Notes under the pieces: model-generated
What the model was told of the DNA's origin: nothing
Database searches by the model: none
Seen by the model: only the letters and a program-made list of their open reading frames with translations
In this document: one piece after another, positions 1-38,993 of the stretch
Position numbering within the stretch: the stretch's first letter is position 1
Layout: each line of letters starts with the position of its first letter
Virus record (IMG/VR): IMGVR_UViG_3300019487_000057
Span: 1 to 38,993 of that record
Origin: a virus
DNA: 38,993 bases
Direction: 5' to 3' (one strand)
Position numbers and translations under genes: made by a program

Positions 1-3000
1 CGTTACGAGAGCCGAAAACTTGCGGCGAGGGATCAATGTCGGAGGTTAGTCAAGGCGGAAGACAGAGTGCAAGCAAGGGCATCCATTGTCCGGCAGCAAT
101 CTCATCTCGCACGCCAACGGGCGGAGGGAATGCCGAGCGTGCCGAGACGATAAGTGCCGAAAATGGCGAGACGCCAACCGTGAACTCATGCGCCAGCGCG
201 ATCGGGACAACAAACGAGAAAAGCGAGCAAGAAAGTGTCTACCTTCAGAGAGCGAAGTATGAGTGGGGTATCCTGGTCAGCAATGACTTTGTGAACTACG
301 TGCTCGTCGTGGCGGACATCATGCGCTGGGCGCGCAAAGAGAACATCCTCGCTATCGCCCGCGGCTCCTGCGGCGGATCATTGCTCTGCTGGTATCTGGG
401 AATCACACAACTGGACCCGATCACGTATGACCTGCCCGTGGAGCGGTTCATCGGTCATCACCGGAGCGATCTGCCCGATATCGACATCGACATCGACAGC
501 CGCTACCGACATCGCTTCTATGAGTTCCTGATCGCCAAGTACGGCGCGGACAACTGCGCACAGGTGGCGGCGCTCTCGCGCTACCGGGCGCGGCAGGCGC
601 TTCGCGATACGGCGGCCGCTCACGACTTACCCGAAGAAGCACTGGCGGCGATGCTGGACCTCGTGCCGGAGGCGGCTAACGCCGACGAGGGCCTGAAGGC
701 AACCGGAACGTTGCGACGTCTTTTCGGAGAGAACGAGAAGGCGCAGGCGATTTTGAAATTGCACCCCGCCTTCGCCATCGCGGCCGAACTGGAGGGACAA
801 ATTCGGGCATCCAGCGTTCACGCCGCCGGCTTTGTGGTGGATGCGCGGCCGATCCATGAGACGGTGGGTATCATGGGCAAGCCTACCGACCTGCCGATCG
901 CCGCCGTCGACAAGGATGAAGCGGCTCGCCTCGGGCTGCTCAAGATTGACCTCCTGTCGGTCGACATGCTCTCGGTTTTGGCACGGGTGGCGGAGGATCT
1001 CGGCAAGGATGTTGGATGGCTCTACAGTCTGCCGATGGACGATCCTGCCAGCTACAAGATGCTCGGCGAGGGCCGCAATGCCGGCATCTTTCAGCTTCAG
1101 GGCACCGCTGCTGGTCGTCTGATGCGCGAGTTGCAGCCGAAGGAGTATGAGGATGTCTGCGCCGTCGTCGCCCTCGCCCGGCCGGGTCCCCTCCAGTCCG
1201 GTGGGGCACAAACGTTTGTGGCACGACATCGCAACCACACTGAAGTGCTGGCAACTTCCGATGGTCCAACGTATACCACGCATCCGATCCTCTGGAACAT
1301 CCTGTCCAAAACACATGGCGTTGTGCTCTACCAAGAACAGGTAATGCGAATAGCACGCGAAGCGGGTGGTTATGATTGGGCCACGGCCGAAAAGATCCGA
1401 AAGGTTGTCTCCAAAATCGAAGGCGCTAAAGCCATGGAACCGTTTCTTGACGGCTATTTGATGGGATGCGCGGAGAGCGGAATCCCCGAGCGTGAAGCGC
1501 TTCTAGCATGGGATCAGTGTGTAAAAGCAGGCAACTACTGCCTAAGTGGTGATACGGAAGTTTATCGTGCATTTCTACCAAAAGGTGGAGCGATTACAAT
1601 CCGAAAACTCTACGAAGCACAACAGTCCGACACCGATTGGGGCAAGAAGATACGAGGAGGCTATCTGAATCTCTTTCAGATGGACGTAGATGGCCGCGTA
1701 CGTTTGGGGAAGCTGAAAGCTATTTATTACAATGGCCAACAGGAGGTCTTTCAGATTTTCACAAATTCTGGAAGGTCCATTGCAGCAACAGCCAATCATC
1801 GCTTCTTAACGGATCACGGCTATAAGACGGTTTCTGAACTTAAAGTGGGCGATCGGTTGATTGTCACTGATTGGAAACGCATACCAAGAAAACAGGCACA
1901 AAGCATTCAAAGAGAACTATTGGGCACGCATTATGAAGGTTCAGGTTGGCCGTCAGGCGCTTCTAATCCTGCCTGGATCGATGGGCGAACAGCGCGCTAC
2001 AACCAGAACAAAGCGATCGTTTTAGAGCGAGCCCAAAAACAATGCGAAATATGCAAAGCGCCCGAGACTGATCTGTTTGAAATCGCTCATCTCATTTCGC
2101 TTGAACTTTTCGAGGGCAATTATAACCGTTACCACCATCATACAAACCTGCGTTGGCTTTGTAATTCTTGCCATAAACGATTAGATTGGTCAAAGAACGA
2201 ACGGAAGCGTACCTGGTCACGTGGATACTTAACCAGTTCCGATCCGATTGTGGAGATTACTTCTTGCGGTGTTGACGATGTGTATGACGTATCCATGAAC
2301 ACGCCGATGCACAATTTTGTCGCGAATGGTATCGTCAGTCACAATTCCTTCAATGCCGCCCACGGCTACGCGTATGCCAAGGTCGCCGTTTGGAGTGCCT
2401 ACCTGAAGACACATTACCCTGCGCAGTTTGCGGCGGCCTTCGCCCAGGTAGAAGACGATCCCGAACTACAGCGCCGTATCTTCAACGAGTTTCGCGAGGA
2501 CGGCGGAAAGTTCGTTCTTATCGATCCGAATCTCTCACAGGAGCATTTCGTCTGTTTGGACGATCGCACCATCCTGGGCGGCTTCCAGGATCTGGAGGGA
2601 TGCGGTCCGGTGACGGCACGCAAACTCGTGGAGGGTCAGCCCTATGCCGATTGGTCTGCTTTCTATCGCGCCTGCCCCAAGGGATTGCGGGACAAACTGT
2701 ATGCCACCGGGCTGCACGAGAAACGCGTCGACCAGGACGTCGCTTTGCTCCTCGCCCCCTGGTTCGTAGAGGTGTCCTATAGCGACTTGGAGCGCCAAGC
2801 GGCACTAAACATGCGCGCCCTCACCGTGCATCAGGCCGTGAAGCAGGGAGAGGGCGAGGTGCGGCTTGTCGGTCGCTTGACGCAGATCCAGAGCATCAAT
2901 GTGGTAGCCGAGGCGAAGAAGTATGGCCAGCGGCCGCCGGGACCGGGCGAGCCGACGCATCGCGCCGTTCTCACGTTGGCTGATGAGACGGGCAGCGTAC

Positions 3001-3248
3001 CTCTGCACGTCTCGCCGCAACGTTTAGAGTGGCTCGTCGCACAACGCGGTTTGCTTCAGGGGCCTCATGACGGCGTCGGCAACTCGGTGTACATCACTGC
3101 GAAGTGGAACTGGACGGGCACACGCCTCTACGTCGAGGACGTGCTCACGTTCCGGCCCGCGAAGGCGTTCGAGCCGATCACGCCGCGCGAGCTGAACCCG
3201 ACGAAAGATACCAAGGCGAAGAAGAAAGGGAAAGCAGATGCTAACTAG
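1..3248 (+). CDS. dnaE: DNA polymerase III alpha subunit (DnaE-type), PHP-less, with intein
   Basis: Replicative C-family DNA polymerase. Numbering is from the ATG at 36 (GAGG upstream, 1070 aa), but the frame is open to the left edge, so the true start may lie outside. Residues 1-65 are a Ser/Thr/Ala/Gly-rich stretch. The palm begins near residue 68; the RGSCGGSL loop is at 109-116, the PDIDIDID metal-binding motif at 147-154 and the third likely catalytic Asp at 305. An intein occupies residues 502-770. Downstream come the conserved SFNAAH-x-YAYA helix, a helix-hairpin-helix-like region and an OB-fold-like C-terminus (about 905-1030) ending in a Lys-rich tail. Without the intein it is about 801 aa, far shorter than bacterial DnaE (about 1160 aa), because the N-terminal PHP domain is absent. 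Its 3' end overlaps the next gene's ATG (3238). The family assignment is secure; the start is not. Confidence 0.9.
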   Translation, partial: LREPKTCGEGSMSEVSQGGRQSASKGIHCPAAISSRTPTGGGNAERAETISAENGETPTVNSCASAIGTTNEKSEQESVYLQRAKYEWGILVSNDFVNYVLVVADIMRWARKENILAIARGSCGGSLLCWYLGITQLDPITYDLPVERFIGHHRSDLPDIDIDIDSRYRHRFYEFLIAKYGADNCAQVAALSRYRARQALRDTAAAHDLPEEALAAMLDLVPEAANADEGLKATGTLRRLFGENEKAQAILKLHPAFAIAAELEGQIRASSVHAAGFVVDARPIHETVGIMGKPTDLPIAAVDKDEAARLGLLKIDLLSVDMLSVLARVAEDLGKDVGWLYSLPMDDPASYKMLGEGRNAGIFQLQGTAAGRLMRELQPKEYEDVCAVVALARPGPLQSGGAQTFVARHRNHTEVLATSDGPTYTTHPILWNILSKTHGVVLYQEQVMRIAREAGGYDWATAEKIRKVVSKIEGAKAMEPFLDGYLMGCAESGIPEREALLAWDQCVKAGNYCLSGDTEVYRAFLPKGGAITIRKLYEAQQSDTDWGKKIRGGYLNLFQMDVDGRVRLGKLKAIYYNGQQEVFQIFTNSGRSIAATANHRFLTDHGYKTVSELKVGDRLIVTDWKRIPRKQAQSIQRELLGTHYEGSGWPSGASNPAWIDGRTARYNQNKAIVLERAQKQCEICKAPETDLFEIAHLISLELFEGNYNRYHHHTNLRWLCNSCHKRLDWSKNERKRTWSRGYLTSSDPIVEITSCGVDDVYDVSMNTPMHNFVANGIVSHNSFNAAHGYAYAKVAVWSAYLKTHYPAQFAAAFAQVEDDPELQRRIFNEFREDGGKFVLIDPNLSQEHFVCLDDRTILGGFQDLEGCGPVTARKLVEGQPYADWSAFYRACPKGLRDKLYATGLHEKRVDQDVALLLAPWFVEVSYSDLERQAALNMRALTVHQAVKQGEGEVRLVGRLTQIQSINVVAEAKKYGQRPPGPGEPTHRAVLTLADETGSVPLHVSPQRLEWLVAQRGLLQGPHDGVGNSVYITAKWNWTGTRLYVEDVLTFRPAKAFEPITPRELNPTKDTKAKKKGKADAN
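1539..2345 (+). mobile_element. Contiguous intein with HNH endonuclease domain in DnaE
   Basis: A 269-residue in-frame insertion. It starts at Cys502 (CLSGDTEVYR, the splicing block A signature) and ends in VSHN at residue 770; the extein resumes with Ser771. A block-B-like TANHRF motif is near residue 588. Block F/G-like residues (VYDVSMNTPMHNFVANG) precede the terminal His-Asn. The centre carries an HNH-type endonuclease domain: CEIC at 670-673, AHLISLELF, a His/Asn-rich centre and CNSCHK. The flanking exteins read KAGNY and SFNAAH, i.e. the conserved DnaE NY/FN-K-S-H site. From family knowledge this is the same position used by the cyanobacterial split DnaE inteins. All splicing residues appear intact, so the intein is probably active. 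Confidence 0.92.
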
Positions 3249-3774
3249 GCAAGCATTGACACAATTGATCGAAGAGCTGGAGAAGACGGAACAGGAAACA
3301 ATCCATGAACCGATAAAGGAGCCGGGCGAAGTATTTCCGCCAAAGACGGCAGACGAATTAGAGCGGGACCAACGGCGACAGCGGCTTGAGGAAGAACTTG
3401 AAGCGCGAGACGGGCAACCCAAAGTGATCGAAATTCATGGCTACAAACCGCCCTCACAAACGCTTCAAGCGAGCGGCCCGTGCGCAACGGCACTGAAACT
3501 CGTCTACGGCGATCGGCACGCTTCGTATGGCGAGCCGCTCGATGATATGGGGCGCACTGCACAGCTCTGGTCGGCGCTCCTGGGTGTAGATGTGACCGCC
3601 GAGCAGGTCGCGATGTGCATGATTTGCGTGAAGCTGTCACGATTAGCGCACCAAATGAAGGCCGACAGCGTGGTGGATATCTGTGGCTATGCCGAGACGA
3701 TCTTCCGGATGCAGCAGGAGCGTGAACGGCGTCGCATTGAGACGCATGATGATGGAAAGTTGAACATCGAATGA
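3238..3774 (+). CDS. DUF6378-like phage protein
   Basis: 178 aa; the ATG overlaps the last codons of the polymerase gene. The first 60 residues are charged and probably disordered or helical. The C-terminal half (about 78-165) contains the pattern ALKLVYGDR, YGEPLDDMGRTAQLW, VAMCMICVKLSRL and VVDICGYAE. I recognise this as the DUF6378 family, common in phages and often found beside nucleotide-metabolism genes. No biochemical role is known to me. The gene ends in an ATGA overlap with the next one, so it belongs to the same coupled operon. The family call is from memory of the motif, not a search. Confidence 0.75.
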   Translation: MLTRQALTQLIEELEKTEQETIHEPIKEPGEVFPPKTADELERDQRRQRLEEELEARDGQPKVIEIHGYKPPSQTLQASGPCATALKLVYGDRHASYGEPLDDMGRTAQLWSALLGVDVTAEQVAMCMICVKLSRLAHQMKADSVVDICGYAETIFRMQQERERRRIETHDDGKLNIE

Positions 3775-4073
3775 CTCAAGCACAAAAGACTGGCTACGGC
3801 TGTTTAGGCTCGATCGCGTTGTTTCCAGTATCCATCTTTCTCCGCGCCTGGGCGCTTTGTACGCTATGGCTATGGTTTCTCGTTCCCATGGGCCTTTCGC
3901 CCCTGAGCTACGAAACGGCTGCGGGTATCTCATGTATTGTTTCCTTCCTGTGCCCTATTTCATCTCTGCGTCAAAGTGAAGAAAAACCCTCTTGGGGTAA
4001 AGCGTATCTCCAGATGCTTTTACAACCCTTGATCGCTGTAATGGCGGGCGCGTTTGTGAGGTGGCTGCTATGA
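3771..4073 (+). CDS. Small predicted membrane protein
   Basis: 100 aa, starting at ATG in an ATGA overlap with the preceding gene. There are hydrophobic stretches at about 11-43 (possibly two passes) and about 50-62, and another at about 82-99, so two to four membrane segments are plausible, separated by a short charged loop (RQSEEKPSWGK). No family was recognised. A holin-like or superinfection-exclusion function is possible for a protein of this size, but its location in the replication operon rather than near a lysin gives no support for either. Its stop overlaps the ATG of the methyltransferase gene at 4070. Confidence 0.6.
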   Translation: MTQAQKTGYGCLGSIALFPVSIFLRAWALCTLWLWFLVPMGLSPLSYETAAGISCIVSFLCPISSLRQSEEKPSWGKAYLQMLLQPLIAVMAGAFVRWLL

Positions 4074-4894
4074 CCCAAATCAATGACCTAGAACTAGAGA
4101 GTGGCGGCTGGAAACAATACCAAGAAATTCTGACCACCAGTTTGTGGCAATTTCCCAACGCTGACGATGAAGATGGCCAGACGCGCGCCTACCACGGCTG
4201 CATGATCCCTCAATTGCCGCGACAGCTCATGCTCCGCTTCACAAAGGCGGGAGATACGGTGCTGGACCCGTTCGCGGGTAGCGGCACGACAGCGGTTGAA
4301 GCTCTTAGGTTAGGTAGACATAGCATTTCCCTTGACGTTTATCCGGAGAAGATCCAGAACCTCGCTCGGCGCGTCGGCCAACTCCAGCTTCCGGAGGGGC
4401 AGGAGCGATGCCGCGCATTCGGCTACGCCGCCAACGCTCTTTCCGGGCTGGATCTCAGCGGCTGCGTTGGCCGCGCACTAGGATCTTACGGCCAGACGCA
4501 CGTGCAGATGATCCTGCTACATCCGCCTTACCACAACGCAGTGAAATTCGGGGAGGCAGATCAGGATCTGTCCAACAGCATCAACCCGACCCACTTCCAG
4601 ACGCGCTTCTCGGTCGTGCTCGGCAACTGTCTGGGCTGGCTAGAACCGGGCCGACACTGCGCCATTATCATTGGCGACGTCTACTTAGGCGGTCGGTTCC
4701 ACTCCCTGACGTCCGGGTGTATCCAGTCTGCACTTTCCTACGGCCTGACGATGAAGGCGCATATCGTCAAGGATCTCGGCGAAGGTCGAGGCAAGCGCGG
4801 CCAGCGGGCGCTGTGGCGCTACCGCGCGCTCAAAGGCGGGTATTACGTGTTTGGCTGGGAATCTATACTCCTCTTTCAGAAGCCGGAGAGGTAA
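4070..4894 (+). CDS. Site-specific DNA methyltransferase (N4/N6, D12/N6-N4 type)
   Basis: 274 aa from the ATG at 4070, chosen because it overlaps the previous stop as ATGA; a GTG at 4061 is also in frame. Motif I, DPFAGSGTT (66-74), binds S-adenosylmethionine. The catalytic motif IV reads HPPY (151-154) where most enzymes have DPPY, NPPY or SPPY; HPPY variants exist, so activity is still likely. IIIGDVYLGG and the C-terminal YYVFGWESILLFQK resemble the later beta-strands of these enzymes. No partner restriction enzyme is visible, so it is probably an orphan phage methylase that protects phage DNA or alters its modification. It sits in the replication operon between a membrane protein and small hypothetical genes. 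Confidence 0.85.
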   Translation: MTQINDLELESGGWKQYQEILTTSLWQFPNADDEDGQTRAYHGCMIPQLPRQLMLRFTKAGDTVLDPFAGSGTTAVEALRLGRHSISLDVYPEKIQNLARRVGQLQLPEGQERCRAFGYAANALSGLDLSGCVGRALGSYGQTHVQMILLHPPYHNAVKFGEADQDLSNSINPTHFQTRFSVVLGNCLGWLEPGRHCAIIIGDVYLGGRFHSLTSGCIQSALSYGLTMKAHIVKDLGEGRGKRGQRALWRYRALKGGYYVFGWESILLFQKPER

Positions 4895-4897
4895 ACG

Positions 4898-5137
4898 ATG
4901 GCTACCGTCTTGTTCAAACCCGTCAATGTTGATACCCTGAAGCATATCTGCTGCGGCGCCTCCGGCCGGAAGGAGTTCAATCTGCGCGAGTGCCACTATC
5001 GCGCTCGCAAAGCGTGCCTGCAGGGGACAGCCGAGTATTGCCTGATCCTCCAGGACGGACAGTTGATCGCCCGCTGGGAGCGCTTGCCCAACGGTGAGGT
5101 CCAGCAAATAGAAGGAGAGAAGGAAATTCTTAAATGA
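4898..5137 (+). CDS. Hypothetical small protein
   Basis: 79 aa, starting three bases after the methyltransferase stop, with AGGTAAAC-type purines upstream. It is rich in Cys in the first half (ICCGASG, RECHYRARKACLQG) followed by a beta-rich stretch (YCLILQDGQLIARWERLPNGEVQQI). No family was recognised. The tail overlaps the next gene by ATGA (stop at 5135-5137, next ATG at 5134), which supports it being translated. Confidence 0.6.
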   Translation: MATVLFKPVNVDTLKHICCGASGRKEFNLRECHYRARKACLQGTAEYCLILQDGQLIARWERLPNGEVQQIEGEKEILK

Positions 5138-5316
5138 GTTTGTGCCCCCCGATCGACATCGACGACACCGCTCAGGTTATCTGGGATGAGACGGCGACCT
5201 GCCCGGCCTGCGGCGGTGTCTGCCGCCACCCCAAGACGCGACTCTCTCACAAGGAATATGAGTGGGACGCGGAATCCTGGGAATGTGACGACTGCGACTA
5301 TGCATACCCCGAATAG
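5134..5316 (+). CDS. Zinc-ribbon small protein
   Basis: 60 aa with two Cys pairs, CPAC (near residue 28) and CDDC (near residue 52), a four-cysteine zinc-ribbon arrangement. It begins in an ATGA overlap with the upstream gene. No family was recognised beyond the ribbon; such proteins in phages may bind nucleic acid or RNA polymerase, but nothing here shows which. Confidence 0.6.
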   Translation: MSLCPPIDIDDTAQVIWDETATCPACGGVCRHPKTRLSHKEYEWDAESWECDDCDYAYPE

Positions 5317-5356
5317 GCATACATCTTGCACGGCTCGTTGACGGAGGTTTGACGAG

Positions 5357-5572
5357 ATGACACGCAATGAAAAGGCCCCGCCGGAGGAGCCGGTGGATTA
5401 CGACCTGGTCACGGTGACGCTGGACGTGAAGCGGGCCGGCTGGGAGGTCGCCGAGCAGTTTGCCGCACGTCATGGCGTGACGCCACTTCAGCTCATGGCG
5501 GAGGCGGTCGAACAGCGACTCTGGCTCCTTGTGTGGTTGATGGATCAAGCAAATCGGAAGACAGTCTCATGA
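5357..5572 (+). CDS. Possible ribbon-helix-helix protein
   Basis: 71 aa, with GGAGG about 10 bases before the ATG. A charged N-terminus is followed by a short strand (LVTVTLDV) and two helices (AGWEVAEQFAARHG, TPLQLMAEAVEQRL), the order seen in ribbon-helix-helix DNA-binding proteins. This is a secondary-structure impression only. Its stop overlaps the start of the next gene (ATGA at 5569). Confidence 0.5.
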   Translation: MTRNEKAPPEEPVDYDLVTVTLDVKRAGWEVAEQFAARHGVTPLQLMAEAVEQRLWLLVWLMDQANRKTVS

Positions 5573-6030
5573 AGGAGCATTATAAGGTGTATCTTGCCGG
5601 ACCGATCGCCGGCTCTACCTATGAGGCGTCCGAAGATTGGCGTATTTGTGCTCGTTTGATGCTTCTTCGCTCGCCTTACATCGTGACGTTCTCGCCCATG
5701 CGCGGCAAGGCATTTCTGCGCCAACACGGTGTCCTTTCATCCATGCCTGACGATGAAGACCCCCGGGCGACGGGCCCGGGGATTATGGGCCGAGACCATA
5801 ACGACGTCAAAACGGCCGATGCCGTCCTGATGAATCTGCTGAATGCTGAACGTATCAGCGTCGGTTCAATGATCGAGGCTGCGTGGTGCTACGCTTACCG
5901 GGTGCCGCTCATCCTGGTGATGCAGGCGGGCAACATCCATGAACACGCCATGCTGAATCAAATACCTACTTATCGCACGGACGACCTGCAGACAGGATGC
6001 GATCTCGTCCGGGCTTTGCTGCTGCCGTAG
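5569..6030 (+). CDS. Nucleoside 2-deoxyribosyltransferase-like protein
   Basis: 153 aa from the ATG at 5569, overlapping the previous stop. The N-terminus KVYLAGPIAGSTYE and the later DHNDVKTADAVLMNLL and SVGSMIEAAWCYAYRVPLILV match the nucleoside 2-deoxyribosyltransferase / DUF4406 fold. Asp in TADAVL and Glu in MIEAAW occupy positions where the family has its substrate-binding and nucleophile residues. Such proteins exchange or hydrolyse the base of (deoxy)nucleosides or nucleotides. Next to a dNMP-kinase-like gene, a role in the phage nucleotide pool is likely. A 5-base-loop GC hairpin at 5761-5781 lies inside the coding sequence. Confidence 0.72.
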   Translation: MKEHYKVYLAGPIAGSTYEASEDWRICARLMLLRSPYIVTFSPMRGKAFLRQHGVLSSMPDDEDPRATGPGIMGRDHNDVKTADAVLMNLLNAERISVGSMIEAAWCYAYRVPLILVMQAGNIHEHAMLNQIPTYRTDDLQTGCDLVRALLLP

Positions 6031-6040
6031 GAGTGAGCTG

Positions 6041-6604
6041 ATGATTGTGCTCCTGGAAGGAGTCGGACGCACGGGTAAGAGCACTCTGGCCGAGCGCTTG
6101 CGCACCGATCTGCCCGGCCACCATTACGTCCACTTCAGCGTTCCGGATCGACCGGCCATGGAATACTTCCAGGAGCGGCTGGGAAGCGCGGTGGCCGAGC
6201 ATGGGGAGAAATTGATCCTCGACCGCTTTCACTGGTCAAACCACGCCTACGGAAGCACCTTCGGCGGAAGCGTCCTTTCGGACAGCGACTTCTGTTGGCT
6301 GGACCTCTGGCTGTCGCAGCGGTGCGTAGTAGCCGTCCTCCTGGTTGACGATCCGCGAGCGATCTACCGCCGTATGCAGACGACGGCAGCGGCAGATCCT
6401 GAGAAGCGGGTGCTTACCTCTGCCGCGCAGATCGGCGAGACCCAGAACCGGTTCTACCGGTGCTTCGATCGCTCGGCGATCGGAACCAAATGGGTGATGG
6501 GGCTCGACCAGTTCTTTGATCTTGAAGCGGAAGGGCAACCGACGGAAATCTACGAACGATTGCTGCGTTACATTTGGGGGGTTGACGAGGAGGTGAAGGG
6601 TTGA
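6041..6604 (+). CDS. P-loop (deoxy)nucleotide kinase, thymidylate-kinase-like
   Basis: 187 aa. A Walker A loop GVGRTGKST (residues 7-15) follows an initial strand MIVLLE. The DRFHWSNHAYG segment (about 60-70) resembles the DR-x-x-S/H region of thymidylate and deoxynucleoside kinases, and VVAVLLVDDPRAIYRRM matches the strand preceding the lid. It probably phosphorylates a nucleoside monophosphate using ATP. The stop overlaps the TTG start of the sugar kinase gene. Whether it prefers dTMP or a modified nucleotide cannot be seen. Confidence 0.75.
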   Translation: MIVLLEGVGRTGKSTLAERLRTDLPGHHYVHFSVPDRPAMEYFQERLGSAVAEHGEKLILDRFHWSNHAYGSTFGGSVLSDSDFCWLDLWLSQRCVVAVLLVDDPRAIYRRMQTTAAADPEKRVLTSAAQIGETQNRFYRCFDRSAIGTKWVMGLDQFFDLEAEGQPTEIYERLLRYIWGVDEEVKG

Positions 6605-7545
6605 AAATATTAGTGATCGGCGATGCAATGTTGGATCTGTCCCGCTACGGGACGTGCGTGCGCAAGTCGCCAGAAGCGCGCGGCTGCTGGGTCTTTCAAG
6701 AGAGCCGCCGGGAATGGACGCTCGGCGGAGCTGCCAACGTCGCTCGCTGGCTGGCGGCAGACAGCAACCTGGAGGTGACGCTCGCCAGCCCACACGGCCG
6801 CGACGCGACCAGCGGCATCTTGCGCGAGCAGTGCCAGCGGTGGGCGGTTCGGCTCTCTCCCCGGATGTTCGACCCGGCGCTCGCCGTCACCGTCAAGGAG
6901 CGGTTCATCGTCGAGGATGCCGAGAAGGAGCGTTGTCAACAACTGCTGCGGGCGGATAACGACATGGTAGGCGAGCTGCGTGCGACCGATCTGCCGCCGC
7001 TTGAACACGATCTTTGCCACGGGCATTACGATGCGGTTGTGATTGTGGACTACGACAAGTTCGTCTTTCGGGGCGAAGTGGGAAGGGATCTCATCCGGAC
7101 GGTGGGCAAGTTAGATTTGCCGGTCATCGTCAACTCGAAGACCCCCTCGCGCTGGCAGTATATGCCGACGACGGCACTCATCTGCAACCATGAGGAGATG
7201 ACTAGCCTGGGTGTTCATGACGTACGACGCGCCCGCCAGGAAGTGCTCGCGCAGCAACTCATTGTGACGCAGGGGGCGGGCGGCGTCACGGCCATCCCAA
7301 AGGATGGTGATCCGATCCATCGTCTGGTGCAGACGGGAGCGGTGCTGGATGTGACCGGCGCCGGAGACGCCTTCACGGCCGGTTTCGTCCAGGCGGCGCT
7401 TCGGCGGAGCCATCGGGGGCTGCAGCGCCTCAAGCCGGTGGAGTTGGTGGACTTGCTCGACGAGGGGCAGCGATTTGCCGCTCACTGCTGTAGCCAGGTC
7501 GGATGCGGCAACCCGCTCGTGGCGTCGGAGGCGGCGAATGACTGA
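6601..7545 (+). CDS. PfkB-family sugar kinase, HldE (RfaE) kinase-domain-like
   Basis: 314 aa from a TTG start overlapping the preceding TGA. The sequence has the PfkB/ribokinase signature: GDAMLD at the N-terminus, R-K-SPEA, GGAANVAR (42-49), QQLLRADND, ITQGAGG-like VTQGAGGV and DVTGAGDAFTAGF with the catalytic Asp at 256. The SPEA plus GGAANVAR combination is typical of D-glycero-D-manno-heptose-7-phosphate kinase (HldE domain I). There is no C-terminal nucleotidyltransferase domain. In hosts this enzyme feeds ADP-heptose synthesis. Two GT9 glycosyltransferases, the family that uses ADP-heptose, occur elsewhere in the window, suggesting a shared sugar pathway. The exact substrate is inferred. 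Confidence 0.8.
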   Translation: MKILVIGDAMLDLSRYGTCVRKSPEARGCWVFQESRREWTLGGAANVARWLAADSNLEVTLASPHGRDATSGILREQCQRWAVRLSPRMFDPALAVTVKERFIVEDAEKERCQQLLRADNDMVGELRATDLPPLEHDLCHGHYDAVVIVDYDKFVFRGEVGRDLIRTVGKLDLPVIVNSKTPSRWQYMPTTALICNHEEMTSLGVHDVRRARQEVLAQQLIVTQGAGGVTAIPKDGDPIHRLVQTGAVLDVTGAGDAFTAGFVQAALRRSHRGLQRLKPVELVDLLDEGQRFAAHCCSQVGCGNPLVASEAAND

Positions 7546-8092
7546 GCGCGCCCGCACGCTTCAATTGGCCAAAGGCCTGGAAGCGCAGGGCCTGGAGTGC
7601 TACCCGTTCTACGACCAAGCCCGTGGCGTTCTCAAGCCTTTTGACCTGTGCGCCTGCTGCCGGGGCGGTCTGTTCTGGGCGATCGAGACGAAGCAGATGG
7701 AGGTGCCGTCATGGGAGAGCAAAGCATGTCTCCTCGGGCCGCGCTCGTTTCGCCCACACCAACTTCCGAACCTCCTTCGGGTGGCGGAGCAGGGCGGCCG
7801 CGCGTCGGTCGTCCTGTTCGTCGTCCCACCGCGCGCCGTGGAGACACGGGCCTGGATCGTCTCAGCGCGTGGGATTGCTCAGCGATTTGAGCGCGACCAA
7901 AGCTATCGGCTGAACGACTTCCTGAACCCGGAATCGGAGCGTTATGAGTTGGTCCGACTCTCGGGAGGTGCCTGGGGATTGGGGGGCGCTTTGCGAAGCC
8001 TGTTTGCCCGGAATTACTCCATTGACTCCATGGAGGAAGGTTGGCGGCCCGATCTAGAAGAACATTCAGGACAGATCACGAAGCCGGTCTAG
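7538..8092 (+). CDS. RecU-like / PD-(D/E)XK nuclease (possible Holliday-junction resolvase)
   Basis: 184 aa from the ATG at 7538, which overlaps the preceding stop. The pattern is FDLCA (Asp36), a strand, then WAIETKQ (Glu50-x-Lys52), then FRPHQLPNLLRVAEQGG and ASVVLFVV. This is the D...ExK...HQ...GG order of RecU-type and related endonucleases. It would fit resolution of branched replication intermediates in the replication operon. Divergence is high, so a general restriction-like nuclease is the alternative. Its last 27 bases overlap the 3' end of a convergent minus-strand gene. Confidence 0.6.
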   Translation: MTERARTLQLAKGLEAQGLECYPFYDQARGVLKPFDLCACCRGGLFWAIETKQMEVPSWESKACLLGPRSFRPHQLPNLLRVAEQGGRASVVLFVVPPRAVETRAWIVSARGIAQRFERDQSYRLNDFLNPESERYELVRLSGGAWGLGGALRSLFARNYSIDSMEEGWRPDLEEHSGQITKPV

Positions 8093-8293
8093 CCAAGCGA
8101 GTGTTGACATGGAGTAACTGTCCGCCGTCTCGGCGTAACCTGCCTCGTGCGCTTCCTGAGTGCGTTCGTGGGCCCACTCCAGATGCAAGCGCGCGATCTC
8201 ATTCAGGCGGTGAGCGTGGCGGCGCTCCTCTTCTTCGGCAACCTCATCCTTCGGCAGGGTGACGCGACGTGATGGCAGGGAAAAACGGATCAT
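8066..8293 (-). CDS. Small charged hypothetical protein
   Basis: 75 aa from the ATG at 8293, preceded by an excellent Shine-Dalgarno AAGAGGAGG seven bases upstream and only 13 bases after the phosphoesterase stop. It is highly charged and helical (DEVAEEEERRHAHRLNEIARL, then EWAHERTQEAHEAGYAETADS). No family was recognised. The strong ribosome-binding site and operon position support a real gene. It is the last gene of the minus-strand block and ends inside the convergent nuclease gene. Confidence 0.65.
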   Translation of the reverse strand: MIRFSLPSRRVTLPKDEVAEEEERRHAHRLNEIARLHLEWAHERTQEAHEAGYAETADSYSMSTLAWLDRLRDLS

Positions 8294-8306
8294 CGCCAGC
8301 CTCCTC

Positions 8307-9167
8307 TTAATGAGCGCGAACCAGATCGTGCAGAATCGCATAACGCGTTTGGCTCGGCTTGCAGTAAAAACGAAGCCAGTAGGCGCCAAGCGGCTTCGGA
8401 GGAAAGCCTTTCTCGTTCGCCCACCCCGTACCGGGACTGAACTCGTCTTTGTAGCCCCCGCACTTGACATGTTCCACGTCATTCAGGACCGGCTTACCGG
8501 CATGGTTGAGGCGCTCCCGGCGAATAGGCAGATTCCAAGAATCGTGGCTATGCCCGCTGACCATAAAGTCCGCATCGAGGTAGACCATCTGCCGAGCCGT
8601 CTGGATCACGTCCCGGGTGACGGGGCCGCCTCCTCCATATCCGTGGGTGTAATGAAGTGTCAAGGAATGTCTCTGCGTGCCTTTGATACGGAACTGAAAC
8701 CAGATCCAACCGCGATAGGTGCCTGTTACGACGGGAGAGCCTGCTACACGAAGCCGTTCCGCGAGTCGCTCGCCAAGAGACGTTTCATTTCGGCGTTGAA
8801 TGGCGCTTTCATGGTTACCTTGTGCCAGAAGAATCCAGTTCGCCGCATAAGGACGATAGAAATCAGCGCAGTAGCTCACCAGCCGATCCAAGTAATCGGA
8901 ACCGCGCAGCTCCTCGCGCATCTGGGTCTGGTCGGCCCGCTTGTCCCACTTCCCCTGCATCGCGCAGAAGAGGTCTCCAAAGTCCAGGATACCCGCGTTG
9001 CGAGCTTTTGCTTCCTCCAGATGGCGACGTTCCATCTCCTGGTTGCAGTGCAGATTATCGTGATGAGCGTCGGAACGTAAGAGAAACCACTGCTCCCACC
9101 GCGCCCCGGTGACTTCCATGCGTAACGTCGTCACCACGGGATGATTCTTCTCAATCTGAAGGTTCAT
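8307..9167 (-). CDS. Calcineurin-like metallophosphoesterase
   Basis: 286 aa from the ATG at 9167 (ATGA overlap with the upstream gene). The metal-binding motifs are in order: D-x-H at 33-35 (RSDAHHD), GD at 64-65, GNHE at 117-120, H175 in YTHGYGGG and GHSH at 205-208. This is the full di-metal set, so the enzyme should be active as a phosphodiesterase or phosphatase. In phages such enzymes occur among structural or lysis-adjacent genes, and substrates may be nucleotides or DNA ends. The substrate cannot be read from the sequence. A long N-terminal extension is possible in frame but lacks coding character. Confidence 0.85.
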   Translation of the reverse strand: MNLQIEKNHPVVTTLRMEVTGARWEQWFLLRSDAHHDNLHCNQEMERRHLEEAKARNAGILDFGDLFCAMQGKWDKRADQTQMREELRGSDYLDRLVSYCADFYRPYAANWILLAQGNHESAIQRRNETSLGERLAERLRVAGSPVVTGTYRGWIWFQFRIKGTQRHSLTLHYTHGYGGGGPVTRDVIQTARQMVYLDADFMVSGHSHDSWNLPIRRERLNHAGKPVLNDVEHVKCGGYKDEFSPGTGWANEKGFPPKPLGAYWLRFYCKPSQTRYAILHDLVRAH

Positions 9168-9445
9168 TGTGGCCTCGGAAGCCGATCCCTCAATTGGGCG
9201 ATCTCTTCGCGTACCTTGCTTACCTCGCCGCGGATCTCGCGCAAATCTTCCCGCACCTCTCGCCAGAATTCCTGGCGCAACAACTGCTCTCCCTTGACGG
9301 CGCGACTGATAGCGGCGTCGCGATCCTGCACCACCTGGTTGGCGAAACCGTAGATGGCGGTCGCGCCCAGGATAAGGGATAGAGTCATCGTCAGGACATT
9401 GGTGCGGGAGATGGTGGATCGGGCCCGATCGAGCAAACGGCGCAT
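9164..9445 (-). CDS. Single-pass membrane protein with coiled coil
   Basis: 93 aa starting at the second of two adjacent ATGs (9445), five bases after GGAGGGG. A basic N-terminus (RRLLDRARSTISR) is followed by one membrane segment (about 18-36, LTMTLSLILGATAIYGFA) and then a long charged helix with heptad-like spacing (REDLREIRGEVSKVREEIAQL). This topology fits a holin accessory, spanin-like or tail-tip membrane factor. No lysin gene is present beside it, so the role is undecided. Its stop overlaps the phosphoesterase start. Confidence 0.6.
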   Translation of the reverse strand: MRRLLDRARSTISRTNVLTMTLSLILGATAIYGFANQVVQDRDAAISRAVKGEQLLRQEFWREVREDLREIRGEVSKVREEIAQLRDRLPRPQ

Positions 9446-9577
9446 CATCCCCTCCTGGACAGCGGCGAAGCAGAGGCAACAAGCGCATGATACCTCAGAT
9501 CCCCTTTCGGACGCGAGATCAGACTGTCGTCGCAATCACGATCTATTCGGCACTGTTCTTGCTTTGATAAATATGCA

Positions 9578-10108
9578 ATGCCAAAGAAGGGTGAATACTT
9601 AGACGCTCGCCAAAGTTTATGGTCCAAGATTGACAGGCGAAGTGAAAATGAGTGCTGGAATTGGAAGGCTGCTCGTACACATGATGGGTACGGACGCTTT
9701 CATCTTCCAGGCTTTGGGCATACGATGGCACACCGTGCCGTTTGGATGTTGACGGTTGGCCCAATTCCAGAGGGCCAGCAAGTTTGTCACAACTGTCCCG
9801 AAGGAGACAATCGAGCATGCTGCAATCCTGCTCATCTTTGGCTTGGGACTATCCAGGAAAACCTGCGTGACCGTGATCAGAAAGGCCGTACGGCACGAGG
9901 AGATCGCAGTGGTCCCCGTCTCTATCCGGAACGCTACCCTCGCGGCGAGAAGAATGGAAATGCCAAACTTTCAGACGAAGCCGCCGACTCAATTCGCCAG
10001 CGTATGGACTCGGGCGAATCACCCTTAAATCTAGCTGAAGAATATGGCATTAGTTTCGCGACGGCATATCGGATTCGTGCGCGAGAGATACGTAAGCCAA
10101 AGATCTAA
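9578..10108 (+). CDS. Free-standing HNH homing-type endonuclease with HTH tail
   Basis: 176 aa, on the strand opposite to all its neighbours. The N-terminus has ENECWNWKAARTHDGYGRF, followed by the HNH core VCHNC-x5-RACCNPAHLWLGT. The middle repeats basic Pro/Arg motifs (RLYPERYPRGEKNG), and the C-terminus forms a helix-turn-helix (LAEEYGISFATAYRIRARE) that probably gives target specificity. The gene overlaps the 3' end of the convergent tail gene by four bases and separates it from the membrane-protein gene at 9445, i.e. it sits in an intergenic insertion site. It is paralogous in layout to the broken copy at 24869-25399. Confidence 0.85.
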   Translation: MPKKGEYLDARQSLWSKIDRRSENECWNWKAARTHDGYGRFHLPGFGHTMAHRAVWMLTVGPIPEGQQVCHNCPEGDNRACCNPAHLWLGTIQENLRDRDQKGRTARGDRSGPRLYPERYPRGEKNGNAKLSDEAADSIRQRMDSGESPLNLAEEYGISFATAYRIRAREIRKPKI

Positions 10109-11337
10109 ACAGTTCGGGCCACCACGATACCTTCGATGACGTTTCGCGCGTTCGGCAGCCCCACCGTAAACGGACCGTCCGTCATGGTCTCGCTGAATGC
10201 CTGTACCTCGATCTCGAATTCCGTCTCCTCCTCGAAGCCCGTCCAGGAAAACGCCTTGGTGTAGTCTGTCAGGGGCGGTGTAGTCAGGAATGAGCCGACA
10301 GTCGAGGAGGACCGGCTGGCCGGCAGCGTCGGCAGCCCGTCCACCGGATAGGCATCGCCTGCAACTCCGTTAATGGCGATTGCATCCACGTCAGCGTTGG
10401 CATACATGATAAAGGTAGGCCGCGCAGGCGTGACGTCATAATCCCGGTTGATCACGCCCCCAAACGTGGGCATTGTAACGTCTTCGTTGGGGAAATAGAG
10501 CGCGCCGCGGTCGGCCATGACGGCGTTGGACCCGTTGAACGGGAAAACGCTCGCTCCACCGGTGATTGTCGACGCTCCCGAAAGAAGCGTATCGACGCCC
10601 GGACTGACGGCCCAGAAGTGAGCCTGAAACTGGGCCGACCCACTCGTACCATCGAAGAGCGGAATGGTGTCCTGATCCTCGATTCCTGGCCAGTAATAGC
10701 CAGATGGTGAACCTGAAAACGCCTGACCTGATGACAGGAATACAAGTGCCTGCGGCAGTCCCTCAGGATTGTAGTTTGCGACGGTGAAGATCCGAAAGGT
10801 GCGCAACGGACGAAGCGCCACCGAGCCGCCGGGAAGGGTATCCAAGAATTCGACGCCATCAAACGAGATCAGATAGAAATTGTCGTTGGCATTGAGGTGC
10901 CGCACGATCCCATTGGTCAACGGCGTCGGCGGCGTCTCGCCCGTGTCCCAGCTTGCCCACGCCATGGCGTTGCCGCCGACGCGGTGCAGGAGTCCGAAGT
11001 CCAACGGTGGCGTTGGCACAGGGTAGGGAGCAATGATCGTCCCGGTGAGGGGGGTAGCCGGAACAGCCGCTACTAGCGCGGTGTGGATCGGAAACGAGGT
11101 ATCAACGTCATCGGGCCCCGGACCGATCTCAACCAGTAAGCGATCATAGACGGCGTTGCGCCGGTTAATTCGCGACACGATCACGTCCGTGCCGGAGATC
11201 TTACGGTGTGCAATGACAGGAAAGCAGCCGAGCGAGGCACCCCCGCGCAACGTCTCGGAGACAAGAGGATTTCCAACGCTCAAGGATCGTTCAATACGAA
11301 ACCCTTGACACAGATTGATAATTGCGACGTCGGCCAT
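10105..11337 (-). CDS. Virion-associated hypothetical protein, beta-rich
   Basis: 410 aa from the ATG at 11337, one base after the upstream stop. The sequence is rich in Gly, Thr, Pro and Val with alternating short strands and no recognisable catalytic motif. The middle region (LRTFRIFTVANYNPEGLPQ, SGYYWPG) and FTWTGFEEETEFEIEVQAF suggest beta-sandwich folding. It lies at the end of the tail-tip/receptor-binding gene series, so a tail fibre or baseplate-decorating role is likely by position. The family was not recognised. Confidence 0.6.
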   Translation of the reverse strand: MADVAIINLCQGFRIERSLSVGNPLVSETLRGGASLGCFPVIAHRKISGTDVIVSRINRRNAVYDRLLVEIGPGPDDVDTSFPIHTALVAAVPATPLTGTIIAPYPVPTPPLDFGLLHRVGGNAMAWASWDTGETPPTPLTNGIVRHLNANDNFYLISFDGVEFLDTLPGGSVALRPLRTFRIFTVANYNPEGLPQALVFLSSGQAFSGSPSGYYWPGIEDQDTIPLFDGTSGSAQFQAHFWAVSPGVDTLLSGASTITGGASVFPFNGSNAVMADRGALYFPNEDVTMPTFGGVINRDYDVTPARPTFIMYANADVDAIAINGVAGDAYPVDGLPTLPASRSSSTVGSFLTTPPLTDYTKAFSWTGFEEETEFEIEVQAFSETMTDGPFTVGLPNARNVIEGIVVARTV

Positions 11338-11338
11338 C

Positions 11339-12472
11339 TTATCCTGCTCCGATCTCTTCCTCGGCAACCTGACCAATCAAAACCAGCAATTGGTTGCAGG
11401 CGACGACCACCTGCACCGGGGCGATGGGCGTCGGCACCGCCAGATTATAGGTGCCCAGATCCACCACCCCCGTGATTGCGTCCTCGGCGTTGAACCTCAG
11501 CAACCGAAAGAGCGTCGTCGCCCCTCCTCCCTGACGTGCAAGTACGTAGCGATCCGCCGTTCGTCCCGGTGTCTGCGTCACTTGCACCAGATTACCGCGC
11601 AGGCTGGCGTCGTAGGGGTCGCCGTCCCGAGTCAGCGTCCGCGTCTCTTGCGCCGACATTGTCGTGATGCGCAGATAGCGCGCAGGAGCATTGAGCAGCG
11701 TCACCGTCGCCACGCCGTCATGGACGGCGAGACAGCTTCCTCCGGCCTCGACGGCAGGCGGGTCCGGCTCGGCCGCAGGTGCGGTCGGGTCCGTCAGACC
11801 TGGCGAGTAGGGATCGGTGAGCGCATAGCGATCCAGGACCGCATACTGTCCCCCCGATACCCGCCAGCGGATGAGGCTGAAGTAGCGGCGGCTGCGTGTC
11901 GTTTGCTGATCGTTTACCCATTGCTGGTAGCCGCGCAGGTCGTCCAAGGCATAGAGATCCCAGGGAGCGACTGTATCAAATGTCACCGCCGCGCCACCGG
12001 AGGTGGCCGAGCCATTGGCGAAGCCTAACTCGTTCGCTCCAACGATCTGCCGCAGCTCCGCCGTGAGCGCGTCCACCACCAGCCCCTGCGCGACCCCCAC
12101 TACCTGGGCCAGCGTCAGTGTGATGCCGTCCGGGTCGGGACAGCGGCACTGGCATCCGCCCACGAACGTCGGCCAGCGCAGCGGCTGGTGGGCGACGGGA
12201 GAGGTGACGAAGCGGCGGGCAAGACCGCCATGGACGACGATCAGATCTCCTAGTCGAGGCTTTACACCGCTGTAGGGAACGAAGCCATCATTGGGCCCAA
12301 CCCAGACATGCCCCGAGGGCACCTCGTCCGGCTGAACCGGCAGGCGTCGCGAGCGCGCATCCGGCGGTGGCTTTGAAGCACGCGGCACCAGCCGCCCCAC
12401 GTCGGGGGCGGGGGCCCCCGGCGCTTTGGGCCAGAGGATCGTCAGCTTGATGGGGATTTCGTCCCGGGGCAT
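11339..12472 (-). CDS. Tail/baseplate-region hypothetical protein
   Basis: 377 aa. The N-terminal 80 residues are Pro-rich and polar; a CQCRCPD patch occurs near residue 107. The rest mixes helices (LTLAQVVGVAQGLVVDALTAELRQIV) and strands. No domain was recognised. It lies four bases downstream of the OB-fold protein gene and one base before the next gene, in a tight tail-tip operon, which is the only hint of function. Confidence 0.55.
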   Translation of the reverse strand: MPRDEIPIKLTILWPKAPGAPAPDVGRLVPRASKPPPDARSRRLPVQPDEVPSGHVWVGPNDGFVPYSGVKPRLGDLIVVHGGLARRFVTSPVAHQPLRWPTFVGGCQCRCPDPDGITLTLAQVVGVAQGLVVDALTAELRQIVGANELGFANGSATSGGAAVTFDTVAPWDLYALDDLRGYQQWVNDQQTTRSRRYFSLIRWRVSGGQYAVLDRYALTDPYSPGLTDPTAPAAEPDPPAVEAGGSCLAVHDGVATVTLLNAPARYLRITTMSAQETRTLTRDGDPYDASLRGNLVQVTQTPGRTADRYVLARQGGGATTLFRLLRFNAEDAITGVVDLGTYNLAVPTPIAPVQVVVACNQLLVLIGQVAEEEIGAG

Positions 12473-12475
12473 GAG

Positions 12476-12733
12476 TCAGCTCACCTCGTTATTACGCGTG
12501 CCGACCCCGACGATCATGGGCTGGTGTGATCCCTGGCGCACCCACACCTGGTCACCTGCCAGGAGGGGGAGCCCCGCCGTCGGCTGACACGCGACCGTCT
12601 GGCCGCCGATATTGACCATGACCTGCGAGCCATCTAAACGCAGGACGATCCCCGAAACAAGCCCGCCGCCTCGCGACACCGCCCGCGCCGCCGCCTCCGT
12701 CTGTGCGACGAGAAACCGAGCTAGATTCGCCAT
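12476..12733 (-). CDS. Small OB-fold-like baseplate protein
   Basis: 85 aa from the ATG at 12733, six bases after AAAGGAG. An N-terminal helix is followed by SGIVLRLDGSQVMVNIGG, TVACQPTAGLPLLAGDQVWVRQG and PMIVGVG, the strand pattern of OB-fold domains in phage baseplate spike proteins (gp5/gpV-type N-terminal domains). No catalytic or needle domain follows. It probably forms part of the tail tip. The frame is open upstream through 12826, so longer products are possible. Confidence 0.55.
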   Translation of the reverse strand: MANLARFLVAQTEAAARAVSRGGGLVSGIVLRLDGSQVMVNIGGQTVACQPTAGLPLLAGDQVWVRQGSHQPMIVGVGTRNNEVS

Positions 12734-12882
12734 CCCCATCTCCTTTGTCTCGTCTGCCGCAGTCGCCGCCGCACCCGCCGTACGTAGGGTAGATGGTGGA
12801 GCAACGCCAGCCAGTAACGCCGGCATACCGAGTTGCGACGATACCAGTGAAGCATTGAGAGCATCCGTCGATCCAGGATCAA
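12721..12882 (-). CDS. Possible Arg-rich 53-aa protein
   Basis: A TTG start at 12882 lies five bases after a perfect AGGAGG. The frame runs 53 codons and ends by overlapping the start of the OB-fold gene. The product has 18 Arg plus several Trp, Tyr and His residues (MLHWYRRN, HHLPYVRRVRRRLRQTRQRR). The strong ribosome-binding site is the main evidence; composition could also be an accident of the GC-rich overlapping frame. Confidence 0.35.
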   Translation of the reverse strand: MILDRRMLSMLHWYRRNSVCRRYWLALLHHLPYVRRVRRRLRQTRQRRWGWRI

Positions 12883-12894
12883 ACCATCCTCCTA

Positions 12895-13575
12895 TTAAAG
12901 GCCACCCCGATTCACCAAGTATGTGTTTTGTTGATTGGTGTCGGCAGTTCCGTGTGCCGTCTTACGTTTACGACGAGCGACCTCCATTAATGCGTGGCAT
13001 GCGCGACACCTGCGTTGACCGCGCGATGTCGCCCCTTTGCCCCAATAGGTATTGGCTTCGTCATAAGCATGCCCACGCCGACAAGTAGGTTTGAGCCGGT
13101 AAGGACACTTGTTATTCGCTTGTTCGTTCCGGGTCGCCCATCTACAATTCCCTGATTTGTAGCCCAATTTGTTGTCAATGCGATCCAGGGTATGATTTGT
13201 CGTAGGAGCGTCTCCCATATCATCGTGAAACACTGAAAATGACCTCCAACGGTCACAGACAGTAATCCCAGAACCGCCGTAATATGAGTAGGTGGCGCAC
13301 TTAGTATCTGTGCATCGCTTCCACATGCTCCTCCAAGTTACCCACTCTTTTGAATGGGACTTGCCATGCGTCTTTAAGTGTTCCTTTCGCCAGCAACCAC
13401 AAGATAGAGTGCTTCCTCCGATTAGATTCTGAGGTTTGAATGTTTTTATCATCCCGCAATCACAACAGCATTCCCAATGCCGAATTTTTCGTCCGTGTAA
13501 TGGCGAAGGAAGCCGAAACTCTCGCACTGTAACTAACCTGCCGAATCTCTCCCCAAGCGTAAATGGATGTTTCAA
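12895..13575 (-). CDS. HNH endonuclease with C-terminal zinc module and a borrowed jelly-roll tail
   Basis: 226 aa from a TTG start overlapping the stop of the jelly-roll gene (TTGA). The N-terminal part has GERFGRLVTVRE and a Cys cluster (ECCCDCGMI, LSCGCW). The HNH-related core is YYGGSGITVCDRW followed by HTLDRIDNKLGY and NCRWATRNEQ. A zinc module follows (TCRRGHAYDEANTY, RRCRACH), like those of two other HNH proteins here. The last residues, QQNTYLVNRGGL, match the C-terminus of the upstream jelly-roll protein, QQTQYLMSRGGI, and are extra to the nuclease family. The base composition (AT-richer) differs from its neighbours. Confidence 0.85.
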   Translation of the reverse strand: MKHPFTLGERFGRLVTVREFRLPSPLHGRKIRHWECCCDCGMIKTFKPQNLIGGSTLSCGCWRKEHLKTHGKSHSKEWVTWRSMWKRCTDTKCATYSYYGGSGITVCDRWRSFSVFHDDMGDAPTTNHTLDRIDNKLGYKSGNCRWATRNEQANNKCPYRLKPTCRRGHAYDEANTYWGKGATSRGQRRCRACHALMEVARRKRKTAHGTADTNQQNTYLVNRGGL

Positions 13576-14345
13576 ATTCCACCTCTGGACATGAGATATT
13601 GGGTTTGCTGGATACGGTCTGGCTCACTATGAGATGTCTTAAACGCCCAGAAATCCAAAAACTTACCGTCGCAGTCGTTGTTTCCATTCCCATCGGCCAG
13701 AAACGGCAGCGTACCGTTGCCCAGTGTATAGCCGCCGCTGAAGAACTCCGTACCGGTTCCGATCAGGACACCGTCGCGGTAGACGCGCACCTCTTCAGCA
13801 ACCTCATCAAAGATCCAAGCGAGTACTTGCAATCCAGCTACCGTCGCCGCCACTTCTTCTACAATACCATCAGATCGGTAACCAACATTACCATTGCTGT
13901 TCAAAAGAAGTTGCAAATTGCCATCTCCACCAGTATTGTTCATGTCCAGCACGATCTCTTCACCCGAACCTGCCTCGCGATCAAAGAGGAGGTAGAAGGA
14001 GAAGCCTCCCGGAACGTTGTCCGACACCAGCGCCTGAAAATGGCGCTGGCTGGCGCTCTTGGAGACATACGGGTGGCCGTTGATGAGATCGCCTGCGCCG
14101 CTCTCGTAGATCGGCAGCGGAGAGCCGTTCACGGTCCATCCGGTACTGATGGGGTTGCCGCCCCCCTCCTGCTGGTCCTGCCAATACTCGATGCCGTCGC
14201 CATCGTTGGCCGGCGTCAGGAAATCGAAGCTGCTGTAGACATCCTCGTCCGATTCCAGTTGGATGACGGCGCCCGCGACGGGCGTCCCCCCGCCGGGGGT
14301 GCCGGTCGTGGCCGAGGAGATATTCGAGTAAGCGGAAAATGGCAT
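13572..14345 (-). CDS. Concanavalin/LamG-like jelly-roll virion protein
   Basis: 257 aa. An N-terminal Ser/Thr/Gly-rich anchor is followed by a beta-sandwich: YWQDQQ, HFQALVSDN, SFYLLFDRE, NLQLLLNSNGNVGYRSDG, LAWIFDEVAEEVRVYRDG and FLADG. This is the strand order of LamG/concanavalin-like carbohydrate-binding domains found on phage tail tips. The C-terminal helix DRIQQTQYLMSRGGI is typical of the last helix of this family. It probably binds host surface sugar. It is next to the FN3 tail protein gene (two-base gap). Confidence 0.65.
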   Translation of the reverse strand: MPFSAYSNISSATTGTPGGGTPVAGAVIQLESDEDVYSSFDFLTPANDGDGIEYWQDQQEGGGNPISTGWTVNGSPLPIYESGAGDLINGHPYVSKSASQRHFQALVSDNVPGGFSFYLLFDREAGSGEEIVLDMNNTGGDGNLQLLLNSNGNVGYRSDGIVEEVAATVAGLQVLAWIFDEVAEEVRVYRDGVLIGTGTEFFSGGYTLGNGTLPFLADGNGNNDCDGKFLDFWAFKTSHSEPDRIQQTQYLMSRGGI

Positions 14346-14347
14346 CT

Positions 14348-16309
14348 TTAGATCAGCGCGAAGGCGCGCACCCTGTATGAATAGGTCGTAGACGGTGTCA
14401 GTCCGACGTCCAGATAGCTTGTGGAGTTGGGCGGAAGGATGGCGATCTCCGTCCAGACCACCTGATCTAGAGACCGCTCGACGCGGTAGCTGGACTCGTT
14501 GCTGGCGTTGTCGGTCCAGGTGAGTTGGATCTCGGTCGTGCTGATGGCCGTCGCCAGCAGGTTCGTCGGCGCCGCGACGGTGGCCACGGTGGGGTCGAGC
14601 GGCACGCTCTCGGTCAGACGCCGTGCCGTGCCGCTGGTGCGGCCGCCGTTGACGTCGAAGCGATGCTGAACAGATTCAATCCAGTAACTCACGAAAATAT
14701 CAGGCGCAACCTCCACTTGTAGCGGTTGGCCTGCCCAGAGATTAGGATCGAATGTCCCGTCAAAATTCACCGTCTCCCAGCGCACAGGAGTAAGTTGCAA
14801 TTCTTGTTCTTGAGTGGCAAGATCAAAGATCTGCTGCGCCTCCGACGAACCAATGTAGGCGTTCTCATAGATCCAGGCGTTGCTGGATCGGCGTCCCTCC
14901 GTCGGTATTCCATTGACCAAGGGGAGGGGAGGGAAGACTACCTGGATCGACTGTACTTCATCCCGTCCAAGTTGTGAGTTAGCAGTGGGGAGTTGACCGC
15001 CTACGAGCTGCGAGTCGACAAAGTCCGTCGTAAGCTCATTGTCGTTGTCCGGGTCCACCAGGTAGGCGGAGATCTGCGTCCGGACACCGGAGGAATGCGT
15101 CTGGGAATGGGTACGCAGCACGACGCGTGCAGGTTTCCATCGTCCGGCGGCCGTATCATACTCCTGCACGCTCTCCTGCTCAGCGATCTGCTCTCCGTCA
15201 TCGTTGTGAAAATACTGTTTGAAGGTCCGCTGCACCAGATCAAAGTTACCGTTTTGTAACTCCTCGCGCTCCTCAATCGTGCTCCAGAGAATCGCCGTCC
15301 GGAGTGTGATCGGCTCGAAAGCGACCAGTTCGTTGAGCGCCGCCTCGGGATGGTAATACTCGTAGTTGGTGATGATGCGCTTGAGGAGGGTCGATCCAGT
15401 GCTAAAACCGCCACTGTCTAACACCGTCTGGTAGTGACGCTCCTCGGTCAGGATGACCTTCCCCTCTTCACGCTCTTCCAGGGTATAGATTTCCAACCAG
15501 ACGAAATCTTCATAGGTGCCCGCGACGGACTCCAGCAGCTCTCGGTTGATCCGCCGGTTGACGTAATTGTAGCGGCGCTCGGGCCCGAGATCAGGGCGCG
15601 GTTGAGTATAAGCTGCTCCGCGAATTTCGATACCAATTACATGTGCTAGTCTCGGCTGATCGTCATACTTGCGCTGGCTAATTTGGTGCTGACTATGGCG
15701 AGCGCGTGTCACGGCATAGCCAGTATTCGGCGGATTGGCCCAGTCGACGCGCAAAACGCTGAGCACCTTGTCTCTTACGTCCGGGAAATGTTGGATCGAC
15801 GCAAACACGTTCCAGGGCTCCATTAGATCTTGAACGATCTGAAAGAGCGATTTCTGGTGAGCGACATAAGAAGCGTAGAGCGGATAATCGGGAAATGCCA
15901 GCGAACCAATGTTAACGCCTATCTGTGCCGCCGCTTCGCGGAGGATCGCGTGCGCCCGCGGCAACACAGAGGGCGGTCGCGCCTCCCAGACAAACGTAAT
16001 TGGCGTCTGCAGGATCTCGGAGATACCAAGATCTTCACCTTGAACATTAAAAATTGCTCCAGAAGGAGTAATCGTTTGTTGTACTGTTGTCGCTTCACCG
16101 CGTATCAACGTAACTCGGTCTTCATCATATCCTGCAGTGATCACCACAGGACTTCCAATCTGCAATTGCCCTGAGCCCCCCATCTGCACGTTAAAGCCGC
16201 GAGAAGCAGACCCGAGATCGTCGGAAACTTCCCAAGAGCCAGCCAGCTCATTGGTGTCTCCGGCTGCCCCACGGATTAATGCGCGAGCGGTAAAGATAGC
16301 AGTAGGCAT
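14348..16309 (-). CDS. Tail/baseplate hub-like protein with C-terminal fibronectin type III domain
   Basis: 653 aa. The N-terminal half has small beta-domains (GSPVVITAGYDEDRVTLIRGEAT, IFNVQGEDLGISEILQ) and ILREAAAQIGV / SLFQIVQDLMEPWN, patterns seen in phage hub proteins of the gp27/gp44 type. RALIRG near the start echoes the RARI repeats of the neighbouring gene. Residues about 575-653 form an FN3 domain (LATAISTTEIQLTWTDNA, YRVERS, YSYRVRAF). FN3 domains occur on tail proteins that contact the host surface. The hub assignment is inference from order and local patterns. Confidence 0.65.
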   Translation of the reverse strand: MPTAIFTARALIRGAAGDTNELAGSWEVSDDLGSASRGFNVQMGGSGQLQIGSPVVITAGYDEDRVTLIRGEATTVQQTITPSGAIFNVQGEDLGISEILQTPITFVWEARPPSVLPRAHAILREAAAQIGVNIGSLAFPDYPLYASYVAHQKSLFQIVQDLMEPWNVFASIQHFPDVRDKVLSVLRVDWANPPNTGYAVTRARHSQHQISQRKYDDQPRLAHVIGIEIRGAAYTQPRPDLGPERRYNYVNRRINRELLESVAGTYEDFVWLEIYTLEEREEGKVILTEERHYQTVLDSGGFSTGSTLLKRIITNYEYYHPEAALNELVAFEPITLRTAILWSTIEEREELQNGNFDLVQRTFKQYFHNDDGEQIAEQESVQEYDTAAGRWKPARVVLRTHSQTHSSGVRTQISAYLVDPDNDNELTTDFVDSQLVGGQLPTANSQLGRDEVQSIQVVFPPLPLVNGIPTEGRRSSNAWIYENAYIGSSEAQQIFDLATQEQELQLTPVRWETVNFDGTFDPNLWAGQPLQVEVAPDIFVSYWIESVQHRFDVNGGRTSGTARRLTESVPLDPTVATVAAPTNLLATAISTTEIQLTWTDNASNESSYRVERSLDQVVWTEIAILPPNSTSYLDVGLTPSTTYSYRVRAFALI

Positions 16310-16312
16310 AGG

Positions 16313-16927
16313 TCAGATCGGTGGCACGGGCGACGAGATGCGCGCCCGACAGTAGAACTGCGTTGCGGTGCGAGCGATCGCTTGCTGTGTTGGACGTACG
16401 ACACAGCCCGTCGGCACCTCATAGTCAATCGTAAAACTCACCGGCAGGCGGGCGCTGACGACCACCCTGATCCGCGCTTGGCTTGTGAACTGGGTATAGA
16501 TCCGCTCGGCGTCCGTGATGTTGAAAATCACGGGCAGCACTGTGGAGATCTGCTGGAGGACGTTGAAGGAGACCTCCAGCGTGGCGCTGACGCCGGACAG
16601 TATACGCGCACGAGCGGTAAACGGAACGAGCGCCGTTGCGTCAAGAATTCGAGCCCGGCTGAGAAACTCTGCATCCCCTAACGTCAGAATGCGCGCACGC
16701 GCCAGGAACTGCGCCTCTTCGATCACCCGAATTCGCGCCTGGACGTCGAACATCACGCGCGTCTGGTGGGTGATGTTCGCCTGACAGAGGAACTCAGTCT
16801 CCTCTACCCTTAGAATGCGCGCCCGGCTGGTAAAGACGGCCGTCGTCGGCCCGCCGCCCTCCTCGGCGCCGGCTCCCAGAATGATCTCGCCCAGCAAGCT
16901 GTCGGGAGTGCCGAGGATGCCGGTCAT
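16313..16927 (-). CDS. Virion protein with repeated F-x-x-RARI motifs
   Basis: 204 aa made of short beta repeats built on the motif F-x-x-(R/Q)-A-R-I. Instances are FTSRARIL, FDVQARIRV, FLARARIL, FLSRARIL, FTARARIL, FTSQARIRV and FYCRARIS, with FLCQANI as a diverged unit. Close-packed units are 14-17 residues apart. The pattern suggests a repetitive beta structure such as a fibre or solenoid. There is no signal peptide or catalytic motif. It sits in the tail-tip operon next to the hub-like protein, whose N-terminus carries a single related unit (IFTARALIRG). Confidence 0.6.
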   Translation of the reverse strand: MTGILGTPDSLLGEIILGAGAEEGGGPTTAVFTSRARILRVEETEFLCQANITHQTRVMFDVQARIRVIEEAQFLARARILTLGDAEFLSRARILDATALVPFTARARILSGVSATLEVSFNVLQQISTVLPVIFNITDAERIYTQFTSQARIRVVVSARLPVSFTIDYEVPTGCVVRPTQQAIARTATQFYCRARISSPVPPI

Positions 16928-16934
16928 AGGTCCC

Positions 16935-17291
16935 CTACAAGAGCAATCGTGTCAGCCGTACCAGAAGCCAGTTCAGATCCTCTGTGGGGGGAGTCTCCCC
17001 CCGCACCAGCCCCTGATAAATGGCAAGCAACCGCGATTCGTCGTCCATCGGCGCTGGGGTGAGATCCGGCGTCAACTCCAGGTCGTCCCAGACGAACTTT
17101 CCTCCTGTCAGCCGCGCCCCCTTCCAGTCCTCGTGGAGCATCTCTAAGATGAGCGGGTTCTCGGCTGCGGCGAAGTCAATCTCCAGCGTCGCGACGGTCC
17201 CCGGCGGCGGATCGGGATATTGGATCTCCTCGGCCAGCGTCTGCAGCACCCGGATGATCCGCCCGTCTTTGTCGGCGTAGAGGATGGCCAT
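16935..17291 (-). CDS. Small virion-region hypothetical protein
   Basis: 118 aa from the ATG at 17291, two bases after the stop of the upstream tail gene. The sequence starts MAILYADKDGRIIRVLQ and continues with acidic and Trp-containing helices (EMLHEDWKGARL, FVWDDLEL, LLAIYQGLVRGE). No family was recognised. The longer open frame upstream is inside the neighbouring gene in another phase and was not used. Confidence 0.55.
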   Translation of the reverse strand: MAILYADKDGRIIRVLQTLAEEIQYPDPPPGTVATLEIDFAAAENPLILEMLHEDWKGARLTGGKFVWDDLELTPDLTPAPMDDESRLLAIYQGLVRGETPPTEDLNWLLVRLTRLLL

Positions 17292-17293
17292 CC

Positions 17294-18295
17294 CTAACTC
17301 TCCCGGAAGTGATACAGGACCATGCCGTTCTTGGCCGTCGAGTTGAAGCCTTCCATCGCAATTCCCCAATGGGTCGCTGTCAAAAACCCGGTACGTGCCT
17401 GTTGGCCGGTCTTGAACCACTTCACACGATCGACGCTGAACTCGAAATGATGGTTGGTGTTGTCGTCCCGGATGCGGAACCATACCGGCACGATCCCGAA
17501 CCAGCGGCGCAGGAGGTTGAAGTGGTCGGCGCTCGCGGTGATATTGCCGCTAAACGACGTCACCGAGTTCCAATTGCTGGATACGACCGTCGGCCCCGCG
17601 GCCAGCGGTCCCGTACCGGTATCCCACCAATGCGTGATCAGCTCGGCGGAAACGCTATCGTAGAGAAACATCCCCGCCCGCGCAAATGCCTGCCCGGACC
17701 AGATCGGCTCGAAGAGCGCCTCCAAGGTGAAGGGAGCCGCCGGGATCGCCTTGTAGAGCCCGCGGACATTATCTCCCGAACCGCTGGGGATCTCAAAATA
17801 GAGCGTGCCGTTATTATCGGTCGCGGTGGCGGTTCCCTGGTTCAGCCAGGTCAGCGCCGACACCAGCGGAGGTGGCGCCAGCCGCGTCAATCGCGGCCCC
17901 AGATGGTTCCAGGCCGATCCGGTGTCGATCCCGCCGACAAGACCGTCCGTCGGAACAAACAGGCGGTTCTCCAGCCCGGCCGCGGGGCGGTTAGCATAAG
18001 TGTCCTGGACGATGCCGCGTGTGAAGAGCGCCAGCAGCCCGTCTCGTGTCAGGGCCTGCGCGACGGCCGTGCCGTTACCGTGCGAGGCTGCCGTCGTCCC
18101 CTCCTGGCCCCGGACGACGGTCAGGGTGTTCCCCGACCGCGCCGTGACCTTGAGGATCTCGCTCTCGATGACGATACGATAGTCGCCCGCCGAGGAAAAC
18201 TCGCTGGCATCGTTCAGAACGATCGAGACCTGAACGTTGTCGATCGCGCCATTGAGCGTATCCTGAGGCGTGTTGGCATACTGTTCCGCGGCCAT
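17294..18295 (-). CDS. Tail-fibre or receptor-binding-like protein
   Basis: 333 aa. Residues about 1-80 contain a small domain with VIESEILKVTARSGNTLTVVRGQEGT, a motif frequent in phage minor tail proteins. The C-terminal two-thirds is a beta-sandwich rich in Trp and Phe (FTLEALFEPIWSGQAF, RAGMFLYDSVSAELITHWWD, WFGIVPVWFRIRDD, HFEFSVDRVKWF) resembling concanavalin-like carbohydrate-binding domains. A role in host recognition is likely, inferred from fold pattern and operon position. Confidence 0.6.
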   Translation of the reverse strand: MAAEQYANTPQDTLNGAIDNVQVSIVLNDASEFSSAGDYRIVIESEILKVTARSGNTLTVVRGQEGTTAASHGNGTAVAQALTRDGLLALFTRGIVQDTYANRPAAGLENRLFVPTDGLVGGIDTGSAWNHLGPRLTRLAPPPLVSALTWLNQGTATATDNNGTLYFEIPSGSGDNVRGLYKAIPAAPFTLEALFEPIWSGQAFARAGMFLYDSVSAELITHWWDTGTGPLAAGPTVVSSNWNSVTSFSGNITASADHFNLLRRWFGIVPVWFRIRDDNTNHHFEFSVDRVKWFKTGQQARTGFLTATHWGIAMEGFNSTAKNGMVLYHFRES

Positions 18296-18302
18296 GGCAT
18301 CC

Positions 18303-18494
18303 TCACGCCTGCATCAGCACCTGATCCTCAGACGTATCTTGTGTCGCGGCGGCGGCGGCCTGCGAGGGACGCTTCGCCCTGCAGAAGGGGCATACATACC
18401 AGATCTCCGGCTTCAGATCCGGCGGCTGGCCAGAGTAGCGCACCTTCTGCTCAAGGATTCCCCCGCACGCACAACGGTAATTAAATTCGCTCAT
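18303..18494 (-). CDS. Small zinc-finger protein
   Basis: 63 aa with YRCACGG and VCPFCRAKRP, two Cys pairs forming a likely zinc ribbon, and an Ala/Thr-rich tail. The ATG at 18494 overlaps the upstream stop (ATGA). It is embedded between two tail-protein genes. Function not recognised. Confidence 0.6.
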   Translation of the reverse strand: MSEFNYRCACGGILEQKVRYSGQPPDLKPEIWYVCPFCRAKRPSQAAAAATQDTSEDQVLMQA

Positions 18495-19429
18495 CCGATC
18501 CTCTCCTCCACGGCTGCCAGCGCGGCGGCAAACTCCTCCTCCGCGAGCGGCTCGACATCATCGTCCGTCCCCACCCGCACCCGGCCGCGGCGGTAGATGG
18601 CCCAGGACCCGTCCTCCTCCACCCCCAACTCGCAGACGAGATCCTTTAGGCGCCAACCGATCACCTGTACGATGTGCGGCGGAAGCGCCTCTCCCGCACC
18701 GCGCTGCCCGAAAACCTGTACCGTGACGCGGCGGAAGTAGCGGAACTGAAACAGCATGCGCGGCACGGGGAGGGGTAACATCTCGATAAAACTCGCAAAA
18801 AGAGCTGAGTAACAACTGAAGCCGGTCTGGTCCAGCCGATAACTCGGAAGCGCAGACATCGGATGGCGCGGATGGATCGTCAACACCTGGACCTGATCCA
18901 GCCGCACCTCCCTGAAGGGAATCTCTTCTCCTTCGCTTCCGTCGTCCTGCAAAGGGAACTGGCTTACGACGCGATGGTCACTATGAATAACAGCCCACCC
19001 ATACGGCGTTTCTTCCCGCGCCGTCGTAAAAGGCGTCAGGTTGACCGGCAGCGGCGCCGCGCGCAGTTGTTCCAGGAGCCGGTCGATCCCTGCCAGCGAG
19101 AGTGTGGCGTCGATCTGCGCCACCCGGCCGGTCGGCTGCTCTTCCCGGTATTCCGAGACGTTTCCCACCCGGGCGTAAATGCAGTCCGCCGCCTCCCCGG
19201 TGACACAGCATTCTCCTGGGCTGACGCGATAGGTGCGCCCGTCTGTCGGATTCGGAGCCAGCAGGTCCGCGCGCAGGGAAAGTAGGCCCGTCTCACTGAT
19301 ATGCGTCCAAACCTCGACCGCTCCCTGGTCCTCCGTGTTGAGATGGCCCAAAGGGACGCAAATGCACTTGTCATGCTGCCGCGTCACGACGCAGGGCAGC
19401 AGCCCGACTTGAAAATCTTGAGTTGGCAT
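18491..19429 (-). CDS. Hypothetical virion-region protein
   Basis: 312 aa, starting at ATG 19429 after a 106-base non-coding stretch. It contains a Cys-bearing N-terminal segment (CVVTRQHDKCICVPLGH, ECCVTGEAADCIYARVG), a beta-rich middle and a C-terminal acidic helix (LAEEEFAAALAAVEERIG). No domain was recognised. It is the first gene after a gap within the tail-tip operon, followed by the zinc-finger gene with overlap. Confidence 0.55.
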   Translation of the reverse strand: MPTQDFQVGLLPCVVTRQHDKCICVPLGHLNTEDQGAVEVWTHISETGLLSLRADLLAPNPTDGRTYRVSPGECCVTGEAADCIYARVGNVSEYREEQPTGRVAQIDATLSLAGIDRLLEQLRAAPLPVNLTPFTTAREETPYGWAVIHSDHRVVSQFPLQDDGSEGEEIPFREVRLDQVQVLTIHPRHPMSALPSYRLDQTGFSCYSALFASFIEMLPLPVPRMLFQFRYFRRVTVQVFGQRGAGEALPPHIVQVIGWRLKDLVCELGVEEDGSWAIYRRGRVRVGTDDDVEPLAEEEFAAALAAVEERIG

Positions 19430-19535
19430 GTTAGTTGCTTTTAAAGCAGTTCGAGTATCTCAACCTTTTTCCTCGTATTCGCACAAAGTATAAGGAAGCC
19501 TACGAGGCGTTTATTGATAGGCTGGATTTGTCGGA
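19430..19535. other. 106-base gap with inverted repeats
   Basis: No convincing gene. A 7-bp inverted repeat (CCTCGTA / TACGAGG, 23-base loop) lies at about 19472-19508, and a short palindrome TGCTTTTAAAGCA is about 10 bases from the minus-strand start codon at 19429. The AT-rich stretch could hold a minus-strand promoter or processing site for the tail-tip genes, but no clear -35/-10 pair is seen. Confidence 0.35.
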
Positions 19536-20039
19536 TCATGTCTCACTATAAGAGAGGCTCAGACCCGAAAAGCTGGTGTCGCCCGCTGGTGCCGCCGTCG
19601 TCGTGCGGAGCTGCGTCACGATGAAATCACTCATCCCCGAGCTGGTCACGATCGAGCCGCTGAGGTTGCCACCGATCGAAATGTTCGCCGTCCCCGGGTC
19701 CGCCGTCGGGAATGACGACGTTGCGATCGAAGATGTCACCTTCGCGGGCTGCAAGTAGATCTGCTGCGTGCCGCGGAAGAAGAGAAAAAGGCCGGTCGCC
19801 GGGCTGAAGTTCGTGCTGAGCCACATCCGCAGGTCGCGGATCTCCGTAAACGACCCCGTGAACATCGCTCGCTTCCAGACTTCGTAGCTGTTGTTGCCGA
19901 AGGTGATGGGATTGGCGGCGTAGACGGCGGGGTTGGCCACGTCCGCGTCTTGGTAGTTCCATGCGTTGCCCGATCCGCCCACTGAGGTAAGGGTAGGGCC
20001 TGCTCCCGTATGTTGAATGATGGCTAGGGTCGCGGGCAT
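19536..20039 (-). CDS. Virion-associated beta-rich hypothetical protein
   Basis: 167 aa from the ATG at 20039, preceded by AAGG and GGAG. The sequence has strand-rich segments (FLFFRGTQQIYLQPAKVTS, TANISIGGNLSGSIVTSS) and ends GLSLSYSET. Two aromatic surface patches (SYEVWKRAMFTG, RMWLSTNF) are visible. No family was recognised; position suggests a tail-tip or fibre component. It follows the 20421 gene by ten bases. Confidence 0.55.
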   Translation of the reverse strand: MPATLAIIQHTGAGPTLTSVGGSGNAWNYQDADVANPAVYAANPITFGNNSYEVWKRAMFTGSFTEIRDLRMWLSTNFSPATGLFLFFRGTQQIYLQPAKVTSSIATSSFPTADPGTANISIGGNLSGSIVTSSGMSDFIVTQLRTTTAAPAGDTSFSGLSLSYSET

Positions 20040-20049
20040 TCCTTGTCTC

Positions 20050-20421
20050 CTAAACGGATAGCGCCGTCGCGTCCAGATCAAATCGCCGCGGATTGTTGTC
20101 GGCTGTACGTCCGGCGGGTACGTTAGCACGCACCCAGAAGGGCGCGGTCGCACTGTCGGGTAATGTCCCAAACACGATGGGAGACGTCGTCCAGGTGCCG
20201 GGACTTCCGCCGCTGTCCGGGGCGATCTGGGCGTAGTCGTCGCCGTCATTGTTTCCAACCTGAACGATTGTTAGTATCAAGTCTTCGGCATCTTGATCCC
20301 CAAAGTTCTCGATGAATCGCTTGATCGGCGTCGAAGTACCTGGCGATTGGACGTTGCCCAGGGCCTCTGACGTCGTGATCGTCGATTCATCATCTTCGAG
20401 AAAGCGAAGTGCGGCAGGCAT
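20050..20421 (-). CDS. Small beta-rich virion-region protein
   Basis: 123 aa. The sequence runs MPAALRFLEDDEST, then IKRFIENFGDQDAEDLILTIVQVG and FWVRANVPAGRTADNN, compatible with an immunoglobulin-like beta-sandwich (AFWVRANVPAG is a frequent strand in such virion proteins). It is the first tail-tip gene after the glycosyltransferase island. Family not recognised. Confidence 0.55.
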   Translation of the reverse strand: MPAALRFLEDDESTITTSEALGNVQSPGTSTPIKRFIENFGDQDAEDLILTIVQVGNNDGDDYAQIAPDSGGSPGTWTTSPIVFGTLPDSATAPFWVRANVPAGRTADNNPRRFDLDATALSV

Positions 20422-20462
20422 ACGAGTAGTTTACCATGGCCGAACGAGCGAACGCCCGAACG

Positions 20463-20573
20463 CTAGAGCCGCGGTACTCCAAACCGTTCCAACAGCATCT
20501 CCAGCTCCCGCGCCACGAGCAGCACACTGAGCCGCTTCATGCAGACGACGTGCTGCCGCGCATCCGATTTGCG
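20463..20573 (-). pseudogene. Orphan duplicate of the GT9 gene 3' end (36 codons plus stop)
   Basis: About 50 bases downstream of the GT9 stop, the minus strand reads RKSDARQ-HVVCMKRLSV-LLVARELEMLLERFGVPRL-stop. The end of the GT9 protein itself is RKSNPAE-HVVCMKRLSV-PLVSRELEIMLERFGVPRR-stop. Codons differ at many synonymous positions (for example GTA/GTC, CGT/CGG, CTC/CTG), so this is not a fresh tandem duplication. It has no start codon or ribosome-binding site. It is a remnant either of a second, deleted GT9 paralogue or of a diverged allele introduced by recombination. Confidence 0.85.
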
Positions 20574-20620
20574 CCCGAGTGCTAATGGCACTCAACGAGA
20601 ATCCGTCAGAATTTGCTTCG

Positions 20621-21867
20621 CTAACGTCGAGGAACACCAAACCTTTCCAACATTATCTCCAATTCTCGCGAGACAAGAGGGACGGAGAGACGCTTCATGC
20701 ATACGACGTGTTCGGCTGGATTGGACTTTCGCAAGCAATTTTTTAAATACCAGCACGGAGCGCAATCCGCCACCTCCTTGCCAACGGTCCAGTGGCCCGC
20801 ATACTCCCGCATCCGGAGCGCGCCGTCCGTCGAGCCGAAAAGCCCAATGACCGGCACCCCCAGCGCCCCCGCGACGTGCAGGAGACCGGAATCGGGCGAC
20901 ACCACCGCATCCAGGTGCGCGAGGATCGCCGCCACCTCTCGGATAGGGCGACCGAGCACGGCCGGGATCTCGTCGGTGACGCGCTGGTGCATGTCGAACG
21001 TCACCGTCTTGTAGCCACGGATCTGAAGGTGAATGGCAAGATCCGCCGCGTGAGGCCATGCCCGCACCGGATCGTGAGCCTGCAGCACCACCCCGACACG
21101 GGGACCGTCTCCAAGATGTTCTTCGACCCAGCGGCGACCATCCGCCAGCTCCTCCGGCGTCAACACCAGGATGGGGCGACGACTGCTCGGATTGAGACCA
21201 CCCGCACAGTGACGCAGCCAGATGTCAGTACGGTGCTCGGTGACGTGGGGCTGCGTCTGCGTCTCGACAATGCTGCAGATAACGTTCAGATCCACGACCA
21301 GGTCGGTGTCGATCACACAGTTCGGAATGTGCTCATTCGGCGTCTTGGCATACTCCCAGCGGCACGCACGCGTGATCCCGGTCACGAACTCGTTCCCCTC
21401 CACCCGCTCGATGCGGTCGATGTGAGGGTTGTTGCGGAACAGCATCGGGAGGGCGCCCGCCATATACTGCCAGGAGGTCGCCACGGTCACCTGACAGCCC
21501 GGATACTTCTCCTTGAGCCCCAGAAAGCAGGGGGTCAGCATGAGGACGTCCAAGTGTTGCGACAAGGCTCTTTATCCCTGTCTCTCTCCGTTTCCAGAGA
21601 GTATCGGATCATCTCTTCGCCTCTTTCACAAGGCGCTGCGCGCTCGTGGGCCTTTACCGCCCGTTCTGGGCTCCATGGCCTGATCTCTGAGCCTTTTAGC
21701 CGTTCCCGGCTAACTTGGCTGCGGATTCCCATACCTTGCGGCTTCAGGGTTCCCGCAATTCACGCAGTACAACTTGGGCATCGCTACCCAAGCGGGCCAC
21801 ATAGACCAATGCCCCCAAGTTGACGTATGACGCATACGCGCAGCGGTTTTTTCCTAAGGAGTTGCAC
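20621..21867 (-). CDS. GT9-family glycosyltransferase (heptosyltransferase-like), split by a group I intron
   Basis: Exon 1 is 21867-21823 (GTG start, AAAGGAT upstream; 15 codons) and exon 2 is 21559-20621, giving 327 aa after splicing. Exon 1 supplies RKKPLRVCVIR, the first beta-strand; exon 2 continues QHLDVLMLTP. The join reproduces the VI(K/R)-x-(R/Q)H-x-D-VL-x-TP loop of WaaQ/RfaQ-like heptosyltransferases. Further family marks are VVSPDSGLLHVAGALGVPVIGLFG (donor-binding region) and a C-terminal Cys cluster (CAPCWYLKNC, CMKRL). It would transfer a sugar, possibly heptose, to a surface glycan, virion protein or other acceptor. Without splicing only a TTG-initiated protein lacking strand 1 could be made. 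It lies downstream of a methyltransferase gene. Confidence 0.85.
21560..21822 (-). ncRNA. ORF-less group I intron (IA-like) in the GT9 gene
   Basis: A complete core can be drawn on the minus strand. P1: exon CATACGT (21829-21823) pairs with GTCTATG (21806-21800), with a U-G at the splice site and one C-C mismatch. P2: CTTGGG/CCCAAG (21792-21787, 21778-21773). P3: CTGCGTG (21767-21761) with CGCGCAG (21642-21636). P4: TGCGG (21757-21753) with CCGCA (21724-21720). P5: CCC/GGG. P6 and P6a: TTAGCCG-GGAA-CGGCTAA (21713-21696). P7: GATCA (21685-21681) with TGATC (21611-21607). P8: CGCCT/AGGCG (21635-21618). P9: CTCTCTG-GAAA-CGGAGAG (21601-21584). Extra helix GCCC/GGGC between P7 and P3 fits group IA. 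The last base is the expected G (21560). Splicing restores the GT9 reading frame. Confidence 0.9.
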
Positions 21868-21938
21868 TCTTCATCCTTTCGCGCTTCTGCGCGGATCTTC
21901 TCAATCACTCGCTCAATCGGATCGCGTGCTACAAACAT
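21744..21938 (-). CDS. Possible 64-aa protein overlapping exon 1 and the intron
   Basis: The ATG at 21938 overlaps the stop codon region of the upstream methyltransferase gene (TATGTTTGTAG), so translational coupling is plausible. The first 25 residues (MFVARDPIERVIEKIRAEARK) look coding. The frame then crosses GT9 exon 1 in another phase and runs through intron elements P1, P2, P3 and P4 before stopping in P5. In spliced RNA the frame would instead end seven codons after the junction. It may be a genuine short gene truncated by intron arrival, or a chance frame. Confidence 0.3.
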   Translation of the reverse strand: MFVARDPIERVIEKIRAEARKDEECNSLGKNRCAYASYVNLGALVYVARLGSDAQVVLRELREP

Positions 21939-22567
21939 ATCTTCTGGATATAACGATGGTTACGAGCGTTGGAATAAAACTGGTGACGCGCAAGAACTGT
22001 AGTATCCGCCTTCAGCTCTGCTAAGAACTCCTCGATTGCTTCCTGAACGCCGGGAGTATCTGCATCATCGCAAATAATGATACCTTTGTTCGCGAGAAGA
22101 CCCCAACACATGGGTAACTCATTGGAAACGGCGTTATAAGCGTGGTGACCGTCGATGTGGATGAGGTCGTAAGGGCTCATCCGGTTGATCTCTTCGTGCG
22201 GCCCATGGAACGCGTTATGCCGGATGCAGCGCGCGTTAGCCCAGGGCACCTGCTCCTGAAAGTTTCGGTTGGCCTTGGCGCAGGAATCATAGTCATACGA
22301 CTCATCGTCGATGCCGCGGTAGACGAGATTCTCAACGACCTCAGCGGCGCCAAGCATCATGCAGATCGCCGTACACCCGAAGCGCACGCCGATCTCAAAG
22401 ATCGTTTGCGGCTTATACTTACGTGCTACCCCGGCGTAGACCGCGAAATAGCGGTCAAAGGTATCATCGTCATAGCGGTCGCCCAGCGGTACGGTAAAAC
22501 AGTCAATCTGCTCTCGCTTCAGATAAAACCGATCTGCGTCAGTAAATAGAACCGCCTCTTCAATCAT
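21929..22567 (-). CDS. Class I SAM-dependent methyltransferase (Methyltransf_24-like)
   Basis: 212 aa from the ATG at 22567, with GAGG seven bases upstream and overlapping the previous stop. The Rossmann motif I is IFEIGVRFGCTAICM; an acidic strand end (YRGIDDES) follows, then YDLIHIDGHHAYNAVSNEL, the metal/substrate segment typical of cephalosporin-hydroxylase/Methyltransf_24 enzymes, and GIIICDDADTPGVQEAIEEF. It probably methylates a sugar or other small acceptor in the glycan island together with two further methyltransferases and two GT9 enzymes. The substrate is not visible. Confidence 0.8.
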   Translation of the reverse strand: MIEEAVLFTDADRFYLKREQIDCFTVPLGDRYDDDTFDRYFAVYAGVARKYKPQTIFEIGVRFGCTAICMMLGAAEVVENLVYRGIDDESYDYDSCAKANRNFQEQVPWANARCIRHNAFHGPHEEINRMSPYDLIHIDGHHAYNAVSNELPMCWGLLANKGIIICDDADTPGVQEAIEEFLAELKADTTVLARHQFYSNARNHRYIQKICL

Positions 22568-22778
22568 CGAAATCCCTCGTTTCCTCGTCGTCTTTGTTAC
22601 GCAATTTACGCCTGCCATTGGTCCCAACGTGCCATGACTGACACCAACGACAGCGATAACTGATGATGCGGCGTCTGCCGCGACGTCGCATTTGTTGCGC
22701 TACCATCGACGCCGTTTGGTAATCGGAAAATGCGCACTTTGCCACGCATGTCGCCAAGCGTCCCTGATGACCCGCCAT
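22560..22778 (-). CDS. Small zinc-binding protein (C-x-x-C-x3-WH type)
   Basis: 72 aa with GATGAGG five bases before the ATG. It has CVAKCAFSDYQTA, a basic helix (AQQMRRRGRRR) and YRCRWCQSWHVG. This short pattern (YxCxxCxxWHxG) recurs in small phage and bacterial proteins of unknown function. The stop overlaps the methyltransferase start. A tail of charged residues (NKDDEETRDFDD) ends the protein. Confidence 0.65.
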   Translation of the reverse strand: MAGHQGRLATCVAKCAFSDYQTASMVAQQMRRRGRRRIISYRCRWCQSWHVGTNGRRKLRNKDDEETRDFDD

Positions 22779-22797
22779 GGTTACCTCATCATTTGCA

Positions 22798-23484
22798 TCA
22801 TCCTACATCCCTCCGAAAAAGAGCTAACCCCAGATCGTTGTAAACAAACTGCGAAGAGAACGATGCTCCATCCTCTTCTACGAGCCACGTCAAAAAGTCG
22901 GCGATCGCATTTTGCCGCTCGGGATCGACTGTACCCGACGCCACGAGCAATCCTCCGGGGGCCGTCACGCCCCATCCCGCCCGGAGGACCGCGAGCATAC
23001 CCTCCGACGTCGCCTCGTCCACCAGGACGAGGCGGAACCTTTCCGCTGTCAATTCGGGGGGCAGCCCATTCCGCGCGACGTCGTGCTGGAAGCACGTCAT
23101 CCGCACCTCGGGCAGGAAGCGCCGAAACGTCTCCGCCGCCATCGCCAGCGTGCGATACCCATACGCCGGCGGTCCCATGTCCCGCTCCGGGTCGATCGCC
23201 GTCAGGCGCACTCGCCGCAGGCCCGCCAGCAGAGCGCCCGAACAGAGACAATAGGACGCATAGCCAAGGTACATGCCAACGGTCAAGATAGTAGAGGGTT
23301 TGAACGTCGCTCCCAAACCAGCCAGATCGTCGTAGCCAGATCCCCAATCGCGAAACTCCTCACGCCGCCGAGCAATGTCCGCCGGATGTGCGATCTCATC
23401 CAGGTCGATCCGCACGCGTCGGCGCGGATCGTAGAGGTCCTTGTCCCGCAACGCCTTGCGGATCGCCCAGCGGACGTCGGACAT
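22798..23484 (-). CDS. Methyltransferase-like protein (second of the island)
   Basis: 228 aa, with its ATG overlapping the upstream HNH stop as TAATG. A Rossmann-like N-terminal half has FKPSTILTVGMYLGYASYCLCSGAL (motif I region), RRVRLTAIDPER (acidic strand 2 end), RFRLVLVDEATSEG and VTAPGGLLVASGTVD. This arrangement matches class I methyltransferases related to the Methyltransf_24 group. Motif I is diverged (VGMYLG rather than EIG/DxG), so activity is less certain than for the neighbour at 21929. Confidence 0.65.
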   Translation of the reverse strand: MSDVRWAIRKALRDKDLYDPRRRVRIDLDEIAHPADIARRREEFRDWGSGYDDLAGLGATFKPSTILTVGMYLGYASYCLCSGALLAGLRRVRLTAIDPERDMGPPAYGYRTLAMAAETFRRFLPEVRMTCFQHDVARNGLPPELTAERFRLVLVDEATSEGMLAVLRAGWGVTAPGGLLVASGTVDPERQNAIADFLTWLVEEDGASFSSQFVYNDLGLALFRRDVG

Positions 23485-24020
23485 TAGTAACCGTCAGCGC
23501 ATGCAGTAGCTTGCGTAAAGTTCAATACAGCAAATTCACCGAACAATTCAACTGCAGCCCGGTCGTAAGCCCTTGCCGCGTCCTCCTTGGTGAAGTAATA
23601 GCCTAGCGACATTCGCTTCCAACGAAACTTGATGTACGCTCGCCATTTCTTCTTGGACGGGAAGTAGCTTACGCCTCTGTAGCCGCTAGTGTTGTTTCGT
23701 TTAAGCTTCGAGTTTGCGCCGTTTTCCGAACAACTTGCCAACCGAAGATTTTCCCGACGGTTGTCCAGAGTGTCTCTACTGACGTGATCTGCTCGTTCCA
23801 TTGAAGTGAGCGAACGGCCTAGCTTTCGAGCCAAGACTTCCCTCGCCATACTAATGGTCGCCTGGCCGTCTTTTCGCTCTTCATATCTTGAAACATACTC
23901 ATAACCCGCTTGGTTTCTATGTACCCGCCATGGCCACTGCAATACAAACTCATAATCCTCGTCCGATACTTTTGCCACCTTGCCTCGGCCATGTTTTCCA
24001 GTCAACGAAATTTCAACCAT
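23484..24020 (-). CDS. HNH endonuclease with AP2 DNA-binding domain
   Basis: 178 aa from the ATG at 24020 (MVEISLTG-KVAKVSDEDYEF), the usual start of this family; the frame is open further upstream to 24107. The HNH region is LTSMERADHVSRDTLDNRRENLRLAS, followed by NGANSKLKRNN. A C-terminal AP2 domain has SGYRGVSYFPSKKKWRAYI and LGYYFTKEDAARAYDRAAVELFGEFAVLNF. It is a free-standing homing-type nuclease, inserted between two methyltransferase genes with 8- and 1-base overlaps that keep the operon translationally coupled. Lower GC than its neighbours supports transfer. Confidence 0.88.
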   Translation of the reverse strand: MVEISLTGKHGRGKVAKVSDEDYEFVLQWPWRVHRNQAGYEYVSRYEERKDGQATISMAREVLARKLGRSLTSMERADHVSRDTLDNRRENLRLASCSENGANSKLKRNNTSGYRGVSYFPSKKKWRAYIKFRWKRMSLGYYFTKEDAARAYDRAAVELFGEFAVLNFTQATACADGY

Positions 24021-24840
24021 CGCCATCCTGAAACGTTGTGCAACGTAAGGCTGCTGTAAATGTATTAGGGCGTCCATTCTGGCCAACGCCTCGAATGCTG
24101 TCTTCAAAGTGGCTGACGTGCGTCAAATTTGCAACTGCTCGGATTCCGGCGATTTCATCGTCCCAAGTAAAGAGTTCTTCCAAAGTCTCGGGATGCATGT
24201 AATGATGATGCTCGCCCGGACGCCAGTGTTTCCAGGGCAACTTTTCCTGATTCTCCCACCACGAGCGCGCATACTCTCCCGGAAACCTTAACGGCGGCAA
24301 CGGAGCTGTCACGAAAATCCAGTCCGTGCAGGCGCTCACCCACCGCACATGATTCAGATGCTCAAAGTGCTCCAGAGTATCGAAAAAGGTGATGGCACGA
24401 TAACGTCGCGAATCCGTCAGAGGATCAGGCAGCGCTCCGAGCTTGCGCACACCGGGATAGTCGGTTGGGTTAACGTCATGCCCATAGGTCTCCCAGCCGT
24501 TCTGGGTAGCCCAACGAATGTAGGAACCGTTGCCGTAACCAATATCCACGATCTCACGGTTGCCGTGATAGACATTGGTATGCCCCATCGGCAGCGCATC
24601 ATTCAAGCGCAGGACCGTCTCGACATAAGCCAGCCGTAGGCCAGACATCTGCTGCGTTGTGGGATAGCGGTCATACCGTTCCGCCACGTAAGCCGCATCG
24701 TAGGAGACCGTCGTGACCGGATCGACCACCGACGTCAACCGGCAAGATGCGCAATGACGCAACTTGAGACCTTCCAGCTCGTGGATCTGCGTGCTGTCGT
24801 CATAGCGGCAGCCTTCGCACACCATGTCGTTGTAGATCAT
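24013..24840 (-). CDS. SAM-dependent methyltransferase with N-terminal zinc ribbon (Methyltransf_23-like)
   Basis: 275 aa from the ATG at 24840 with GGGGGAGG upstream. The N-terminus has a Cys4 ribbon (CEGC ... CASC), as in sugar C-methyltransferases and related enzymes. VDIGYGNGSYIRWATQNGWETYGHDVNP is motif I plus the acidic loop, AITFFDTLEHFEHL is the motif II/post-motif region and IFVTAPLPP follows. The His cluster GEHHHYMHPETLEEL may bind metal or substrate. It probably methylates a sugar in the same pathway as the GT9 enzymes. An HNH gene lies on each side. Confidence 0.8.
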   Translation of the reverse strand: MIYNDMVCEGCRYDDSTQIHELEGLKLRHCASCRLTSVVDPVTTVSYDAAYVAERYDRYPTTQQMSGLRLAYVETVLRLNDALPMGHTNVYHGNREIVDIGYGNGSYIRWATQNGWETYGHDVNPTDYPGVRKLGALPDPLTDSRRYRAITFFDTLEHFEHLNHVRWVSACTDWIFVTAPLPPLRFPGEYARSWWENQEKLPWKHWRPGEHHHYMHPETLEELFTWDDEIAGIRAVANLTHVSHFEDSIRGVGQNGRPNTFTAALRCTTFQDGDG

Positions 24841-24868
24841 GACCTCCCCCTCTGGGGCACGTGCTTGC

Positions 24869-25399
24869 TCATTCTGGCCAATTGCGTCCTTTGAGAATTG
24901 CACCAATCGTAGTTTGAACCACTCCAAACAACTGTCCAAGCTCTTTTTGTGTAATGTCGCCCCGTGAGTGCCTTTGGCGAATCCAATCAACGCGTCCCTG
25001 ATTGAGTTTCACCATCCCATGTCGTTCTCCCCGAGGACAGCGTTCAGGGTAGAGAAAGGCAGAACTTCGTTCTGGATGGAGACGAAGGCCATGTTGATCA
25101 CCGCTCGCTGCACGCCCTCGTTCCTTCATTTGAAGACTGTTCTCTGGTCTCGTACCCAATTCCAAATGAGATGGCTCACAACATGCAGGGTTATCGCATT
25201 TATGAAGAACGCATAATCCATCGGGTATCGACCCAAAAGTAAGCACCCAAGCGAGACGATGTGAAAGCCATAGACGGTTTTCATACCAAATCCGGCCGTA
25301 TCCTCAGACGCGACAGCCTTGAAACTCTCGGCATCCCCGATAGTTTGGGGGAGCGATCTTCTGCCACACGTCTTCCGCCGTTTTTTGATTGATTCTCAT
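24869..25399 (-). pseudogene. HNH endonuclease gene interrupted by an in-frame TGA
   Basis: The reading frame starts at the ATG at 25399, overlapping the GT9 stop (ATGA). It runs KTAEDVWQKIAPPNYRG, then CREFQGCRV, hits TGA at about 25304-25306, and continues without shift as GYGRIWYENRLWLSHRLAWV and the HNH core VLHKCDNPACCEPSHLELGT. The C-terminus has basic Pro/Arg motifs including a local duplication (LHPERSSAFLYPERCPRGE) and a helix-turn-helix (QKELGQLFGVVQTTIGAIL). A CGA-to-TGA change would explain it. The C-terminal part alone could be re-initiated from a TTG or GTG near 25240, but it lacks the N-terminal strand. Confidence 0.85.
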
Positions 25400-26271
25400 C
25401 TTCCCAGCAAATGTTGCGCGATCCCTTCGACATCGAGAACTGTAAAGTCTCTAGGGCCTTGGTTGTCAAAGAAATACGTGAAAACTTTCGTCTCGGGATA
25501 CTTGAAACCGTAGGTATAACGCGCGTCGATCTGCGGCAGCGCATCCGTCATCGACGGGCTCGGCAACACACAGACATTCCGCTTGCGGCACCGCCACGCC
25601 TGACGGATGAGGTTGGAGTGACAGCCACCGAAGGCGTCACACCGCTCCACCAGCGCGAGCGGCACCCGGAGCCCGAGCTTGTCGATGAGGTTGAGCACGC
25701 GCGGATGATCGAAAGGGCACAGCTCCTCCTGGTATTTGTGCCCGCGCTCGTGATTCTTGCCCAGCACCAGCACCCGGCAGGCCGGGTCCAGATCCACCAG
25801 CCGTTGGCAGAGCAACGCCAGACGCTCGGGGTCGCATCCGTCGCGATCGGAGAGCCCGGCGTACATCTGGAGACAGATCACAGGCCCGTCCGAGGTGAGC
25901 AAGTGGTCCAGATAGCCCTGCTCTTCCAGGCTGTAGCGATAGGTGAACGGCTCCTGACGGATGATAGGCCCGGCGAAGTGGTTGAGATACTGCGGCAGCA
26001 TCGGGTAAAACCCGTCCGAAGTGGGGCGAATGAAACGCTGAGGATCGACCTCGCGGGGATCGCGCCAGGGCTCCGTGATTACCTCATGAACATGCGGCTG
26101 GTAACGGAAAAGGTCCTCGACGCCGGGGCAGTGGCAACAGGTGTGGACACGGATGCGGAACCCATAATCTTCGACGAGCCCCGGAAGCAGCCGCATCGAC
26201 GGGCTGTCCAACACGTCCACCCATACGTCTCCACTTCCACCACCAAACTGAGTAAAAAACCCTCGAATCAT
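25396..26271 (-). CDS. Second GT9-like glycosyltransferase
   Basis: 291 aa from the ATG at 26271, preceded by AGGAG at nine bases; a TTG at 26361 would add 30 acidic residues. The N-terminal loop FGGGSGDVWVDVLDSP parallels the G-x-G-D loop of GT9 enzymes. HTCCHCPGVEDLFRYQPHVHEVI and VICLQMYAGLSDRDGC follow, and the C-terminal donor region has NLIDKLGLRVPLALVERCDAFGGCHSNLIRQAWRCRK, the GT9 pattern of a sheltered acceptor loop. It probably adds a second sugar in the same glycan pathway as the enzyme at 20621. The gene is followed by the broken HNH gene with an ATGA overlap. Confidence 0.7.
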   Translation of the reverse strand: MIRGFFTQFGGGSGDVWVDVLDSPSMRLLPGLVEDYGFRIRVHTCCHCPGVEDLFRYQPHVHEVITEPWRDPREVDPQRFIRPTSDGFYPMLPQYLNHFAGPIIRQEPFTYRYSLEEQGYLDHLLTSDGPVICLQMYAGLSDRDGCDPERLALLCQRLVDLDPACRVLVLGKNHERGHKYQEELCPFDHPRVLNLIDKLGLRVPLALVERCDAFGGCHSNLIRQAWRCRKRNVCVLPSPSMTDALPQIDARYTYGFKYPETKVFTYFFDNQGPRDFTVLDVEGIAQHLLGR

Positions 26272-26356
26272 ACAGAAAAACTCCTGTTCTTCTTCTTCAG
26301 TGAATGATGGAAGTTCTTTGGAAAACGCTTTGCAGGAATCGTCACCGTTCTTGACC

Positions 26357-26391
26357 AGCAAGAGCCTCGCTTAACGCGAGCAGCTCTTGCT
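26357..26391. repeat. Strong hairpin enclosing a stop codon
   Basis: AGCAAGAGC (26357-26365) plus CTCGC (26366-26370) pair with GCGAG (26376-26380) plus GCTCTTGCT (26383-26391), 14 bp with a two-base bulge. The TAA of the small zinc-finger gene is in the loop. There is no U-tract on the minus strand, so a terminator is not obvious; attenuation, RNA stability or a recombination site are alternatives. Confidence 0.6.
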
Positions 26392-26481
26392 GCAAAACCG
26401 GCCTAAACCCTTTACCACCTTATCAGCCCGAGCTTCAAACTTAGTTCCGCATTGCTCACAAACTCGCTCCACCACTGGCAT
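26371..26481 (-). CDS. 36-aa zinc-finger peptide
   Basis: MPVVERVCEQCGTKFEAR and GRFCSKSCSR give a C-x-x-C ... C-x3-C ribbon like the N-terminal domain of many phage HNH proteins. The start overlaps the stop region of the upstream gene. After the TAA the same frame stays open into the GT9 coding frame, so this may be a truncated piece of a longer protein. No nuclease core follows. Confidence 0.5.
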   Translation of the reverse strand: MPVVERVCEQCGTKFEARADKVVKGLGRFCSKSCSR

Positions 26482-26683
26482 AGAAACCTTGCACAGATCC
26501 TCCCGACGCAAAAGGGTCGGCTTTGACTTCCAAAAGAAAAGAGAAGTCGCCCCTTCGTGATACTAAGCCGGAAATGGGCCACAGGGCGGCCTCCCGCTCG
26601 GCAGAGAGCCGAAAGAAACGCATAGTGATAGGGTTCGGCGAATGGTCGACGAACCGTTGAAAACGTGGCAAGAAGCGTGCCAA
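26456..26683 (-). CDS. Small hypothetical protein
   Basis: 75 aa from a TTG start one base after the distal tail gene stop. The sequence RFFRLSAEREAALWPISGLV then DFSFLLEVKADPF is compatible with a small alpha/beta virion accessory. Not recognised. An internal ATG (MRFFRLS) is an alternative start. Confidence 0.45.
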   Translation of the reverse strand: MARFLPRFQRFVDHSPNPITMRFFRLSAEREAALWPISGLVSRRGDFSFLLEVKADPFASGGSVQGFYASGGASL

Positions 26684-26684
26684 A

Positions 26685-27110
26685 TCAGAAGCTGCCGCCG
26701 AGAAACTGAATGACCGAGCAACAAGTCAGGCTCATGGTATAGGTAAAGCCCTCGCAGGCCCCCGGAATCGGCACGGGATTGAAGGAAACTTGCCCCGGAG
26801 TGAAGATGACCTGAAAACGGTTCTCCAGCCAGTCGTTCAACTCGTAGATCGCCGAAGGCTGCCGGTATTTGGCGTGCAGCGCAGCCAGCGTCTCGGGTGA
26901 CGCAATCTGCCCCTCCAGGGTAAGAGTGAGATCCTTCTGTTTCACTCCCAGCACTTGACGGATGACGCCGCCGTCCAGCGTCGGAAACGTCGAGCCGCGC
27001 ACCGGCAGCTCGAACGGCCGGTAGACGGTCGGGTCTACATCAAAGACCGTCTCGTTGAACCCGGTCTCGGCATCCTTCAGACTAATCTCACCCAGCGCCA
27101 GAGCGGCCAT
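26685..27110 (-). CDS. Distal tail-like / minor tail protein
   Basis: 141 aa, three bases after the tape-measure stop, the position where siphovirus distal tail (Dit) or minor tail proteins are encoded. Features: PFELPVRGSTFPTLDGGVIRQ, LTLTLEGQIASPETLAAL and RFQVIFTPGQVSFNP, a beta-sandwich style seen in tail-tip adaptors. The C-terminus has CCSVIQFLGGSF. Assignment rests mainly on gene order. Confidence 0.55.
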   Translation of the reverse strand: MAALALGEISLKDAETGFNETVFDVDPTVYRPFELPVRGSTFPTLDGGVIRQVLGVKQKDLTLTLEGQIASPETLAALHAKYRQPSAIYELNDWLENRFQVIFTPGQVSFNPVPIPGACEGFTYTMSLTCCSVIQFLGGSF

Positions 27111-27113
27111 CTA

Positions 27114-30100
27114 TCATCCTCTCGTCGGCCCGCGGCGGAACTGCTGCTCCAGGCGGGTCAACAATGCGCCGAGAATACGCTCCACCAAAGGGTCCAGAAC
27201 CGAGCCCGCCTCCAGCCCCCCGCGCAAGTCAACGGTCAAGTTGACGTTCGCAGGGCCGATAGCTTGCGCGCGAGCCGCAGCCGTAGCTGGAGTGAGTTTT
27301 GCAATTTCGTTGATGACGTTTGCCAGCGGTTTGAGCGCCGCACCAAACTGCCCCAAGTCCGGGACGAGGTCTCGCGCCTGCTTGGCGAGGTTAATGAGCT
27401 GATCGCGCAGGTCAATACTGGTATCGATCACCTGCCGCTCTATATCGACGAACGTCTCCAGCGCCTGTCTCCGCGCTTCCGACTCCTGCACCACCAATTG
27501 GTTGAGTTGTTCCCTTTGCTGCCTTGCGGCGTCCGCTACCTCCGCCTCAGCGCGGATGGTGCCCGCTTCGCGGCCGACACGCTCCAGTTCCAGTAGACGC
27601 GGGCGATTGACCTCTTCACCCACCGCGCCGCGACCGCGCAACTCTGCCAGCTCAAGCCGCTCGGCGGCAGTGAGCCCCCGGCGGCGCGTCTCGATCTGCG
27701 CTCCCTCCCGCTGGATCTCCAGACCCTCCTGCGCACGCTCGATGTCGGTGCGCCTGAGGCGTCGGCCGCGCGCTGCCGCCAACTGCGGGAAGAGTCCGCG
27801 CGCCAGCCCTCCGACGCCCGCGACGTTGGTGAGACCACGCTCCTCCAGGAGCCGCTGCAGCTCCGCCTCCAGATCCTGCACCGTGCGTGCGGTGGAACCA
27901 AGTATCGCCTCGGAGAGGCCCCGCACCGCCTCGGTCACCTGATCGGCGAGAATCTCCGGGGCTACTCTCTCCGAGCTCGCCCGCTGGAGCGCGTCGCCGA
28001 TCGCGCCGCCGATGACTCCCGCGATCGTCGTCTCGATGACGCCGCGCGCCGCCACGTCCTCCCGCCGCAGTCCAAGCCCCCGGCGGCGCAAGACGAGATC
28101 CTCCCGCGTCTCCGCCTCCCGGCGGATGGCGTCGGTCAGCGCCCGTTCGGACTCGATCTGCTGCTTGATAAGATCCCGCTGTTCCCGTGCCGTCTGCCGC
28201 TGAAAGTCCCGGACGCGCTTACGCGCCTCCTCCTGCTCTCGCACGGACTTGATGGTGAGACGAGCAAAGTCATTCTGTAGAGCGATGGCCTGATCGCGAG
28301 TATTCCGGAAATCTTCAAGATTCTCTCGTCGATTTGTTTCAATCAGCGCCGCGCGTTCCCGCAGCCCTTGCTCCGGCGTTTTCTCTCCCTTGCGCACTTG
28401 CTCCTGAAGAGCGGCAAACTCATTCTCCAGATCAATGCGCCGCTCCCGAATACGATTTTCACTCGCTCTTGCCTCGGAACGACGCACACCCAATTCGGCC
28501 TGACGATCTAATTCTGCCAACTGACGTATGCCTTGCTTCTTGGTGGCTGTAATAAATTCGTTTCGCGTTTTCTCATCTTTGATCCGCTTGTCCCCGATAG
28601 TAGCTTGTTCAATAGCAAGGGCTGTCTCCAATTCAATAATACGCCGTGTATTCTCTTGTGCCTGAGCAACGCGTAATTTTTCCTCAATACTAATGCTTCG
28701 CGTGATGGCTTTTTCGATCTGTACGCGATGATCGCCGCTCGCCTCGTAGATACGGCCGAGTTTTCGCGCTTCATCGCGAGCGTTCTGCAGTCGTTTCTGC
28801 GCCTCTAACAGGGCAGTTCGCGTTGCGGTAACTTCCGGACTTTCCGGGCCTACGGCACGACCAGCGCCCGAGGCAGCCCGCTGAATTGCTTGCTCCAAAG
28901 TAAGACCGGTTGATGGAGGTGCCACACGACCAAAGATCGGCTGCCCCTCCTGAAGCGTAACCGAAGCAGAACGCAATCCCGGAAAGACGCCCGCTCCTCC
29001 TTGCCCCCGCCCTGCCGTAAGTTGCGCTTGCCGAAAACGCTCTTGCGCCTCGCGAAACTGTCGATCCAGTTCAGGCAACTGCTGCGAAAGACTAAGACGA
29101 CGCTTCCCTTCCGTCGATAAGAATTCAGATCTCGCTTTTTGTCCAGGCAGACGGGTCCTGGCGATACGTTCTTCCTCCCGAGCCTGTAAGATTTCACCAA
29201 AAAAGCCCCGCCCGCCCCGAAACTGCTGGACAAGAACCTCAATGAATGCGGCTCCCATGGCAGCGCCAGCCGCCACCCCTACGGCCGAGACAAAAGCCGT
29301 CCCGATCGCCTTACCGATAGCAACCAGCGAGGCGCCACCCGCCGCGGCGGCAGGAGCCGCCGCCAAGTTGGAAGCAGCCGCCGCACCTCGCGCTACTGTC
29401 CCGGGCAGCAGATGCTGCGCCGCTCGCGCTCCTCCAGCGGCCGCCGCACCACCCGCCGCTGCGCCCCCAACACCCAACAGCCCTGGGATGCCACCCGCCA
29501 CCCGCTGACCGAGCGCCGTCCCGGCAAACACTCCACCCGCGCTTCCTAACCGTGACAGACCGGCGCTCACCGCGCCCGCCACGCGCACCGCGCCCAGCGC
29601 CCCAAAGACGCCGATCAAAATCTGATGATTTCTAACCAGATACTGGAAGAAGTTTAGAAGGGTTTGAAAAGCTCCAGACGACGCCACCCGTCCCATCGTC
29701 TCAAACGCGATCACGAGCGTCTCAACGAGCCGTTCGGCTGTGCCGGAATCTACAAACCGCTCGATGACGCGAAAGATCCGGGTGATCACCTCGCCTGCCC
29801 GCTTCGCAAACGTCGCGATCGCTTCGGACGAGAGCGCCTCATTGAAGGAGAGAACCCGGCCGGTGATGCGCTTGAAGACGTCCTCCAGAGTGAGACGCAG
29901 GAAGTCTTGCCCTTTGCTGATTAATGTGGTGAATGCGGCCTCGGACGACTTCCCGAAAGCAGAGACGATCGGCTCCGCCCCGGCTAACCGCTCATTGAGA
30001 AGTTGGACGAGGTTGCCCGCTTCGCGGGCATTCTGCACCTCCTCGGTCGTCAGCCCGAGGATCTGGGCGACCGTCGCGCCGCGGCGGATGTCGCCAGAGA

Positions 30101-31238
30101 GGATCGCCCGCACCTCCTGCACGAGCTGCGGCGTCCCGCCCGCGAGGCCGAGACTCTTGGCCACCTGCGCGATGCGGGAGGTGAGCCGGATGATGTCTCC
30201 TTCGGGGATGCCGGCGCGAATGGCCTGGGAGAAGTTGGTGGTGACGACCTCCACCAGCTCCTCGGTGGTCAAAATCGTTTTGTTCGCCTCTTCACGGATC
30301 TGCGCGAAGAACCGCTCCCCGTCGCGGGCGAAGACGCGGAAGGCACGCGCCCCCGTGACGATGTTCCCCTGCGCGTCCTCCACCCGCGAAGTGAGCGCCA
30401 GCGCCGTGCCGAGCCCGAAGCGGAACCGCTCCCATTCCCGGTTCAACTCGATGCCGCGCTTGACGAGACCCGTGAAGGCGGCGGTAACCCCCGCGAAAAG
30501 CGCCAGCCGGAAGGCGGTGCTGAAGAAGCGCGCCTGCTGGGTCATCACCCGCAGATCTTCGCGCCCGATACGCTGGAAGGTGCGGGAGAGACGTGCGGCT
30601 GTGGTGTTTGCCTCGGCGAGGTGACGGCGCAGGGCCACGATATCCTCGGGTCGCGAACCCGTAGGAATAGGACGAAAAGGCGGTCCCGTCCCTCCCGTCA
30701 CCTGGCGAATCTGAGAGCGCAGATCGCCTGCTTCGGTGCGACGGCTCCCTGTCGCCTGCCGATCTGCTTTCCGCCGTTCTTCCGCTTCAATCCGATTCTG
30801 ATTCCGTTGATTTTCGAGCGCCTGCCGATTCAGCTTACGCTGATCTTCTAGCTGTGCCCGTCCACGTTGACGAAACGCTTCCAGATCGCGGGCATTATTG
30901 AGTTTGGTTAGCTCCAATTCTTGTCTGCGAGCCAAGGCGATGAGATCCAAACGATTCTTTAACGCCGCTCTCAGATCGTCGGTTTGTCGCTTGAGTGATT
31001 CTCGAAATTCGATCTCCTGCTTCTTCAGATCGCTCCGCTGCTGCGCCGTCGTCGAACCGCCCGCCGTTCCGCCCCCCCGCGGTGCTGCCGCGCCCGTCAC
31101 CACCCCCGTAACACTGACGGCGGCGAGTTTGCTGGCCCGCTCGTTATACTGGCGCCAACGCCGTTCGGCGGCGGTTAGCGTCTTTTCGAGTTCCTTTATA
31201 TCAGCAAGAACCCGGGTGATCAAACTACTTTCTGGCAT
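27114..31238 (-). CDS. Tape measure protein
   Basis: 1374 aa from the ATG at 31238 (MPESSLIT). It is the longest gene of the tail block, with long heptad-like helices at both ends (about 1-150, 880-1070 and 1180-1300; e.g. RNQNRIEAEERRKADRQ) and a Gly/Ala-rich hydrophobic centre (about 550-690) that would insert into the membrane. A region around 200-500 has the PhoR-like tape-measure N-domain flavour (ITRVLADIKELEKTLTAAERRW at the start). It sets tail length and passes through the tail tube during injection. At about 1.5 angstrom per residue the tail would be near 200 nm. It overlaps the HNH stop at 31225. Confidence 0.85.
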   Translation of the reverse strand: MPESSLITRVLADIKELEKTLTAAERRWRQYNERASKLAAVSVTGVVTGAAAPRGGGTAGGSTTAQQRSDLKKQEIEFRESLKRQTDDLRAALKNRLDLIALARRQELELTKLNNARDLEAFRQRGRAQLEDQRKLNRQALENQRNQNRIEAEERRKADRQATGSRRTEAGDLRSQIRQVTGGTGPPFRPIPTGSRPEDIVALRRHLAEANTTAARLSRTFQRIGREDLRVMTQQARFFSTAFRLALFAGVTAAFTGLVKRGIELNREWERFRFGLGTALALTSRVEDAQGNIVTGARAFRVFARDGERFFAQIREEANKTILTTEELVEVVTTNFSQAIRAGIPEGDIIRLTSRIAQVAKSLGLAGGTPQLVQEVRAILSGDIRRGATVAQILGLTTEEVQNAREAGNLVQLLNERLAGAEPIVSAFGKSSEAAFTTLISKGQDFLRLTLEDVFKRITGRVLSFNEALSSEAIATFAKRAGEVITRIFRVIERFVDSGTAERLVETLVIAFETMGRVASSGAFQTLLNFFQYLVRNHQILIGVFGALGAVRVAGAVSAGLSRLGSAGGVFAGTALGQRVAGGIPGLLGVGGAAAGGAAAAGGARAAQHLLPGTVARGAAAASNLAAAPAAAAGGASLVAIGKAIGTAFVSAVGVAAGAAMGAAFIEVLVQQFRGGRGFFGEILQAREEERIARTRLPGQKARSEFLSTEGKRRLSLSQQLPELDRQFREAQERFRQAQLTAGRGQGGAGVFPGLRSASVTLQEGQPIFGRVAPPSTGLTLEQAIQRAASGAGRAVGPESPEVTATRTALLEAQKRLQNARDEARKLGRIYEASGDHRVQIEKAITRSISIEEKLRVAQAQENTRRIIELETALAIEQATIGDKRIKDEKTRNEFITATKKQGIRQLAELDRQAELGVRRSEARASENRIRERRIDLENEFAALQEQVRKGEKTPEQGLRERAALIETNRRENLEDFRNTRDQAIALQNDFARLTIKSVREQEEARKRVRDFQRQTAREQRDLIKQQIESERALTDAIRREAETREDLVLRRRGLGLRREDVAARGVIETTIAGVIGGAIGDALQRASSERVAPEILADQVTEAVRGLSEAILGSTARTVQDLEAELQRLLEERGLTNVAGVGGLARGLFPQLAAARGRRLRRTDIERAQEGLEIQREGAQIETRRRGLTAAERLELAELRGRGAVGEEVNRPRLLELERVGREAGTIRAEAEVADAARQQREQLNQLVVQESEARRQALETFVDIERQVIDTSIDLRDQLINLAKQARDLVPDLGQFGAALKPLANVINEIAKLTPATAAARAQAIGPANVNLTVDLRGGLEAGSVLDPLVERILGALLTRLEQQFRRGPTRG

Positions 31239-31665
31239 TCTCAACCCGCCTTTGGCTGTAAAGCCTCATGCGATTTCGATTGCATATCCGACAAACGCGC
31301 CTTGGGTAGTCCTTACGCGATGGATTGACTTTGTGTAGAGGATGACCATTCTTACAATGCGTCTTGCTGAGATTGCGCGTAGTAAGAGTGTCTCCTAAAT
31401 GCTGATGCTCGACATGTGTAACAGCCTGCAAATGGGCTGGATTGCAACATCGACGATTCTCGCAACGGTGATGAATGTGTATTCCTTTGGGAATCGCACC
31501 ATGAACCATCTCATAGATCAAGCGATGAACTTTGTAACTCTTGTTCTCAATGTTAATAACGCCATATCCGCAGCACAAAGCGCCTTGATACTCATGACAT
31601 CCGTTCTCGGAATTGAAGCGAATGCGCCGAATTGCGTCGTGAATCGTATTTGGTCTCTGTGGCAT
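31225..31665 (-). CDS. HNH endonuclease with C-terminal zinc module
   Basis: 146 aa from the ATG at 31665 (a TTG at 31674 is also possible). Core: GCHEYQGALCCGYGVINI, VHRLIYEMVHGAIPKGIHIHHRCENRRCCNPAHLQAV, then a zinc module THCKNGHPLHKVN and RRVCRICNRNRMR. It lies between the tail chaperone and tape measure genes and overlaps the latter's start by 14 bases, a common insertion point for free-standing phage homing nucleases. Lower GC than the flanking genes. Confidence 0.88.
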   Translation of the reverse strand: MPQRPNTIHDAIRRIRFNSENGCHEYQGALCCGYGVINIENKSYKVHRLIYEMVHGAIPKGIHIHHRCENRRCCNPAHLQAVTHVEHQHLGDTLTTRNLSKTHCKNGHPLHKVNPSRKDYPRRVCRICNRNRMRLYSQRRVENARK

Positions 31666-31683
31666 TTTGTTCAAGATTTATAA

Positions 31684-31721
31684 CAAGGCGCAGAAGGTCA
31701 TTCAAGCCCCTCTGCGCCTTG
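31684..31721 (-). terminator. 11-bp perfect hairpin after the chaperone genes
   Basis: CAAGGCGCAGA (31684-31694) pairs perfectly with TCTGCGCCTTG (31711-31721) around a 16-base loop. On the minus strand it is followed by TTATAAATCTTG, a weak U-rich tail. It lies between the chaperone stop and the HNH start, so it may attenuate transcription into the tape measure gene. A processing or recombination site is the alternative. Confidence 0.45.
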
Positions 31722-31732
31722 AACCCTACACC

Positions 31733-32056
31733 TCAGTCTCCTGCCTTTACGCGCTTGATGGGAACGCCGCTCCTCGCGAACTGGTTCAGGATCTGCCGAT
31801 CCGAGCTGGATTCAGAGTTGGAGGGCGCTCCGCCGCCAAACATCGCCGCCATCGCCCCGAGACCAGATTGATGCGCCAAGTAGGTCCGCACGCGCAGCTC
31901 CCGCCGATCTCGCTTCCGCCAGGCGTTCCAGTAGCGATAGACGCGCCCCCAGGGCCACGCGGCCACGCTATGGGGCGTCGTCCCGAAGGCATGCGCCAGC
32001 TCCACGCAGATATCCACCCACGTCAGCCGAAAGTCGGGCGTATCGAAGTACTGGGT
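31733..32056 (-). CDS. Tail assembly chaperone, frameshift-encoded part (GT-like)
   Basis: The frame is read as a -1 extension of the 32056-32586 gene: near the end of that gene it gives IGRELTQYFDTPDFRLTWVDICVELAHAFGTT, then WPWGRVYRYWNAWRKRD and LAHQSGLGAMAAMFGGG. The only in-frame GTG (32017) lies after several residues that look conserved, and no good ribosome-binding site precedes it. Siphoviruses commonly make such a G-GT fusion by -1 slippage between the tail tube and tape measure genes, the same location as here. No canonical heptamer is seen close to the junction. Confidence 0.65.
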   Translation of the reverse strand, partial: TQYFDTPDFRLTWVDICVELAHAFGTTPHSVAAWPWGRVYRYWNAWRKRDRRELRVRTYLAHQSGLGAMAAMFGGGAPSNSESSSDRQILNQFARSGVPIKRVKAGD

Positions 32057-32586
32057 CAGTTCACGACCAATGGCCGCTCCTCCGCGGGAGCGGCTTCCGG
32101 CGCTTCGGCCGCTTCGGCCAGAATCTTCTGGAAGTGTTCCTGAACCACCTGGCGGCGGATCTTCTCGATCGCTTCCGCCTCCGCCGCCGGCATCAAAACC
32201 TTGCCGCCACGCGCGAAAAAATCGGTGATCTCGTTAACCTCCCACCACGCGTTAAAGATCTTGATCGCCTGCGCAGGCGTGAGATGCGCCTGTAAATGCA
32301 CGATGACTTCGGCGTATGTATCTTTGTCGCATCCCTCGACGCCATCCTCATAGCCGAACATTTGAGCCACAGCCTTGATCTGCGCGTTCCAATTGCTGAA
32401 CATAGAGCGGATCGCTGTGGGGGTATCATCATTAGCGATCTCCCGATCCGTATCCACGCCAGACGCCTCCAGCACCTGCTGCACGAGACGGGCACACTGT
32501 TGACGCAAAAAGAAGGCCCGGCCGTTGAGGATGACTTCCACAGGCCGTACCTCATCAAAGTTAAGAGAGTTTGTCGTTTCGCTCAC
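32056..32586 (-). CDS. Tail assembly chaperone (G-like)
   Basis: 176 aa from a GTG start. Starts with FDEVRPVEVILNGRAFFLRQQCARLVQQVL, which resembles N-terminal domains of phage tail assembly chaperones, followed by helices (AIRSMFSNWNAQIKAVAQMFG, LTPAQAIKIFNAWWEVNEI) and an Ala/Glu-rich C-terminus. Gene order (tail tube, this gene, frameshift partner, tape measure) supports the role: binding the tape measure protein during tail assembly. U-UUU-UUC at 32221-32215 is a slippery-looking site but is 165 bases before the stop. Confidence 0.7.
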   Translation of the reverse strand: MSETTNSLNFDEVRPVEVILNGRAFFLRQQCARLVQQVLEASGVDTDREIANDDTPTAIRSMFSNWNAQIKAVAQMFGYEDGVEGCDKDTYAEVIVHLQAHLTPAQAIKIFNAWWEVNEITDFFARGGKVLMPAAEAEAIEKIRRQVVQEHFQKILAEAAEAPEAAPAEERPLVVN

Positions 32587-32634
32587 CTCAGAATGACCCT
32601 TTCATTGGTACGACTATTGCCAAATTTCAAAAGT

Positions 32635-33039
32635 ATGACGACCGTCGACGAAGTGCTTAGGAATTGCATCATCATCTGGCCGACCGCTTGTTGGGAATGG
32701 CAACGCGGTAAGACGGGCGGCTATGGAATGTTTCGCGGAAACGGAATTCAACGATCAGTTCACCGCTTCGTGTATGAAGAGCTAGTCGGCCCGATTTCCG
32801 ACGGTCTTGTCATTGATCATTTATGTCGAAACCGAGCATGTTGCAACCCGGAGCATCTCGAACCGACAACTTCAGGAATCAACGTGCTCCGAGGCAATAC
32901 TGTCTCTGGCATTAACTCAAGAAAGACACGCTGTCATCGTGGCCATCTGCTAGATGGCAACAACCTCATTGTTGACGAAAAAGGAAAAAGGCGCTGCCGC
33001 ACGTGTAAGCGTCTCAAAGATCGAGAACGCTATAAGTAG
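32635..33039 (+). CDS. HNH endonuclease with C-terminal zinc module, opposite strand
   Basis: 134 aa from the ATG at 32635 (an ATG at 32593 is in frame too). Core: CWEWQRGKTGGYGMFRGN, VHRFVYEELVGPISDGLVIDHLCRNRACCNPEHLEPTT, then TRCHRGHLLDGNN and RRCRTCKRLKDRERYK. It lies divergently from the tail chaperone gene, with AT-richer composition than the neighbours. The same frame remains open after its stop into a second HNH C-terminus (33040-33279). Confidence 0.88.
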   Translation: MTTVDEVLRNCIIIWPTACWEWQRGKTGGYGMFRGNGIQRSVHRFVYEELVGPISDGLVIDHLCRNRACCNPEHLEPTTSGINVLRGNTVSGINSRKTRCHRGHLLDGNNLIVDEKGKRRCRTCKRLKDRERYK

Positions 33040-33279
33040 CAACGCCATCCTAACAATGCCGTACCGATGCCAAACGCCTTGAAAACGCACTGCAAGCGTG
33101 GCCATCCATTCGATGAGGAGAACACTCGAATCATTCCCCCTTCTTCGCGTCTCCCCAACGGCGGTCGTATCTGCCGAACTTGCCAACAAGCTTCCCAAAG
33201 GGCCTTTTGGGAAAAGAGAAAGCTCAAGGCTAATCTTCCAGAACATACTGCAGAAGCTGCTCCCCCGCCGGCCGCGTAA
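33040..33279 (+). pseudogene. C-terminal fragment of a second HNH endonuclease
   Basis: In the same frame as the preceding HNH gene and directly after its stop, the sequence reads NNAVPMPNALKTHCKRGHPFDEENT, then GGRICRTCQQASQRAFWEKRK. This matches the linker and zinc module of the upstream protein (NTVSGINSRKTRCHRGHLLDGNN ... RRCRTCKRLK). There is no HNH core. An ATG at 33067 could start a 70-aa peptide, but no ribosome-binding site is seen. The last 50 bases overlap the 3' end of the convergent tail-tube gene. Confidence 0.75.
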
Positions 33280-33844
33280 AGTCTGCCTGCGCCTCCAGGG
33301 TAACCTCGCTCTCGTTCCAATCCGCCTCGTTGAACGGCAACGTGAGCGTACCGCCGAACTGGGCCCGATAGATCTCCAGGATCGCACGTTTAGCCGCGCC
33401 CGATTCGCAGCTCCGACGGTGGGTGAACCGCACCGCTGCCACGTTCAGTGAGCAGTCGCCGCCGAGCTTCCAGATGCCCGCAGACACGACCGTGGTGTAG
33501 GAATCGGTCAGATCGCCGACCGGAGCCTGCGCGCTGCCGTCCATGAAGGTTGGAGCGCCTCCCGAGGAGCTGGTCCCCGCACCTGAGATCTCCTTCAGGT
33601 TGGCGATCGTCAACTCTGACATCGTAAAGACAAAGCTGGCCGCTTCCCGGATCACCTCGCGCTTCACCTTCTGCAGGGGGCGACCCGTCTCGTAGTCCAG
33701 TGTCTCGCGGGTGATTGTCAGTGTCGCGGTGCCCCGGATCGCGCCGACGTTGCGGTAGGCGACAAAAGCACCATTGACATAAGAACCGATCTCCAACTGC
33801 CCGAGACCCAGGTCAATGTTTTCCTCGTTAATGACTGAGGCCAT
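33230..33844 (-). CDS. Major tail protein (tail tube)-like
   Basis: 204 aa from the ATG at 33844 with GAGGG upstream. Sequence MASVINEENIDLGLGQLEIGSYVNGAFVAYRNVGAIRGTATLTITRE is the typical beta-rich N-terminus of tail tube or tail sheath-less tube proteins, followed by REAASFVFTMSELTIANLKEISG and a C-terminal strand pair (TLTLPFNEADWNESEVTLEAQAD). The location upstream of tail chaperones and tape measure matches the standard siphovirus order. An HNH fragment overlaps its 3' end on the other strand. Confidence 0.65.
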   Translation of the reverse strand: MASVINEENIDLGLGQLEIGSYVNGAFVAYRNVGAIRGTATLTITRETLDYETGRPLQKVKREVIREAASFVFTMSELTIANLKEISGAGTSSSGGAPTFMDGSAQAPVGDLTDSYTTVVSAGIWKLGGDCSLNVAAVRFTHRRSCESGAAKRAILEIYRAQFGGTLTLPFNEADWNESEVTLEAQADFTRPAGEQLLQYVLED

Positions 33845-33956
33845 CGTTCGATCCCTCCACAAGTCGTCTACCCGGCGTCCGGGCTACTCACATGGCGCCA
33901 AACCGCTTTCCTATCATGCATACTACCGCAGGTTGAGCCACCCGCGCAAAACTGGC

Positions 33957-34379
33957 TTAATCCAACGTCATCGCGCGGACCACGAAGCGTGTCGGACACA
34001 CCCAGGCATTCAAGCGCAAATCCCACGCGGGCGTCATATTCCAGGTCTGCCGACACTCCTTCACACTCACGCCGCTGGTCAACGCATTGATCGCCTGCTC
34101 TTGCTTGTGCAGCGCCAGGAAGATGCGCTCATAGAGCTGCGCCGCTTCATCGGCGTCAACCTGTGAATAAGCGTCCACCCGGACCCGCGCCGGATCGTTG
34201 GTACGTGGCAGCGATACCGCCTGTATGTCAGCTTCCTGCCAGATGGCGATTAGCGGATAACGCGCATCCTGAACGCCCCAAGGATCGCGCAGCGCCACAC
34301 GCACGTCTACCAGCGGCTGGAGCACTGTATCCGCCAGGAGAGCGGTGCGGAGAGCATAGAGTTGCCGATAAACAGCCAC
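33957..34379 (-). CDS. Tail terminator-like protein
   Basis: 140 aa, ATG at 34379 three bases after the preceding gene's stop. YRQLYALRTALLADTVLQPLVDVRVALRDPWGVQDARYPLIAIWQEADI is close to the layout of phage tail terminator/DUF3168-type proteins: an N-terminal helix, a strand and a short loop. AAQLYERIFLALHKQEQAI and RLNAWVCPTRFVVRAMTLD complete the alpha/beta fold. It caps tail growth or joins head to tail. The order, just before the tail tube gene, agrees. Confidence 0.6.
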   Translation of the reverse strand: MAVYRQLYALRTALLADTVLQPLVDVRVALRDPWGVQDARYPLIAIWQEADIQAVSLPRTNDPARVRVDAYSQVDADEAAQLYERIFLALHKQEQAINALTSGVSVKECRQTWNMTPAWDLRLNAWVCPTRFVVRAMTLD

Positions 34380-34382
34380 AGC

Positions 34383-34922
34383 CTAGCCCCCTTCCGGCAG
34401 TTGCGCTTCCTGCCGGTCGTGCGGTATCAGCTCCACCTCGATCACAGTGTTCCCGTCGTCGCGATAGACGCCGCCTGCGGCCTTAAAGGCGCGGCGGTAG
34501 CGGTCCTCGAAGGCGCCCAGGTTCTGCAGGATAGCAGCGCTAGCAAAATCACGCGGTCGCATGAGTTTTGTGCCCTGCAGGATATGCCAGAGGTGCTCCG
34601 CGTCATCATGGATCTCCGACACAACCTGTCCGCCCTGCCACGTACCGGCATGATCCGGGCGCAAGCCATCCTGAAGATCGCCGTTCTGACGATGCACCTC
34701 ATAGTCCGGATGGGGGCCGCTTCCGGAGCTGTGCCGCTTCGCATAAGGATGATCCAGCGCCGCGAGTTCGGCTAGGGTGTGATCCTGCAGCCCTGTTAGG
34801 CCCCGCATCGCCTGCAGCAGGTCTTCAGCCACGTCCTCCGTCGCCGCTTCTAACTCGCGCCGAACGCTGTTGAGATACGCCCGATAGTGAGCGCTCAATG
34901 CCTCCAGATCGTTCGCCATCAT
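34383..34922 (-). CDS. Head-tail connector region protein, helical
   Basis: 179 aa from the ATG at 34922 (34919 also possible). The N-terminal helix LEALSAHYRAYLNSVRRELEAATEDVAEDLLQAMRGLTG is followed by a His/Asp-rich middle (DHPYAKRHSSGSGPHPDYEVH) and a C-terminal strand pair (YRDDGNTVIEVELIPHD). The pattern resembles HK97 gp10-like neck proteins, which are encoded just before the tail terminator, but the match is only by position and layout. Confidence 0.5.
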   Translation of the reverse strand: MMANDLEALSAHYRAYLNSVRRELEAATEDVAEDLLQAMRGLTGLQDHTLAELAALDHPYAKRHSSGSGPHPDYEVHRQNGDLQDGLRPDHAGTWQGGQVVSEIHDDAEHLWHILQGTKLMRPRDFASAAILQNLGAFEDRYRRAFKAAGGVYRDDGNTVIEVELIPHDRQEAQLPEGG

Positions 34923-35085
34923 CCCTCGGCCAGCGGTGATAGGTGCGATAGGTCGCCCCTTCGGTTATGAGCTGATAGCCCAGTGTTTGGAGGCTATCAT
35001 CAATCCGTCTTTCCTCTCCAATCACAACACAATGGTCGCCGCCAACTCGGTCCTCCCGGTGACGGCACGACTTGTAACTCATCAT
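34825..35085 (-). CDS. Small hypothetical connector-region protein
   Basis: 86 aa, ATG overlapping the upstream stop (ATGATGA). The first 58 residues look coding (MMSYKSCRHRE, DHCVVIGEERRID, LQTLGYQLITEGATYRTYHRW); the last 30 lie inside the next gene in another phase and are low-complexity. A 98-base overlap is large for this operon, so the end may be read differently. Not recognised. Confidence 0.4.
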   Translation of the reverse strand: MMSYKSCRHREDRVGGDHCVVIGEERRIDDSLQTLGYQLITEGATYRTYHRWPRDDGERSGGIERSLSGVSQQRSARVRSGDGGRG

Positions 35086-35516
35086 GGAGATTGATTCTGC
35101 GCTTGGCCGCTATCCACCAGGAGCCGGTGAAGACCGCCCTCCTGGTGCACCTCTTGCACGTGATAGTGCCGCTGATGTTCGGCCAGGAAAAGATCGTCGC
35201 CAACCTGCACGTCCGTACGTGTCGTCCAGATCACCAGCATCGTCTGAGACCGCTTTCCGCCCAGCATCAGACCAAAACGCTCCGCCGAAGCCGCCGAAGT
35301 CGACCATGCACCGATATACATGCACGGCTCATCGGTCGCCACCGCCGTCCAGGGGGTCTTGGGAACGCCCAGGTCCGTGGTTGATGTCGTCGTCTGCCGA
35401 CGGTAGAGATTGTATTGGGAGGTGACTTTGTCGTCGGGACCATAGAGTTTCCATGTGTCCTCAACGAGCCGGTTGAACCGCTCCCGGATGGCCTGCCCCC
35501 GACCCGGCGTCGGCAT
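35082..35516 (-). CDS. Head closure-like protein
   Basis: 144 aa, start overlapping the upstream stop by one base. RERFNRLVEDTWKLYG, then strand-rich CMYIGAWSTSAASAERFG, LVIWTTRTDVQVGDDLFLAEHQRHYHVQEVHQEGGLHRLLVD. The VGDDLFLAE/YHVQEV strand pattern is typical of phage head closure/stopper proteins (gp16/Ad-type beta-barrels). The order, after the adaptor and before the connector proteins, fits. Confidence 0.55.
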   Translation of the reverse strand: MPTPGRGQAIRERFNRLVEDTWKLYGPDDKVTSQYNLYRRQTTTSTTDLGVPKTPWTAVATDEPCMYIGAWSTSAASAERFGLMLGGKRSQTMLVIWTTRTDVQVGDDLFLAEHQRHYHVQEVHQEGGLHRLLVDSGQAQNQSP

Positions 35517-36289
35517 CAGCTTCGATCCGCCGCCGAGACGAGCGTCACAAACTGCTCGTCCAGCCGGGTATTGACCCTCATCTCCAGCTTGTCCGCCATC
35601 TTCTGGTAGATCTCGGCCGTCTTGCCGCGGTCATCGTGGTCTCCGATCCGCACCCCGGCCGTCAGCGCATACTTGCGCGCCAGGATCTCCAGCGCTTTCC
35701 ACTCCACGCCGAGCATCAGCAGCCCGTCGTCTTCCCGCACCTCGTCGTCCGTGCGCGGCCGCGCGTAGCGTACCACCACGGTGAAGGCCGAGCACGGTGT
35801 AGGCGTGATCAGAATCGGCGAGCCGTTGCGGTTCTCCTTGAGAAGGAAATGCAGTCGACTGAACCGCTCCCGAAACGCCGCCCAGATCCGATCCGCGATG
35901 ATGAAGTCGCCCGGGACGTTAAAGACGTAGGACGGATCATCCAGGACCGGGAACACCCCCGGCGCAAAGGATTGGATCAGCGGCGCCAGTCCGAAGACAT
36001 CCAGGGAGAGATCGCCCGCATCGGTGCGGTTGTAAAGCTCCAGCACCCTGATGCCGCCGTCCAGCGGTTGACCGGTGCCGAAGAGATCATACTCCTGCTG
36101 CCCCGCCACGGTGACAAAGGAGCCCAGCGCCTCCAGTGGAAAACGTTCGTTGACGTGCTCCGTCCAAGCCGCAATCGCCTCCTCGATCTCGGGATCATCC
36201 AGGTCAGTTGAGATCCCGCGATTGCGAAGCTTCAGAATGATCGTCGCATCATCCAGCGGCACGAGCGCGCTCCCGGTAGCGGACGCCAT
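35516..36289 (-). CDS. Head-tail adaptor-like protein
   Basis: 257 aa. N-terminal helices (LDDATIILKLRNRGIST, EIEEAIAAWTEHVNERFPLEAL) followed by a beta-rich middle (FVTVAGQQEYDLFG, FTVVVRYARP) and a C-terminal helical pair (GVEWKALEILARKYALTAG, KTAEIYQKMADKLEMRVNTR) match the general layout of head-tail adaptor proteins of the gp15/gp6 type, though this copy is larger. Position immediately after the capsid gene supports the role. Confidence 0.55.
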   Translation of the reverse strand: MASATGSALVPLDDATIILKLRNRGISTDLDDPEIEEAIAAWTEHVNERFPLEALGSFVTVAGQQEYDLFGTGQPLDGGIRVLELYNRTDAGDLSLDVFGLAPLIQSFAPGVFPVLDDPSYVFNVPGDFIIADRIWAAFRERFSRLHFLLKENRNGSPILITPTPCSAFTVVVRYARPRTDDEVREDDGLLMLGVEWKALEILARKYALTAGVRIGDHDDRGKTAEIYQKMADKLEMRVNTRLDEQFVTLVSAADRS

Positions 36290-36476
36290 CCGGCCAGTGC
36301 TCGGTGCGGCGCCAAACCTCGGTCTGTAGCACGGTCAACTCGACGATCGGATGCCGCAGGAGGCTGTCGATCACCTCCATGGGCAGCTCCCCAAATCCCC
36401 GCGGCGGGATTTGAAACCGGCCGTAAGATTGGGGCACATCCGTATTGTTCCGGACCATACCGCTGGGTGAATTCAT
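36249..36476 (-). CDS. Small hypothetical head-region protein
   Basis: 75 aa. VRNNTDVPQSYGRFQIPPRGFGEL and MEVIDSLLRHPIVELTVLQTE look like a compact beta-hairpin plus helix, a layout seen in small proteins encoded just after phage capsid genes. The start lies 115 bases after the capsid stop, beyond two hairpins. The end overlaps the adaptor gene by 41 bases. Not recognised. Confidence 0.5.
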   Translation of the reverse strand: MNSPSGMVRNNTDVPQSYGRFQIPPRGFGELPMEVIDSLLRHPIVELTVLQTEVWRRTEHWPDGVRYRERARAAG

Positions 36477-36495
36477 GTCAGGAGTTCTTGAGAAA

Positions 36496-36532
36496 TGGTA
36501 AAAAGTGGGGAGAAGCGAAAGCCCCTCCCCCA
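36496..36532 (-). terminator. Rho-independent terminator-like hairpin after the capsid gene
   Basis: On the minus strand GGGGAG, a 12-base loop, CTCCCC, then ACTTTTTACC: a GC stem followed by five T. Lies 60-100 bases after the capsid stop. Probably partial termination that keeps capsid message above connector messages. Confidence 0.6.
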
Positions 36533-36562
36533 GAGTTACCGTGGGTGCGAGAAAGACCGAAT

Positions 36563-36584
36563 GGGGAGGGTTGCGGCCCTCCCC
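36563..36584 (-). terminator. GC-rich hairpin just after the capsid stop codon
   Basis: GGGGAGGG and CCCTCCCC form a perfect 8-bp stem with a six-base loop, seven bases beyond the capsid stop. The minus-strand tail is ATTCGGTCTTTCTC, only moderately U-rich. It may stabilise the capsid mRNA 3' end or assist the terminator that follows. Confidence 0.5.
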
Positions 36585-36590
36585 ACATCA

Positions 36591-38993
36591 CTAGCTTACC
36601 GGGACGCCCACTCCAGCAGCAATCTGGACTGTGGCAATTGCGTTGCCATTAACAACCTTGCGCGCCGCCCGGTCCATGATCCCCTGCTTCAAAGTAAAAG
36701 TATCAGGCAAGGTCAACTGCGGGCTCACATACGTGACGTAAGGTGCCCAGACATACGGGGTGTCACTCCAGTTCGCGCCCCGCCGTAGCACCAGGATCTT
36801 GTCGGTGTTGACCCCCGACCAGAAACTCGTCTTGTAGGTCTTGACGTTGACCATCGAACCCGCCATAAACGGGGTGAGCGTGAGGCCGGCGAACATCTCC
36901 GGATTCTCACCGTGACCGCGCGTCCCCGCCCGGAAGGCCGCCGACAACCGCAGCCAGGCGCTCGGGCCAGCGATGACGTGCGTCGCCTCCCCGTGGCGGT
37001 TGCGGAAGATGTCGTTGGACGCCTTGTCGATATACCGCGGGAGATACTCTTCCCATTCCTTGGCCGTATAGCCGGACGGCGCCGTGGTCCCGTAGGTCGA
37101 GTTCCCCGCCGTTGCGCCAGCGAGCAGGTCGGCCAGGATCAACTGGTTCCACTCCAGCGCGATCTCCAGCGAAAGCGCGCCCATCAACTCGGCCGCGGCG
37201 TCGAGCCCGTGGTAGGCGCGCAGATCCTGCACCTCTTCCACGGTGTAAACGGCGTGCAGCTTCTTTGCTACCGCCGACACCGACTTGCTCGACAGGTGGA
37301 GCTGGATCTGCGCCGACACCTCGCACTCGCCCGGATCGTCGGCGTAGGTCGAGAGGAATGAGTCCGAGCGGTCGATCCGCATCCGGGACGAGGAGACGTT
37401 CCCGGACTCGTCCGTTTCGTTGTGCGTCGGCTCGTGCCGGTAAAAATCCAGGTAGAAGATCTTCCCTTCGGGGCGGTCGAGCGGCTGAATTGACGCCAGC
37501 TCGGTGGCGATAAGGCGCGGGAACACACGCGTCACCAGCGGGAAGATGAAGATATTGGAGGTCGGCGCCCCGCCGCTGCCGACACCCGTGGTCATGTCAG
37601 CACACGCCTGGTTGAGGAACGCCTCCCGGTGCTGAATGGGATGGAATCCTTGCTCCAGACGCATCAGGTTATGGATCGCCGACTTGCCGTCAAAGCCGCC
37701 TTCCTGGTGCAAGGCGATGTTCTGCAGCCAGCGCCGAAGCTGACGCCGCGGTGTCAGCACCCAGTCCTTCGGATCTTCCCCGTCCGGGTCCATGTTGGTA
37801 AAGCTCATCGGCGTCTCGCGCGGGGTGTCGTCCACCCCCTGGATGAGCGCCTCGATGACCTCGTTCGGCGTCTGCGGGCCGCGCTCACCGCGGTCCTTCT
37901 GGACGATGAAGCCCTGCGACGGGAACTGCGGCGGGCCGTCGTCTACCATGGACTGGATCAGCTCCACCCGCGCCGCGATGACGTCGTTCGCTTCCTTGAG
38001 CGTCTTCGGATTCGCCTTCTCCAGGTGCGTGCGCAGGAGCTGTGTCATACGGGGCGACCACTTCTGCGACGCATCGCGAATGGCCTGCTCGATGCGCATG
38101 GCCACCGCTTGCTCCGTCAGATAAGACGCCGTCTCCGGGCTCCACGTCATCTGCTGTCCGCCCGTGGCGGCGGCGACCTGCTGATCGACCGTGCTCTGGG
38201 TCTGGGCGTCACCGCCCGTGCTCGCGTCCGCGTCCGACGCTCCGGGCCGGCTCGCCACCAAGCCAGCCAGTACCTGCGCCTGCTGGGCCTGCTGGGCCTG
38301 CAGCCCCTGGATCGCCTCCAGGATCTTATCGCTCACTTCACCCATCTCTCTCTCCTCCTGGTCAACGGTCAGAGACTGTTCCCCGGCCGACTGCACCATG
38401 GCCCAGTCAGTAATCGTACTCCCCGGGCTTGCGCCCTTCTGCACGGCATCGAACCCATCTCCCCGGAAACCGGGCTGGACCACCTTCACCCCATCGCGGC
38501 CTTTCCAGGTCCCCTGGGCCATGCGGCCCCTCCCGCGCGAGCTGATGTCGATCGCCACCCCATTGCGCACCAGCGTCTGCAGGTTCTTTCCGTCAGGCTC
38601 CGTGGGGAGGATGTCCGCCTCGAAGAAAAACTGATCGCCCTCCTGCCAGAGCTTGGTATACTTCATACTGGTGCGCCGGAGGGAGCCCCGGCCGTCCGCC
38701 GGGTGGTCGGTCTCACCCAGCAGCCGCCCCTGCTCGATCATCTCCTGGAAGCGCTTCATGTTCGCTACCCAAATGCTCGTGGGATAGACCTCGTTGTTGG
38801 GGTTGACGACATCCCCGACGGTCGCCACCCCGGAGACATGCATCACGCCCGTCTGGGAATCAGTCCCCTTATCCTGGAGCTGGACGGTAATCGTTTGCAC
38901 CAGCTCCTGATCCTGCTCGGCGACCTGAACAAACTCGATCCCCGGCGTCACTGTCTCCTCGGCCTGAACCGTCTCTGTCGCCGTCTCACTGAC
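36591..38993 (-). CDS. Prohead protease - scaffold - major capsid fusion protein (5' end may lie outside)
   Basis: At least 786 aa from a GTG at 38951; the frame is open to the right edge, so the true start may be beyond. Residues about 20-190 form a gp21/U9-type prohead protease domain: LLGETDHP (His83) and DISSRGRG (Ser137/138) are the expected catalytic segments. Residues about 200-270 are a Gln/Ala-rich helical scaffold-like stretch (EAIQGLQAQQAQQAQVLAG) with an acidic linker. From about 380 to the end is an HK97-fold-like capsid domain (PRRQLRRWLQNIA, FIFPLVTRVFPRLIATELASIQPL, GKIFYLDFYRHEPTH, a Phe/Pro-rich C-terminus). An internal ribosome-binding site may make the scaffold-capsid part alone. 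Confidence 0.8.
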   Translation of the reverse strand, partial: VSETATETVQAEETVTPGIEFVQVAEQDQELVQTITVQLQDKGTDSQTGVMHVSGVATVGDVVNPNNEVYPTSIWVANMKRFQEMIEQGRLLGETDHPADGRGSLRRTSMKYTKLWQEGDQFFFEADILPTEPDGKNLQTLVRNGVAIDISSRGRGRMAQGTWKGRDGVKVVQPGFRGDGFDAVQKGASPGSTITDWAMVQSAGEQSLTVDQEEREMGEVSDKILEAIQGLQAQQAQQAQVLAGLVASRPGASDADASTGGDAQTQSTVDQQVAAATGGQQMTWSPETASYLTEQAVAMRIEQAIRDASQKWSPRMTQLLRTHLEKANPKTLKEANDVIAARVELIQSMVDDGPPQFPSQGFIVQKDRGERGPQTPNEVIEALIQGVDDTPRETPMSFTNMDPDGEDPKDWVLTPRRQLRRWLQNIALHQEGGFDGKSAIHNLMRLEQGFHPIQHREAFLNQACADMTTGVGSGGAPTSNIFIFPLVTRVFPRLIATELASIQPLDRPEGKIFYLDFYRHEPTHNETDESGNVSSSRMRIDRSDSFLSTYADDPGECEVSAQIQLHLSSKSVSAVAKKLHAVYTVEEVQDLRAYHGLDAAAELMGALSLEIALEWNQLILADLLAGATAGNSTYGTTAPSGYTAKEWEEYLPRYIDKASNDIFRNRHGEATHVIAGPSAWLRLSAAFRAGTRGHGENPEMFAGLTLTPFMAGSMVNVKTYKTSFWSGVNTDKILVLRRGANWSDTPYVWAPYVTYVSPQLTLPDTFTLKQGIMDRAARKVVNGNAIATVQIAAGVGVPVS
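38343..38360 (-). promoter_or_regulatory. Internal ribosome-binding site and ATG within the protease-capsid gene
   Basis: The minus strand reads CAGGAGGAGAGAGAG directly before an in-frame ATG at 38345 (protein MGEVSDKILEAIQGLQ). AGGAGG is six to nine bases from the ATG, better than the site of most genes here. Initiation would give a 584-aa product lacking the protease domain. The position coincides with the domain boundary. Confidence 0.6.

Follow-up and report, generated by a model that had tools for sequence, protein, structure and literature searches.

The DNA analysed here, called the window, is the IMG/VR virus record IMGVR_UViG_3300019487_000057 at its full length (38,993 bases, linear, possibly a fragment). 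On its minus strand an orf of 257 amino acids (13572..14345) encodes a phage protein for which the name jelly-roll is only weakly founded, being based on a match to Laminin_G_3 (E=2.5e-4) that lies below the Pfam cut-off; an AlphaFold model of the protein was useless (pLDDT 31). Immediately downstream on the same strand is an orf of 226 amino acids (12895..13575) encoding an HNH endonuclease, the TTG start codon of which overlaps the jelly-roll stop codon by four nucleotides (TTGA), leaving no gap between the genes. The HNH protein matches phrog_374 (E=2.4e-44, residues 8-178) and other HNH PHROGs, which identify its nuclease domain, but no Pfam family at E<=0.1. Compared with the phrog_374 endonucleases, with which it shares the nuclease family match, it adds a zinc-ribbon-like region and a tail resembling the jelly-roll protein. 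The gene is free-standing, outside any self-splicing intron or intein, with its own start and stop codons and no intron in an Rfam search of positions 12600-14400 at E<=5. A group I intron at the HNH site was ruled out by this lack of an Rfam match, the one intron of the window being elsewhere. The next gene (12476..12826, minus strand, 116 amino acids, GC 0.66) would have directly followed the jelly-roll gene in an HNH-free ancestor.

The earlier note on this DNA had pointed to similar tails on the two proteins, and both orfs and both tails are indeed present here on the minus strand. When the last 22 codons of each gene are aligned from their stop codons, KTSHSEPDRIQQTQYLMSRGGI of the jelly-roll protein (13575..13640) and KTAHGTADTNQQNTYLVNRGGL of the HNH protein (12898..12963), fused in frame to the nuclease, are identical at 11 of 22 positions with no gap; the jelly-roll protein terminates in ...QQTQYLMSRGGI and the HNH protein in QQNTYLVNRGGL. 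The likeness breaks off abruptly one codon upstream of the 22-residue block, and both copies terminate at a stop codon at the same point. Similarity extends about ten residues further upstream than the tail first described, of which the first few residues of the block are uncertain because a zinc-ribbon HNH homologue (L180) ends in ...GRRTAKGGIA. The match has a p value of 3.1e-6 or 2.4e-6 by shuffling (both rough Gumbel fits). Thirty-five of the 66 nucleotides are identical (counted by hand on the codon list), and the synonymous codon differences remarked on previously are real, with different codons at seven of the 11 identical residues (hand count); these two counts indicate an old pair or one drawn from different lineages, not a fresh duplication. 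The C-terminal coding sequence of the target gene is found, then, on both sides of the HNH orf, and the upstream copy completes the jelly-roll gene. A general tail motif was ruled out: QQxxYLxxRGG followed by a hydrophobic residue and a stop codon matches exactly three times in viral_contigs outside the window, twice with one and the same sequence, and each time in an unrelated short frame (37-49 codons).

The suggestion that such a tail is foreign to HNH nucleases was upheld by comparison with 218 other HNH homologues: against their C-terminal 60 residues the tail scores at most 28, versus 60 against the jelly-roll end. HNH homologues elsewhere with the same tail, the check proposed to refute the idea, were sought among these proteins, and YLxxRGG occurs in 0 of the 218. 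By tblastn the HNH family was detected in 1,074 of 50,697 phage records, 16 of which cover at least 80% of the query; among the 50 matches listed, none extends past HNH residue 203. Eight fetched homologues have different ends, and L180, the only homologue flagged with the zinc-ribbon architecture, stops without the tail. On these comparisons of sequence, the tail is not a feature of the HNH family. That it nevertheless belongs to this particular nuclease, as a DNA-binding or stabilising extension resembling the jelly-roll end by coincidence or convergence, is scarcely credible: the C-termini of HNH homing enzymes are described as variable and thought to bind DNA (PMC12724721), and a structure model of the HNH protein (pLDDT 78), which decides nothing, has the tail mostly within a long helix at moderate to low confidence, whereas a match at p of about 3e-6, the absence of YLxxRGG from the 218 other homologues, the shared stopping point of the two copies and the recurrence of the layout with other genes at other loci all speak against it.

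To survey this recurrence, 80 HNH loci were taken from viral contigs, 80 from genomes of bacteria and archaea and others from eight phage records, which together with the window makes 169 loci, 157 of them with an upstream orf. A second viral scan listed 80 loci, one of which was already in the set; 29 of the remaining 79 were removed as duplicates, leaving 50 loci, 47 with an upstream orf. Besides the window, 203 HNH loci with an upstream orf were thus surveyed. At each locus, the C-terminal 45 residues encoded by the upstream orf were compared without gaps to the three frames from inside the HNH gene to 400 bases past its stop codon, with p values from residue shuffles. This scoring was chosen because low-complexity frames had dominated the first, gapped surveys (L156, L115, L180, L178 and L236 were dropped from the gapped survey on that account). 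Four loci gave p<1e-4 (L154, L172, L240 and L243), versus none of 843 control pairs, which were neighbouring genes at the surveyed loci with HNH genes left out (Fisher p=0.0014); at p<1e-3 the counts are 7/203 and 6/843 (Fisher p 0.0056). Two of the loci below 1e-3 do not represent copies of gene ends and were dropped, L213 since its match is away from the gene end and L319 since helix-turn-helix-like stretches lie on both sides (judged by eye). L097 (p=3.6e-4) and L192 (p=1.2e-3, both copies at stop codons) are probable further cases, and L289 has a pair FKLTDW/FKLTKW with p=0.03. The 47 loci of the second batch yielded no convincing further case. None of the five other HNH genes of the window has a duplicated gene end; one upstream frame among them gave p=0.003 with a match rich in proline, serine and glycine.

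The target genes are unrelated: a Rha regulator (L240), an SMC/SbcC-like ATPase (L172), a NinB-like protein just below the Pfam cut-off (L243) and others without a Pfam family. The downstream copy is in frame with the HNH gene in four of seven cases (the window, L240, L192 and L097); in the other three it is in a different frame or lies past the stop codon of the HNH gene, so in-frame fusion need not be adaptive. The earlier note had modelled the locus as an HNH gene that entered the 3′ end of the jelly-roll gene, with one end on the nuclease and the other completing the gene. As a layout this recurs elsewhere; for the window, an insertion is what the arrangement suggests. The accompanying idea that entry into coding DNA is without harm fails as a general rule. 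At L154 (positions 2119-3660) the HNH gene lies between two overlapping gene halves that have about 47 residues in common, and the target gene is split: its upstream part stops at GGWWK, and the remainder is downstream.

Whether the HNH gene brought the duplicated end or left it behind had been put as alternatives, and at the testable loci (L240, L154 and L243) HNH-free relatives settle the matter as leaving. The L240 gene is 63% identical, aligned over residues 4-217, to an HNH-free relative, L268, behind whose stop codon no HNH gene and no second copy are readable in the 900 nt inspected of 1,497 nt. The L268 gene end is identical to the HNH-fused tail of L240 at 15 of 18 positions and to the upstream copy at 9 of 18; as the same codon is used at only 5 of the 15 positions identical in amino acid, the case for a native tail at L240 rests on amino acids, not codons. 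When the upstream gene of L240 is compared to L268, third-position identity falls from 0.54 to 0.23 near codon 147 (0/2,000 permutations), and amino acid conservation drops at that point too. Among codons for identical amino acids, 35 of 66 are the same before codon ~147 and 9 of 35 after it (Fisher p=0.011), a modest synonymous drop; amino acid divergence is seen in the N-terminal third of this gene as well. Most simply, some 70 codons at the end of the L240 gene would have arrived with the HNH gene. Vibrio phage pVa-21 (L253) has the L154 gene as one orf, and pVp-JHP1101 (L279) encodes it too; against these two phages the downstream copy of L154 scores 214 and 196, compared with 105 and 102 for the upstream copy. 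Of 12 NinB relatives of the L243 gene, 10 are closer to the downstream copy and two score one point higher with the upstream tail, and on these scores the downstream copy is probably native. At L172 and L097 the distance to relatives is too great for the copies to be oriented, and no relatives of the L192 gene were found in 46 other genomes of its class.

Relatives of the jelly-roll gene itself were not found by peptide patterns in viral_contigs, by tblastn in the 50,697 phage records or in 35 capsid-related virus records chosen from 80 loci. The adjoining gene of 653 amino acids was found at no locus in viral_contigs, and its matches in phage records are to its fibronectin-like C-terminus only. 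The one close capsid relative (L002) is a contig of 4.5 kb without the jelly-roll/HNH region. As these searches turned up no relative with an HNH-free jelly-roll gene, the direction of events in the window has to be read from the other loci.

Base composition is the one sign within the window that points the same way. The 3′ half of the jelly-roll gene (13576..13970, minus strand), which would have been imported with the HNH gene, has a GC content of 0.506. Among 1,205 windows of equal length (395 nt) in the rest of the contig, only 1.0% are this poor in GC, and the maximal low-GC block within positions 10105-20000 is 12841-13962, comprising the HNH gene and the jelly-roll 3′ half. The GC3 of the jelly-roll gene is 0.80 in codons 1-128 versus 0.53 in codons 129-257; in 130-codon stretches of six other genes of the contig the median GC3 is 0.73 and the minimum 0.45, so low values like that of the jelly-roll 3′ half are found in other genes as well. 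Low GC is found in the downstream tail too (0.493 over 69 nt) and is no mark of native origin. The low-GC block fits import of the jelly-roll 3′ half together with the HNH gene.

The opposite direction, in which the jelly-roll end is native and the HNH gene arrived with a foreign jelly-roll tail at its 3′ end, is highly improbable; the tails of the window cannot be oriented directly and the low GC of the downstream tail would suit it, but all three of the other loci with usable relatives (3/3) point the opposite way, and the jelly-roll 3′ half has the low GC of the HNH gene. Somewhat less improbable, and still unlikely, is that the tail is a paralogue remnant: of two tandem jelly-roll genes, the second was entered by the HNH gene and mostly lost, its last ~20 codons being kept. 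Structural genes of phages are often arranged in tandem, and no HNH-free relative of the window's gene was found that would exclude a second copy. Against such a remnant, the Rha gene end of L268 matches the HNH-fused tail of L240 with no second copy in the 900 nt behind it, the gene of L154 is a single orf in pVa-21 and is encoded by pVp-JHP1101 too, and two tandem genes do not predict a low-GC block over the 3′ half of the upstream gene. With HNH-free relatives at other loci giving the direction, the tail of the HNH protein is most likely the displaced native end of the jelly-roll protein, and the present end of the jelly-roll protein most likely came with the HNH gene.

The HNH gene is thus probably a free-standing homing-type endonuclease gene, which inserted into the jelly-roll gene within its last ~20 codons and brought along a diverged version of the 3′ end. 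In the first step, the endonuclease would have cut an HNH-free allele near the codons that are now at the junction of HNH and tail. Repair would then have copied the 3′ half of the jelly-roll gene and the HNH gene from a donor phage, and the low-GC block may mark the extent of the copied segment. The recipient's own last ~20 codons would have been left behind the HNH gene, by chance in frame, to become the C-terminus of the nuclease; the native origin of this tail is suggested by the HNH-free relatives of L240 and L154 and by the family relatives of L243. The imported end completes the target protein, and the hybrid gene presumably works. The locus should resist recutting, because the imported DNA differs and the old site is interrupted, and the displaced native end may act as the right-hand homology arm in later homing events.

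An architecture of this kind is known from endonuclease elements of fungal mitochondria, and the phage HNH version looks new. Mobile orfs with carboxy-terminal duplications have been described in Glomus atp6, atp9, cox2 and nad3 and, before these, in atp6 of Allomyces macrogynus, where the native end is likewise downstream (PMC3630166). Common to them and to the window is an endonuclease orf lying behind a copy of the gene end that makes the target gene complete; in the fungal cases this copy is foreign, and the native end is downstream and closer to element-free relatives (PMC3630166), as would also hold in the window. The Glomus enzymes are LAGLIDADG or GIY-YIG endonucleases of mitochondria (PMC3630166), whereas those described here are HNH enzymes of phages and bacterial contigs with unrelated targets, and the fungal hybrids were demonstrated in mRNA (PMC3630166), whereas the present ones are read from DNA sequence. 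By analogy, the element of the window may work like the 3′-end-replacing orfs of fungal mitochondria without being a member of that group, as it is an HNH gene in a virus record. The mob genes of phage T4 are HNH genes, and the free-standing mob and seg endonucleases likewise adjoin conserved genes (PMC2988022); in contrast to the window, they are described as intergenic or gene-splitting (the mobE and mobA cases), and the accessible text of that paper mentions no duplicated, displaced gene end. Nor is a duplicated gene end mentioned in the accessible portions of the phage papers PMC2988022, PMC10448857 and PMC12724721 or of the general review PMC3943268, and no report of one in phages came up in searches of open-licence papers.

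Taking the loci together, the balance tips slightly toward a general strategy by which HNH homing endonucleases of phages may live in coding DNA without an intron or intein, carrying a diverged 3′ end of the target gene, swapping it in and keeping the native end as a tail or right-hand homology arm, and doing so independently in several unrelated genes. Free-standing homing endonucleases in phages are usually described as intergenic or gene-splitting; replacement of the target gene end would, if true, be a third mode. It would explain how these enzymes can occupy coding sequence with no self-splicing to remove them, why unusual C-terminal tails (possibly annotated as domains) occur on some HNH proteins and how homing endonucleases reshape the ends of phage proteins, and it would extend the fungal mitochondrial mechanism to phages with a different nuclease family. 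The paired-tail layout offers a simple sequence signature for searches.

The contig is very rich in homing-type elements, as it has five further HNH genes (9578-10108, plus strand; 23484-24107, 24869-25246 and 31225-31674, minus strand; 32464-33039, plus strand), one of them with an AP2 domain, besides an intron and an intein. The group I intron (Rfam RF00028, 54.4 bits; 21584-21814, minus strand) is flanked by orfs for a glycosyltransferase of family 9 (20621-21565) and a methyltransferase (21929-22627). The phage-encoded DNA polymerase III alpha subunit (36-3248, plus strand) is interrupted by an intein-splicing domain at residues 560-770 (E=1.1e-13). An orf of 786 amino acids (36591-38951, minus strand) matches both head maturation protease and major head protein families, so the protease and capsid protein appear to be fused; the relative L002 has the same protease/capsid layout. 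In Escherichia phage U1G (L090), an HNH homologue, and so a relative of the window's HNH endonuclease, lies between two pieces annotated as DNA polymerase I, an insertion of the gene-splitting kind.

Follow-up and report, generated by a model that had tools for sequence, protein, structure and literature searches.

Group I introns are well known in phages, where they favour conserved coding sites (PMC3984707, PMC2814812). The closest described systems are the phage introns of subgroup IA, among them those of T4 td, nrdB and nrdD and the IA2 and IA3 introns of the Bastillevirinae, in which a homing endonuclease ORF is present in 32 of 45 introns (PMC11878797). A short form without an endonuclease is found in a minor tail gene of mycobacteriophage BAKA, where an intron of 265 nt was shown by RT-PCR to be spliced in vivo (PMC3706429). 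The locus described here lies on the minus strand of a 38,993-base stretch of DNA (the window, classed as linear and probably a fragment), and has in common with the subgroup IA introns a P3-P9 core that includes the P, Q, R and S elements, additional helices lying between P7 and P3, an exon-end U, an intron-end G, and a conserved coding site. It differs from them in having no homing endonuclease ORF and in its host, a GT9 glycosyltransferase gene rather than a polymerase, terminase, thymidylate synthase or ribonucleotide reductase gene. The BAKA intron is likewise short and ORF-less with the same U and G ends, but resides in a tail gene, and the resemblance noted here is one of features. From its sequence, a small ORF-less group I ribozyme very probably interrupts the phage GT9 gene between the Gly21 and Asp22 codons and splices out in frame.

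Searching the window against Rfam to E <= 0.5 returned no family other than RF00028, the group I intron model, which matched the minus strand at 21814-21584 over positions 1-253 of 253, its full length, with 54.4 bits (gathering score 50, E 2.9e-11). The group I class and strand given in the original prediction, which had named a search with this model as a check, were thus borne out. The intron measures 254 nt, beginning with the C that follows the exon U, and its folding z-score is -4.33, with none of 200 shuffles as stable. The helices and loops already named there (P3 of 7 bp, P7 of 5 bp, P6a with a GGAA loop and P9 with a GAAA loop) are present along with P4, P5, P6, P7.1, P7.2, P8 and an extra 3' hairpin, as are the quoted P, Q, R and S elements. 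Because P7.1 and P7.2 lie between P7 and P3, both at least 97% paired with double changes, the intron is IA-like, as had been proposed; the assignment rests on these two helices. At the ends, U 21805 forms a U-G pair with the guide in a predicted GGU.C/GGCC P1, and GCAACACUUG comes after P9.x and closes with the terminal G (21551). The 254 nt are almost wholly ribozyme core and contain no ORF of endonuclease size, consistent with the earlier description of the intron as ORF-less. Table 1 lists the features. A regulatory alternative pairing of exon 1 with the P2 strand, seen in one local fold, was dropped, its duplex energy being no better than that of a shuffled exon (z 0.14).

Table 1. Coordinates of the interrupted GT9 gene, the intron helices and a tape-measure-like gene, as positions of the window
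Feature	Position	Strand	Description and basis
Exon 1, GT9 gene	21805..21867	-	63 nt, 21 codons, encodes VQLLRKKPLRVCVIRQLGGIG, last base U; direct reading and GT9 HMM junction scan
Group I intron	21551..21804	-	RF00028 match; boundaries by junction scan and ends of eight relatives
P1	21795..21807	-	GGU+C (21807-21804) with GGCC (21798-21795), splice-site U-G; predicted fold
P2 hairpin, 9 bp	21772..21793	-	Contains in-frame TAG 21786-21784; predicted fold
P3	21767-21761 with 21642-21636	-	Region 21636..21767 encloses P4, P5, P6, P6a and P7.1/P7.2; covariation
P4	21757-21753/21724-21720	-	At least 97% paired, 11 sequences
P5	within P3	-	At least 97% paired, 11 sequences
P6	21719-21717/21693-21691	-	At least 97% paired, 11 sequences
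P6a, GGAA loop	21713-21707/21702-21696	-	At least 97% paired, 11 sequences
P7.1	21680-21677/21652-21649	-	At least 97% paired
P7.2	21671-21668/21662-21659	-	At least 97% paired
P7, G-binding-site helix	21685-21681 GAUCA with 21611-21607 UGAUC	-	Compensatory changes
P8 hairpin	21618..21635	-	Covariation
P9, GAAA loop	21601-21584	-	Predicted fold
P9.x, 3'-terminal hairpin	21582-21561	-	Carries conserved GGAUAAAGAGCC; fold and exact motif in 16 viral contigs
Exon 2, GT9 gene	20621..21550	-	309 residues, PF01075 C-lobe match; stop 20621-20623
Tape-measure-like gene	27114-31244		

Covariation was evaluated in an alignment of 11 sequences, the window intron and ten relatives, with the window sequence supplying the core structure. 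Paired cells amounted to 96.5% (80% in shuffled alignments), and both-side changes were found in 33 of the 53 core pairs, where shuffling gave a mean of 15.4 and none of 500 shuffles reached as high. The covariation score was 0.479, as compared with 0.150 for shuffled alignments and at most 0.10 when the partners were slid by 1 to 3 columns; a slide of one column lowered pairing to 38-42%. Helices P3, P4, P6, P7 and P8 are each 100% paired over the 11 sequences with double changes in all five; in P8 both sides change in 3 of 5 pairs, and in P7 compensatory changes affect 2 of 5 pairs, the GAUCA/UGAUC of the window being replaced in relatives by GACUA/UAGUC or GACCA/UGGUC.

A DNA pattern on the intron core was found in 36 viral contigs, the best relative (L006) being 78% identical over 207 nt, and Rfam called group I introns in 11 of the 12 loci submitted. 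In eight contigs (L006, L013, L018, L002, L040, L042, L043 and L044) open proteins are restored by removal of introns of 233-266 nt, the boundaries of which were set by the U/G rule, exon 1 ending in U and the intron in G as in the window. These introns are like that of the window in size, in having no ORF, and in the common GGAUAAAGAGCC 3' hairpin; they are unlike it in their hosts, which are a tail-region protein and proteins of unknown function, with guides matched to each exon. The P1 geometry recurs in L013 (GGGU^C/GGCCC) and L018 (GGAAGAU^C/GGUCUUCC). In L018, L040, L042 and L043 the splice falls between the K and the I of a start resembling GTWKIYAKAKKYIG, and in L002 and L044 a few codons later, after KIYA, in the same protein; a single protein family thus has two insertion sites, and splicing at either gives back the same GTWKIYAKAKKYIG-like sequence. 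The L013 intron splices MHFTG^SFNRIADF, and the homologue of its host is the window ORF at 19536-20258 (55% over 119 aa), which is uninterrupted. The 109 kb contig L013 and the window region 11342-20270 (minus strand) were also seen to have four tail-region genes in common, at 30-55% protein identity. Paired, close-set group I introns were noted in three related contigs (L004:8030-8473, L013:1062-1648 and L030:4335-5056); the two Rfam matches of L004 are about 12 nt apart, so that the exon between them would be very small.

The ORF holding exon 2 matches PF01075 (GT9, heptosyltransferase-type) with E 6.8e-14, in agreement with the GT9 assignment made earlier, and its matches in the PDB are heptosyltransferases (1psw, 3tov and, weakly, 2gt1/6dfe). 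In the weak 2gt1/6dfe alignment the first residue of exon 2 falls on HepI D13, the proposed catalytic base, at which an alanine substitution lowers activity 4688-fold (PMC5713226); the first exon 2 codon, GAC, would by this alignment encode the predicted catalytic Asp. At the other end, exon 1 begins with a GTG (21867) just downstream of an AGGA-type ribosome-binding site (AAAGGATGAAGAGTG), and this GTG is the probable start, as the sole ATG, GTG or TTG start seen in frame past the upstream stop. Homologues are continuous at the site, as in L051 (RDARGIGDIL), L064 and L067 (IKLDALGDVV) and PDB HepI (VKTSSMGDVL); they include L051 from LR756511 (23%), L064-L068 from IMG/VR (N-terminal identity 33-36%) and GT9 genes of bacteria. 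The intronless homologues that the original prediction had suggested seeking were in this way found among phage GT9 genes, and since they include the upstream part, the internal TTG is not where the protein begins. With the closest of them 23-36% identical, no near-identical empty allele was seen; neither exon 2 nor the upstream methyltransferase had a close relative in viral contigs, and in bacterial genomes the spliced protein had one match, at 23%. The gene clusters with three methyltransferase-like genes, and the spliced enzyme may act on glycans of the phage or its host. Two copies of the 3' end of this gene are present (20461-20740, minus strand), with a current end at about 20733-20619 (GC 0.50) and a remnant past the stop at about 20566-20461 (GC 0.65, resembling the gene body); over 92 nt the two show 75% identity, and the peptides they encode (HVVCMKRLSV..VxRELExxLERFGVPR) are almost alike. 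It looks as though the current end is a recoded one that came in together with about 50 nt of additional sequence holding a small hairpin.

To place the splice sites, every open-frame junction (1,187) within a grid of 70 by 60 bases was translated and scored with GT9 HMMs, no splice rules being assumed. The junction 21804/21551 was best on all three (78.4, 74.4 and 114.1 bits), the last of these scores being from a clean model of 11 continuous GT9 homologues; a second HMM (gt9b) included wrongly picked ORFs, and the clean 11-protein model returned the same winner. The sole tie was its own one-base slide, which does not have the U/G ends, and a separate scan limited to U/G ends chose the same junction. 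Joined here, the exons recreate RVCVIRQLGGIG^DVLMLTP, and the protein regains its GxGD loop, with GIGD aligned to HepI D13; the interruption of the GT9 N-terminal loop, as originally proposed, stands. The coordinates then proposed, 21822-21560, which would join RVCVIR to QHLDVLMLTP, do have a U before 21822, a G at 21560 and an open frame. However, they rank 292nd, 81st and 252nd on the three HMMs (67.4, 67.0 and 100.0 bits), 7-14 bits under the best, and drop the GxGD loop residues that exon 1 encodes in frame, RVCVIR continuing as QLGGIG, the GT9 motif up to the residue preceding the catalytic aspartate. They also put the terminal G at the base of the hairpin, whereas in most relatives it lies a few nucleotides past the last hairpin, as in CAAC-ACUUG^ of the window and CAAC-AAUUG^ of L006. 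The earlier boundaries are thus very improbable, differing from the supported 21804-21551 by 18 nt at the 5' and 9 nt at the 3' site, and with both sites wrong the RVCVIR-QHLDVL junction peptide is wrong as well, the HMM scan supporting RVCVIRQLGGIG followed by DVLMLTP. The P10 pairing of TTG with CAA depended on the former 3' site, and for the corrected one no convincing P10 was found. As a judge of the junction, the PF01075 Pfam score was uninformative because it matched the C-terminal half only; an alternative 5' site after GGGGGCAU, in a competing P1 register, was set aside on reading the sequence, as no 3' G in the right frame lies close to the end of the intron.

Group I introns splice by a two-step, guanosine-initiated reaction, and from its class membership the window intron is expected to follow this standard route. 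In the precursor RNA, the ...GGU of exon 1 would pair with the guide GGCC as P1, exogenous guanosine bound in P7 would attack after the U (21805/21804), and the freed exon 1 would attack after the terminal G (21551/21550); the exons would be ligated in frame at a predicted ...GGCATTGGT-GACGTCCTC to give a GT9 enzyme of 330 aa. Unspliced, translation reads VQLLRKKPLRVCVIRQLGGIGLCGPLG* and, because the TAG in P2 ends 21 nt into the intron, yields only a 27-residue peptide, so that the full-length enzyme needs splicing; with the intron at a conserved codon pair, only exact excision would restore it. A chance resemblance or some other structured RNA, in favour of which nothing was found, is extremely improbable in view of the Rfam E-value, the covariation across 11 sequences, and the relatives in other genes at protein-restoring sites. 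It is somewhat less remote, yet still quite unlikely, that the ribozyme is degenerate or splices poorly, the GT9 gene being broken or read as a shortened protein from TTG 21565 inside the intron. Such an ORF does exist, the 3' end of the gene is rearranged, the exon side of P1 is short (GGU plus the intron C-G), and when more of the exon is included the folds show a competing P1 register. Against this, all core helices are intact and co-vary, homologues possess the upstream part, and both exon frames are intact and code for conserved GT9 residues, those of the catalytic loop in exon 1 among them, a pattern to be expected only under selection on the spliced product. Most likely the intron is a selfish passenger, one of a group of small introns without ORFs that have colonised different genes of uncultivated phages.

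This group, of 233-266 nt, occupies several unrelated host genes of uncultivated phages and is nearly absent from isolated-phage records: against 50,697 phage records, the window intron DNA matched three Enterococcus phages, over 56 nt only. How introns of this kind reach new genes without their own endonuclease is addressed here tentatively; reverse splicing via the short P1, or borrowing of free-standing HNH endonucleases (collaborative homing), is a possible though rather doubtful route. Relevant to spread are the occurrence of relatives in several unrelated genes, the matching of guide sequences to each site, and the close-set pairs of introns in three contigs. A free-standing AP2/HNH gene is located between two methyltransferase genes at 23484-24019 (minus strand), about 1.7 kb upstream of the intron, and is a candidate partner for collaborative homing.

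The type of element is well known, including short ORF-less phage introns, and it is the GT9 host gene that is apparently unreported. Among the papers on group I or self-splicing introns and glycosyltransferases listed from an open-access full-text library, none was listed as describing a phage glycosyltransferase host, and neither that literature nor the collections used here offered a counter-example to the earlier statement that none is known, although absence is not thereby proved. With this locus a carbohydrate-modifying gene joins the hosts of phage group I introns, and the lineage itself is poorly sampled, being scattered over uncultivated phages with almost no members in isolated-phage records. 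Annotation that overlooked the intron would give a truncated protein without the complete catalytic-loop motif, and relatives with protein-supported boundaries allow tests of how endonuclease-less introns spread.

By its structural and replication genes the window is from a tailed phage, and several further features were observed along it. A second free-standing HNH endonuclease gene (31225-31674, minus strand; HNH_3, E 6e-16) overlaps the start of the tape-measure-like gene, and a 786-aa ORF at 36591-38951 (minus strand) seems to fuse the head maturation protease and the major capsid protein (Peptidase_S77 plus Gp23). At 36-3248 (plus strand), a DNA polymerase III alpha-like gene contains an intein (PF14890, E 1.1e-13), which carries an HNH endonuclease region at residues about 560-770.
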